Assembly: GCF_003057885.1 (NCBI RefSeq)
Contig: NZ_QAGK01000018.1
Span: 1-45,667 of the forward strand
Reading direction: 5' to 3'
Length of the DNA stretch: 45,667 nucleotides
Source: Oceaniglobus ichthyenteri
GTDB taxonomy: Bacteria > Pseudomonadota > Alphaproteobacteria > Rhodobacterales > Rhodobacteraceae
In this document: positions 1 to 45,667 of the stretch, piece after piece
How positions within the stretch are numbered: position 1 is the stretch's first letter
Layout: each line of letters begins with the position of its first letter
Position numbers and translations under genes: made by a program
The notes under the pieces: model-generated
Told to the model about the DNA's origin: nothing
The model's input: the letters and a program-made list of their open reading frames with translations, nothing else
The model's database searches: none

Positions 1-46
1 GGGCGACGGATCCGCCTCCACCGATCCCGCCACCGAACAGGAGTGA
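1..46 (+). CDS. Phage portal protein, C-terminal end (partial)
   Basis: An open frame enters from the left edge and stops with TGA at 44-46, four bases before the start of the head protease. Only about 14 residues are visible, ending in an acidic, low-complexity tail (DPATEQE). A lambda-type portal protein is expected immediately upstream of a ClpP-like prohead protease in this gene order, so the assignment rests on synteny. The tail cannot identify the family by itself. The AGGAG across its last codons also serves as ribosome binding site for the protease, so translation of the two is probably coupled. Confidence 0.45.
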   Translation, partial: GDGSASTDPATEQE

Positions 47-50
47 CAAT

Positions 51-1124
51 ATGACAAGCTGGTATGCGATCCGCGCCCGGGGAACGGGCGCGGAAGTGGC
101 GATCTATGACGAGATCGGTGCCTATGGAGTCTCGGCGAAAGGCTTCCTTGCCGAGCTCGGCGCGCTGCCCGAGGGAGCGCCGGTTGATCTGCGGCTGAAC
201 AGTCCCGGCGGATCAGTGTTCGATGCCGTGGCGATCTACAATGCGCTGAAACGGCACGCGGGCCCGATCACGGTCTGGATTGATGGCATTGCCGCCTCGG
301 CCGCGTCCTACATCGCCATGGCGGGCGACGAGATCGTCATGCCGGAAAATGCCTTCCTGATGATCCATGACCCGTCAGGACTGGCGGTGGGCACGGCAGG
401 CGATATGCGCGCCATGGCCGAGGCACTGGACAAGATCGCGGGCAGCCTCGTGCGAGGATATGCCGCCAAAACCGGTAAACCCGACGACGAGGTTGCCGCG
501 TTGATGGCGGCCGAGACCTGGTTCGATGCAGCCGAGGCGGTGGCGGCGGGCTTTGCAGACCGGCTGGCGGAACCGGTCCGGATGGCCGCGCGGTTCGACA
601 TCGGCCGGTTCCGCAACGCGCCGCCCGACCTGATCGAAGCGGTGGAAGTCGCAGGCGAGGAGGATGACGCAGGCCCGGAGCCAAAGCCGGGCAGAACCTC
701 GGAAGAGGATGGCGAGACGGCTGGAGATGCCGTGGACGAGAGCCCCGGCGATGCGACTGTCGAGCCTGAAGGGCATGTTGAGATCGACGACATGCCCAGC
801 CCTGCGAATTCGACCCCGACTCCGGGTGGCGCACCGCCCGATCCAGAAGCTACTCGTGTTTCCGGGATCGCCCACGCCCGCGCCATCGTCGATCTTTGTC
901 GCCTTGCGGGCCAGGTCCAGATGGCCGGGCGGTTCCTCGAACAGGACACCAACCTGGATGAGGTCCGCATCGCTCTGCTCGCCGCCAAAGCCGAAGCCGA
1001 ACCCGAGATTGCCGGGCATCACGCGCAACCGGGCCGCAGCTCAGCGGCGCGCCCTTGGGGCGAGATTGTTGCCCGCACCTTCAAGCTGAAAGATGCCGTA
1101 GTGGGGCGCGGCACGAATCACTGA
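51..1124 (+). CDS. ClpP-like phage head maturation protease (S14 family), C-terminus altered by IS110
   Basis: This 357-residue protein has an S14/ClpP-like fold in its first ~190 residues. GIAAS resembles the nucleophile turn of ClpP and places the serine at about residue 83. MIHDP places the histidine at about 106, matching the MIHQP of ClpP. The SPGGSV segment (51-56) fits the oxyanion-side loop. Residues ~205-270 are acidic and low-complexity, typical of the scaffold-like extension of such proteases. Such proteins process capsid scaffold or protein during prohead assembly. The frame ends in FKLKD followed by about nine residues read from the left end of an IS110-family element. Joining the GAT at 1092-1094 to the GAT at 2607-2609 restores a short ending, PGRSAPR and stop at 2631-2633. 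The catalytic domain is intact, so the protein is probably still functional. Confidence 0.88.
   Translation: MTSWYAIRARGTGAEVAIYDEIGAYGVSAKGFLAELGALPEGAPVDLRLNSPGGSVFDAVAIYNALKRHAGPITVWIDGIAASAASYIAMAGDEIVMPENAFLMIHDPSGLAVGTAGDMRAMAEALDKIAGSLVRGYAAKTGKPDDEVAALMAAETWFDAAEAVAAGFADRLAEPVRMAARFDIGRFRNAPPDLIEAVEVAGEEDDAGPEPKPGRTSEEDGETAGDAVDESPGDATVEPEGHVEIDDMPSPANSTPTPGGAPPDPEATRVSGIAHARAIVDLCRLAGQVQMAGRFLEQDTNLDEVRIALLAAKAEAEPEIAGHHAQPGRSSAARPWGEIVARTFKLKDAVVGRGTNH
1106..1119 (+). repeat. Left subterminal inverted repeat of the IS110 element
   Basis: GCGCGGCACGAATC pairs with the reverse complement of 2593-2606 (GCGTGGCACCAATG) with 11 of 14 matches. It lies about 11 bp inside the inferred left boundary. 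Confidence 0.5.
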
Positions 1125-1246
1125 CGTTATGCTTTGCGATACGGGATGTTTTGAAGTGTCGTTGCCCTTGGCACGTCTCTCACGTGTCGACGGGGTCGGG
1201 CCGGTGGGCGCGCCCCAAACTCTCTTGGCAAAGAAAGGGCAACGAC

Positions 1247-2287
1247 ATGGATTTGCATATCGGATTGGACGTCTCGCTGGCAAGCACGGCCATCTGCGCG
1301 GTTTCCGCGCATGGGAAGGTAATCAAGGAGACCACGGCCGCCAGCGAACCCGAGGAACTGGTGAGGGTTCTACATGATCTGCCCGGTCGAGTAATAGGTG
1401 TGGGCCTGGAGGCCGGTCCCCTGTCACAATGGCTGCATCGGGCTCTGGTCGACGCCGGCTTTGACGCCGTTCTGATGGAAACGCGTCAGGTTAAGGGCGC
1501 CTTGAAAGCGATGCCCAACAAGACAGATCGGCGTGATGCGGAGGGCATTGCCCGGCTTTTGCACATGGGCTGGTTTCGGCCCGTCCATTGCAAATCCGTT
1601 TCGGCGCAGGAAACGCGCGCGCTGCTGTCATCCCGTAAGGCGGTACAGCAGGCCATGCTGAACATCGAACTCTCGATGCGGGGCATTCTGCGCAATTTCG
1701 GACTGAAGATCGGGAAGATTTCGAAAGGCCGGTATGAGGATCGCGTGCGCGAGCTCGTTGACGGCAATCCCATGCTGGAAGCCGCGGTCACATCGATTCT
1801 GACCGCCCGCCGGGAACTTCGCAAAGAACTAGCCAAGCTGGAAAAGCTGTTGCGCGGCTACGCGAAAATAGACCCGGTGTGTCGGCTGCTCATGACCATG
1901 CCCGGCGTGGGCGCACTTGTGGTGCTGACTGTCAAATCCTCAATCGATGATCCAGACCGTTTCCGATCCTCGAAAGAGGTCGGACCCTGGGCTGGGCTGA
2001 CCCCGAAACGTGATCAATCGGGAGAGCGAGATATCCTCGGCCAGATCACGAAGGCCGGTGATGTTGGCTTGCGAACTGCCCTCTACCGTGCCGCGACAGT
2101 GATGTTGAACCGAGGCAGGGCCAGCTGGCTGACCGCCAGGGCATGGAATGTCGCCAAATCCCGCGGAAAGAAGCGGGCAACGGTTGCATTGGCGCGCCGT
2201 ATCGGCGTGGTGCTGCACCGCATGTGGCGTGATGGCACGCAATTCTGCTTCAAGCGGGCCGATGCCATGCGGGCAGCAGTCGCATGA
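1247..2287 (+). CDS. IS110-family transposase (DEDD recombinase)
   Basis: 346 residues, starting at the ATG that follows an AAAGAAAGGG ribosome binding site. The N-terminal RuvC-like DEDD domain begins with GLDVS (first Asp), continues with the Glu in GLEAGP, and has the paired acidic residues in NKTDRRDAEGIA. The C-terminal Tnp_20 domain starts near TMPGVG and includes GLTPKRDQSGERD, where the conserved serine of this family lies. IS110 transposases recombine DNA guided by a structured RNA from the element's non-coding end. Length is normal for the family and no frameshift is seen, so the copy looks active. Larger frames that start upstream would run from the protease gene into the IS and are unlikely to be used. 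Confidence 0.93.
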   Translation: MDLHIGLDVSLASTAICAVSAHGKVIKETTAASEPEELVRVLHDLPGRVIGVGLEAGPLSQWLHRALVDAGFDAVLMETRQVKGALKAMPNKTDRRDAEGIARLLHMGWFRPVHCKSVSAQETRALLSSRKAVQQAMLNIELSMRGILRNFGLKIGKISKGRYEDRVRELVDGNPMLEAAVTSILTARRELRKELAKLEKLLRGYAKIDPVCRLLMTMPGVGALVVLTVKSSIDDPDRFRSSKEVGPWAGLTPKRDQSGERDILGQITKAGDVGLRTALYRAATVMLNRGRASWLTARAWNVAKSRGKKRATVALARRIGVVLHRMWRDGTQFCFKRADAMRAAVA

Positions 2288-2592
2288 CCCCCGTATCAGG
2301 CATTCCGCAAATGAGGCTTGAACGAGAAGGAGAGATCGACCGCGCCTGAGGGTGCAGGCTCACCGAGGTCCCTTGCCGGGACGCGGTCCCCGATGATGCC
2401 GTGGTTATCCTGGTCGCCGGATCATGACGATCTGAGGACGCCTGAAAGATTGGCACGCGGGAACTGCTCTTGGACTTGGCATAATGAAGGCAGCCGATGC
2501 GCTGACCGCGGACAGAAGCATGATGCCGGCATGGGAGCGCCCTCGAGGAAGTCGACGCAAGCACGGTCTTACGACACAGCCAACCCGACTGA
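2288..2592 (+). ncRNA. Non-coding right end of the IS110 element; possible bridge RNA region
   Basis: About 300 bp between the transposase stop and the right subterminal repeat contain no convincing gene. In the IS1111 subgroup, long non-coding sequence downstream of the transposase encodes the bridge RNA that specifies target and donor. The region contains several short self-complementary stretches (for example around 2375-2400), but I did not derive a fold. The assignment is by family and position only. Confidence 0.3.
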
Positions 2593-2606
2593 CATTGGTG
2601 CCACGC
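2593..2606 (-). repeat. Right subterminal inverted repeat of the IS110 element
   Basis: CATTGGTGCCACGC is the imperfect reverse complement of 1106-1119. It lies directly inside the inferred right boundary. Confidence 0.5.
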
Positions 2607-2611
2607 GATCC

Positions 2612-2659
2612 GGGGCGTTCAGCGCCGAGATGAATTGGCGTCTCCGCGCTGAACGCCCC
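2612..2659 (+). other. Perfect 14-bp stem hairpin downstream of the protease gene
   Basis: GGGGCGTTCAGCGC at 2612-2625 is exactly complementary to GCGCTGAACGCCCC at 2646-2659, with a 20-base loop. In the reconstructed phage sequence the stem covers the last codons of the protease and the stop codon lies in the loop. No T-tract follows, so it is not a classical intrinsic terminator. It may act as an RNA stability or translation element ahead of the abundantly needed decoration and capsid genes. From 2660 to the next start at 2798 I see only leader sequence ending in a good ribosome binding site (AGAAGGA, 2784-2790). Confidence 0.6.
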
Positions 2660-2797
2660 TCGCGTCGCCCCCGTTCGATCCGACCCGCTCTCTGCTGGCG
2701 AGATCCGCCCAACCCCGCTGCGGCACGCCCAGACGGGACCTTTCTCATTGAAATCTCCCTCTTGAACACAATCGCCCCACTACAGAAGGATAATCCT

Positions 2798-3163
2798 GTG
2801 ACGACTATCACCGAGACCACCCATCCCGGAGGCTTCCTCGTCTGGGAAGCGTTCCGCGACTACACCCGCGAAACCATCACCGTTGCTTCCGGCGCGCTCG
2901 ATCCCGGCGCCGTGCTGGGCAAGATCACCGCCTCTGGCAAATACGCCGCCCATGATGCCGCCGCCGTCGATGGCACGGAAACCGCCGTCGCGGTGCTCTG
3001 GGGCAAGGCTGACGCCACGGGCGGCGACGTGCCAGCCGTTGCACTGGTTCGCGGCCCCGCCATCGTCAACCGCCACGATCTGATCTTCGCAGGCACGCCC
3101 AGCGAAGGCGAGATCACCGCCGCCCATGCCGCGCTGCTGGCGGTCGGCATCCTCGTCCGCTGA
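2798..3163 (+). CDS. Head decoration protein (lambda gpD-like)
   Basis: 121 residues from a GTG start placed 7 bp after AGAAGGA. The protein begins with threonine-rich TTITETTHPGGFLVWE and continues with alternating strand-like segments such as GAVLGKITASGKYAAHD and VAVLWGKADA. This is the signature layout of gpD/HDPD-type decoration proteins, which trimerise on the outside of the expanded capsid. It ends 25 bp before the major capsid gene, the standard position. Longer frames reaching upstream run through IS110 sequence and are rejected. The IS upstream may have changed how this gene is transcribed. Confidence 0.82.
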   Translation: MTTITETTHPGGFLVWEAFRDYTRETITVASGALDPGAVLGKITASGKYAAHDAAAVDGTETAVAVLWGKADATGGDVPAVALVRGPAIVNRHDLIFAGTPSEGEITAAHAALLAVGILVR

Positions 3164-3188
3164 TCAAACCCTCATAGGAGGCATTCCC

Positions 3189-4202
3189 ATGGCCACCATG
3201 GACATCTTCGAAGGCGATGCCTTCACCATCATCGAACTCACCCGCGCGCTGGAAAACATCCCTTTCAAGCCAGCGATCCTGTCGGGCGCCAGCCTGTTCT
3301 CGCCGCGCGGCGTGCGCGCGCGCACCGTCGTAATCGAGAGCCGGGATGGCACACTGTCGCTGATCCCGTTCTCCGAACGCGGCTCGGCGGCCGAGCAACA
3401 GGTGCCTGAACGGCGCGACATGCGCGCCTTCGTCTGCCGCCAGTTCAAGAAGCAGGACGTGCTCTGGGCCTCGGAAATCCAGGGCATTCGCGACTTCGGC
3501 TCGGAAAGCGCGACCCAGCAGGTCCAAAGCGAGGTCGCCCGCAAGCTCGGTCGTCTGCGTCAGGATGCCGAGGCGACATTCGAATATCATCTGCTGAACG
3601 GCATTCAGGGGCTCGTGAAGGATCCCAGGGACAACGCCACGGTGATCAACTACTTCACCGAGTTCGGCATCTCACCCGCCACCGAGATCGACTTTGATCT
3701 CGACAACGCGACCCCGGGCTCGGGCGCGCTGCGCAAACGCTGCCAGGCGCTGATCGAAAGCGTCGAAGACAGCATGGGCGGGCTCGCCGCCGGGGCCGTG
3801 CAGGTCCGCGCTGAATGCGGCTCGGCCTTTTTTGCCGACCTCATTGCCCATAAGGAGGTGCGCGAGACCTACCTCAACACAGCAGCTGCCGCTGATCTGC
3901 GGGGCAGGGTGGCCGACGAGGTCAGCTTTGGCGGCATCACCTTCCGCCGCTACAGGGGCGGGGCAGGCTTCGGCATTCCGACCGACAAGGCCTACTTCTA
4001 TCCCGAAGGAGTGGAGGGCCTCTTTGAGATCTACCATGCCCCGGCCGACACCTTCGAGACGGTGAACACCCTTGGCCTGCCGCTCTACGCCCGGACCATC
4101 CCCGACAGGGATCGCGACGAATGGGTGCGGCTGGAAATCGAAAGCAACCCGCTGCCGATCTGCACCCGGCCGCAGGTGCTGCGCAGCGCCAGGCGGACGT
4201 GA
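3189..4202 (+). CDS. Major capsid protein (gpE family)
   Basis: 337 residues from the ATG at 3189, preceded by AGGAGG (3176-3181). Length and content fit the lambda gpE-type HK97-fold capsid protein: an N-terminal helix-rich region, an E-loop-like stretch rich in Glu/Arg around residues 60-95, and a C-terminal half with IPTDKAYFYPEGV and YHAPADTFETVNT, motifs typical of this family. A more upstream start at 3126 would read through the end of the decoration gene and is unlikely. The stop overlaps the next start by one base (TGATG), so the next gene is probably translationally coupled. Confidence 0.9.
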   Translation: MATMDIFEGDAFTIIELTRALENIPFKPAILSGASLFSPRGVRARTVVIESRDGTLSLIPFSERGSAAEQQVPERRDMRAFVCRQFKKQDVLWASEIQGIRDFGSESATQQVQSEVARKLGRLRQDAEATFEYHLLNGIQGLVKDPRDNATVINYFTEFGISPATEIDFDLDNATPGSGALRKRCQALIESVEDSMGGLAAGAVQVRAECGSAFFADLIAHKEVRETYLNTAAAADLRGRVADEVSFGGITFRRYRGGAGFGIPTDKAYFYPEGVEGLFEIYHAPADTFETVNTLGLPLYARTIPDRDRDEWVRLEIESNPLPICTRPQVLRSARRT

Positions 4203-4513
4203 TGTCTGCCTTTGCGGCGGCCGTCGAGCTGCTGTTCGCCGACCCGAACATCGGGCGAGAGGCCAGCTACACCTCCGACGGCGGTGCGCCCATGCTGGTG
4301 CGCGTCGTCGCCCGGCGTGCCGATGCGGTCACCGACTTCGGCGATGCGCGGCTCTGGTCCGAGACCACGCGGATCGACCTGCGCGTCGCCGAGGTGGCGA
4401 ACCCGCGTCCCGGCGATAGGATCGAGATCGATGGGGACGCCTTCCTCATTCAGGGCGAGCCCGTCCGTGACCGCGAGCGGCTGGTCTGGACCGTCGACCT
4501 GCGCCCGGCGTGA
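4202..4513 (+). CDS. Head-tail joining protein (gpFII-like)
   Basis: 103 residues starting at the ATG that overlaps the capsid stop. Small, strand-rich and acidic (GDRIEIDGDAFLIQGEPVRD), ending in WTVDLRP. Proteins of this size and type directly after gpE-family capsid genes are lambda FII-like connectors that close the head and give the docking surface for the tail. The assignment uses both the sequence pattern and the position between capsid and tail genes. Confidence 0.72.
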   Translation: MSAFAAAVELLFADPNIGREASYTSDGGAPMLVRVVARRADAVTDFGDARLWSETTRIDLRVAEVANPRPGDRIEIDGDAFLIQGEPVRDRERLVWTVDLRPA

Positions 4514-4518
4514 CCGCA

Positions 4519-5148
4519 ATGAAACTGAAGCTCGACATCGATCCCGACATCGTAGCCATGATGGCGGCCGAGGTCGCGGCGGGGGAACGCGCGGTCTCGG
4601 CCGCCATGCGCGGGGCCGGCACCGGGTTGAAGTCGGCGTGGCGGTTGCAGATCACCGGCGCGGGGCTCGGCCCCCGGCTCGCCAATTCGATCCGGAGCCA
4701 GAACTTCCCGAGGTCGGGCGAGAGCCTAGACGCGGCAGCGCTGGTCTGGTCCAAGGCTCCGGTCATCGTCGGCGCGCATGACACCGGCCCGCTGATCCGC
4801 TCCAAAGACGGCTTCTGGCTGGCGATCCCGCTGCCCGCGGCGGGCAAGTCCCTGCGCGGCGGCCGGATCACGCCCGGCGAATGGGAGCGCCGCCGTGGCC
4901 TGCGCCTGCGCTTCGTCTATCGGCGCACGGGCCCGAGCCTGCTGGTGGCGGAAGGGCGGCTGAACACGAAGGGCCAGGCGGTGGTGTCGCGCTCGAAGAC
5001 CGGGCGCGGCAAGGTCACCGCCCCGATCTTCCTGCTGGTGCCGCAGGTGAAGCTGCCGAAGCGGCTGGACCTGGCACGAGATGCAGACCGGGCGTTGGAA
5101 AGCGTACCGGGACTGATCGTGGCCAACTGGGTGGCGGCCAGAAAGTAA
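4519..5148 (+). CDS. DUF6441 family protein (tail completion / minor tail)
   Basis: 209 residues if read from ATG 4519 (a GTG at 4510 would add three). It is basic and starts with a helical stretch, DPDIVAMMAAEVAAGERAVSAAMRGAGTG in outline. It continues with LIRSKDGFWLAIPLP and a conserved region ending in LPKRLDL, features of the DUF6441 family. Members sit between head-tail joining and tail terminator genes in Rhodobacterales prophages and probably take the HK97 gp10-like role. No enzymatic motif is visible. The gene is directly followed by a foreign, reverse-strand insertion. Confidence 0.75.
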   Translation: MKLKLDIDPDIVAMMAAEVAAGERAVSAAMRGAGTGLKSAWRLQITGAGLGPRLANSIRSQNFPRSGESLDAAALVWSKAPVIVGAHDTGPLIRSKDGFWLAIPLPAAGKSLRGGRITPGEWERRRGLRLRFVYRRTGPSLLVAEGRLNTKGQAVVSRSKTGRGKVTAPIFLLVPQVKLPKRLDLARDADRALESVPGLIVANWVAARK

Positions 5149-5179
5149 AAATGGACCTCAGCTTGACTTGCTACTGGAT

Positions 5180-5803
5180 TCAGAAATCCATTCGAGAAGT
5201 GATTGGCTGTTTGAAAAGCAAAATAGCTTTCGAGTGCCAATGCACACATAGAGCTTCGTTGATTGGTCCAGTCGTGCAAATAATGAAGCTGTCCTCAGTA
5301 GGCTTTTCCCACGGTCCCGGATGAACGCGCCTTTGAAGCTCGTGTAAAATATCATTCGGACCAAATCCGCAAGAATTTGTATAAGAACAGTCAAGAATGA
5401 CACGGTCATCATCGTGTACGGTAACGCGAAGAAGCCTTTCAAGTTGGTTCTTAAACGAATCGCCGCCGCTCCAGCAGGAGCTCCGGTCGAGTTGACATTC
5501 CGCGCGCCAACTTTCGAAGGCATGGTCGAGGCTTCTTTCGGTCTCGACCGGAGTATCGGTATCAATGCAGAAGTACTTGGTAGGTTCGCCGGCGTCAGCC
5601 GAATTTGGCGTCAAAGTATTCCATGTGGGGCGACGCAAGCAGGTAAGGCCATCGCTCTCCAAGGCTGCAAGTATTTCAGTTGTGGACATGCTCCAGTCAA
5701 TACCCTTTATGGATATTGGTTCGGCAGCAGCAGGGCCTGAAACAGCCTGAAAGAAAATGAGAGCTGTCCAGAAGGAAGCATTTTGTAGTGTTTTCGCTTT
5801 CAA
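5180..5803 (-). CDS. Secreted protein of unknown function (prophage moron)
   Basis: 207 residues from a TTG start with GAGG 7 bp upstream. The N-terminus (basic KAK, then FWTALIFFQAVSGPAAAE) is a Sec signal peptide with a likely cleavage after AAA near residue 27. The mature protein has about eight cysteines, which could form disulfides in the periplasm. I do not recognise the family. It lies on the strand opposite to the phage late genes, has clearly lower GC than its neighbours, and sits between DUF6441 and the tail terminator gene. This is the classic pattern of a moron expressed from the lysogen and acting on the host envelope, for example in superinfection exclusion. That role is inference. 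Confidence 0.65.
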   Translation of the reverse strand: MKAKTLQNASFWTALIFFQAVSGPAAAEPISIKGIDWSMSTTEILAALESDGLTCLRRPTWNTLTPNSADAGEPTKYFCIDTDTPVETERSLDHAFESWRAECQLDRSSCWSGGDSFKNQLERLLRVTVHDDDRVILDCSYTNSCGFGPNDILHELQRRVHPGPWEKPTEDSFIICTTGPINEALCVHWHSKAILLFKQPITSRMDF

Positions 5804-5926
5804 ATTACAGCCTCGCTTTACCGTGCTTGATCGTGGCGAATTGGATGGAAGGATTCGCTTCTTGACGATAGCTCATAGACCGCCAAGCTTCCTCGGCGGC
5901 CTGTATGAGTGCGGAAAGGAAACACC

Positions 5927-6130
5927 TCAGCTAGATTTGGAAAGTGCATTCCGTGCAGCTTCAGCGAACGAACTACCTACGGCCATTTGGTCGATTTGTT
6001 CACGTTCTGCAGGTGTGACAAAACCGATCCGCCAGTTTGTGGTGAACTTCAAGATGGTCAGATGGCCATCGTATTCCTTGTTTGCAACTTCCTGAAGCTG
6101 TTTCCAAAGCTCCATTTCTTGTTCATTCAT
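5927..6130 (-). CDS. Small hypothetical protein in the moron
   Basis: 67 residues from ATG 6130, preceded by GAGGG 7 bp upstream, which supports translation. The sequence is helical and charged at both ends (NEQEMELWKQLQEVANKEYDG and FAEAARNALSKS) with a central strand-like LTILKFTTNW. No signal peptide or membrane segment is seen. It is co-oriented with the secreted protein 120 bp downstream, and both differ in base composition from the tail genes around them. Function unknown. Confidence 0.5.
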   Translation of the reverse strand: MNEQEMELWKQLQEVANKEYDGHLTILKFTTNWRIGFVTPAEREQIDQMAVGSSFAEAARNALSKSS

Positions 6131-6220
6131 TGCTCGACCCTCGGTGCGTTTAGTGTCTGATGATCAACAACACCTTGCGTTGACGTCGTCAAGATCTCAA
6201 CCCTTCCAGCGTGAGAAACT

Positions 6221-6640
6221 ATGCCCACCCTTCGCGAAACCATCCTCGCCGCGCTGCATGCGCGGCTCTCGGCGCTGCCCGCCACGGCCCTGCGCGGTGA
6301 GGTGCTGCCCGAGCGCGTGCCGGCTGATGGCCTGCTGATCCTGCGCGACGGCGAGCCGGGGGAGCCCGAGGTGACGCTGTCACCGCTGCGCTACCACTAC
6401 CAGCATCGCGCGGAGATCGAAGCGGTCGTGCAGGGCACCGCCCGCGACGCCACGTTCGACACCCTGACCTCCAGCATCGGCGCGGCGATTGCCGCCGACC
6501 GCACGCTGGGCGGGCTCTGCGACTGGGTCGAGGCTGAAGCGCCGCGCCCCGTCGATCTGCCGGTCGAGGGCGCGGCCAGCCTGAAGGCGGCCGTCATTCC
6601 GGTGGTGCTGCATTATTCAACGGCCGACCCGCTGGCCTGA
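6221..6640 (+). CDS. Tail terminator-like protein
   Basis: 139 residues. A helical N-terminus (TLRETILAALHARLSALPA) is followed by strands with LILRDGEPGEPEVTLSP and YHYQHRAEIEAVVQG, and a C-terminal VIPVVLHYSTADPLA. This is the pattern of lambda gpU-type tail terminator proteins in Rhodobacterales prophages, where they are often mislabelled as acyl-CoA transferase. The role would be to stop tail tube polymerisation and cap it for head joining. It stands directly before the tail tube gene, as expected. Confidence 0.7.
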   Translation: MPTLRETILAALHARLSALPATALRGEVLPERVPADGLLILRDGEPGEPEVTLSPLRYHYQHRAEIEAVVQGTARDATFDTLTSSIGAAIAADRTLGGLCDWVEAEAPRPVDLPVEGAASLKAAVIPVVLHYSTADPLA

Positions 6641-6664
6641 TCCAATCGACCACAGGAGAACACG

Positions 6665-7606
6665 ATGGCACGAGCCCAAGGGGCGCGGGCGCAGATGGCG
6701 CTTGCGTTCGAGACGACTTACGGAACGCCGCCGGTGGGCGGGTTCACGAAGATGCCCTTCGCCAGCACATCGCTTGGCGCGGAACAACCACTGCTTAATT
6801 CCGAACTGCTGGGCTATGGGCGCGATCCACTGGCGCCGATCAAGGACGCGGTGACGGCCGATGGCGATGTTGTGGTGCCGCTCGACGCCGAGGCCTTCGG
6901 GTTCTGGCTTAAGGCGGGTTTCGGCGATCCAACCACGACCGGCGCGGAAGCGCCGTTTACCCACGAGTTCCAATCCGGGTCTTGGACGCTACCCAGCCTG
7001 TCGATCGAGACCGGCATGCCGGAGGTGCCGCGCTATGCGATGTATTCTGGGTGCGTGCTGGATCAGATCACCTGGCAGATGCAGCGCTCCGGCCTGCTGA
7101 CCGCGACAGCGCGGCTGGTGGCGCAGGGCGAGACCGTGGGTGCGACCACCAGCGCAGGCACGCCTGCTGAACTCGGGTTGAAGCGTTTCGGGCATTTCAA
7201 CGGATCGATCATGCGGAATGGCTCGGCGATTGGCAACGTGGTCTCGGTGGACATCACCTATGCCAACAACCTTGACCGGATCGAAACCATCCGCTCGGAT
7301 GGGCGGATCGACGGCGCGGATCCCTCTATTGCTGCGCTGACTGGTTCCATCGAGGTGCGGTTCGCCGACCAGACGCTGGTGACACAGGCGATCAACGGCG
7401 AGGCCTGCGAGTTGGAGTTCGCCTATGTGCTGGCCTCGGGCGAGAGCTTTACCTTTACGGTGCACGCCGTCTATCTGCCGCGCCCGCGGATCGAGATTTC
7501 CGGGCCACAGGGCGTGCAGGCGACGTTCGACTGGCAGGCCGCGCGCGACAGCACCCTCGGCCGGATGTGCACCGCAACTCTGATCAACGACATTGAGGTA
7601 TATTGA
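6665..7606 (+). CDS. Phage tail tube protein
   Basis: 313 residues from ATG 6665 after an AGGAGA ribosome binding site. Starts MARAQGARAQMALAFETTYGT and contains GYGRDP and a C-terminal beta-rich part, the conserved architecture of the tube protein family in this type of prophage. Many copies stack to form the inner tail tube. The stop TGA (7604-7606) overlaps the ATG of the tail assembly chaperone by one base. Confidence 0.85.
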   Translation: MARAQGARAQMALAFETTYGTPPVGGFTKMPFASTSLGAEQPLLNSELLGYGRDPLAPIKDAVTADGDVVVPLDAEAFGFWLKAGFGDPTTTGAEAPFTHEFQSGSWTLPSLSIETGMPEVPRYAMYSGCVLDQITWQMQRSGLLTATARLVAQGETVGATTSAGTPAELGLKRFGHFNGSIMRNGSAIGNVVSVDITYANNLDRIETIRSDGRIDGADPSIAALTGSIEVRFADQTLVTQAINGEACELEFAYVLASGESFTFTVHAVYLPRPRIEISGPQGVQATFDWQAARDSTLGRMCTATLINDIEVY

Positions 7607-8043
7607 TGCTGACACTCGATCTGACCAATGCGCCAAGATGGCACGATCTCGCGCCGGGAGTCCGGGTGCAACTGCGGCCACTGACCACCGCTCTGATGGT
7701 GGCAACGCGCAGTGACCCGGTGGTGGAAAGCCTGCCGGAGGTGGCCAGCGACGAAGAACGCGCGGTGGCCTTCGCCAAGGCGCTGGCGCGGCGGGCGGTG
7801 CTGGCCTGGGAGGGTATCGGGGACGCCGACGGCAATCCCATCGATCCAAGCCCCGTGTCCATCGATGCGCTCCTCGACGTCTGGCCGATCTTCGAGGCGT
7901 TCCAGCTGACCTATGTCTCGAAGGGCTTGCTGCTGGAACAGGAAAAAAACGTCTCCGCGCTCTCGCCGACTGGTCCTTCGGCGGGGGCGAGCGCTACTGC
8001 GAGGGTTGCCAAGAGGTCTGCGCAGACTGCCCGGCGCGGCTGA
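7606..8043 (+). CDS. Tail assembly chaperone, short (zero-frame) product
   Basis: 145 residues. The first ~110 form the conserved part (RWHDLAPGVRVQLRPLTTALM, DEERAVAFAKALARRAVLAWEGIGDADG). After codon 115 a heptanucleotide A AAA AAC allows a -1 shift, so the last ~30 residues (Ser/Ala/Thr-rich) are likely just the zero-frame tail of the short form. In lambda the equivalent proteins G and GT coat the tape measure protein before tube assembly. Here the short form plays the role of G, and the frameshifted form (ending at 8282) the role of GT. Confidence 0.82.
   Translation: MLTLDLTNAPRWHDLAPGVRVQLRPLTTALMVATRSDPVVESLPEVASDEERAVAFAKALARRAVLAWEGIGDADGNPIDPSPVSIDALLDVWPIFEAFQLTYVSKGLLLEQEKNVSALSPTGPSAGASATARVAKRSAQTARRG
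7944..7950 (+). promoter_or_regulatory. Programmed -1 ribosomal frameshift site, A AAA AAC
   Basis: The codons GAA AAA AAC at 7942-7950 contain the canonical X XXY YYZ slippery heptamer in phase. A -1 slip leads into a 110-codon open frame ending at 8282, in exactly the gene where siphophages use such shifts. There is a short purine stretch (CAGGAA) just before it. No downstream pseudoknot was derived. Confidence 0.8.
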
Positions 8044-8282
8044 ACCGACCGCTCACCCATGAGGGCTGGCAGGCCTGGGACCTCGTCGGTCGTCTCGGCG
8101 GGCAACTGCGCGTGCTGCCCGGCGCGGTGATCGGTTGGGACCTGTCGGCGGCACTGTCACTTGGTGATGCCCTCGGCATCCCTCCTCTGGCTATGGCCGA
8201 ACTGCTGCCCGTCATCGAGGCGGTGATGGTCGCCAAACTCAACGAACAGATGGATCAATCCCATGGCGGAAAAACGGGTTAG
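7950..8282 (+). CDS. Tail assembly chaperone, frameshift extension (GT-like C-terminal part)
   Basis: The -1 frame is open from the slippery site to TAG 8280-8282 and adds 110 residues. The extension starts KRLRALADWSFGGGERYCEG and has four cysteines in YCEGC...VCADC, which could bind a metal. It ends with AELLPVIEAVMVAKLNEQMD. There is no good independent start codon or ribosome binding site at its beginning, and it overlaps the tape measure start by 20 bp. Together with the conserved zero-frame part it gives a fusion of about 225 residues. Fusion proteins of this kind link tape measure and tube subunits during tail assembly. Confidence 0.75.
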   Translation, partial: RLRALADWSFGGGERYCEGCQEVCADCPARLNRPLTHEGWQAWDLVGRLGGQLRVLPGAVIGWDLSAALSLGDALGIPPLAMAELLPVIEAVMVAKLNEQMDQSHGGKTG

Positions 8283-10428
8283 CGTCCGCCTCGCGGCGGT
8301 CGGCGGGCGCCAGGTGCGCGCCGAACTGGAAGGTGTCGGCGAGGCCGGGTCGCGCGGCTTCGGGCGGCTCAGCCGGGAGATGGAGGCGGCCAATGCCCGG
8401 ATGGCGGCGTTCTCGCGTCGGGTCAAAGTTGCGGGAGCGGCCGCGGTTGCCGCTGCCACCGCCGCCGGTGTCGCCATGGTGCGCTCCGGGCTGCAAACCG
8501 TGGATGCGCAGGCCAAGCTCGCGGCTTCCCTTGGCACCACGGTGGCCTCGATCCAGGTGCTTGAGCGTGCGGGCGATCTCGCCGGTGTGTCGATGGGTCA
8601 GGTCGAACAGGCGACCGTCCAATTGACGCGGCGGCTCAGCCAGGCCGCCTCCGGCACCGGCCCGGCGGTGGCGGCCCTGCGTCGCCTGCAGCTAACGGCC
8701 GGGGATCTGCAATCTCTGCCACTTGATGCAAGGATCGCGGCGATCCAGCAGGCATTGACGCAATACATCCCGCAAGCCGAGCGTGCCGCCGTCGCTTCAC
8801 AGCTCTTTGGCGACCGCGCCGCTCTGGTGTTCACGCGGATCGACACGGCGACGCTGCGCCAGGCCACCGAAGATGTCCTGGCCTTCGGTGTCGTGGTTTC
8901 CGACCAGGACGCGGCGCAGATCGAACGGACCAATGACGCAATCTCACGGCTCGGGCTGATCTGGCGCGGATTGTCGAACCAACTGGCCGTCGCTGCCGCG
9001 CCAGCGCTGGAGGCCGTCGCCAATGCGATGGCGGCGATTGCCAGCCGCACGGGCCCGCTCGGCATCGCCATCCGCGGCCTGTTCGACAATATCGGCCGTC
9101 TGACTACCTACGCCGCCACCTTTGCAGGCCTCATGGCGGGTCGCTGGGTCGCCGGACTGGCGGCAGCGGCGCTCTCGGTCCGTGGCCTCGCCACCGCGCT
9201 GGTCCTTCTGCGCGGCGCGCTGATCCGCACCGGCATCGGCGCGCTGATCGTCGGGGCAGGCGAGCTGGTCTATCAGTTCACCAAACTGGTGTCCGGCGCC
9301 GGGGGCTTTGGCGCCGCCATGGGATTGATGGGCGACGTGGCCAAGGCGGTCTGGGATGGCATCAAGGCGACTGCCGGGTCCTTCGCGGATGATTTCAGGG
9401 CAATGGGCGCAGATGTGGAGGCGATCTGGACCCGGTTGATGGCCTTTCTGTCGCGCAAATGGGCGGAGTTTCTGGGTCAGATCGGTCCCACCTTCAACGC
9501 CGTCGCCGAAGAGATCGGGGCCGAGACCCGGATCGACTGGTTTGGTGCTCTGTCCCAGGCCTCGATGCTGGAGCATGCGGCCAGCAACGCCGGACATATG
9601 GCGGACCGGTATCGACAGCGCGCCGCGAGCACCCGCGCCGGAGCGTTTGACGGCGTCGGCCCGGCCTTGCAGGCCCTGCGGGATGCCATGTCGGGCGGTG
9701 AAGAGACCGGCAGCGACGCGCTGGAAGAAGCCACAGCTGCGGCCGAACGGTTCGAGGCCGCGCTCGGTGATGCCGGGCTGGCGGCAACGAGGGCCGGAAC
9801 CGCAGCCAAAGCCGCCGCTGGTGCCGCCAAACCCGATACCGAAGCGGCCGTTACCGGCTGGCAGGCGGTCACGGTCGCCCTGTCGGACTATGCCGACAAG
9901 GCGCGCGATATCGGCAAGGATATCGGGCAGGCCCTGGTCAATGCCTTCCAGTCTGCGGAAAACGCCGTCGGGGAGTTCGTGAAGACCGGCAAGCTGAACT
10001 TCCGCGATCTGGTCACCTCGCTGATTGCCGATCTGGCGAAGCTGGCGGCGCGAAAGTTCATCCTTGGCCCGATCGCCAATGCGCTCTCGGGCGCGCTCGG
10101 CGGTGCGGGCGGGATCTTCGCCAACATCCTGCATGCGGGTGGCATGGTCGGTTCCTCCGGCCCATCACGCATGGTTCCGGCGCTGGCCTTCGCCGCCGCA
10201 CCGCGGATGCATTCCGGCGGTGTCGCCGGTCTGCGCCACGACGAGGTGCCTGCAATCCTGCAGCGGGGCGAGCGGGTGCTGTCGCGACGCGAGGCGCAGA
10301 GCTATGGCGGCGGTGGCACTGTCAATGTCACCATCATGGCGCGCGATGCCGAAAGCTTCCGGCAATCCCGCACCCAAGTTGCCGCAGATATCGCCCGCGC
10401 CGTGGCGCTCGGCCGGAGGGGCATGTGA
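8263..10428 (+). CDS. Phage tail tape measure protein
   Basis: 721 residues from ATG 8263. Begins with MAEKRVSVRLAAVGGRQVRAELEGVG, a frequent opening of this family. Long alanine-rich helices follow, then a hydrophobic central region (about residues 270-340, with several potential membrane segments such as GIGALIVGAGELVYQF). The C-terminal part, with ILHAGGMVGSSGP and VPAILQRGERVLSRRE, is a conserved tail-tip motif of lambda-type tape measure proteins. At this length it would set a tail of roughly 100 nm, using the usual ~1.5 angstrom per residue relation. Its stop overlaps the next start (TGATG). Confidence 0.9.
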   Translation: MAEKRVSVRLAAVGGRQVRAELEGVGEAGSRGFGRLSREMEAANARMAAFSRRVKVAGAAAVAAATAAGVAMVRSGLQTVDAQAKLAASLGTTVASIQVLERAGDLAGVSMGQVEQATVQLTRRLSQAASGTGPAVAALRRLQLTAGDLQSLPLDARIAAIQQALTQYIPQAERAAVASQLFGDRAALVFTRIDTATLRQATEDVLAFGVVVSDQDAAQIERTNDAISRLGLIWRGLSNQLAVAAAPALEAVANAMAAIASRTGPLGIAIRGLFDNIGRLTTYAATFAGLMAGRWVAGLAAAALSVRGLATALVLLRGALIRTGIGALIVGAGELVYQFTKLVSGAGGFGAAMGLMGDVAKAVWDGIKATAGSFADDFRAMGADVEAIWTRLMAFLSRKWAEFLGQIGPTFNAVAEEIGAETRIDWFGALSQASMLEHAASNAGHMADRYRQRAASTRAGAFDGVGPALQALRDAMSGGEETGSDALEEATAAAERFEAALGDAGLAATRAGTAAKAAAGAAKPDTEAAVTGWQAVTVALSDYADKARDIGKDIGQALVNAFQSAENAVGEFVKTGKLNFRDLVTSLIADLAKLAARKFILGPIANALSGALGGAGGIFANILHAGGMVGSSGPSRMVPALAFAAAPRMHSGGVAGLRHDEVPAILQRGERVLSRREAQSYGGGGTVNVTIMARDAESFRQSRTQVAADIARAVALGRRGM

Positions 10429-13121
10429 TGTCCTTCCACGAGATCAGGTTTCCCGATGACATCAGTCGTGGCGCACGCGGCGGGCCGGAGCGGCGCACGC
10501 AGATCGTTGAGCTGGCCTCGGGCAGCGAGGAGCGCAACGCCAGTTGGGCCAATTCGCGGCGGCGCTACGATGTCGCTTACGGCATCCGCCGCGCCGACGA
10601 TCTGGCGGCGGTCGTGGCATTTTTCGAGGCGCGGAACGGCTGCCTGCACGGCTTCCGGTTCAAGGACTGGTCGGATTACAAATCCTGTCAGCCCTCGGGA
10701 GCGCCATCGCCCCTCGATCAGGTGATCGGCACCGGCGATGGCACGCAGACCGTGTTTCAACTGCTGAAGAATTACACATCTGGCGCGCAATCCTGGACCC
10801 GCACTATCAGCAAACCCGTAGCGGGGACGGTGACGATTGCCCTTGGAGGCGTCGAAACGGCCACGGGCTGGTCGCTCGACCCCGCGAGTGGCATGGTCAC
10901 GTTCGTCACGCCCCCATTGGCAGGCGTCGCGATCACCGCAGGTTTTGAGTTCGACGTGCCGGTGCGGTTTGACACTGACTTGCTGGATGTCACCCTCGAC
11001 GTCGAACGGCTCGGCTCGATCACCACGATCCCGCTGATCGAACTCCGGATCCCGGTTGCGGTGCGGTTGCCGGAACCCGAGTCGGCAATCTTCACCTGGG
11101 AGGATGTGTTCACCGATCACAGTGCGCGGGCAGGCGGGGCGGATTGGACCGGCTGGGGCACCAGCGCCACGCAGCCGGCCGAGGTGCCGCTGGAGTTTTT
11201 CCTGCGCTCTGTGCTGCCGGAACTGCGGCCGGATGGGGCGGTGCTTGTTCTCGAAAGCCCGACCGGCGCGATGCATCTGCGCGATCGCATGCAACCGCCG
11301 CCGCGCTCCGTGCTGCGCAACTGGACGCTGGATCTGGCCGACACCGTGGTCGAGCGTGGCAAGGACAGCACCTATTGGGGCCAGCTCCATCTCTGGGGCG
11401 ATGTGGTGGAAGCGCCATCGGCCTCGCCACCCTCGGTCGGCGTCGCGGCCGCCATCGGTGACACCCAGCTGACCCTGAAGGATGATGCCGACACGACAAC
11501 CTTCCTCGCCACCGCGGGTCCCGGCTCGATTGCCGTGGTGCGCACCAATGCGACCGCGCCGGATTACCACCCCGCCGAGAGCCGGGAAATCATCTACATT
11601 GAGTCAATCAGCGCGCGCACCTTGACCCTGTCGCGCCCGCTGAGCATCAGCGTGCCGGTCTCCAACCCTCTGGATTATCCCGGCGAGGTCAGTGATCCCT
11701 CGACGGTCACCCTGCTGGTTGGTTCCTTGCTCTCGGCCAACGCGGCGGAGGGCGCGACGCAGATCACGCTGATCGACGCTGGCGGGCTCGCGGTCGGCGA
11801 TTGGGTCTATCTCTCGACCTCCGAGCTTCCGACGCCGATGGGCAATCAGTTTGCCGGTACGCAGGGGGCACTCCTTGATCCTGGGCAGGACTTTGGCGAC
11901 ATCCTGATCAACGAGGAGATCCACCGCATCACGGCAATTTCCGGCAACACGCTGACGCTGGCCGAACCGCTGGGCAAGAACAAGCTGACCTCTTGGAACG
12001 CCGCCTGCGTCAAGATTGACCCGATCGAGAATGCCACAATCAAGGGCGGGCAGTTCCTTGGCCAGGAAGACGGCAGTTCCGCCGAGGCCTGGGAGCATCA
12101 GTACATCTGGGCGCGGTACTGCGTGGGTTGCAGCATCAGCGATGCCGCCTTTGACACCGACCCCGCCCGCGCGCTGTCGCACCGCAGGATCGGCCAGGCG
12201 GTGCGCTCGGACACCGGGGCGGGCAACCTGATCACCCGTCTGACCATCGCCCAAGGCGGCAGCATCGCGGCCGGTGAAGGTTACGGCGTCTCGCTGCGCC
12301 GTGGTGAGCGCAACACCATCGTCTCGCACAGTGACATCGAGAAATGCCGCCACAGCATCGAGCTCTGGAGCACCACGGCGGGCTGCATCGTCGAGCACAA
12401 CACGGTGCGCAACGACAGCTCGTCCAGCCTCGACACCCATGGCAGCTGGAACAAGGGGGTGGTGATCCGCAACAATACGATCTCGAACGACGGGCTGCTG
12501 CTCTCACCGGACCTTGGCGACCGGCCCGATGCAATCCGGATCGGCAACAACAAGTTCTGGCTGGACGAAGATATCCAGGTTCTGAACAACACCGTGACCG
12601 GCTACCGGGGCACTGCGATCAGCATCGTGCCGGGATCGCGCAACGTGACTGTCGACGGGCTGGACTGCGACGACATCGACAGAATTCTGTCGATCGGTCG
12701 CAACAGCCGCCACCCGGGCCTCTATTCCAGTGATATCGTGATCAGAAACGTCACCGCCGATGATGTCCGCGACCGATTGGCAGAGGTCGACAACACCTCT
12801 GACAGCATCCACGTCAAACGCCTGACGCTGGAAGATTGGACCGTGGGCGGCACCGGCCTTGGCACCATCGACGCCGCAGGGATCCTGAACTTCCGGCTGT
12901 TCTGGATCGAGGATCTGGTGCTCGACAATGTCCGGCTCGAAGCCATCCACACCCAGCAATACCACTATGCCTGGCATTTCGAGGACGTGGCGGGGCTGAC
13001 GATGACCGATTGCTTCCAGCAGGGCGGCGAGCGCGGCATCCGGGCGACCCGCACCAGCGGTATTTCCGGCAGCATCACGATCAACAACTTGGAAGCCAAT
13101 ACACCGCATGTCTTCCGCTAG
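10428..13121 (+). CDS. DUF2460 tail protein fused to a right-handed beta-helix domain
   Basis: 897 residues. Residues ~1-215 are a DUF2460 domain (SFHEIRFPDDISRGARGGPERR, RRRYDVAYGIR, FFEARNGCLHGFRFKDWSDYK), the distal tail ring component also known from gene transfer agents, where it is normally a stand-alone protein of ~210 residues. From ~540 to the end the protein has repeated short strands with Asn/Ile ladders (VIRNNTISND, VLNNTVTGYRG), the pattern of NosD/pectate-lyase-like parallel beta-helices of tail spikes. The middle (~215-540) contains strand-rich linker modules. Host surface polysaccharide binding or cleavage is inferred for the helix. The gene ends at a TAG, behind which the same frame stays open for 32 codons, so this product may be truncated. 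Confidence 0.82.
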   Translation: MSFHEIRFPDDISRGARGGPERRTQIVELASGSEERNASWANSRRRYDVAYGIRRADDLAAVVAFFEARNGCLHGFRFKDWSDYKSCQPSGAPSPLDQVIGTGDGTQTVFQLLKNYTSGAQSWTRTISKPVAGTVTIALGGVETATGWSLDPASGMVTFVTPPLAGVAITAGFEFDVPVRFDTDLLDVTLDVERLGSITTIPLIELRIPVAVRLPEPESAIFTWEDVFTDHSARAGGADWTGWGTSATQPAEVPLEFFLRSVLPELRPDGAVLVLESPTGAMHLRDRMQPPPRSVLRNWTLDLADTVVERGKDSTYWGQLHLWGDVVEAPSASPPSVGVAAAIGDTQLTLKDDADTTTFLATAGPGSIAVVRTNATAPDYHPAESREIIYIESISARTLTLSRPLSISVPVSNPLDYPGEVSDPSTVTLLVGSLLSANAAEGATQITLIDAGGLAVGDWVYLSTSELPTPMGNQFAGTQGALLDPGQDFGDILINEEIHRITAISGNTLTLAEPLGKNKLTSWNAACVKIDPIENATIKGGQFLGQEDGSSAEAWEHQYIWARYCVGCSISDAAFDTDPARALSHRRIGQAVRSDTGAGNLITRLTIAQGGSIAAGEGYGVSLRRGERNTIVSHSDIEKCRHSIELWSTTAGCIVEHNTVRNDSSSSLDTHGSWNKGVVIRNNTISNDGLLLSPDLGDRPDAIRIGNNKFWLDEDIQVLNNTVTGYRGTAISIVPGSRNVTVDGLDCDDIDRILSIGRNSRHPGLYSSDIVIRNVTADDVRDRLAEVDNTSDSIHVKRLTLEDWTVGGTGLGTIDAAGILNFRLFWIEDLVLDNVRLEAIHTQQYHYAWHFEDVAGLTMTDCFQQGGERGIRATRTSGISGSITINNLEANTPHVFR

Positions 13122-13220
13122 GTCAGCACCGGCTCCGGCGCGCTGAGCGTCACCCATGATGCCTCTTACACGCCGGTGATCGATGCGGCCGATGTCGCCA
13201 TCACGCTGATCCCGGCCTGA
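13122..13220 (+). other. In-frame continuation behind the TAG of the beta-helix protein
   Basis: Immediately after TAG 13119-13121 the same frame encodes 32 more residues (VSTGSGALSVTHDASYTPVI... ending ITLIPA) before TGA at 13218-13220. The next gene starts 28 bp later. The sequence has the codon bias and strand character of the preceding domain, so it is very likely the original C-terminus, lost by a one-base nonsense change or reached by UAG readthrough. A sequencing error is also possible. Confidence 0.65.
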
Positions 13221-13248
13221 TCCTCATGACCATTCCGGAGCCACGCCA

Positions 13249-14133
13249 ATGAAAGCTCTTTCGCCCGACCTGCAGGCCCACCTCATTGAGGGCACCACGA
13301 CACTTGCCTGGTGCTGGCGGATCCTCCGCGCCGATGGCGTGAGTTTCGGTTTCACCGACCATGATCTGACGCTTCGCTTTGACGGGACCGACTTCGAGCC
13401 GGAAAGCGGGTTGACGGCTTCCGAGGTGCGTTCGGGCTCGGACCTGTCCGTTGATGCGCAGGATGCCGAGGGCGTGCTGACCTCGGACCGGATCACCGAA
13501 ACCGACATCCTCGACGGGTGCTGGGATAATGCCGAGGTCGAGGTCTGGCGGGTGAACTGGGCCGACACCGGCCAGCGGGTTCTGATGCGCCGCGGTGCCA
13601 TCGGCCAGATCCGGCGTGGACGGCTCGCCTTCGTCGCGGAGGTCCGCTCGCTGACCCATACCTTGGGTCAGACAGTGGGGCGGACGTTTCAGGCGACTTG
13701 CGATGCGGCACTCGGGGATGCGCGTTGCTGGGTCGATCTGGAGAACTCCGCGTTCAAGGGCACCGGTGACGTGATCGATCTCCTGCGCGACCGGGCTTTC
13801 ACCGCCTCGGGGCTGGGCGGCTTCGCCTCCGGCTGGTTCACCTTCGGCACGCTCGAATGGACCAATGGCGCGAACGCTGGGCGGCGCACCGAGGTGCTGG
13901 GCCATGACGTGACGGACGGCATCGCCGTGCTGAGCCTGCTCGAAGCGCCGGTGCGGGCCATCGCCGAGGGCGACGCCTTCACCATCCGCGCGGGCTGCGA
14001 CAAGCGCATGGAGACCTGCGGGGCGAAGTTCGCGAACACCGCCAACTTCCGCGGCTTCCCACACATCCCCGGCCAGGACGCCGTACTCCGCTACGCCACC
14101 AAGGACGGTGGGCACGAGGGAGGCGTGCTTTGA
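13249..14133 (+). CDS. DUF2163 tail protein (GTA gp13-like)
   Basis: 294 residues. N-terminal DUF2163 domain (FGFTDHDLTLRFDG, ESGLTASEVRSGSDLSVDAQDAEGVL), and a C-terminal phage BR0599-like part with CDKRMETCGAKFANTANFRGFPHIPGQD and paired cysteines. In gene transfer agents and related phages this protein is part of the tail-tip hub between DUF2460 and the NlpC/P60 peptidase, exactly as here. The ribosome binding site region CGGAGCCACGCCA precedes ATG 13249. Confidence 0.9.
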   Translation: MKALSPDLQAHLIEGTTTLAWCWRILRADGVSFGFTDHDLTLRFDGTDFEPESGLTASEVRSGSDLSVDAQDAEGVLTSDRITETDILDGCWDNAEVEVWRVNWADTGQRVLMRRGAIGQIRRGRLAFVAEVRSLTHTLGQTVGRTFQATCDAALGDARCWVDLENSAFKGTGDVIDLLRDRAFTASGLGGFASGWFTFGTLEWTNGANAGRRTEVLGHDVTDGIAVLSLLEAPVRAIAEGDAFTIRAGCDKRMETCGAKFANTANFRGFPHIPGQDAVLRYATKDGGHEGGVL

Positions 14134-14564
14134 CCTCCGCTGATCCCACCCGCGTCATCGCCGTCGCGCGCTCCTGGCTCGGCACGCCGTATCACGACCA
14201 GGCGAGCCTGCGCGGCGTCGGCTGCGATTGCCTCGGGCTCGCCCGGGGCGTCTGGCGCGAGGTCGTGGGTCCAGAGCCGTTCCCGATCCCGCCATACAGC
14301 CGGGACTGGGGCGAGACCGGGCCGCGCGAGGTTCTGGCGGACGGCGCGCGGCGGATGATGATCGAGGTGTCGCCCGCCGAGGCTGGTCCCGGCGCGCTGG
14401 TGCTCTTCCGCATGACGCCCCGCGCCATCGCCAAGCATGTCGGGATCCTGACCGCGCCCGACAGCTTCCTCCACGCCTACGAGCGGCTCGGCGTGATCGA
14501 GGAACTGCTCACCCCATCCTGGCGGCGGCGCATCGCCTTCGCCTTCCTGTTCCCGCAACGCTGA
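14130..14564 (+). CDS. NlpC/P60 family tail peptidase (GTA gp14-like)
   Basis: 144 residues from a TTG start that overlaps the previous stop (TTGA). Catalytic cysteine in GVGCDCLGLARG (about residue 32-34) and histidine in AKHVGIL (about 111), with the WLGTPY motif near the N-terminus. It likely cleaves peptidoglycan stem peptides during DNA entry or assists tail-tip assembly. It lies between DUF2163 and the giant hub gene as in Rhodobacterales gene transfer agents. Confidence 0.9.
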   Translation: MTSADPTRVIAVARSWLGTPYHDQASLRGVGCDCLGLARGVWREVVGPEPFPIPPYSRDWGETGPREVLADGARRMMIEVSPAEAGPGALVLFRMTPRAIAKHVGILTAPDSFLHAYERLGVIEELLTPSWRRRIAFAFLFPQR

Positions 14565-14573
14565 GATTCAACC

Positions 14574-17500
14574 ATGGCAACGCTTGTCCTCGGCGCGGCC
14601 GGCGCCGCCATTGGCGGCAGCATCGGTGGCGCGATCCTCGGCGTGAGCGCCGCGACCATTGGCGGCTTCATCGGCTCCAGCATCGGCTCGGTCGTCGACA
14701 GCTGGATCATCTCGTCGCTGGCGCCGACGCAGCGCATAGAGGGCGCGCGGCTCGACACGCTGCGCATCACTTCCGCTACCGAGGGCGCGGTGATCCCGCG
14801 GCTCTATGGTCGCATGCGCATGGGCGGCAACATCATCTGGGCGACGGATTTCCGCGAGGAGACGAAGACCACCACCCAAGGGGGCGGCAAGGGCGGCGGG
14901 GGCGGCAAGGTCAAGACCACCGAATATCTCTACTACGCCAGCTTCGCCGTGGCGCTTTGCGAGGGGCCGATCACGGGGATCGGCCGTATCTGGGCCGACG
15001 GCAAGCCGATGGACCTCTCCGGCGTCACCTGGCGCTGGTATCCCGGCGACGAAACACAGACGGCGGACCCGTTCATCGCCGCGAGGATGGGCGCGGCCAA
15101 TACACCCGCCTATCGCGGCACCGCCTATGTGGTCTTCGAGGAGCTGCCGCTCGGCAATTACGGCAACCGCCTGCCGCAGCTGAGTTTCGAGGTTTTTCGC
15201 CCGCTCGCCGATCCCGACACCGCCGAAGGTCTGACCCGCGCCGTCACCATGATCCCGGCCTCGGGCGAATTCGCCTATGCCACGCAGGGCATCCGGAAGG
15301 GTGGCGGGGGAGCGCAGACCGCTGACAATCTTAACGCATTGACCGACACCGCCGACATGGTGGTGGCGCTGGACCGGTTGCAGGCCATGGCGCCGAAGGT
15401 CGAGAGCGTCAGCTTGGTGGTGTCCTGGTTTGGCGATGATCTGCGCGCTGGACACTGCCAGGTCCGGCCGAAAGTCGAACTGGCCGCCAAAAACACGACG
15501 CCACAGACATGGTCGGTCAACGGTGTGAACCGGGCGGCGGCACATCTGGTCAGTCGCGATGGTGAGAATCGTCCGAACTTCGGCGGCACGCCTGCGGATT
15601 TCACGGTGGTGCAGGCGATCCGGGAAATGAAAACCCGAGGGCTGCGCGTCACCTTCTATCCGTTCGTGATGATGGACGTGGCGCCGGGCAACACGCTGCC
15701 CAACCCATATTCGGACAACGCCGCCGAGACCGGCCAGCCCGCGTTCCCGTGGCGCGGGCGGATCACCTGTTCGCCTGCCGCAGGTTTCGCGGGGACCGTG
15801 GACAAGACCGCTACGGCCGCCGCGCAGGTCGCGGCGCTATTCGGCGCGGCCACGCCCGCGAGCTTCAGCGTTTCGGGTCAGTCGGTCTCCTGGACCGGGC
15901 CATCCGGTGACTGGGGTCTGCGGCGCATGGTGTTGCACTACGCCCATCTCTGCGCAGCGGCGGGCGGGGTCGATGCCTTCCTGATCGGCTCGGAGATGCG
16001 TGGGCTGACGACGATTCGCTCGGGTGCCTCCACCTATCCGGCGGTGCAGGCGTATCGGGATCTGCTCGCCGATGTGCGCTCGATCCTCGGATCCGGCACC
16101 AGGATTGGCTATGCGGCTGACTGGTCGGAGTATTTCGGGCACCAGCCGAGCGATGGCAGCGGCGATGTGTTTTTCCACCTCGATCCGCTCTGGGCCGATC
16201 CGGCGATCGATTTTATCGGCATCGACAACTACATGCCGCTCTCCGACTGGCGCGACGGATTTGACCATGCCGATGCGCAGGAGGGCTGGCCCGCGATCTA
16301 TGACCGGGCCTATTTGCAGGGGAACATCTCGGGTGGAGAAGGCTTTGAGTGGTTCTATGCCAGCGCTGCCGACCGCACCGCGCAGGTGCGGACGCCGATC
16401 ACCGACGGCACGGCAGGAAAGCCCTGGGTGTTCCGCAACAAGGATCTGCGCGCCTGGTGGTCGAACCCGCATTATGACCGCCCGGGTGGGGTGGAGAGCG
16501 GCGCGCCGACGGCATGGGTGCCGCAATCAAAACCGATCTGGTTCACCGAGCTTGGCTGCCCCGCCATCGACCGGGGCACCAATCAACCGAATGTCTTCTT
16601 CGACCCGAAGTCGTCGGAGAGCTTCACGCCGCATTTCTCGCGGGGCTGGCGGGATGATGCCATCCAGCGCGCCTATCTCGAGGCGACCTATCTGTTCTGG
16701 AGCACGCAAGCCAACAACCCGGTGTCCAGCGTCTATGGTGGGCGCATGGTCCACGTCTCGGAATGTGCCGCCTGGACCTGGGACGCGCGACCCTATCCGT
16801 ATTTTCCCGAACTCACCGAAGTCTGGGCCGATGGACCGAACTGGCGTCTCGGCCACTGGCTGACCGGGCGGCTTGGCGCGGTATCACTCGCGGCGCTTGT
16901 CCGTCACCTCTGCCTGCGGGCCGGAATGCCGGAGACCCGAATCGACGTTACGGGCCTTTGGGGCGCAGTTGAAGGCTACGCCATCGGCGCGCTGGAAAGC
17001 CCGCGCGCCTCGATCACGACGCTGTCGCGGCATTTCGGCTTCGATGCCGTCGAGACCGAGGGGGTGATCCGGTTTGTCATGCGCGGGCGTGGATCCGTCA
17101 CCACCATCTCACCTGACGATCTTGTTGCCGCTCGCGAAGGCGACGTTCTGGAACTCACCCGCGCGCAGGAAACCGAACTGCCCCAATCGCTGAAGTGGCA
17201 GGTGGCGCGCGCCGATGAGGATTATGACGCCGCACAGGTCGAGGCGCGGCGCATCACCGTGGACACGACGCGGATCGCGTCCGAGTCCTTCCCGATGGCG
17301 GTGCCGCCCGAGGAAGCCGAGCGCCGCTGCCGCCGCGCGCTCATGGAAGCCTGGACCGGGCGAGAGACAGCTGCATTCCGCCTGCCGCCCTCGCGGCTGG
17401 CACTTGATCCGGCCGATGTCGTGACGCTGGCCCATGACGGGCGGCACATTCCGCTGCGGCTGGTCTCCATCGCGGATGCTGAGGCACGCGCGATCGAAGC

Positions 17501-18581
17501 CGTCCGCCAGGATCGCGAGGCCCACGACCTGCCGCCCGGATCGCCACGACCGTCATCCTTGTCGGCAGCCGTGGTGTTCGGCGCGCCCGAGGTGGTGCTG
17601 CTGGACCTGCCGCAGCTGACCGAGGGTCAGTCTGCTCATCGGCCGTTTGTCGCGGCCCATGCTATTCCCTGGCCGGGCGAGATGGCGGTGTTTCGCAGCC
17701 CCTCGACCGATGGCTTCGAACTGCTGACGACATTCGGCGGGCGGGCGCGGATCGGGACGCTGGTCGCAGACTTTTACGCAGGTCCCAGCTCGCGCTTCGA
17801 TCTCGGCAATGCGCTGGTGGTCGATCTGCTGACCGGCACGCTGGAAAACGTCACCGACCTGACGCTCTTCGGTGGCGCCAATGCGCTGGCCGTGGAGAGC
17901 GCGCCCGGAACCTGGGAGATCGTCCAGGCGGGCAGGGCCGATCTGATCGCGCCGGGCCGGTATCGCCTGACCCGGCTCCTGCGCGGCCAGCGTGGCACGG
18001 AAGCGGCCATGGCCAACCCGGTGCCTGCAGGCGCACGGGTGGTGGTGCTCGACGAGGCGCTGGCCTCATTGCCAATCGCCGAGGCTGATCTCGGATTGCC
18101 GTGGAACTGGCGCATTGGTCCGGCCAGCCGGTCTGTCAGTGACGAGACCTATGTCGCGCAGACTTTCACGCCTGCGGGCGTGGGTTTGCGGCCGTTCTCG
18201 GTGGCCCATGTTGAGCAGCCTTGGCGCAAACCGCGCACGCCCGGCGATCTGACGATCCGCTGGACGCGACGCTCCCGGGCGCTTTCGGCTGATAGCTGGG
18301 GCGCGGTGGAGGTGCCGCTGGCCGAGGGTGAGCAGGGACCCTGGCCCCAGTGGGGCCAGGCAAGCCCTGCGAACGAGGCCTACGAGATCGAGATCCTCGA
18401 CGGCGCCACGGTGAAACGGGTGCTGAGCGCGACCACGACCAGCGCGATCTACACGGCCGCCCAGCAAACCACCGACTGGGGCGGGCTGCTCGGGCCCGGC
18501 GAAGCGCTCGATATCCGCATCTTCCAGATCTCCGCCCTGATCGGACGGTGTGCCGCCAAAGCCATTACGCTCCAACTCTGA
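14574..18581 (+). CDS. Tail hub / host specificity protein with TIM-barrel domain (GTA gp15-like)
   Basis: 1335 residues. The N-terminus is glycine-rich and hydrophobic (AAGAAIGGSIGGAILGVSAATIGGFIG). Residues ~60-290 resemble the phage tail J-like start (VIPRLYGRMRMGGNIIWATDF). Residues ~300-720 form a GTA TIM-barrel, glycoside hydrolase-like domain (FYPFVMMDVAPGNTLPNPY, FIGIDNYMPLSDWRDG, PIWFTELGCPAIDRG). The C-terminal part contains the phage-tail_3 region. Members form the baseplate hub and contact the cell envelope; the barrel may degrade cell wall or surface glycans. Length is normal for the family. Confidence 0.92.
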   Translation: MATLVLGAAGAAIGGSIGGAILGVSAATIGGFIGSSIGSVVDSWIISSLAPTQRIEGARLDTLRITSATEGAVIPRLYGRMRMGGNIIWATDFREETKTTTQGGGKGGGGGKVKTTEYLYYASFAVALCEGPITGIGRIWADGKPMDLSGVTWRWYPGDETQTADPFIAARMGAANTPAYRGTAYVVFEELPLGNYGNRLPQLSFEVFRPLADPDTAEGLTRAVTMIPASGEFAYATQGIRKGGGGAQTADNLNALTDTADMVVALDRLQAMAPKVESVSLVVSWFGDDLRAGHCQVRPKVELAAKNTTPQTWSVNGVNRAAAHLVSRDGENRPNFGGTPADFTVVQAIREMKTRGLRVTFYPFVMMDVAPGNTLPNPYSDNAAETGQPAFPWRGRITCSPAAGFAGTVDKTATAAAQVAALFGAATPASFSVSGQSVSWTGPSGDWGLRRMVLHYAHLCAAAGGVDAFLIGSEMRGLTTIRSGASTYPAVQAYRDLLADVRSILGSGTRIGYAADWSEYFGHQPSDGSGDVFFHLDPLWADPAIDFIGIDNYMPLSDWRDGFDHADAQEGWPAIYDRAYLQGNISGGEGFEWFYASAADRTAQVRTPITDGTAGKPWVFRNKDLRAWWSNPHYDRPGGVESGAPTAWVPQSKPIWFTELGCPAIDRGTNQPNVFFDPKSSESFTPHFSRGWRDDAIQRAYLEATYLFWSTQANNPVSSVYGGRMVHVSECAAWTWDARPYPYFPELTEVWADGPNWRLGHWLTGRLGAVSLAALVRHLCLRAGMPETRIDVTGLWGAVEGYAIGALESPRASITTLSRHFGFDAVETEGVIRFVMRGRGSVTTISPDDLVAAREGDVLELTRAQETELPQSLKWQVARADEDYDAAQVEARRITVDTTRIASESFPMAVPPEEAERRCRRALMEAWTGRETAAFRLPPSRLALDPADVVTLAHDGRHIPLRLVSIADAEARAIEAVRQDREAHDLPPGSPRPSSLSAAVVFGAPEVVLLDLPQLTEGQSAHRPFVAAHAIPWPGEMAVFRSPSTDGFELLTTFGGRARIGTLVADFYAGPSSRFDLGNALVVDLLTGTLENVTDLTLFGGANALAVESAPGTWEIVQAGRADLIAPGRYRLTRLLRGQRGTEAAMANPVPAGARVVVLDEALASLPIAEADLGLPWNWRIGPASRSVSDETYVAQTFTPAGVGLRPFSVAHVEQPWRKPRTPGDLTIRWTRRSRALSADSWGAVEVPLAEGEQGPWPQWGQASPANEAYEIEILDGATVKRVLSATTTSAIYTAAQQTTDWGGLLGPGEALDIRIFQISALIGRCAAKAITLQL

Positions 18582-18589
18582 GGACCGCT

Positions 18590-19666
18590 ATGTCCGACAC
18601 CACGACCAACCTGCTGCTCCCTTACATTCTGGCGGCGCAGGCCCAAAAGCATGTCACCCACAACGAGGCGCTGCGGCTGCTCGACGGGCTCGTGCAGCTT
18701 TCCGTTCTCGATCGCGATCTGGCAGCACCCCCGGCAGGCCCGGCGGACGGCGACCGCTACATCGTCGCCAGCGGCGGCACCGGCGACTGGGCGGGCTGGG
18801 ACCTGAACGTCGCGCTCTGGACCGATGGCACCTGGCTGCGTTTACCACCCCGCACCGGCTGGCGCGCATGGATCGAGGACGAAGACCTGCTGCTGGTCTA
18901 TGACGGCGCGACTTGGATCGGCACAACCCCGGCGGCGCTGCAGAACCTTGCGCTGCTCGGGCTGGGCACGGCCGCCGATGCCGCCAACCCGTTCTCCGCG
19001 AAGCTGAATGCCGCGCTCTGGACAGCCAAGACCGTGGCCGAAGGCGGGACCGGCGATCTCTTCTACACCATGAACAAGGAGGGGGCGGGCGACGATCTCG
19101 GGCTGACCCTGCAGACCGGCTTTGTGACCAAGGCGCTGCTGGGGTTGTTCGGGTCTGACAAGTTCCGCCTCGCGGTCTCGGTTGACGGCAGCACCTTCTT
19201 CGACGGCCTGACCGTCGACAACGCCACCGGCATCGTCGATCAGCCGCAGCTGCCGCGCTTCAAGGCGTACACGAACTACGACAACTATGTCGGCGTCGGC
19301 ACCTGGACCAAGATCGGCCTCAACAATACCGACTATAACGATCAGGGCGCGTTCGACGCTATGAACAATCACTTCGTCGTCCCGGTCGACGGCACATATC
19401 TGTTCGGCGCGACGCTGCTCTACAAGATCAATGCCAGTGCCACGTCCCGCATGCGTGGGCGGCTCGTGCTGAACGGTTTGAGCGAAATCCGGGGTTCCTT
19501 CGGCGAGATCAGCGGCGATCACGTCACTGAAGCCACGGCGCTGTGGTTGCAGACCATGGTGCCGCTGGGTGCAGGCGATACCGTCGAGCTGCAGGGCGAT
19601 TTCCGGGTCGCCGACGGTTATTTTGCGGCCGACGCCACCAGCTTCTGGGGGGCGAAAATCGGATGA
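18590..19666 (+). CDS. DUF2793 tail protein with C1q/TNF-like C-terminal domain
   Basis: 358 residues from ATG 18590 (8 bp after the hub stop, with AGGACC before it). Residues 1-~135 are DUF2793 (TTNLLLPYILAAQAQKHVTHNEALRLLDGL, GDRYIVASGGTGDWAG). The last ~135 residues (FKAYTNYDNYVGVG, FVVPVDGTYLFGATLLYKINA, VPLGAGDTVELQGDF, FWGAKIG) have the jelly-roll pattern of C1q-like domains, known from phage and spore trimeric receptor-binding tips. A longer frame open upstream overlaps the hub gene and is not credible. Probable tail fibre or tip receptor-binding protein. Confidence 0.82.
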   Translation: MSDTTTNLLLPYILAAQAQKHVTHNEALRLLDGLVQLSVLDRDLAAPPAGPADGDRYIVASGGTGDWAGWDLNVALWTDGTWLRLPPRTGWRAWIEDEDLLLVYDGATWIGTTPAALQNLALLGLGTAADAANPFSAKLNAALWTAKTVAEGGTGDLFYTMNKEGAGDDLGLTLQTGFVTKALLGLFGSDKFRLAVSVDGSTFFDGLTVDNATGIVDQPQLPRFKAYTNYDNYVGVGTWTKIGLNNTDYNDQGAFDAMNNHFVVPVDGTYLFGATLLYKINASATSRMRGRLVLNGLSEIRGSFGEISGDHVTEATALWLQTMVPLGAGDTVELQGDFRVADGYFAADATSFWGAKIG

Positions 19667-19971
19667 CCCTGAAGCCGACCCTCGCAGAACAAATTGGTGA
19701 TGCCTTCCGCGACCATGGGATCACCGCGGCCATCGGCGTCTGGCTGACTTTCGTCGCCGGACTGGCGGCTGCCGTCACCCGCAAGGCGTTCACCAATGAA
19801 GCCTTGCTGCACAAACTGGAGCAAGAGCTTGAGGCCGAGCGCGCCCGTATCGAAAAGCGGCGCGACGAGGACCGAAAGATCGATCACGACCGTCTGGCCC
19901 GGATCGAGGCTGACATCCACGACATGCGCAACCTGATGCTGCAAGCCTTTCAACGCTATCCCGACAGGTGA
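19663..19971 (+). CDS. Small membrane protein with coiled coil (lysis cassette)
   Basis: 102 residues starting at ATG 19663, overlapping the previous stop (ATGA). One hydrophobic segment (about residues 20-40, ITAAIGVWLTFVAGLAAAV) is followed by a highly charged coiled coil (EALLHKLEQELEAERARIEKRRDEDRK). Proteins like this start the lysis cassette in Rhodobacterales prophages. A holin or holin-partner role is possible but not proven by sequence. The 120 bp after it up to the IS21 element contain only a short hairpin (CTGCCT/AGGCAG, 20029-20043) and no gene. Confidence 0.6.
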   Translation: MTLKPTLAEQIGDAFRDHGITAAIGVWLTFVAGLAAAVTRKAFTNEALLHKLEQELEAERARIEKRRDEDRKIDHDRLARIEADIHDMRNLMLQAFQRYPDR

Positions 19972-20092
19972 CCCGCGCACCTTTCCGGTCATCTGCACAC
20001 CCGTCCGTTTGGCGGGGTGAGCCGGGATCTGCCTGCAAGGCAGACGGGAGGGTCTAGTAGGCCTTCCTGCGCGGCGAACGCACCGAGCCCCG

Positions 20093-20100
20093 GCGAGGGG
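20093..20100 (+). repeat. Left target site duplication of the IS21 element
   Basis: GCGAGGGG directly before the element; an identical copy follows it at 22572-22579. Confidence 0.85.
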
Positions 20101-20207
20101 TGTGAATCGGCATGCGAAATTGACCCACTTGGGTGGGTTATGAGCGTGCAAAATTGACCCACCTGCCACGTTAGCATCCGCGCTGAATAGCGCGGAGGAA
20201 TGAGCAG

Positions 20208-21716
20208 GTGATATTGATGGAAAGTGTATCGAAGATCCGTCGTTGGATATTGGTTGAGGGTCGCAGCATCCGATCTGTGGCGCGGGCAACCGGTTTGTCG
20301 CGGAACACGGTGAAGAAGTATCTGAAGGACGACAGTCCACCGAGCTATCAACGGCAAGCGCCACCGACCCGGCATAAGCTGTGCGATGGATTTGACGCGC
20401 GGCTCCAAGAGCTTTTCGAGCAGGATCACAAGCGCCCGCGCCGGGAGCGGCGGACGGCCACGAAGCTTTACGAACAGCTCGTCTCGGAAGGGTATACTGG
20501 GTCCTATTCTCCGGTTCAGCGATTTATCCGAGACCTCAAACGTGCCGATGCTGGATCGGGAGAGGCGTTTATCCCCCTGCATTTTGCTGCCGGTGATGCG
20601 CTCCAGTTTGACTGGAGCGAAGAACGGGTTGTTCTCGGTGGTGTCGAGCAGAAGGTAAAGGTTGCTCACTTCCGCCTGTGCCATAGTCGCAAACCTTTTA
20701 TCGTAGCCTATCCCGGCGAGAGCCAAGAGATGGTGTTGGATGCTTTTGTACGGGCGCTGTCCTTCTACGGCGGGGTTCCGCGACGGGTGATCATCGACAA
20801 TCCCAAAACGATGGTGACCTATGTCTCCCGCTCGAAGGACCGAGTGTTCCATCCTCGGTTCCTGGCATTGATGAACCACTATGTAATGGAGCCGGTTGCC
20901 TGCACCCCCGCGTCGGGTTGGGAGAAAGGTCAGGTGGAGAACCAGGTCCATTTTTTACGAGGCCGATTGTTTGTTCCCATGCCAGCTTTTGATGATCTGG
21001 ATGGGCTGAACAACTGGTTGCGTCTGCGCTGCGAGGAATTGGCAAGCCGCGCCCATCCTGATCAATCGTCCCGCACGATTGCGGAGGTTTTTGAAGATGA
21101 GCGCGCCGAGCTGCGCCCCCTGGGGCGGGCTTTTGATGGTTATGTGGAAAAGACGGTGCGGGTCCGTTCCACCTGCCTGGTTCAATATGCCAGCAATCGC
21201 TATAGCGTGCCTTCCCGGTTTGCAGGCCAGCATGTCTCCTTGCGCGCCTATGCAGGCCGGATCGTGCTGGTGTCAGGCCAGGACGTTATTGCCGAGCACA
21301 AGCGTCGCTTCACCCGCAACGTCAGCTACTTTGAACCTTGGCATTATGTTCCTCTACTGGATCGCAAGCCCGGCGCTCTGCGCGACGGCGCCCCTTTTGT
21401 GGACTGGCAACTGCCTGAGGCCATGCATCGGATCAGGGAGCATTACATGGCTGGCAAAGGCGGGGACCGGGAGTTCGTCGATCTGCTTCTGCTGGCCCAG
21501 GACCACGGAATCGAGGTGGTGGAGACGGCCTGCGAACTGGCAGTTGAACAAAACACGTTGCGCCTTCCTGCCATCACCAATCTGATCAACCAGTTGGTGG
21601 AGCCAATCATCACGCCGTTGAATGAGGGCAATGTCTATCCGCAGCTGACCGTGCGGCCCGAGGCCGACTGCAAGCGCTATGAGGCGCTCTGCTCGGCCGA
21701 GGAGGCTGCCGCATGA
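20208..21716 (+). CDS. istA: IS21-family transposase IstA
   Basis: 502 residues from GTG 20208, with GGAGG 9 bp upstream; ATG 20217 is an alternative. N-terminal HTH ([21 protein letters not shown]) binds the terminal repeats. The integrase core has Asp in FDWSEE, Asp in IIDNPKTMV and Glu in EKGQVENQV (DDE catalytic triad). A C-terminal beta-barrel-like domain follows ([21 protein letters not shown]). Complete and in frame. Its stop overlaps istB (ATGA), as in active IS21 elements. Confidence 0.95.
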
Positions 21717-22444
21717 ACGCTCTCATCGACCAACTCACCGCCTTGAGGCTGCATGGAATGGCAGCTTGCGCCCATGATTTGCTGTCCGCGCGCAAGCCAC
21801 CAAGTCTGACCACAGCGATAAAGCAACTGATCGACGCGGAAACTGTAGAGCGGCGAGTGCGTTCCATCCAGTATCAAATGCGCATCGCGAAGTTCCCCCA
21901 TCATAAGGACTTCGCCACCTTCGATTACGGCGCGGCCGCGGTGAGTAAGGCCCAGATCGAACCCTTCTGCTCGGGTCAGTTCACCGAAGAGGCGCACAAC
22001 CTCATCCTGGTCGGCGGAACCGGGACAGGCAAAACTCACATCGCCATCGCGCTTGGAACCACATTGATTAACAACGGCAAGAAGGTCCGCTTCTTCAACG
22101 CGGTCGATCTGATCAATGCCCTGATCAAGGAACAGGCCGACGGCAATGCCGGGAAGATCATCCGGCAGCTGTCGGCCCTGGATTGCGTCATCATCGACGA
22201 GTTAGGCTACATCCCGTTCCCGAAATCCGGCGGCGCGTTGCTGTTCCACCTGATCAGCAAGCTCTACGAGAAAACCAGCGTCATCATCACCACCAACTTG
22301 GAGTTCGGGGAATGGGTCGCTGTCTTCGGTGATGCCAAGATGACAACTGCGCTCTTGGATCGCGTCACGCACCACTGTGCCATCATCGAAACGGGCAACA
22401 CGTCATATCGCTTCGCTCAGAGCAAAAGTCGCAGAGAAAAATAG
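21713..22444 (+). CDS. istB: IS21 helper ATPase IstB
   Basis: 243 residues. AAA+ ATPase of the DnaC/IstB type: Walker A GGTGTGKT at residues 101-108, Walker [10 protein letters not shown], and the sensor-type TTNLEFGEW. IstB assembles on target DNA and activates the IstA transpososome. Length is normal and the gene is translationally coupled to istA. Confidence 0.95.
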
Positions 22445-22456
22445 CCACGTCGCAAG

Positions 22457-22508
22457 CAAAGCCCCCAGACGGACTCGCTATATGAGGGCGGTCCGCCTGG
22501 GGGCTTTG
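22457..22508 (+). terminator. Strong hairpin after istB, terminator-like
   Basis: CAAAGCCCCCAGACGGAC and GTCCGCCTGGGGGCTTTG form an 18-bp stem with a single mismatch (A opposite C); the loop is about 16 bases. It lies 12 bp behind the istB stop inside the IS. The right arm ends in CTTTG without a long T-tract, so efficiency as an intrinsic terminator is uncertain. It could also shield IS transcripts or reduce read-through into the lysis genes. Confidence 0.65.
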
Positions 22509-22571
22509 TCACCCAATAGGCGGGTCAAAATTAAACGCTGAAACCGGGTCACTTTTAAACGCTCATTGACA

Positions 22572-22579
22572 GCGAGGGG
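22572..22579 (+). repeat. Right target site duplication of the IS21 element
   Basis: GCGAGGGG, identical to 20093-20100. Confidence 0.85.
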
Positions 22580-22605
22580 CCGGAAACTCGTTTCTGGAGG
22601 ACATC

Positions 22606-23280
22606 ATGACTACGACTTTTTACGACCATTGGCGCGACGTACCGGAAGCCACCTGGCGCTGGCCAAACTTCTCTCCCGCCGAAATCGCCTGCCGGGGTAC
22701 CGGCAAACTGCTGATCAATGAACCTGCGCTCGACAAACTGCAGGCGCTGCGCGACCGGCTGGGCAAGCCGCTGATCGTCCGTTCCGCCTATCGCAGCCCG
22801 GAGCACAACCGTGCCGTTGGCGGCGCAACCCGCTCGAAGCACATGGACGGCGCGGCCTTCGATATTGCAATGGCGAACCACGACCCGGTGACGTTTGAGG
22901 CTGGGGCACGAGGAGCGGGGTTTCTCGGGTTCGGCTTCTACCCGCGCTCGGGGTTTATCCATGTCGATCTCGGGCCCGCGCGCCAATGGGGCGAGCGCTT
23001 CCCGGTCCGCGCGACGGCCTTCGCCGAGGACACGCCACCCGCGCGCGAAGCGCTGGCCGAAAGCCGCACAATGAAGGGTGGTGGCGCGGCCGGAGTTGCG
23101 ACGCTGGGCGCAGCCGGGGTCGAGGTCGCGCAGAATGTCCTGGCTGACACGCAGGACGCCGTTCTGCCGCTGGTGCCATATCTCGACACGCTGCGTTGGG
23201 TGTTCATCGCCGTGGCGCTCATTGGCATCGCGGTCACGATCTATGCTCGCCTTGATGATTGGAAACGGGGGCAGAGATGA
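22606..23280 (+). CDS. M15-family peptidase, probable endolysin with C-terminal membrane anchor
   Basis: 224 residues from ATG 22606 behind CTGGAGGA. Residues ~15-130 form a peptidase M15_3 (VanY/Ply500-like) domain. Zinc ligands are in SKHMDGAAFDI (His and Asp) and in FIHVDLGP (second His), with the substrate-side motif RSAYRSPEHNRAVGG. It would cleave peptidoglycan peptides for lysis. The C-terminal third ends with a hydrophobic helix (RWVFIAVALIGIAVTIYA), unusual for a free endolysin and suggesting a membrane-tethered enzyme, with a following partner gene overlapping by 4 bp (ATGA). Confidence 0.88.
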   Translation: MTTTFYDHWRDVPEATWRWPNFSPAEIACRGTGKLLINEPALDKLQALRDRLGKPLIVRSAYRSPEHNRAVGGATRSKHMDGAAFDIAMANHDPVTFEAGARGAGFLGFGFYPRSGFIHVDLGPARQWGERFPVRATAFAEDTPPAREALAESRTMKGGGAAGVATLGAAGVEVAQNVLADTQDAVLPLVPYLDTLRWVFIAVALIGIAVTIYARLDDWKRGQR

Positions 23281-23534
23281 TTGCAAGCATTCTTGGTGGA
23301 TTGGCTGCCACCCCATGGATGCGGGCGGCCCTACGCTATGGTGCGATCGCTCTCACCATCGTTTTGTTCCTGCTGGCGATCCGCCGCTCCGGTGAACGCG
23401 TAGGCCGGATCGCTGAACGTCTTGAAAACACGGAGAAGGCCAATGATACTCAACGCCGGATGCTGGAAGCGGCGGCTCGTCGTCCTCGCAATCGCGACGA
23501 GCTGGTTGACCGGCTGCGCGACGGCGGGTTTTGA
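23277..23534 (+). CDS. Probable inner-membrane spanin-like protein
   Basis: 85 residues starting at ATG 23277, overlapping the peptidase stop (ATGA). An N-terminal membrane segment (RYGAIALTIVLFLLAIRR, about residues 20-37) is followed by a charged helix (ERVGRIAERLENTEKANDTQRRMLEAAARR). This is the layout of an i-spanin (Rz-like), short for the class. The overlapping lipoprotein gene in another frame supports the assignment. Alternatively it is a holin-type protein. Confidence 0.55.
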   Translation: MIASILGGLAATPWMRAALRYGAIALTIVLFLLAIRRSGERVGRIAERLENTEKANDTQRRMLEAAARRPRNRDELVDRLRDGGF

Positions 23535-23697
23535 GACCGGCGGCGTGGCGGCATGTCCGCCGGTCGTGGAGTACAGCAGGGAGCTTCAGGCGCGGGTGGC
23601 CGAGGAATTGGCGAGACTGCCGGACGGATCGGCAGTCCTCGAAATGATGGGCGATTACGCCGTAATGCGGGAGCAGGTGCGCTTATGTCAAAGCTGA
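23443..23697 (+). CDS. Probable outer-membrane lipoprotein spanin (Rz1-like), nested gene
   Basis: 84 residues from ATG 23443. It starts inside the previous gene in another frame and runs 163 bp past it. The N-terminus is a lipoprotein signal: basic WKRR, hydrophobic VVLAIATSW, lipobox LTGC. The mature part is short with a helical segment (YSRELQARVAEELARLPDG). Such embedded or overlapping pairs of membrane protein and lipoprotein are the hallmark of phage spanins, which fuse the two membranes at lysis. This is the last phage gene recognisable here; its stop is 19 bp from the convergent end of the DISARM operon. Confidence 0.6.
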   Translation: MILNAGCWKRRLVVLAIATSWLTGCATAGFETGGVAACPPVVEYSRELQARVAEELARLPDGSAVLEMMGDYAVMREQVRLCQS

Positions 23698-23716
23698 AGC
23701 ACGTCCTTCGTGTTCG

Positions 23717-24478
23717 CTACAGTTTACGGATAACCTTGGTTGCTATCAGTGCCTCAAGATGAGCGCGAAGGTCCTGAGGTACCTTACCTCCATCTATAAC
23801 CACACCTGCTTCCATATTTTTTTCCATCGCGTGTCCAGTCAAGTTTGCACTGGTCAGAAAAGCAATTTCACCATCGGCGACAGCAACCTTTGCGTGAACT
23901 TTGCCATCTGCGAAGGGTGCTGCTCTATCAGTCCAAGCAAAAAGAGCTGCGACAGGAACGTGCTTTCGCATGGTGGCGACTGGATCTACCGAGAGACTGC
24001 CGCCATGAGAGGCTGAGCTCTCCAACAGCACTTTGACATCCACGCTGCGCGAGATTGCTGCATTCAATGCATCGACCACAGTTGGGAAATCAAATGCAAC
24101 GAAACTTACGAGGAATATGTCGGTCTTCGCTCGATTTATGAGATCCAGTAACACTTGTTCTGTTCGGCGTGTCGGGACGAAGGGGGTTTGAGGTCCGGTC
24201 CAAACAAGTTCGACGTTGCCTTCTCGAAGTGTATGACGACGCAAGTGGGAGGCACCAATTAGCAAACCGGACAAATGCTCTCCAGAAATCGCAGATGTCT
24301 TCCAGCTCGACACGAGATCATCCAATGCCGCGCGCGCAGCAGGAGTGCTTACAAGCTGGTGAAGAGTCCGCCCAGCAACCTCAGGGGTTGAAACACGGAT
24401 CCGGTCAGCAATTGACTGCACTCGAGAGGGAGGAAGCAGAGAGACAATTTCTGTCACGGCAAGCAGGACCGGTTCCAT
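23717..24478 (-). CDS. drmC: DISARM protein DrmC (phospholipase D-like)
   Basis: 253 residues. The C-terminal half carries one PLD HKD motif, VHAKVAVAD (H-x-K-x4-D, about residues 193-200), followed by FLTSANLTGHAMEKNMEAG. A preceding PLD-fold segment is RTEQVLLDLINRAKTDIFLVSFVAFD. The N-terminus is helical with no signal peptide, so the protein is cytoplasmic. DrmC is the auxiliary PLD protein of DISARM, possibly a nuclease. The start overlaps the drmB stop by one base (TGATG), so it is the last, coupled gene of the operon. No clear terminator is seen in the 19 bp before the convergent phage gene. Confidence 0.88.
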   Translation of the reverse strand: MEPVLLAVTEIVSLLPPSRVQSIADRIRVSTPEVAGRTLHQLVSTPAARAALDDLVSSWKTSAISGEHLSGLLIGASHLRRHTLREGNVELVWTGPQTPFVPTRRTEQVLLDLINRAKTDIFLVSFVAFDFPTVVDALNAAISRSVDVKVLLESSASHGGSLSVDPVATMRKHVPVAALFAWTDRAAPFADGKVHAKVAVADGEIAFLTSANLTGHAMEKNMEAGVVIDGGKVPQDLRAHLEALIATKVIRKL

Positions 24479-26319
24479 CAGATCGTCTCAAAGAAAGCTG
24501 CATCAGGGTTTTCGAGCGTCGGCACGACGAGCGAGCGATCAAGGTGGCGATTTCCCCGTTCACATGAAGTCTCCGAGACGAACGAGCAGGCATGACACGC
24601 GGCACCGTGCAGAGATTGATCCTTGCTGGGGTCATGCTCCGAACACAACGGATCCGACGCACAAACATGTGCTCGTTCAAGTGCCTGGCGCAGTAGTCGA
24701 CCAAGGTTTTCAGGTTTTCCTAACTCCACAAGGCCTCCGAGGGTGCCATCAGAGTCGGCGGCAGCCGTGTAAATGAGAAATCCGGCTTGGTCGTTTCCAT
24801 CTTCAACATCTGCGTAAATTCGTTCGCGAATACTCGCGGCATTATATCCGCACTCAAGGGCAAGCTCGCGGATCAACATGTGCGCGAGTGTATGAAGCAT
24901 CACATACCGGATGCCGGGATAGCCTTCTTCGGGATCAAGGTTTCGCTTGTGCCGCCATCCGCGGTGCCCTTGACGAAGTCGCTCATCTGCCGCCTTGACA
25001 GCCGCTTTGTCTGCCCACGTCTGCAGTATCGCGGAGTCAAAGCGAATGAATATTCCTTCACCATGCACCTGGGTTGCTGGCACCCAACTGGGCGCACTTC
25101 GACCAAGGGGTGCCCGTGGCGCGGCCTCGTCGCCGGCACCTTCCTCCGGTGATTCCACTCTCGTAAACCCCAATAGTGCGTTCACCTCACGAAGGCGCTC
25201 TAAGAGCAGCACCCCAGAGATGGCTGAGCTGAAACCTTTGGGAACCCCGACTTTCTTGCTCATAAAGTGGGGGTAATCAGTAGGAGGTTTGGCAGCGGTA
25301 AGAGCGTCCCATTCGGGACCCTTTAGATCGCTTTGGTCGACCGTGGAGCCGCCCGTGCGATGGTTTTCTACCGCCGCCCAGATCTGCTCGTTGGTAAACT
25401 GTTCAATCCCCGGAAGCTGTGCAGTCTTCTTCAAGGTCTTAACCACAAAGCCAACCTCGGCTTCCGAGCTAATGTCTTCAAAGAAGGTCCAGCCATCGGC
25501 GATGATCTGTGATAGCGGATCGCCGGATTGAGGGATCGCCAAGGCCGACAGGGTGACTGGAAACCAACTATTAGTCGCTCCCAACAGGATTGCTCGCGGA
25601 GCTTCTTGGCAATCGTCTTCGAAACGGTCGACGTGCGGGTGACGTCCGCGACAAGCAGGTAAGTTGTCACGCCCTGCCTGGCCGAATGCTTGCGCCATAT
25701 TTTTCGACGCACCACAGCCGTCACATTTCACCCAAAGGTTTTCAGTCTGCAACGAGGCCCCACTTTCAAAGAACCTTAGAGTTGCCCGACAGGAACTAGG
25801 ACCGCCATGCACGAACCAGTCCCAAGCGAAATCATCCAAATGACCTGCGCGGCAGGCCATTAGGAAACGAGCCGGAACGGCATCCGCGTCGCGCGCTCTC
25901 TGATCGTTTTTTGAACCTCTGCAACCCTCGTGTACGAAGCGCGTCAGCTCTGGCCGGTATCTATTTTCCCGCAGCCTGAACAAGCCTGCGTCGTACGGGG
26001 ATAGCAATCCGCATTTCACGCAGCGCAGCCACCTAGGAAAAGGCTTGACCGGGACGCCGATGAGTGCGGCGGCCGAGAACGGGTCCACGACATCGCCATC
26101 TCCAACTGGTGGCATTCGTAGTGCTTCGACCTGTGGTCCAAGAACGTTTCTTACATTTGCCAGGAGGCGCGCTTCTTGGATGGGCTGACATCTGTCTTTT
26201 TCCCAGCGATCAATACCCATTGTGACGACCGATAAGTTTGGCAAGTCGATTAGTGCGCCAGGACCATAGGTCCAGAGAAGCTGGCTGGGGCGGATTTCTC
26301 CAACGGGTGTCCTGCTCAT
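24478..26319 (-). CDS. drmB: DISARM protein DrmB (DUF1998)
   Basis: 613 residues with ATG 26319, which overlaps the drmA stop as ATGA; a start 13 codons upstream at 26358 is open but less likely. Conserved DrmB opening RPSQLLWTYGPGALIDLPNLSVV. Cysteine pairs in RCVKCGLLSPYD and VKCDGCGASK suggest zinc binding. The C-terminal DUF1998 domain includes HTLAHMLIRELALECGYNAASIRERIY and a final Cys-rich part (CHACSFVSETSCERGN). DrmB acts with the DrmA helicase in recognising and blocking incoming phage DNA in DISARM. Length is as expected. Confidence 0.93.
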   Translation of the reverse strand: MSRTPVGEIRPSQLLWTYGPGALIDLPNLSVVTMGIDRWEKDRCQPIQEARLLANVRNVLGPQVEALRMPPVGDGDVVDPFSAAALIGVPVKPFPRWLRCVKCGLLSPYDAGLFRLRENRYRPELTRFVHEGCRGSKNDQRARDADAVPARFLMACRAGHLDDFAWDWFVHGGPSSCRATLRFFESGASLQTENLWVKCDGCGASKNMAQAFGQAGRDNLPACRGRHPHVDRFEDDCQEAPRAILLGATNSWFPVTLSALAIPQSGDPLSQIIADGWTFFEDISSEAEVGFVVKTLKKTAQLPGIEQFTNEQIWAAVENHRTGGSTVDQSDLKGPEWDALTAAKPPTDYPHFMSKKVGVPKGFSSAISGVLLLERLREVNALLGFTRVESPEEGAGDEAAPRAPLGRSAPSWVPATQVHGEGIFIRFDSAILQTWADKAAVKAADERLRQGHRGWRHKRNLDPEEGYPGIRYVMLHTLAHMLIRELALECGYNAASIRERIYADVEDGNDQAGFLIYTAAADSDGTLGGLVELGKPENLGRLLRQALERAHVCASDPLCSEHDPSKDQSLHGAACHACSFVSETSCERGNRHLDRSLVVPTLENPDAAFFETI

Positions 26320-29300
26320 TCTGAATCCTCCTCGTCCGTCGTAATTCGCGGTCGCCAAGTTGGATCACTGTTCGAACGATCGTCCTCCATGATGAGCCTT
26401 ACACCGGGTTCAACTTCACGCATGGACATCGGGACGGTCCAATCGGTCCATGGCTTTATCCCTGGCTTTGCAAGGAGCGGGTAGGATGTTGGACCGGCAC
26501 CATGTTTTTGGTAGACTAGTGTTCTACCTCCGACGCCTGCCTCATTGGCCCAATCGTCGGCTCGGCTTTTCATTTCGTCTTCGGTCAACCCCTTCTTCGC
26601 AGAGTCTTCGGTCACTTCCCACGTTCGTGCGCTGATTGCACCGATCGTTTCCAGCATCTCATTGCGACTAGGGCTGGTCATCGCGCCGGCACCGTCATTT
26701 GCAGAAAATGGATCGTAAGTATGGCGCATGATTGAAAGCATTGCGCCGGTGAGTCCTCTGTCCAACGCGCGCGGCGAGAATGGTGTAACAGACTGGGCCT
26801 CAACATGCTGATAGAACGTCGCGTGGTAGTTCTCGTAGGTTTCGTAGTGCGAAAGGTCGCGAGGACGCGCCCAGGTCAGAACGGTGGCAACGAGGCCCGG
26901 TGACGCTCGGCCTACACGGCTGGTTGCCTGGATGTATTCCGCCGTCCCTTTGGGTTGACCGTTGACTACCATTACCCCGAGACGGTTCACGTCGACGCCA
27001 ACGGAAAGCATGTTTGTAGCCAAAACCGCGTCGATTGGCTTCGCGTCGCCAGGTGTTCTATCGGTCAGCCATTTGCCCTGAACCGGATCAAAGGTGCCCT
27101 CAAATGGAACTTCCAATTGATCAAGGTATCTAGGGATGTCTTGACTGGAGACCCGCGATGTCAACTCGCTGATTTCCTCGACGCGCCGCTGGGAAAGTCC
27201 CGGGCGATCCACCAAGCTCATGTTGACTCGGAAGGAACGTGTCTGAACATCGTCCTCTGCCAATCGCTTCATTCCACCAAGCTCACGCAGCGAATTGAAA
27301 TAGCCAACCAACGTCATATAGGGGTCGGCCACCGGTCCGAACCGATCGAACAGTGCCTGTGCTGCGGTCAGGAAGGCCGTATAGGTCCTTATAAGTACCG
27401 CTGGCCGCGAACTGCCTGGTGCGCAGAGCCCTATGTAGCGCCGCCCTGGCTTCTCATGGATTGGCCTCTGAACCGAGAAGAAATTGTCTTCGACATCAAG
27501 CCCAGATGGCGGAAAAACTGAAGTCCTGCGCATAAACACGTTGCGTACTTGATCATCAGCGCGCCGCACCGTCGCAGTGGATGCGACAATCTTTGGGCGC
27601 ACCGTGTTCTCCCCAAGCTTCCAACTGCTTAGTTCATCCACTGCCGTTTCATAAAGGCCTACCATCGTGCCGAGCGGACCGCTGATCAGGTGAAACTCAT
27701 CTTGGATGATAAGATCCGGTGGGCGTATGGCTCGGATCGGCTTCACTTTGGCGGCGGGATACGCTCCAGCAGCTCGGTGTCCGGTGCCACAATCGTGGCT
27801 TGGCCACAGCAAGCCATGGCGCGTACATTCTTGTTCAACTCTACCGAAAAGAGCGCGAACTTCTGGCCGCCATGCCATCATGGCGAATTTGTCCACTGTA
27901 GCGATCATCATCGTAGGTGGCCGATGATAAATTTCCTCGTCGACCACCTTCACAGGCAAGCCCGGATGGGGCTGACCGCTTGATTTCGCTTTTGAAAAGT
28001 CGCAACTGCCCAGCTTGTCACCACAATGGATCAGCGTTCTACCACCAATCTTGTCCACCTCGATGTCGCGGCCACCAGAAATTTCAGAGCCGCACCAAGG
28101 GCAACTCGTCAACTGTGCAGGTGATGCAATGCCAGACTTGTTGCGGTCGTTGTTGCGAATTGCACCGATCGCCTGGTGGGACGCGTCGGTAGTCCCAGGG
28201 GTGACACGGTTGCCAACCCACAAGCCAAGCGTGAACGGTTCCTTGCCCCAAATCGTATCGTCTGAGCGTCGGATAACCTCCATCGCACATAGAAGCGTGG
28301 TTGCCCTCTGGAACTGCTGCAGCGTCAGGAGCCTCAACGTATAGCGCATAATCACGGCCAGGCCTCGCGAAGCGTCGAGACCTCCCAAGTCATTCTTCAA
28401 ACGGCGCATCGCCATCGCGAAGGCTGCTACACCCAGATAAGCTTCGGTCTTGCCACCACCAGTCGGAAACCAAAGGAGGTCGGCAAAAGCCTCGACCGGC
28501 TTGGTCCTATCTCCATGTGCTGGATCTGCCAGGGACGGGATCGACAGCAGCAGGAATGCGAGCTGAAAGGGTCGCCATGATCTGTTCTTGGGGACGTCCA
28601 GTGAAGCAACGTCGACCGCCTCGTTCCGTCTGCGCTTGAGGGCATAGATGCTTCTTACGCGCTGCATGGCCATGGATCGGTTTGCAAAACGGAACGCGTT
28701 CAACGCATTCGCGTCCGTGAACAGGGTCTCCATTCCCTCCCGCAGACGGACCTGTATGTCTTCACAACGAGCGATAACGTCCTTGCCGGGATCATCGAAA
28801 CCCACGATTTCGCTACCCAGTCTCGCTTTCTGTTCATTGATCCACACGGCATAGTCGTCGATTAGGCAACCGAGGGCGTCGCGCAACGCATCCGGTTCCA
28901 TCTCTGCCAGCCTCGACATGTCGAGCCAGCCTTCGTCGATCATGCGCCGCATGGCTGGGCGGTCACGCCGGTCGAGACCCGGTGTCTCGGTAACTGCGAC
29001 TTCGTAGCTCGGGATGATCTGTGTGGCCACTCGTACGGCCGTCTTTGGATCATTTTGCGTTACATCGACGTGAACCGACACCCCATGTCCCACCGCGAAC
29101 TCCAGTCGGTTGCGATAAATGAGAGCAAGCCGATCGCGTTCCTCATCGTCAACTACGACCTCGTTGGATGGACGACGCCTAAATACCGATTTGTCAGCCG
29201 TATCTTCAATAGCTTCTACAGCAATTTCAGGCTGAAACAGCCAGGCGCGGTCTTTGTTGTCGCTCGGCTCAATTTGGCCGTTCACGAGGAAGACCGTTAC

Positions 29301-30305
29301 GAGGCGTTCGCCCTTCTGGTTTGTTCGAACCGTACCTTGCAGTCTTACGTCTGGCTGGTCGGGATCAGGAACCGATGGCTTGATCTGCCCATCCACCAAA
29401 GGCAGCCTAACAGGTCCGCCACATGGGAAACGCTGCCATACCCTGACCTTGACCTCCTCTTCGCGACCCGTTTGACGATTGCGTCGAGTTTTGACGATGT
29501 CATGTTCATCATTGGGAACGCGATCATAGCGCCCCCATCGAGCATCTACATTCAGTGTTTCCACGCCGGGTGCGACGCAAAATGTCAGACCCATGCTGGA
29601 AGGCACGAGCGACTGATTGTTGGTCGTGTCGATTTCGTCCAGCGTATCGTCTTCTGGAACGACACGCCCGGTCGCGCTGGCGAATTCAGCGCCGGGTTCG
29701 TGCAGAGATGCCGTGCGTTCGTCCTCAAGGTCTCCAGCCTCATCCGCAGCAGAGGCAGGTTCTACTTGCGCAGTCTGATCCTCGTCTGGTCGTCGCGGGG
29801 CAAGTTTTCCAACCAGATAGCGATCGCGGACGCTCATGTCCTTGATCAGTTCGTGAGGGCCCTCGGCTGGACCGAGCAGATCGTCGCGGACCGACAGTTC
29901 GAGGAGATCGCGAACATAGGTTACATCATTGCTCAAGGGCACCGCATCGGGGTTCGCAACGCCGAGCAGTGGAAGCGCGCGCAGAAAATCGTCCCAAGGC
30001 AGACGCATCACTGGTGCGGTGGGTACAGTCAGACCGGGTTTAGAAAGCGGTACCCCCGGATCAATGATCTGGAACTGATCGAAATAGATCGTTCTGCCCT
30101 TGATGTCCGAGCGGATGCGAAGGATCCGACCGACTGCCGTTATGTGGTCATTATCATCCAGGACGAGCGACCAGTCGCTCGGCGCAATGGCGCTTTGATT
30201 GGTCGGTCCGGCCTCAACTCGGAATGTGAAAGGGGAAGAAGTGGCTGCACCAGTAACGATCCATGAGCCCACATCTTCCTTGGTTGCGGCAACTAATTCA
30301 GTCAT
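26316..30305 (-). CDS. drmA: DISARM helicase DrmA
   Basis: 1329 residues. Superfamily 2 helicase core in the C-terminal half: Walker A WFPTGGGKTEAYLG (about 610-623), DEFH box in IIQDEFHLISG (about 865-873), and helicase C motifs TNMLSVGVDVNRLG and YIQATSRVGRASPG (about 1120-1140). The N-terminal ~570 residues are the large DISARM-specific extension. DrmA forms with DrmB the core complex that loads on phage DNA ends. The gene starts 6 bp after drmMI and overlaps drmB by 4 bp. A 403-codon antisense frame (29055-30266) lies inside it and is a shadow. Confidence 0.94.
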   Translation of the reverse strand: MTELVAATKEDVGSWIVTGAATSSPFTFRVEAGPTNQSAIAPSDWSLVLDDNDHITAVGRILRIRSDIKGRTIYFDQFQIIDPGVPLSKPGLTVPTAPVMRLPWDDFLRALPLLGVANPDAVPLSNDVTYVRDLLELSVRDDLLGPAEGPHELIKDMSVRDRYLVGKLAPRRPDEDQTAQVEPASAADEAGDLEDERTASLHEPGAEFASATGRVVPEDDTLDEIDTTNNQSLVPSSMGLTFCVAPGVETLNVDARWGRYDRVPNDEHDIVKTRRNRQTGREEEVKVRVWQRFPCGGPVRLPLVDGQIKPSVPDPDQPDVRLQGTVRTNQKGERLVTVFLVNGQIEPSDNKDRAWLFQPEIAVEAIEDTADKSVFRRRPSNEVVVDDEERDRLALIYRNRLEFAVGHGVSVHVDVTQNDPKTAVRVATQIIPSYEVAVTETPGLDRRDRPAMRRMIDEGWLDMSRLAEMEPDALRDALGCLIDDYAVWINEQKARLGSEIVGFDDPGKDVIARCEDIQVRLREGMETLFTDANALNAFRFANRSMAMQRVRSIYALKRRRNEAVDVASLDVPKNRSWRPFQLAFLLLSIPSLADPAHGDRTKPVEAFADLLWFPTGGGKTEAYLGVAAFAMAMRRLKNDLGGLDASRGLAVIMRYTLRLLTLQQFQRATTLLCAMEVIRRSDDTIWGKEPFTLGLWVGNRVTPGTTDASHQAIGAIRNNDRNKSGIASPAQLTSCPWCGSEISGGRDIEVDKIGGRTLIHCGDKLGSCDFSKAKSSGQPHPGLPVKVVDEEIYHRPPTMMIATVDKFAMMAWRPEVRALFGRVEQECTRHGLLWPSHDCGTGHRAAGAYPAAKVKPIRAIRPPDLIIQDEFHLISGPLGTMVGLYETAVDELSSWKLGENTVRPKIVASTATVRRADDQVRNVFMRRTSVFPPSGLDVEDNFFSVQRPIHEKPGRRYIGLCAPGSSRPAVLIRTYTAFLTAAQALFDRFGPVADPYMTLVGYFNSLRELGGMKRLAEDDVQTRSFRVNMSLVDRPGLSQRRVEEISELTSRVSSQDIPRYLDQLEVPFEGTFDPVQGKWLTDRTPGDAKPIDAVLATNMLSVGVDVNRLGVMVVNGQPKGTAEYIQATSRVGRASPGLVATVLTWARPRDLSHYETYENYHATFYQHVEAQSVTPFSPRALDRGLTGAMLSIMRHTYDPFSANDGAGAMTSPSRNEMLETIGAISARTWEVTEDSAKKGLTEDEMKSRADDWANEAGVGGRTLVYQKHGAGPTSYPLLAKPGIKPWTDWTVPMSMREVEPGVRLIMEDDRSNSDPTWRPRITTDEEDSE

Positions 30306-30311
30306 TCGGGG

Positions 30312-33300
30312 CTATCCTTCATGTTCCTCGTTATCCGATGTCGCATCATCTTGGTTGCTTTCTTCCCCAAAATGCTTCGCGAAAGCCATTTCGACGGCCT
30401 TACAATCAACTGAATAAGCTTTGCAGACCAATACCTCCAAATCCAGAAGCGAGATATCATCAGGCATCTGCAAATCCAGTTTGGCTGGTATTGGAAATGC
30501 AGAAATCTGCGGCGGCCCAAAGCGCAGATAGCCACCCGATAACGCCAGGCCGCTGTAAAGGCCGAAATAAATCAAGGCGCCTAGTTTTGAATTAAGAATC
30601 GCAGTCAAGCTTCGCAGGCTAGCGCCGTTTTTTGGATCAAGAATAATCACAGTCGATTTTCCGGAAAGATACTCGCCTCGGAAATCAAGGAACGCCACTG
30701 GTCGCTTTGCCATACCAGAGATGATTATCTTCGGCTTCAAAGCTTGTTCTTGTCTCTTTTTTGGAATTTGTTTTAGATTTGCAATGGGCTTCTTGTAACG
30801 TGTTTTCAAATATTGGACAGGCGCCATTCCCCAGGTTGATCGGAACGGTCTTATATTTCCACTAACTATGAACTTGCAGAAATTTGGTGGAATCTCACGA
30901 TCGCCTATTTCTTCAATTGCTGGTATTATTTCATAAGCCTCCGACACCGTTGCAGCGCCGGAAACGGACGCACATTTGCACAGCTGAGTTGTTTCGGTCA
31001 GCGCATTCTCGACGATTTCTGAAAAGTCTGAGAGTATGAATCCCCAAAGAAATGACGGAGCATTGGCAAACGCGGCTTGACCCACAGCCTTCCGAGGACT
31101 TTTCTGCACTGTTTCCACGAATGCATCTACGCCGGTCCGGGCCATCCTCAAGACAAGAACAATTGGGTATACGCTTGCTGAGAATACGCGAATAGACGAG
31201 TAATCAGAAATGGACTGAATTTCAGATTTCGTTACAAAAATTCTACGGAGAGATTCCGCGTACTCTGCGCTTAGAATCTTGTTCGGTACTATAAATCCTA
31301 CGAGTCCGGAAGTTGCACATATGTGGAGGGCGCGCTCAAAAAACAACACATAAAGATCGTAACTCCCAGTTGCAGATGCAAAATTAGTCGAAAAGAATTT
31401 CTTGATATTTGCGCTATTTTCAGCTTCTGAAAGAACAACAGCATTAACATAAGGTGGGTTACCTATCACCGCATCAAAGCCCTGAGTATCGCGTTCGAAT
31501 ACTTCCGGGAACTCAATTGGCCAGTGAAAGAAATCTTCTTCTTTTATGGCCACTCCAGGTGCATTTCTGTTGATGAAGATCTCATCAGCCTTAACTGCCA
31601 ATTTTGTCAGTTCAGCCCTGAGCGATCTTGCATTTTTAGAAAATCTTATAGAGGTTTTTACTAGTTCATCGGCAATTAGCTTGGGGAGTTTCAGTGCTGA
31701 GCGAGATTCTGCGTCGAGCGCGGCTATTGCATCTACGTCCCCGATGTCCCGTATGGGTATTGCCCTAAGGCGCATACGAAGCGAAACCGCCTCGTCCACT
31801 GCTGATTGGATGTTGCGCCCGAACAGTCGAAGCTGGCTCGAACCCTTAGGTGCCATATCGAGTTCGATGAGCTGCCGGATATCATGGACCCCGAGAAGGC
31901 TGTCACCACTGCGGAGGTTATGGTCGAGGAAACCAAAGGGCCGTCCCTTCGACATGGTGGTCAGCCAGAGCGAGAGCTTAGCCAGCTCGACGGCGAGTGG
32001 GTTTTTATCCACGCCATAGAGACACCGCTCGGCCACTAGTCTTCTAGCAACAATTGAGCGCTCCTCTATATCCGGCGAAAGCGGTTCGAAGCCTTCGCAA
32101 CTAGCATCACCGATGATCCGGCCCTCGCTGTCGACCCTCATACCTTTCGCCTCGGTGACCGACCAAGCCTCAACCAGTCGGTCTGAGAGCCACCGGCACG
32201 CCTGAACCAGGAATGCACCCGACCCCATCGCAGGATCGCAGATCTTGAGGTCCAGCAGGTCCTCGGTACTTCGTAGCTCCCATTCCTTGGGTGTTTTGCC
32301 TTCGGCCGGACCGAGATAGGCCACCGGCGTCAGCGTTTCTTCGACAATCTTTTCTGTTAGGCTCTTCGGCGTGTAATGCGTTCCGCTCTCGTGTCGATCG
32401 GAACCAAGCACGACTACGAACGCTCCCTTCTGATGGACGAGGGGGTAACCCCACGGGTCAGTTCGCAATAGGTCAGCTAAGGGCAGTATTCTGTCGCGCA
32501 GGGCTACATCTCCGCGGCAGACGGTCAGAAGGCGAGCGGCCAACCGATCATCGACTTGCCGTTCGAGCGCATTGCGAATTGCGGACTCCGAACGTTCGCT
32601 CCGTTCTTTGAGAAGTTCCACGACCCTCGTGGTACCGTCGAGCCGCGCGGATTCCATCTCTCCAAGCGTGATCCGAGGGCTCTTTGCCTTCGAACCACCG
32701 TCGAGCTCCAGTGTTACGTCGTCGACCCGCTTGACGGTGCGTTCGAGCAGGCCTTCGTAGACGTGCCCAATCTGTTCCACATCCAGCGCACGGTAGGACA
32801 GCGCACGACCCTGGAAGGTTTGAATGGCCTCCAGCAGAAGCAGAACCGTCCGGTCGTCGATCGGAAGCGGTTCTGCCGGATCGGTCCGCCAGAAGGTACC
32901 TTTCTTACGGCCTTCGAGGAACGGATAACGGTCTGGATCGAAAAGCGAACCTCCGAGCGCTGGTAGCCGGAGGGTGGGGTGTTCGATCCCGCCAAATACG
33001 CCCCGGAACAATCCGAGCAGGCGTGACCACGCAGAGCGGCGGCGCTCAAGGATTTCCTCGGAGACCGACCGCAGCTGCATGCGTAGGCTGGAAATGGCGT
33101 AGAAGGAGTCATAGCGAGGATCGCCGAGTAATAGCAGTCCACGTTCTTCAGCGGCCAATAGGAAGACCAACCGCATCATGACAGTCAGGCTGGCCTCATA
33201 GAGCTCTCGCGGGTCGACATCTCGGAGAAGCTCTTGGTTGCGGTCTTGATTTGCACGGTCCAGCGACTGCACAAGAACCTCGACCGCCCGCCGCACCTGC

Positions 33301-34010
33301 TCGCCTAGAGCTTCGGTGACGTCGTCCTGATGCTTCAGAGACCGTTCGAAAAGTGCGGTCAGTCTGCCATCGTCGGGTCCGAAGAAACGACGTACACCTA
33401 GTAAACTGACGAAGGCGCGCAACGTCTCAGGTTCTTGCCCCCAAAGCCGCGCATACCAGCTTGCAAATCCTGCGACAGCGCCAACCGGTGCATGAACTAG
33501 CATCCAGCGCTCCCCATTGGTTACCAAGCCGATAGGGCACCCGGTCGCCCGGAGCAGTGAGACCATCCGGTCTGCCGGCGTAATGGCCAAGCCGTCAAAG
33601 CGATGGGTTGCTTCGAGGTTGGTATCTGGTGCGTAGACGTGAACGAGGAGCAAGGGTTCATCGTCATTCGTCGGATTGACGACTGCCATATCTGGCGTAA
33701 TCGTTGTCCCATGTTCCGGCATCATCATGGTCAAGCTCGCAGGGAGGGTATCACCACTGCGTAGAACGGCGTCGTCTATCTCGAGAGAGGTTGAAAGAAC
33801 TTCTTTCACCCAAGCGGCGTGGAGCTCTGTCAAATCGACATCCTGGATGTCTACCGCTTCCCGCCATTCTTCGTATGTCCTGCGAAGGCGCTGTGGGTGG
33901 CCAGAACTTAGAGCTTCAAGCCCTTGGGGGAATACGTCTTTTAGAACGGGAACAGCCAAGAAGGGCCCCGATACTTCGACGAGGTTGAGCCACTCGTGAT
34001 CGTTACTCAT
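30312..34010 (-). CDS. drmMI: DISARM class 1 adenine DNA methyltransferase DrmMI
   Basis: 1232 residues. SAM-binding motif DPAMGSGAFLVQACRW near residue 592 and catalytic NPPY (VIGNPPYVNAVV) near 847, the order of gamma-type N6-adenine methyltransferases as in type IIG/ISP enzymes. The C-terminal ~250 residues are the target recognition part. Near the N-terminus, ITPDMAVV (residues 104-111) and LLLVHVYA (120-127) resemble the PD...ExK nuclease pattern, but His and Tyr replace the acidic and lysine residues, so cleavage is unlikely. It would mark host DNA as self for DISARM. ATG 34010 overlaps drmD by 4 bp. The 3' half is noticeably AT-richer than the neighbours. Confidence 0.92.
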   Translation of the reverse strand: MSNDHEWLNLVEVSGPFLAVPVLKDVFPQGLEALSSGHPQRLRRTYEEWREAVDIQDVDLTELHAAWVKEVLSTSLEIDDAVLRSGDTLPASLTMMMPEHGTTITPDMAVVNPTNDDEPLLLVHVYAPDTNLEATHRFDGLAITPADRMVSLLRATGCPIGLVTNGERWMLVHAPVGAVAGFASWYARLWGQEPETLRAFVSLLGVRRFFGPDDGRLTALFERSLKHQDDVTEALGEQVRRAVEVLVQSLDRANQDRNQELLRDVDPRELYEASLTVMMRLVFLLAAEERGLLLLGDPRYDSFYAISSLRMQLRSVSEEILERRRSAWSRLLGLFRGVFGGIEHPTLRLPALGGSLFDPDRYPFLEGRKKGTFWRTDPAEPLPIDDRTVLLLLEAIQTFQGRALSYRALDVEQIGHVYEGLLERTVKRVDDVTLELDGGSKAKSPRITLGEMESARLDGTTRVVELLKERSERSESAIRNALERQVDDRLAARLLTVCRGDVALRDRILPLADLLRTDPWGYPLVHQKGAFVVVLGSDRHESGTHYTPKSLTEKIVEETLTPVAYLGPAEGKTPKEWELRSTEDLLDLKICDPAMGSGAFLVQACRWLSDRLVEAWSVTEAKGMRVDSEGRIIGDASCEGFEPLSPDIEERSIVARRLVAERCLYGVDKNPLAVELAKLSLWLTTMSKGRPFGFLDHNLRSGDSLLGVHDIRQLIELDMAPKGSSQLRLFGRNIQSAVDEAVSLRMRLRAIPIRDIGDVDAIAALDAESRSALKLPKLIADELVKTSIRFSKNARSLRAELTKLAVKADEIFINRNAPGVAIKEEDFFHWPIEFPEVFERDTQGFDAVIGNPPYVNAVVLSEAENSANIKKFFSTNFASATGSYDLYVLFFERALHICATSGLVGFIVPNKILSAEYAESLRRIFVTKSEIQSISDYSSIRVFSASVYPIVLVLRMARTGVDAFVETVQKSPRKAVGQAAFANAPSFLWGFILSDFSEIVENALTETTQLCKCASVSGAATVSEAYEIIPAIEEIGDREIPPNFCKFIVSGNIRPFRSTWGMAPVQYLKTRYKKPIANLKQIPKKRQEQALKPKIIISGMAKRPVAFLDFRGEYLSGKSTVIILDPKNGASLRSLTAILNSKLGALIYFGLYSGLALSGGYLRFGPPQISAFPIPAKLDLQMPDDISLLDLEVLVCKAYSVDCKAVEMAFAKHFGEESNQDDATSDNEEHEG

Positions 34011-37000
34011 TTGGATTCCTCCGAGGAGAGCTTGCTCGGCACTAGGAGCACGACGGCGACGGGGAAGGTGTGCTCAATGGTATTCGAATACCGGTCCTCG
34101 ACAGCCTGTATTTCTTGCTGCCGTTCCTTTGGCAGTCGAGCCAAACGCGCTTCCAATGCAGCAAGGTCACGCTTTAGCTGAGTGCGTTCGTCTTCGGTGA
34201 AAAGAGATAGTTGGACCGGCTGCTCCTCGGCTTTGATTTCGGATTTCAGAGCCTTCTCCAAATCATCCAAAACCTGCCGGATATCTTCGGCTTCCTTTTT
34301 CTTTCGGCTTTCGATCGTGTTTCCGAGAAAACGCAGCCTGTCTTTCGATCGCGCTTCAACGGTTGCAAGAATGGAGTCGCGCTGTTTGTCAAAACGGGTA
34401 CGCAGAGCTTCGAGCGTTGCGCTGGACACGGCAGCAGGCTGCGAGGTGTCGAGCCAGCGCCTGATCTCCGTAACTCGGTCTTCCCTGCGGAAACCTGCCT
34501 CACGCAGGTATCCGCCCGCTTCAGTGAGTTCTTCGTGTAGGCGGTGGTGGTTTCCACCTGTCACGATCAGCCGGGACAAAACGACAACAGCCGGTCCATC
34601 CAACTGCTCATCAGGAAGAGAGCGAACCGTGATGCGATGGAGTTTTTTGACATCATCGCGTGCCCAGATTTCTGCCCGAAGTAGGCGCAGGCTCATCTGG
34701 ACCAGTCTGTGGTTAAGGTGAACCAGAACGACGTCATCGCGGCCTTTGGCAACATCATGGTCGAACGTTATGGGGCGGACCTTCTGGGTGTAAGGGTGCT
34801 GGAGACCTTCAAGGCATCGTGACCACGAACCCGAAAGGGAGGGCATGCGGAAAACTGTTCCGTCCGGCGCATCATGCAGGCTGATAGGCTCTAGGTCGGG
34901 CTTGTCCGCAAGCTTGAGGGCAGTACTGACAGCGCGTTGGATGTGATCCGGGAACAGGCTCTGTTCGCGACGCGTTTCGCTCAGGCGATCGTGAAGCTTA
35001 GCCACGCGATCACGCAGATCCCGTTCAGCTTTCACGAAGCGGCGAGATTTCTCCATCCTGGCTTCCGCGGCGCGCGTATCCAGGTCCCTGCGGCGGCCCT
35101 CAAGTAAATCGGGCAACTGTGGTGTGATAACGGGATTAACGCTGCCCATATCGGCCCGCATTGCATCAAGCTTTCGCAGGGCGCGCAAAATGTCATCACC
35201 ATGTCCGCCCTCGGCATCCACGGGGTGCCAGATGACGACCTCACTGGCTCTCTGTCCGTGGCGATCAATACGACCGTTTCGCTGCTCCATGACGTTTGGG
35301 TTGTAGGGTATCTCCAGGTGGATCATCAGATGACAATGGTTCTGAAGGTCGATGCCTTCGGAAGCTGCATCCGTCGCCAACAGAATTCTGACGGGAGAAA
35401 CCGACGGACTGGCCTGAAACGCAGCCTTTACGTCCTCTCGTTCCTTGGGATCCATACCCCCATAGATCAAGGCCAGCCGGTCGCCACCAAAGCCATTGGC
35501 GACTAATATCTCCTGCATCCATTGCTGCGTTGCACGGTATTCAGTGAAGAGGATTACGCGCTCGTCAGTCCAGCTATCACCCTCGCGCAGATGCTGGGTG
35601 AGCCATTTTAGGATGGCTTTAGATTTGGCGTCTGAGCGTCGAGCTGCTTGCTGTGCCCACGATCGAAGCCCGCCGAGCATTTGGCGCTCTTCACCATTAG
35701 GCGGACGAATGTGCTTGCCAGCTTCTTCGATCGCCTCCGCTTCGGCTGCATCGCGCTTAGCGTCGTCGGCATAGTTTTCTTCGGTTTTCGAAATGGCGCG
35801 CCTCAGAATTCTATCATCGAATTTCTTCCTGCCATTTTCTGCGCGTCGATGTCCCTCTATCGTTGCAATGTGACGCTCAAGTGTGGCGGCGAATGCGGCT
35901 GGACAGGACGACAATCGCTTCCGAAGCAGCTGATGTACGAAGTGATCAACGGCTCGGCCGTCCTCTGCTGAGTCCTCTCGTGCTTTTATGAATTCCTCGA
36001 GCTTTTGGCGCGCGTCCCGTTCCTCACCAGAATACTCGATAGGCAAAGGTTCCAGTCGGCGTTTCGGATAGAGCGGTTTTCCATTTGCATCGACTAGGTC
36101 GCTCTTGAGCCGCCGAACCATGACCCGCGCGAGTTGCTGATCACTGGGCAGCACGTTTCGGGCAAAGCGTTGGTCATCCAGTAGTTCCAATAGCGCCGTG
36201 AAGGATTCCGTGTAGCCGTCGTGCGGCGTTGCAGTGAGAAAAAGCTTATGCTGGAAATGAGGTGCCGCAAGACGGACCAGTCGTGTTCGCAGGCTTTCCA
36301 CGGCATAACGGCCGACCGTGGGGGAGATGTTGTGTGCTTCATCGATAATCAGTAGATCGAATTTTCGAGGATGGCTCACATGCGGAGGTAGAGCATCTCT
36401 CAAGAGCCGCAGACCTTCGCCTTGTTTTGCCCAATCCATCGAAGTGATGAGGCGAGGAAATGAAGTCCAGGGGTTGGCGTGCAGGCCACGCTCCCGTCGC
36501 AAGTTTTTTACATATTCGGTGTCTACGATCCGGAATTCGAGCCCGAACTTCTCCTGCATCTCGGCCCGCCATTTTTCCTGTAGGGAGGCTGGGCAAAGGA
36601 CAAGAACGGTCCTAGCACGATGGCGAAGCAACATCTCTTGAACAACTAGACCAGCCTCAATGGTTTTGCCGAGGCCCACATCATCTGCAATCAGGAGATT
36701 TGTGCGCGCCATGTCGATTGCACGCACAAGTGGATCAAGCTGAAAATCCTCAATGCTAACGCCGCTGCGGAATGGGGCTTGAAGATAGCCGCGATCTGCA
36801 TTGGTGGCAGCGCCCCAAACGACTGCATCAAGAAACGCCTGCAATGTCTGCGCGTCATCCAGCCCGGTCATACGTGGAAGCCCTGCGCGTTCGATCACAT
36901 GCGCGCCGGGTTCGAGCTCCCATAACACTTCGATCTCTTCGCCAAGTGAATCCTCATCGATCGATGCGAGGCGAACGAGGTGTTGCTTTGCTCGCCCAGG

Positions 37001-37126
37001 GGCGATAGCGCCTGCGTTCACTTCGGATACGATCCATTGCCGACGCCTGACTTCGACGAGTTGGCCCGGTTCAGGCGCGGTGCCATGAGTAATTTCCGAT
37101 GTGGTTTCATCAGCAGTCATCGACAT
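34007..37126 (-). CDS. drmD: DISARM class 1 SNF2-type helicase DrmD
   Basis: 1039 residues. SNF2 helicase with Walker A DDVGLGKTIEAG (about 147-158), DEAH box LIIDEAHNISP (about 259-266), motif V/VI region LATDAASEGIDLQ (about 580-592) and RNGRIDRHGQ. The C-terminal third contains long charged coiled-coil stretches. Presence of DrmD together with DrmMI defines class 1 DISARM. It is predicted to translocate on DNA. The start overlaps the vsr end by 10 bp. Confidence 0.93.
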   Translation of the reverse strand: MSMTADETTSEITHGTAPEPGQLVEVRRRQWIVSEVNAGAIAPGRAKQHLVRLASIDEDSLGEEIEVLWELEPGAHVIERAGLPRMTGLDDAQTLQAFLDAVVWGAATNADRGYLQAPFRSGVSIEDFQLDPLVRAIDMARTNLLIADDVGLGKTIEAGLVVQEMLLRHRARTVLVLCPASLQEKWRAEMQEKFGLEFRIVDTEYVKNLRRERGLHANPWTSFPRLITSMDWAKQGEGLRLLRDALPPHVSHPRKFDLLIIDEAHNISPTVGRYAVESLRTRLVRLAAPHFQHKLFLTATPHDGYTESFTALLELLDDQRFARNVLPSDQQLARVMVRRLKSDLVDANGKPLYPKRRLEPLPIEYSGEERDARQKLEEFIKAREDSAEDGRAVDHFVHQLLRKRLSSCPAAFAATLERHIATIEGHRRAENGRKKFDDRILRRAISKTEENYADDAKRDAAEAEAIEEAGKHIRPPNGEERQMLGGLRSWAQQAARRSDAKSKAILKWLTQHLREGDSWTDERVILFTEYRATQQWMQEILVANGFGGDRLALIYGGMDPKEREDVKAAFQASPSVSPVRILLATDAASEGIDLQNHCHLMIHLEIPYNPNVMEQRNGRIDRHGQRASEVVIWHPVDAEGGHGDDILRALRKLDAMRADMGSVNPVITPQLPDLLEGRRRDLDTRAAEARMEKSRRFVKAERDLRDRVAKLHDRLSETRREQSLFPDHIQRAVSTALKLADKPDLEPISLHDAPDGTVFRMPSLSGSWSRCLEGLQHPYTQKVRPITFDHDVAKGRDDVVLVHLNHRLVQMSLRLLRAEIWARDDVKKLHRITVRSLPDEQLDGPAVVVLSRLIVTGGNHHRLHEELTEAGGYLREAGFRREDRVTEIRRWLDTSQPAAVSSATLEALRTRFDKQRDSILATVEARSKDRLRFLGNTIESRKKKEAEDIRQVLDDLEKALKSEIKAEEQPVQLSLFTEDERTQLKRDLAALEARLARLPKERQQEIQAVEDRYSNTIEHTFPVAVVLLVPSKLSSEESK

Positions 37127-37557
37127 GCCCCGGTTCCATTCTTCTTCGTTGACAGGATCAGCTCTGCGATGCGGTCAGCGGCATCGTTTGCGTCCTCGTG
37201 TTCCCAAATTCTGATCACTCGCCAGCCAAGTTCGGACAGACGTCGGCCTGTATCAGCGTCCCGCGAACGATTTTCTTCAATCTTTTCCCGCCAGAATTCA
37301 GCATTGCTCTTGGGCCACGAGGCATGCTCAGGACAGCCATGCGAAAAACAGCCATCGACGAATACAGCAACGCGCGCAGAGACGAAGACAATGTCTGCGA
37401 CCCGGCGGGGCTTTGTAATCAATGGAACCTGCAATCGATAGCGCAGCCCTCTTGAGTGCAGGGCCCTCCGAAGCTCTACTTCACATCGCGTGCCTTTCTG
37501 CCGCACGCGTGCCATTCTGCGGCTGGCTTCATGCGACGAGGGGCTTGCGTTCACCAT
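37117..37557 (-). CDS. vsr: Very short patch repair (Vsr) endonuclease
   Basis: 146 residues; a second start at 37515 would remove 14 residues and the overlap with the methyltransferase gene. Vsr fold with VRQKGTRCEVELRRALHSRGLRYRLQ, catalytic region RRVADIVFVSARVAVFVDGCFSHGCPEH with the zinc-site cysteines and histidines, and HGCPEHASWPKSNAEFW. Vsr enzymes nick at T:G mismatches left by deamination of 5-methylcytosine, which fits the adjacent C5 methyltransferase. Here the gene is embedded in the DISARM operon between dcm and drmD. A role as a restriction nuclease is an alternative. Confidence 0.92.
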   Translation of the reverse strand: MVNASPSSHEASRRMARVRQKGTRCEVELRRALHSRGLRYRLQVPLITKPRRVADIVFVSARVAVFVDGCFSHGCPEHASWPKSNAEFWREKIEENRSRDADTGRRLSELGWRVIRIWEHEDANDAADRIAELILSTKKNGTGACR

Positions 37558-38626
37558 CTCTTGGGGCTCTCTCCTTTTCGTCAGGCCGTTCTTGATACAT
37601 TGCGCCGAGGTGCTGATTGATGCTTCGACCTATCACCTCACCAAGCGTTACTGGGACTGCATTGCCAATCATTCGACCCAAAGCCTTGAAGTGAATAGGG
37701 CCACCATCGGGGACAAACGAATATGAGGTTGGGAACCCCTGCAGAATTGCACCCTCTCGTAACGAGATTGCACGCTCTTGATCCGGATGCCCGAACCTGC
37801 CGTTGCCGAACCCGTAATATTGGGTGGTCAATGTGGGAGAGGGGGAATCCCACTCCATCCGCCCGTAAACGCCTGGATAGGTGCGACCGGTCTCTTTGCG
37901 ATGGCATGCTGCGACAAGGTGTTCAGGCCAATCCCTCCAAGTGCCGCCAGGCCGCGATGCGCGTATTCGCTCCACGTTCAGGGGGGAAAGCTTGGATGCC
38001 GCATGCATGGCATCGGCGTGGGAAGCTTCACCGTTAAAAAGAGGAGGGAGCCCGCCTATTGCGTCTCGCACGGTTCGTCTGTTTTCAGGTTCCGGCGCGA
38101 CTATCTCGATCGGCCCCAGTCTCGAGGCGAGCAGCACCATACGCCGCCTGGTCTGAGGGAGGCCGTACTTCGTGCAATCGACCACGCTTCGATAGACATG
38201 GTAGCCTTGGTCCATCAGCGAGTTTGCAAAATCGTCGAAAACCGCATGCTTGGCGACAGTGGGGACATTCTCCATCGTCACTATTTGGGGCCGCGTTTCT
38301 TTGACGAGGCGGTCGAATTGGTAAAGGAGGCCCCAACGAGGACTGCTCAACACATCATACCTTTGAGAGTAGGTCGAAAAGGGTTGGCAAGGAGCGCAGC
38401 CCGCCAGAACCCTGATTGCGCTCTTCCCGTGAAGAGCGTTCAGCTGTTCCCCCGAAATCTTGCTGACGTCTTCTTTTATGAATTTTGCGGCGTTGTTGAA
38501 TTCGAATGGGTGACGACAGCTTTCTTCAACGTCGACACCTGCGACGACATCAATTCCCTCTTTTTGCAGGCCATGGGTCAGGCCCCCGGCACCACAAAAA
38601 AGGTCAATGCATGTCACGTCCTTCAT
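37529..38626 (-). CDS. C5-cytosine DNA methyltransferase
   Basis: 365 residues. Motif I DLFCGAGGLTHGL (residues 8-20), motif IV AGCAPCQPFSTY with the catalytic Cys at about 80, motif VI TMENVPTV near 117-124, motif VIII LPQTRRRMVLLAS, and the C-terminal motif X IGNAVPVTLGEVIGRS. A complete, normal-length Dcm-type enzyme. Class 2 DISARM uses a C5 methyltransferase (DrmMII), but this operon is otherwise class 1 with its own DrmMI. So it is either an extra self-marking enzyme or a separate Dcm/Vsr unit joined to the operon. The coding end overlaps the first vsr start by 29 bp. Confidence 0.93.
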   Translation of the reverse strand: MKDVTCIDLFCGAGGLTHGLQKEGIDVVAGVDVEESCRHPFEFNNAAKFIKEDVSKISGEQLNALHGKSAIRVLAGCAPCQPFSTYSQRYDVLSSPRWGLLYQFDRLVKETRPQIVTMENVPTVAKHAVFDDFANSLMDQGYHVYRSVVDCTKYGLPQTRRRMVLLASRLGPIEIVAPEPENRRTVRDAIGGLPPLFNGEASHADAMHAASKLSPLNVERIRASRPGGTWRDWPEHLVAACHRKETGRTYPGVYGRMEWDSPSPTLTTQYYGFGNGRFGHPDQERAISLREGAILQGFPTSYSFVPDGGPIHFKALGRMIGNAVPVTLGEVIGRSINQHLGAMYQERPDEKERAPRDGERKPLVA

Positions 38627-38657
38627 TCTTGTTCTTACTCCTCAAACGCTTTTGGCC

Positions 38658-38846
38658 TCACGCCTTGAATTCATCTCCGGCTTTGCCGTTCCTGACCCAT
38701 TCATCGACCTCGTCAGTCTTGAACTTCCAAAGCCTGCCAACCTTGTGCGCGGGCATTTCGCGTTTGGATATCCACCCATAAACAGTGTCTTTGCTGACAC
38801 CGAGGTAATCTGCTATCTCTTCAACAGAGACCCATCGATCGGTCAT
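38658..38846 (-). CDS. Excisionase/MerR-type HTH DNA-binding protein, first gene of the DISARM operon
   Basis: 62 residues. VSVEEIADYLGVSKDTVYGWISKREMPAHKVGRLWKF in outline is the helix-turn-helix-wing of the DNA-binding excisionase family (HTH_17). It starts at ATG 38846 with GGAAGG upstream and ends 31 bp before the methyltransferase, on the same strand. This placement suggests a regulator of the DISARM/methyltransferase operon, perhaps setting the order of methylase and nuclease expression. Three TTTAC-type motifs lie upstream. A function in excision is less likely because no integrase is next to it. Confidence 0.82.
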   Translation of the reverse strand: MTDRWVSVEEIADYLGVSKDTVYGWISKREMPAHKVGRLWKFKTDEVDEWVRNGKAGDEFKA

Positions 38847-38889
38847 GGTGCGGCCCTTCCAGGTCCAGCCTACTTACCTTGGTGCAAGC

Positions 38890-38963
38890 TTTACACTCTG
38901 CTTCGCCTGAGTAAACCGGAATAAGTGGGATTAAGCCCGTTCTCAACGAGTTAAGAGCGTAAA
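38890..38963 (-). promoter_or_regulatory. Putative operator array upstream of the DISARM operon
   Basis: Three copies of a TTTAC(0-2 nt)CTC motif lie 44-117 bp before the HTH gene: TTTACGCTC (minus strand, 38955-38963), TTTACTC (minus strand, 38909-38915) and TTTACACTC (plus strand, 38890-38898). The last two face each other. This would fit operators for the encoded HTH protein. I do not see a strong -35/-10 pair on the minus strand. Confidence 0.35.
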
Positions 38964-39256
38964 CCCACTTGGGTGCCCTTTGCCGATTGCCAAGCACATC
39001 ATTGCACGTCTGGGCAGCGCGTATCCGGACTCAGAACTGAAGCAGGCGCGCCGATCCGCGCCAACCCTCGGCACGCCTGCAATTGTCGCAACCACATGTG
39101 CGGTCGCGCGGTCGGCGAAACCTCGGCCGACCTGGTGGGCTCCGAGCGGGTTCGCCGCCATCCCCACCGCCGCACTTGATCCGCCCCACAGTGCGGCGTC
39201 TCCTGCGGTCCCCGCGCTTGTCGGGTCCGGGTCCCCATCAGTTCTGGCCGCTTTGG
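38964..39256. other. GC-rich stretch without a supported gene
   Basis: Between the DISARM promoter region and the second ParB-like gene. Several frames are open on both strands, up to 79 codons, but they lack ribosome binding sites and recognisable products. It may be a decayed gene or a junction between two mobile modules. No tRNA, repeat or terminator was recognised. Confidence 0.4.
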
Positions 39257-40174
39257 CTATTCCACCTCAGTTGGTGGAGCGGAGGACATCTCGGTGATCG
39301 CTTGAAATTCTGTCAGAAACTCCGGCCGATGCTGCATCAGATACCGGACGATCCTGGCGTTCCCGAGCAGCTTTGCCAGATACCCCTTGATCACGGTCAG
39401 CTGCAGGTGGTCCTGGCCGTAGGAGTCTTGGATCGAAGTGATCCCTTCCTGCAGCCGGGCCAGCTCGCGCTCCATGCGGGCCATGGCCTCAGGGGTGATG
39501 CCCTTCATCTTCTTGGGTTTCTTCGTGTCCACCAGCTGCGCCTGGGGCGTTCCCGCCAGAATTGCAGAGATGTATGCCGGAGAATAATTGTTCGCGTTCA
39601 TCATCAGCTCTGCCGCCTCGATCTGGCGCATGGCTTTCATCTTGCGCAGGATTTCGAACACGGCGGTCGCACAGTGTTTGTCTTTCAGGATGCTAACGGC
39701 CTCTTCGCAGATTCCGTCGAGGAGCTTGGCTTCACGCACAATGCTGCGCGGATTGAGGTCGAGAGCCAGAGCGATCTTTTCCTCGGAGACACCGCGCTCA
39801 ATGGCCTTGCGGATCATCTTGTGCTCCTGGATGGGCGCAAGGCGGCTGATCCGCTTGTTGTAAGTGAATGCCTCGTCGTCAGTGGAGATCAGACATTCGA
39901 CCCGTTCGATGCCGAGATCCTTCAGCACCTCGATCCGGATATGCCCGTCAAGCAGCATAAAGGTGCCTTCCTCTCCCGTGGATCGCGTGACGACCGGCGG
40001 TTCGACCAGGCCAACCTCTTTGATCGACGCGGTGATCTGGCGGTACTTGCGGCTGGATTTGACGGATGCGCTGAGGGCGCGCACGGGCAGTACGGCCTCT
40101 ACCGGCACGGTGACGCAATCGCTTTCGAAGCCAAGCGTGACCGCGTCCGGGGTTTTGCGCTTGCCCGGGCTCAT
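39257..40174 (-). CDS. ParB/RepB-like protein 2 (RepB C-terminal-type), recombinase module
   Basis: 305 residues. N-terminal ParB domain (VPVEAVLPVR, TASIKEVGLVEPPVV, LLDGHIRIEVLKDLG) with GHIR instead of the usual GERR-type box. HTH region EEKIALALDLNPRSIVREAKLL follows. The C-terminal part (LRKMKAMRQIEAAELMMNANNYSPAYISAILAGTP) is typical of 'plasmid partitioning protein RepB C-terminal' proteins. No ParA/RepA or RepC is nearby, so classic plasmid partition is unlikely. It overlaps the preceding ParB-like gene by 4 bp (ATGA), and both follow the serine recombinase. The function within the module is unknown. Confidence 0.82.
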   Translation of the reverse strand: MSPGKRKTPDAVTLGFESDCVTVPVEAVLPVRALSASVKSSRKYRQITASIKEVGLVEPPVVTRSTGEEGTFMLLDGHIRIEVLKDLGIERVECLISTDDEAFTYNKRISRLAPIQEHKMIRKAIERGVSEEKIALALDLNPRSIVREAKLLDGICEEAVSILKDKHCATAVFEILRKMKAMRQIEAAELMMNANNYSPAYISAILAGTPQAQLVDTKKPKKMKGITPEAMARMERELARLQEGITSIQDSYGQDHLQLTVIKGYLAKLLGNARIVRYLMQHRPEFLTEFQAITEMSSAPPTEVE

Positions 40175-41082
40175 TCTGCCGCTCCCGCATCCAGTGATTG
40201 CCCGAGATAGGTGGGCAGGGTATCCAACCCTTCCGCGCGCAAGAGCGTCAGGAAGTGGTCATCGTCGCGCAGCGAGCGAAACGCCTCGACGACGAACATC
40301 AGGCGGCCCTGCGTCAGTTCGGCCTTCTTGATCAACAATTTCTGGCGTTCGGCCTCCTGTTTATAAGCACGCACGAGCGCGTCGCTGGTCAAAGGCCGTT
40401 TGGCGCCGTCGCTTCTGCCATAGCTGTTTCGATGAAGGCGCGGGCCCTGTGCATCGCGCTGCTGGATGAGGCGGCGCACGGCGGCCAGTTTCTTGCCGCG
40501 CAGCTTTTTCTGGGTGTAGGCGTCCATCAGAGCGCGCTGCCCGCCCTCGGCATCTGTCTTTGAAATGTCGATGGCGAGGTTCAGCGGCAAAAGGCCGGTT
40601 TCTACGGCCGAGACCAGCCGTTCTTCCCCGCGTTCCAGAAGCCCCGCGATCATGCCAACATAGTCTGGCGTGACCCCGATCTTGTTTGCGATCTGGCGAT
40701 CATTGTAGCCGCGTTTGCGCAGATTGCCGATTTCACGCATGAGGTCGATCGGGTTGTGCTGGCGGCGCGCGCAGTTCTCCACGAGGCTCATGACCAGGCA
40801 GTCGCTTTCGTCGGCGTCGATGATGATGGCCGGTATGGCATCCTGCTGAAGCTCCATGAACGCTTCGAGCCGCCCCTGGCCACAGACGAGGTCATATTCA
40901 ACAGGGTCGGTTCCGGCGCGCTGCGCCACAGTGATTGGTCGCTTCAGACCGATCTTTGCGATGTTCTCGACCATTTCCTCGAAATTGCGCCGGTTGCGCA
41001 CACGGGGATTGAGGATGCGAATGCGGTCGGTGGGGATGAGAGTGACCTGTTTCTGGGTAATGCCCTGGGCTTCGTCTGGCAT
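40171..41082 (-). CDS. ParB/RepB-like protein 1, recombinase module
   Basis: 303 residues from ATG 41082, which shares one base with the recombinase stop (TGATG). ParB N-terminal domain: IPTDRIRILNPRVRNRRNFEEMVENIAKIGLKRPI, then CGQGRLEAF and LVENCARRQHNPIDL, the boxes that hold CTP in true ParB proteins. HTH in GYNDRQIANKIGVTPDYVGMIAGLLERG. The C-terminal third is unique. This protein keeps the canonical boxes better than its downstream neighbour, so the two are paralogues with probably different tasks. A role as CTP-dependent DNA clamp near the recombination site is speculation. Confidence 0.82.
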   Translation of the reverse strand: MPDEAQGITQKQVTLIPTDRIRILNPRVRNRRNFEEMVENIAKIGLKRPITVAQRAGTDPVEYDLVCGQGRLEAFMELQQDAIPAIIIDADESDCLVMSLVENCARRQHNPIDLMREIGNLRKRGYNDRQIANKIGVTPDYVGMIAGLLERGEERLVSAVETGLLPLNLAIDISKTDAEGGQRALMDAYTQKKLRGKKLAAVRRLIQQRDAQGPRLHRNSYGRSDGAKRPLTSDALVRAYKQEAERQKLLIKKAELTQGRLMFVVEAFRSLRDDDHFLTLLRAEGLDTLPTYLGQSLDAGAAE

Positions 41083-42653
41083 CAGGCGGCCTCCGTGATC
41101 CGGGCCCGGCCAGCGAGCGCGTAAAAATAGTCGAGCGTGTCAAAGCGATAGGCGTCCAGCGACAGCCCGTTCTGCTCGGCCAGCCTCAGTCTGGCCATGG
41201 TCATATCGATGCTCGGCAGCAGGTAATAATCGCGTGGCGCTTCGTTCAATTCGTCCATCCGCACGGCAATCGTGATGTCGGGCACCAGGCCAGTATCGAG
41301 ACGGATGCGCCATCGCAGGGAACCGCCCTGCGTCTCGAAACACCGGGCAAGCACCACCGACGCCGTGAACTCGTCGTTGATGCTGATCAGGTCGGTGTCT
41401 GGATCTTGGACAGCCTGGCCGCCGCGTTCGCCGACTCCGTCGAGGATCCGAGCCACGATGCCGGGGTGCGCCTGCCGCAATGCCCGGTTGATCTCGACGT
41501 AGCGATAGTCGCGCTCTGGCTCGTAGTCGATCATCTGATAGGCGCGCAGCAAGCTGCCGAAGCGGTTACGGAAGGCGCTGGACGACGGCAGGTTGTCCTG
41601 TTCATCGATGATCAGTCCCGACAGCACGCCTTTCAATTTTAGCACGGCGCGCAGGGCTTCGAGCAGTTCGGCGTCCGTGAAATGCTGACTGCGGGCATCG
41701 ACGATTTCGCGTGCGCGCAGAAAAAGCGCCTCGTCCACGATGGCGGGGTAGGCGCCCTCCGCCCGGATCCACATTTCGCGTGGGTTCACCACTCGCTTGT
41801 GCTTCAGCTTGAAGGACACCTTGTTGTAAACGTTGTTGCCGATGTATTTTTCGTTGGTCAGGACTTGGTGCACCGATGCCCGGGACCATGGCCGCTCAAG
41901 ATCCGTCAGATGCCCCTCGGCATTCAGGGTTTCCGCAATCTCACGCTCCGAGCGGCCATCCTCGACGAACATTCGGTACATGCGGCGCACGACATCCTGT
42001 TCCTGCTCAGGGCCCGGAACGAGAACGACACGGTCGGTCTGAAAACTCTTCTGTTGGCCGCGGGACAAGGCACCCTTTGGGTTGCCGTGTTCGTCGATCA
42101 GTACCCGGCGCAACCCATATCCAGCCGCACCGCCTTGACGGTATCCAAGCTCCACCAGACGGCATTGCCCGGCGAAGACCTTTACCGAAAGCTCGCGGCT
42201 GTATTCGCCCGCCATCACCCGCTTGACAGTTTTCAGAAGGTTAGAGCCGATGCTGCCGTCGTTTTCGAACTGCTCACCGCAATAGTGGACCCGGATCCCG
42301 GCGCGAGAGCAGACATGTTCGTGATACGCCCCTTCATCAGCATCCTGAAACCGGCCCCAGCGGCTGACGTCATAGACCAGAATGGCTTTGAAATCCGCCT
42401 GACCGGTTCGGACCTCGGCCATCAGGTTCTGCAGCGCTTCGCGACCGTCCAACCGCAACCCGGACCGACCTGAGTCCTCGAAGACGCGCAGGAGCTGCAG
42501 GCCCCGGGCGGTGGCGTAATCCCGAATGATGTCGAGCTGGTTTTGCGTCGAGTATTTCTGGTGATCGGTCGACATCCGCACATAGGCGACGGCCGGTAAA
42601 TCCTGCTCGACCTCCGCGTCTTTGTCTGTCCTGTTGTCTCGACCGTTACTCAA
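41082..42653 (-). CDS. Serine recombinase (resolvase/invertase N-terminal, large type)
   Basis: 523 residues from a TTG start with AAGGA 9 bp upstream. Catalytic domain residues ~20-160: nucleophile Ser28 in YVRMSTDHQ, VYDVSRWGRFQDADEG (about 93-107) with an active-site arginine. Next comes a recombinase domain (EGHLTDLERPWSRASVHQVLTNEKYIGNNVYNK, about 245-290). The C-terminal ~200 residues lack the Cys-rich zinc ribbon and long coiled coil of phage integrases; they look unique (DLISINDEFTASVVLARCFETQGG, ending YRFDTLDYFYALAGRARI). Likely integrates or inverts the surrounding element; no partner att sites were identified. It heads a three-gene unit with two ParB-like proteins. Confidence 0.88.
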   Translation of the reverse strand: MSNGRDNRTDKDAEVEQDLPAVAYVRMSTDHQKYSTQNQLDIIRDYATARGLQLLRVFEDSGRSGLRLDGREALQNLMAEVRTGQADFKAILVYDVSRWGRFQDADEGAYHEHVCSRAGIRVHYCGEQFENDGSIGSNLLKTVKRVMAGEYSRELSVKVFAGQCRLVELGYRQGGAAGYGLRRVLIDEHGNPKGALSRGQQKSFQTDRVVLVPGPEQEQDVVRRMYRMFVEDGRSEREIAETLNAEGHLTDLERPWSRASVHQVLTNEKYIGNNVYNKVSFKLKHKRVVNPREMWIRAEGAYPAIVDEALFLRAREIVDARSQHFTDAELLEALRAVLKLKGVLSGLIIDEQDNLPSSSAFRNRFGSLLRAYQMIDYEPERDYRYVEINRALRQAHPGIVARILDGVGERGGQAVQDPDTDLISINDEFTASVVLARCFETQGGSLRWRIRLDTGLVPDITIAVRMDELNEAPRDYYLLPSIDMTMARLRLAEQNGLSLDAYRFDTLDYFYALAGRARITEAA

Positions 42654-42933
42654 ATCAAGTATTCCTTTTCGGCGGTTTCACCCTTGCTGTGCAAAACATG
42701 CGGAGCGGAGAAATCCATTCTTTCCATTTGACACAAGAAGCTCCGGAAAGTCGTTTCCTGAAACGGGCAAGCTCTTTCCGATTTCCCAAGTGTCAGTTCT
42801 CAAATTCAAATTCATCGTCGCGGCCTTCAAATCAGCAGTGTTCTTGAGTCGCGATCCAATGACTCAATGCGGGCAAAATCAGCACACGCCGTTTTCATGG
42901 TTCTTCAATTGTTTAACCGAGAAGGACGTGAAA
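42654..42933. promoter_or_regulatory. Divergent intergenic region between recombinase and HTH gene
   Basis: 280 bp of AT-richer sequence separating the divergent recombinase and small DNA-binding protein genes. It should hold both promoters and possibly the recombinase attachment site. The right edge contains the ribosome binding site GAAGGA (42921-42926). I could not fix -35/-10 elements or a crossover core. Confidence 0.4.
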
Positions 42934-43239
42934 ATGCGCGTGAAGATGGGCACATTTGTGCCGAAGATGGGCACATTTGTGCACCTGGTCGAAGAACCTA
43001 CCGATTATCGTACCGCTATGGCGCTGGCTCTGCATGAGGAGTTGGGCGAAACGCATCGCGCAATCAAGATGGCCATGCGCTGGACGGGCGCCAGTGAACG
43101 CACCGTGAAATACTGGTTCGCGGGTGAACGAGGGCCGAGCGGTGATCATCTGATCGCTCTTGCGCGGCATTCGGATGCGGTGCTCTTTGTTGTCCTTGCG
43201 CTTGCAGGCCGTCACATTGTCGAGGATGCTGACGGTTGA
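42934..43239 (+). CDS. Small HTH-like DNA-binding protein divergent from the recombinase
   Basis: 101 residues from ATG 42934, supported by GAAGGA 7 bp upstream; ATG 43018 is an alternative that would leave the tandem repeats in the leader. The core (EELGETHRAIKMAMRWTGASERTVKYWFAGERGPSGDHLIALARHS) resembles a short HTH domain common in alphaproteobacterial mobile elements. The first residues, KMGTFVPKMGTFVH, are encoded by two palindromic repeats. The divergent position suggests a repressor of the recombinase operon and of itself. That function is inferred. Confidence 0.62.
   Translation: MRVKMGTFVPKMGTFVHLVEEPTDYRTAMALALHEELGETHRAIKMAMRWTGASERTVKYWFAGERGPSGDHLIALARHSDAVLFVVLALAGRHIVEDADG
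42943..42981 (+). repeat. Tandem 18-bp repeat, each copy palindromic (operator-like)
   Basis: AAGATGGGCACATTTGTG occurs at 42943-42960 and again at 42964-42981, period 21 bp (two helical turns). Each copy contains the inverted repeat GGCACA-TT-TGTGCC (the second copy is followed by CAC, so its last arm is TGTGCA). In-phase spacing of two palindromes fits cooperative binding of two dimers. It lies at the very start of the HTH gene. Confidence 0.6.
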
Positions 43240-43280
43240 AACGCCAACGATGATCGGCACCCGGGAGGCGCAGCCCACTC

Positions 43281-43308
43281 TTGTTTTGCGTTCGTTTTTG
43301 GTTATATT
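43281..43308 (+). promoter_or_regulatory. Candidate promoter of the ParDE-type pair
   Basis: TTGTTT (43281-43286) and TATATT (43303-43308) with a 16-bp spacer, 30 bp before the antitoxin start. The only clearly AT-rich sigma70-like pair in this part. Confidence 0.4.
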
Positions 43309-43338
43309 GAATACACGCGAAGTGAGAGGTGCTGCGCC

Positions 43339-43593
43339 ATGTCCCGAACGACCACGATGACCGTCCGCCTTGGTGGGGCCCTGAGTGACTTCGTGTCGGC
43401 CAATGTGGGCGATGACGGGTCCTATGAGAACGTCAGCGAATACATCCGCGACTTGATCCGGCGTGACAAGGAGAGGGCGGAGCAGGAGGCCTTCAGCCGC
43501 CTGAAGGCCGAGTTGACCCATGCCTTCGTGGCAGCGGAAGAAACGTATCTACCGCTGACTGCAGCCGAGGTGATCGCGCGGAACCGGGCCTGA
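43339..43593 (+). CDS. parD: ParD-family antitoxin
   Basis: 84 residues. N-terminal ribbon-helix-helix (TTTMTVRLGGALSDFVSANVGDDGSYENVSEYIRDLIRRD in outline), followed by a charged, partly disordered C-terminus (AEQEAFSRLKAELTHAFVAAEE) that would wrap the toxin. The toxin gene starts 4 bp after its stop. The protein probably represses its own promoter. Confidence 0.88.
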   Translation: MSRTTTMTVRLGGALSDFVSANVGDDGSYENVSEYIRDLIRRDKERAEQEAFSRLKAELTHAFVAAEETYLPLTAAEVIARNRA

Positions 43594-43597
43594 TCCG

Positions 43598-43915
43598 GTG
43601 GCCACCATCCGTATTCAGGAAGGGGCGTCCCACCGCCTTGATGACATCTACCGCTACACCCGCGAAAGGTGGGGCGACGATCAGGCCGAGAAATATATCA
43701 CCGGTCTGTTTGCGACCTTCGACAAGATCGCTGCCCACGGCGTCACATCAAAACCCGTCCCGGCCGAATTCGGCGTTGAGGGGTTTTTCTTTCGCTTTGA
43801 GCGCCATTTCGTCTACTGGCGCCATCTTTCGAACGGCGACATCGGGATCGTGACTATCCTGCACGAGCGCATGCACCAGATCGACCAGTTTCGCGATGAT
43901 TTTGGGCTCGGATGA
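43598..43915 (+). CDS. parE: ParE/RelE-family toxin
   Basis: 105 residues from GTG 43598. RelE/ParE fold: HRLDDIYRYTRERWGDDQAEKYITGLFATFDKIAAHG, then PAEFGVEGFFFRFERHFVYWRHLSNGDIGIVTILHERM. Family members poison gyrase or act on mRNA; ParE type is favoured by the ParD partner. The pair probably stabilises the mobile element after segregation. Confidence 0.88.
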   Translation: MATIRIQEGASHRLDDIYRYTRERWGDDQAEKYITGLFATFDKIAAHGVTSKPVPAEFGVEGFFFRFERHFVYWRHLSNGDIGIVTILHERMHQIDQFRDDFGLG

Positions 43916-44133
43916 TCGGACGCCTTTTCAAGGCGCATCAGATTTGCGCAGCGTGGAATCTTCAATGTTTGCACGGTCCAGCGGTAACAGTAGCCACCTA
44001 CTTGCTGGAGGTGAGGAGGATGCCGCTCTAACCAGACGGCATCACCACGTGAGACGCTTTCAGCGCTGGAAGCGCTCATGGGGTGCATTGCTCTAAAAAT
44101 AGTAATTTAAAATCAATGACTTGATGTGGAGAA

Positions 44134-44163
44134 GGTTCGACGCCAGTCGCGTTCCCTCCGCCA
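44134..44163 (+). other. tRNA/tmRNA 3'-end-like motif (possible att remnant)
   Basis: GGTTCGA (T-loop-like) at 44134-44140 is followed by CTCCGCCA ending at 44163, as at the 3' end of tRNA-Ser-like or tmRNA genes. The T-stem cannot be paired and no cloverleaf fits upstream, so no complete RNA gene is present. It could be an attachment-site scar. Confidence 0.25.
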
Positions 44164-44200
44164 TTATCCCCATTGCGAACCAGTGACACCGCCCTGACGG

Positions 44201-44218
44201 GCACGGTTTTTTCCGTGC
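44201..44218 (+). terminator. Short hairpin with T6 loop
   Basis: GCACGG and CCGTGC pair around TTTTTT. The stem is only 6 bp and no T-tract follows, so terminator function is weakly supported. Confidence 0.3.
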
Positions 44219-44387
44219 TATCAAAGGGGTTTGAAGGAACCGACCGAACCTCATAGACGCGCCGTCTGGCCAAAGCTGGGCTCAGAATGGCCCTCAGTCT
44301 CAGTTTGGGCGAACCTCGCCCGTTCCGGTTCGGTCCATTTTTTCCGCGCCTTTTCAATAATCTATTTCTAAACCCCGCCAAAACCCA

Positions 44388-44445
44388 AACGCGCGTTCCG
44401 AACGATATCGATGGCGACATTTACAGAACGCGCAGTAGGCGCGTT
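44388..44445 (+). repeat. GCGCGTT inverted-repeat cluster upstream of the DUF3883 gene
   Basis: AACGCGCGTT (44388-44397) is a perfect palindrome. GCGCGTTC (44391-44398) is inverted as GAACGCGC (44426-44433), which again pairs with GCGCGTT (44439-44445) over a 5-base loop. It may be an operator 110-165 bp before the downstream gene. Confidence 0.4.
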
Positions 44446-44552
44446 GCTCGGGATACCAGCGTAAACAGGCGGATTTCTTGGGTGGGTTCGCATCCCATTC
44501 CCCCGACGAAACTACTGATGACAAATGATTTTCGCGTGTCTAGCCTGGCCGC

Positions 44553-45383
44553 ATGTCAAACGGGCCTTGGACAGATGCAGAGAATGACCTGATCGTCGCG
44601 GATTACTTCGCGATGCTGGCTGCGGACTTTGCTGGCCAGTCCTATAACAAGGCTGCGCACAATCGCGATCTTCAGGCACAGATCGACCGCAACCGCAGTT
44701 CGATTGAGTTCAAGCACCAGAACATCAGCGCGGTTCTCAGGGCCCTCGGAGAGGACTGGATCTCTGGCTACAAGCCCGCCCAAAACTATCAGGGCACACT
44801 GGAAGATGCGGTGGCGCGTTGGCTGGAACTCAACCCCGGCTGGCTGTCCCGCATTCCGGACCGGCCCGCGATGGGCCTCCACGAGGCAGCTCAACTTTGG
44901 ATTGGACCGCCCCCGACGCTCAGCAACCAGCCGCCTCCGGCTGAGCTTGAGCAAACCATCGCCACCGCCCGCAAATTCGATGTTGCGGAGCGTGACGAGC
45001 GCAACCGTGCGCTTGGCCGGGCGGGAGAGGAGCGTGCGCTGGCGCATGAGAAAGCGGTGCTGGCTGGCTCCGGGCGCTCTGATCTTGCGACAAAGGTGCG
45101 ATGGGTCTCGGAGGAGGATGGGGACGGCGCTGGATATGATATCGCCAGCTATGCGCCGGATGGTCGGCCCCGTCTGATCGAAGTGAAGACGACCAACGGC
45201 TGGGAACGCACACCTTTCCATATTTCGCGGAATGAGCTGGCTGTTGCCGACGAACGGCGGGCGGACTGGTGCCTTATGCGGCTCTATCACTTTTCACGGG
45301 AACCGAAGGCGTTCGAACTGCGCCCGCCGCTGGACGCCCACGTCTCGCTGACCGCCACGAGCTTTCAGGCCAGCTTTCACTGA
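44553..45383 (+). CDS. DUF3883-type PD-(D/E)XK nuclease-like protein
   Basis: 276 residues. N-terminal ~95 residues (PWTDAENDLIVADYFAML, GQSYNKAAHNRDLQ, SSIEFKHQNISAVLRALG, GYKPAQNYQG) form a module shared with several restriction-like and HNH proteins and probably mediate DNA binding. The C-terminal DUF3883 domain has GRAGEERAL (Glu159), GYDIASYAPDG (Asp196) and LIEVKTT (Glu210, Lys212), a complete PD-(D/E)XK active site. Probably a solitary restriction-type nuclease; no methyltransferase lies next to it inside the window. It converges with the next gene with a 3-bp gap. Confidence 0.8.
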   Translation: MSNGPWTDAENDLIVADYFAMLAADFAGQSYNKAAHNRDLQAQIDRNRSSIEFKHQNISAVLRALGEDWISGYKPAQNYQGTLEDAVARWLELNPGWLSRIPDRPAMGLHEAAQLWIGPPPTLSNQPPPAELEQTIATARKFDVAERDERNRALGRAGEERALAHEKAVLAGSGRSDLATKVRWVSEEDGDGAGYDIASYAPDGRPRLIEVKTTNGWERTPFHISRNELAVADERRADWCLMRLYHFSREPKAFELRPPLDAHVSLTATSFQASFH

Positions 45384-45386
45384 CCC

Positions 45387-45667
45387 TCAATCAAACACCC
45401 GACCCGGTTGCTCGGCCCACGGCAGTTCCGATACGCCGCAGGGGTCGAATATTGACAGCACCGTGGGTTCGCGGCGCAGGACCAGCCGCTCCAGCACCGA
45501 AGGTGCGAGCCATGCCAGCCGAATCACGCGACTGACATAACGGTCGGAGATGCCTTCCTCTCTGGCGAGGTCGGCGATGGTGGTGACGTCGCCACGCTCC
45601 AGCCTGCTTCGCCAGTCCCACGCGCGGCCGATGGCGCGCAGCAGGCGGGCATCCTGGCCGCGATCCA
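45387..45667 (-). CDS. HTH protein of recombinase-associated type, C-terminal part (partial)
   Basis: A reverse-strand frame enters from the right edge and stops at TCA 45387-45389; 93 residues are visible. RLLRAIGRAWDWRSRLERG and ADLAREEGISDRYVSRVIRLAWLAPSVLERL form a helix-turn-helix. Proteins with this signature (ISxxYVSRVxRLxxLAP) regularly stand beside serine recombinases in alphaproteobacterial mobile elements. This suggests another recombinase just outside the window. The tail is FDPCGVSELPWAEQPG. Confidence 0.65.
   Translation of the reverse strand, partial: DRGQDARLLRAIGRAWDWRSRLERGDVTTIADLAREEGISDRYVSRVIRLAWLAPSVLERLVLRREPTVLSIFDPCGVSELPWAEQPGRVFD

Follow-up and report, generated by a model that had tools for sequence, protein, structure and literature searches.

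What are a cytosine methyltransferase and a Vsr endonuclease doing at the front of a class 1 DISARM operon that has an adenine methyltransferase of its own? The question is raised by a locus of Oceaniglobus ichthyenteri, and it bears on how DISARM tells self from foreign and on why seemingly dispensable methyltransferases are carried. In the 45,667-nucleotide stretch that we analyzed (hereafter the window), eight uninterrupted open reading frames, all on the minus strand, span positions 23717–38846. In order of transcription they are HTH, MTC5, Vsr, DrmD, DrmMI, DrmA, DrmB and DrmC, with a short repeat tract ahead of the first:

38908..38937 (-): tandem array of three 10-bp repeats ahead of the HTH start, proposed as operators
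38658..38846 (-): HTH protein of excisionase/MAD1 type, 62 aa, encoded first in the operon (Pfam HTH_17, 7.4e-18)
37529..38626 (-): MTC5, C5-cytosine DNA methyltransferase of DrmMII type, 365 aa (PF00145, 4.2e-52)
37117..37557 (-): Vsr endonuclease, 146 aa (TIGR00632, 111.3 bits, cut-off 97.85; PF03852)
34007..37126 (-): drmD, SNF2-type helicase, 1039 aa (NF038317, 1357 bits, cut-off 610)
30312..34010 (-): drmMI, N6-adenine methyltransferase, 1232 aa (PADLOC DrmMI; PF07669)
26316..30305 (-): drmA, YprA-family helicase, 1329 aa (NF038325, 1453 bits, cut-off 950, matching from residue 131)
29925..30305 (-): DrmA N-terminal domain, about residues 1–127, proposed 5mC reader
24478..26358 (-): drmB, DUF1998/MZB protein, 626 aa (NF038324, 761 bits, cut-off 240; PADLOC)
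23717..24478 (-): drmC, PLD nuclease, 253 aa (NF038319, 244.6 bits, cut-off 133; PADLOC)

The answer we favor, with a probability of about two in three, is that the operon belongs to a branch of class 1 DISARM in which DrmA carries an additional N-terminal domain and a C5 methyltransferase of apparently fixed specificity is its constant partner, with the domain acting as a reader of 5mC, Vsr as a helper and the HTH protein as an autoregulator.

The gene identities come from two profile collections. DrmC, DrmB, DrmA, DrmD and Vsr score above their NCBIfam cut-offs, and PADLOC calls DrmC, DrmB, DrmA, DrmMI and Vsr; NCBIfam gives no above-cut-off model for DrmMI. For the DrmD frame, the top PADLOC model is labeled DrmA (PDLC02572, 1574 bits) and a DrmD model comes second (PDLC02621, 1445 bits); we let NCBIfam decide and therefore call it DrmD. 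The best PADLOC model for MTC5 is DrmMII (PDLC02651, E 3.2e-90). Catalytic motifs are in place: PCQPFS and ENV in MTC5, DPAMGSG and NPPY in DrmMI, Walker A and DEFH in DrmA, GLGKT and DEAH in DrmD, and HxK(x4)D in DrmC. PADLOC defines class 1 by the joint presence of drmA, drmB, drmC, drmD and drmMI and the absence of drmE. The five-gene set is complete here, and no DrmE model appears among the PADLOC matches listed for seven operon proteins (all but HTH) and one neighboring frame, the best 25 matches for four of them. By its sequence, the operon is a class 1 DISARM system, predicted to act against phages and to mark its own DNA with two kinds of methylation.

These identities, motifs and intact frames confirm the initial annotation, which had read the locus as a full class 1 DISARM set with its genes in the canonical order, joined by overlaps or a 6-bp gap (DrmD/DrmMI overlap 4 bp, DrmMI–DrmA gap 6 bp, DrmA/DrmB overlap 43 bp, DrmB/DrmC overlap 1 bp). 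Frames and profiles also agree with its placing of a C5 methyltransferase, Vsr and an HTH gene in front on the same strand, where HTH and MTC5 are separated by 31 bp. The annotation had both the methyltransferase and Vsr overlapping drmD and each other; MTC5 does overlap Vsr (29 bp) and Vsr does overlap drmD (10 bp), but MTC5 does not touch drmD.

The front is not confined to one genome; had it been, that would have counted against the annotation's reading. The HTH–MTC5–Vsr–drmD arrangement, overlaps included, is found again in other genera and in many lineages, and this recurrence argues that it is more than chance. Plasmid pR24_2 of Microvirga terrae (NZ_CP102847.1) shares with the window the whole order HTH, C5 methyltransferase, Vsr, drmD, drmMI, drmA, drmB, drmC, and the same front genes overlap there too. 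It differs in having an ATP-binding protein (HATPase) and a putative O-methyltransferase between drmMI and drmA, and in a DrmMI specificity region unlike that of the window.

The company MTC5 keeps follows the form of DrmA. Class 1 DrmAs with the extra N-terminal domain form one clade (SH-aLRT 99, quick tree). MTC5 is present in 27/27 testable loci of this clade, in front of drmD in 24 and on the 3' side in 3, and in 3/3 held-out loci, two of them 97% identical in DrmA to one locus, L045. Loci lacking the domain have a C5 methyltransferase in 1/19 cases and in 0/1 held out. Fisher tests of this co-occurrence give 6.7e-12 and 6.6e-13 with kinship ignored; since the branch arose only once, the association does not amount to many independent events. 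Whole genomes show the same pattern: a match to the MTC5 family at E <= 1e-60 occurs in 29/33 genomes with the domain vs 0/32 without it, counts that leave out 12/80 loci, all on short contigs, and three in which the N-terminal end of DrmA is missing. In each of the four N-domain genomes without such a match, a contig end interrupts the DISARM locus. As a point against a constant partnership, a search of the assemblies of loci L037, L042, L054 and L099 returned no close MTC5. DrmA and MTC5 identities are correlated across loci (r 0.77, n=27, 0/2000 permutations), and MTC5 is kept in N-domain loci across several phyla. What is new here is that one class 1 clade pairs an extra DrmA N-terminal domain with MTC5, a link for which we found no report in the open-licence literature, a body of work outside which most subscription papers lie. 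The pattern suggests a cytosine mark that goes constantly with one DISARM branch and is not a peculiarity of a single genome.

The two methyltransferases also differ in how their specificity evolves. The last third of DrmMI, from about residue 790 on, is a specificity region that has been swapped. The closest relative, at locus L029, is identical at 0.91 over residues 21–640 and at 0.23 over residues 801–1180, and blastn leaves a gap at 30210–31702. Across 32 DrmMIs, mean pairwise identity is 0.67 in the N part vs 0.36 in the C part. Thus the DrmMI specificity region is exchanged even between close relatives, whereas that of MTC5 is conserved across the N-domain clade, at a mean pairwise identity of 0.63 vs 0.58 for its catalytic part (n=33). 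Counting against constancy, the MTC5s of L024 and L053 are more diverged, with specificity regions 0.47 and 0.49 identical to that of the window. If one 5mC motif is shared across the branch, it should lie near YMTCGAKR, which is given for the Serratia system. The close pairing of the extra DrmA domain with a C5 family of apparently constant specificity, while adenine specificity is freely exchanged, suggests a reader and its writer. Such a pairing makes the question of DISARM self-recognition testable. It also argues that, where C5 methylation is now assigned to class 2 and N6 methylation to class 1, the C5 gene should rather be used to mark a clade within class 1.

The HTH, MTC5 and Vsr genes might instead be an independent methyltransferase and repair cassette on mobile DNA that sits beside DISARM and takes no part in its action. 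We consider this unlikely, although several observations fit it. The same MTC5 family, with a similar specificity region, occurs in DUF262-HEPN systems without DISARM, in one case with an adjacent vsr, so neither the family nor its specificity region is exclusive to DISARM. In the stretches viewed, no DISARM genes are annotated alongside these systems, with the exception of L095, which has both. Its front MTC5 is lost, and a GmrSD_N/DUF262-HEPN-MTC5 system whose specificity region is similar lies 5 kb downstream, which speaks for the constant partnership. The place of the cassette also varies (the 3' side in L024, L051 and L095; about 6 kb off in L036), and several loci have a degraded Vsr or none. 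Against an idle passenger stand the retention of MTC5 in all 27 testable and all three held-out loci of several phyla, the overlaps between the front genes, the joint divergence of MTC5 and DrmA, and the lack of a close MTC5 in all 32 genomes of the other branch.

The branch-specific partnership that we prefer can be cast as a mechanism. Both methyltransferases would mark host DNA, the adenine mark being re-specified by swapping the DrmMI specificity region while the cytosine mark stays constant. Unmarked incoming DNA would load and activate DrmAB with DrmD, and DrmC or host nucleases would finish it. The DrmA N-terminal domain may read the fixed 5mC and so help to keep DrmAB off self DNA. Vsr would be an optional helper that repairs T:G mismatches after 5mC deamination, and the HTH protein a putative autoregulator on the tandem 10-bp operators, so that methylation would be controlled together with restriction. 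Counting against this scheme, loss of the methylases reportedly caused no autoimmunity in a Serratia preprint (Aparicio-Maldonado). More tentatively, and at somewhat short of even odds, class 1 DISARM may comprise two functional types. In the type seen here, the front domain of DrmA would be a dedicated reader of a never-changing 5mC whose writer, a C5 methyltransferase, is either resident or borrowed, and adenine specificity would be freely swapped. This would give two-factor self-recognition by a constant and a variable mark, with Vsr guarding against decay of the mark and a MAD1-type HTH coating tandem 10-bp operators for timing.

The closest solved relative of the window DrmA is that of Serratia sp. 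SCBI (PDB 7s9v), which also has the N-terminal domain (E 4e-38). In the parts of the published account available, 5mC in DNA lowers the ATPase activity of Serratia DrmAB, and Bravo et al. place methylation sensing at DrmA Val1296, outside the N-terminal domain (PMC9142583); the former speaks for our proposal and the latter against it. Another paper, in its accessible part, ascribes an EVE-like fold to class 1 DrmA (PMC12458937). When we aligned the N-terminal domain with the EVE proteins of 30 loci (hhalign), the match ran end to end at a probability of 0.2%, not significant and no better than some controls (0.0–0.3%), and Pfam EVE has no match in DrmA. These results lend the proposed reader role no support.

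Vsr appears to be intact in the window in all but one respect. It scores 111.3 bits against TIGR00632 (cut-off 97.85) with its catalytic residues kept, and matches E. coli Vsr (1cw0), whose residue roles we apply here. The Asp of its ADIVF motif and the His of GCFSH are retained, but FSH stands in place of FWH, a Ser replacing a Trp that is invariant in the other aligned rows covering the site (27 rows from 26 loci); 3/30 other rows, broken or partial, have no residue at this position. We take the site to be that of the intercalating Trp of E. coli Vsr. Vsr lacks a C5 methyltransferase on the same piece in 2/27 pieces, both cut by contig ends and both from assemblies with MTC5 elsewhere, while many branch members with drmC have a broken Vsr or none at all. 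Vsr is dispensable within the family. Since every testable locus with Vsr also has a C5 methyltransferase, and loss or decay of Vsr is common, the enzyme most likely serves optional deamination repair, and we regard repair of T:G mismatches from deaminated 5mC as its plausible role. Our search of the open-licence literature, which takes in few subscription papers, found no report of Vsr in DISARM.

A different role for Vsr, as a defense effector that nicks DNA engaged by DrmAB or DrmD, seems quite unlikely to us. Vsr-type nuclease domains fused to ARMADA YprA helicases are predicted to be active, according to the portion of PMC12458937 available, and vsr overlaps drmD in this operon. Against this role, Vsr comes with a C5 methyltransferase in every testable locus, and many branch members retain drmC without an intact vsr.

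Upstream, the HTH protein matches MAD1 (NCBIfam NF047737 antiphage_MADS1, 82.7 bits, cut-off 80), and its homologues lie directly upstream of MTC5 at other loci. MADS systems likewise place a MAD1-type HTH ahead of a DNA methyltransferase. We rejected MADS membership: only the HTH protein matches, MAD2 reaches 20.7 bits against a cut-off of 720, and the remaining genes are DISARM genes. The tandem 10-bp repeats form a proposed operator array for the HTH protein. A chain of at least three units occurs in 5/14 held-out loci, a set that includes the window and several kin of training loci, vs 21/5400 random 166-bp windows of the same loci; in the window alone, 2/100 shuffles reach the observed periodicity. 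The last unit overlaps a putative -35 element (TTTACT), but no good -10 element lies downstream of the window's repeats.

Finally, the initial annotation held that C5 methylation belongs to class 2, and hence that the operon might be a hybrid or transitional DISARM, a class 1 core with an acquired class 2 DrmMII. Class 2 DISARM (drmE, drmMII) is defined with DrmMII, the label of PADLOC's top MTC5 model (PDLC02651), and shares with the window the use of a C5 methyltransferase. Unlike class 2, the window has a short-form DrmA together with drmD and drmMI, and drmE is absent from the PADLOC matches listed. The long-form DrmA model NF038326, which we take to be linked to class 2, reaches 715 bits, below its cut-off of 999, vs 1453 against 950 for short-form NF038325. 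The DrmA of the N-domain branch also falls among class 1 DrmAs in the quick tree. The Serratia sp. SCBI operon, termed Class I in a reference title within PMC9142583, is like the window in its DrmA N-terminal domain and drmA/B (PDB 7s9v/7s9w) and in combining an N6-adenine with a C5-cytosine methyltransferase, as far as that paper is accessible. With a dual-methyltransferase class I DISARM already described (PMC9142583, in part), the hybrid reading is not supported and seems very improbable.

The accessible description of the Serratia system (PMC9142583), on which our comparison rests, makes no mention of Vsr, HTH or a repeat array. When Serratia-like operons were sought in 394 genomes from the order to which Citrobacter belongs, the only matches were the genome of the query itself and a single 42% relative; Citrobacter-type DrmA had no match in E. 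coli genomes, nor DrmA in phage records. Four actinobacterial loci with a second DrmA and no drmD (L149–L152) were considered as class 2 comparators and withdrawn. PADLOC, run on eight proteins of L149 and L151, lists GajB-like and other helicases but no DrmE among its matches, so the methyltransferases of L149–L152 do not bear on the hybrid reading. Elsewhere in the window, a whole-window tblastx comparison with prophage flanks was noisy, with one collinear stretch at 4199–10685.

The DISARM operon of the window (contig C10:1-45667 of a 3.9-Mb genome) comprises eight uninterrupted ORFs, running from 38846 down to 23717:

HTH protein, 62 aa, minus strand, first ORF
MTC5, C5-cytosine methyltransferase, 365 aa, minus strand, second ORF
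Vsr, T:G mismatch endonuclease family, 146 aa, minus strand, third ORF
DrmD, 1039 aa, minus strand, named by NCBIfam
DrmMI, N6-adenine methyltransferase, 1232 aa, minus strand, fifth ORF
DrmA, 1329 aa, minus strand, sixth ORF
DrmB, 626 aa, minus strand, seventh ORF
DrmC, 253 aa, minus strand, last ORF

With each family named and every junction an overlap or a gap of at most 31 bp, the locus is a good class 1 member, as the initial annotation had it. For the DrmD ORF, the best PADLOC model is labelled DrmA, with DrmD next, and NCBIfam decides for DrmD. The transcription unit most likely starts at the HTH gene, because the nearest gene identified upstream on that strand, a RepB-like ORF, stops at 39257, 410 bp short of the HTH start. 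Methyltransferases for both marks do stand in one operon, but this is not a novelty: the Serratia class I operon is described with both methyltransferases and the motifs ACAC(mA)G and YMT(mC)GAKR (PMC9142583). New within the papers searched are a clade rule tying MTC5 to a DrmA domain, constant versus swapped specificity, and a front with Vsr, HTH and a repeat array.

DrmA of the window carries ~127 residues ahead of the region of the NCBIfam short-form model, which starts at residue 131. We compared it with the best 80 of at least 583 DrmA-centred relatives from one genome-collection scan, adding missing flanks and mapping genes with profiles made in this analysis; with six plasmid loci, the window and four DISARM-like loci, the set holds 91 DrmA pieces. 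A profile of the N-terminal domain gave clear presence or absence and found it in 36 of the 91, L042 having only a contig-cut remnant. In a tree of the DrmA helicase part only (L102 left out as too short), domain owners formed a single clade (SH-aLRT 99), whose one non-owner, L047, is cut by a contig end. Clade members come from Pseudomonadota, Actinomycetota, Verrucomicrobiota, Planctomycetota and Myxococcota and, going by where the loci originate, also from Deinococcus and a Gemmatimonadetes assembly.

MTC5 accompanies this domain. Taking as testable any locus with drmD and at least 1 kb ahead of it, again in the set that includes the best 80 of at least 583, MTC5 is present in 27 of 27 owner loci: ahead of drmD in 24 (~6 kb off in L036) and on the 3' side in three (L024, L051, L095). 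Nine owners are contig-cut or split and lie outside the test (L031, L037, L042, L054, L056, L058, L059, L097, L099); in five of them MTC5 lies on a separate stretch or at the end of a contig (L031, L056, L058, L059, L097). Only one of 19 testable loci without the domain, a few of which have short 3' flanks (L025, 137 bp; L068, 993 bp), has a C5 methyltransferase, and that one is of another type (L091), as is that of L076, outside the testable rule. At the whole-genome level, 29 of 33 owner genomes and 0 of 32 non-owner genomes have a close MTC5 (E <= 1e-60), with 12 short-contig loci outside the count and L047, L055 and L057, whose N-terminal end is missing, in neither group.

As the rule predicts for new genomes, three further owner loci, two of them from an N-domain search of 398 + 369 genomes, all have MTC5 and Vsr ahead of drmD; only L172 is distant (74–78% to its nearest), L171 and L173 being 97% identical in DrmA to L045. 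One further non-owner locus has neither MTC5 nor Vsr within 5.2 kb. Across these 767 genomes the domain was found four times, always within a DrmA-length frame. Fisher tests of the pairing ignore kinship, and the trait has a single origin; the strength of the rule therefore lies in MTC5 never having been seen lost although its position shifts.

The cytosine specificity appears fixed, the adenine specificity swapped. Among 33 DISARM MTC5s, mean pairwise identity is 0.63 in the target-recognition region versus 0.58 in the catalytic part; judged by sequence, the former is no less conserved than the latter. The branch's most diverged MTC5s are L024 and L053, at 0.47 and 0.49 to the window in this region. 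For DrmMI (n=32), mean pairwise identity is 0.67 over the N part but 0.36 over the specificity part. Between the window and L029, its closest relative, DrmMI identity drops from 91% (N part) to 23% (specificity part), and blastn places a replaced cassette at 30210-31702, with flanks 94% and 90% identical, while the MTC5 recognition regions are 90% identical.

This recognition region is shared with the methyltransferases of DUF262-HEPN systems. L095, whose DrmA nearly equals those of L048 and L058 (both with MTC5 in front), lacks the front MTC5 and has a GmrSD_N(DUF262)-HEPN-MTC5 system 5 kb downstream; that MTC5 matches those of L048/L058 at 0.65-0.69 in the recognition region and 0.50-0.54 in the catalytic part. 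The case is telling, yet single, and could be coincidence.

We propose that the DrmA N-terminal domain would read a constant 5mC mark, taking together what follows. In Serratia, 5mC in DNA is reported to reduce DrmAB ATPase, the authors placing the methylation sensor at Val1296 (PMC9142583); Serratia DrmA groups with the owners (profile E 4e-38, residues 5-133 of the structure 7s9v); and class 1 DrmA, according to Bell et al., has an EVE-like domain at its N-terminus, predicted to recognise modified bases (PMC12458937), the word 'cytosine' being absent from its main text as available. Our own profile comparison gave no significant EVE homology for the domain, so the putative EVE-like fold is that of PMC12458937.

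Vsr occurs in 27 pieces of the set including the best 80 of at least 583 loci, 25 of which encode a C5 methyltransferase as well; the other two, L031 and L055, are truncated by contig ends, and their assemblies hold MTC5 at another place. In thirteen pieces MTC5 occurs but Vsr does not (L039, L040, L043, L049, L050, L076, L095, L102, L123, L124, L125, L154, L156), L123 being from the same assembly as the Vsr-bearing L055. L029 has a degenerate Vsr, and in L048 the gene is broken into two frames; Ser at the FWH tryptophan position is found in the window's Vsr only, and a viral contig (L168) encodes a Vsr 90% identical to it with Trp kept. Because Vsr is nearly always accompanied by a C5 methyltransferase and often missing or decayed, it would fit better as an optional repair enzyme linked to 5mC than as a core effector.

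The HTH protein scores above the cut-off of the NCBIfam model for MAD1, from the methylation-associated defence system (MADS), and its homologues (E < 1e-10) always lie directly ahead of MTC5 in the loci compared. Upstream of it, 10 bp is the best self-match lag in 12 of 18 loci (lags 8 to 13 compared) and another lag in six; the periodicity exceeds all 100 shuffles in L029, L030, L032, L034 and L052, while L035, L048 and L053, among the 12, do not stand out. With four loci as the training set and the phase set by eye, a matrix recovers chains of at least three units in 5 of 14 held-out loci, all five kin of the training loci to varying degree and the window among them (38908-38937), versus 21 of 5400 random stretches from the same loci. 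Excisionase-type proteins bind side by side on one helix face. The spacing suggests such an arrangement here, and the HTH protein on this array may regulate the operon.

The HTH–dcm–vsr front sought in other drmD loci recurs on a Microvirga terrae plasmid as overlapping HTH-MTC5-Vsr-drmD; there, genes for a putative O-methyltransferase and an ATP-binding protein separate drmMI from drmA. On a Deinococcus plasmid, vsr and MTC5 follow drmC at the opposite end of the operon; Oscillatoria, Rhodococcus and Sphingomonas plasmid DISARMs have neither in the stretches inspected. The drmMI-drmA interval (L023:21250-23664 and its counterpart in many loci) is an accessory slot, empty (6 bp) in the window, holding the HATPase and putative O-methyltransferase in Microvirga and at least 2 kb of DNA in many other compared loci. 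Nostocoides jenkinsii (G413; L097, L154) has its operon broken within drmMI, with HTH-MTC5-drmD and the drmMI 5' part at ~1.12 Mb and the 3' part with drmA/B/C at ~3.59 Mb, perhaps a rearrangement through drmMI. Second DrmA loci in actinobacterial genomes (L149-L152) have DISARM-like drmA/drmB without drmD; L149 and L151 have GajB-like and SNF2-like helicases, with no DrmE among the matches listed. These stretches also hold C5 methyltransferase and Vsr genes, which in L151 adjoin drmB and in L152 lie as much as ~12 kb away from drmA.

The left half of the window (51-23280, plus strand) is a siphophage-like structural module adjoining DISARM, with head protease, major head protein, tape measure, tail proteins and an endolysin-like peptidase. 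A collinear module lies alongside the Amphiplicatus DISARM (L045/L163), and complete or partial drmD, together with parts of the front or core, turns up on four viral contigs (L170 among the loci concerned). Since phage modules adjoin DISARM and viral contigs carry drmD, prophages may be a vehicle for DISARM of this type. The DNA immediately ahead of the operon (39257-42653, minus strand) contains a large serine recombinase gene and two RepB/ParB-like genes that overlap each other; one of the viral contigs likewise has a serine recombinase close to the front (L167:5299-6723). An IS21-type istA/istB pair (20208-22444, plus strand) separates the phage tail genes from the peptidase. At 44553-45383 (plus strand) lies a protein with a NO VEIN C-terminal (NOV_C) domain, and L029 has a stretch similar to this region beyond its drmC.
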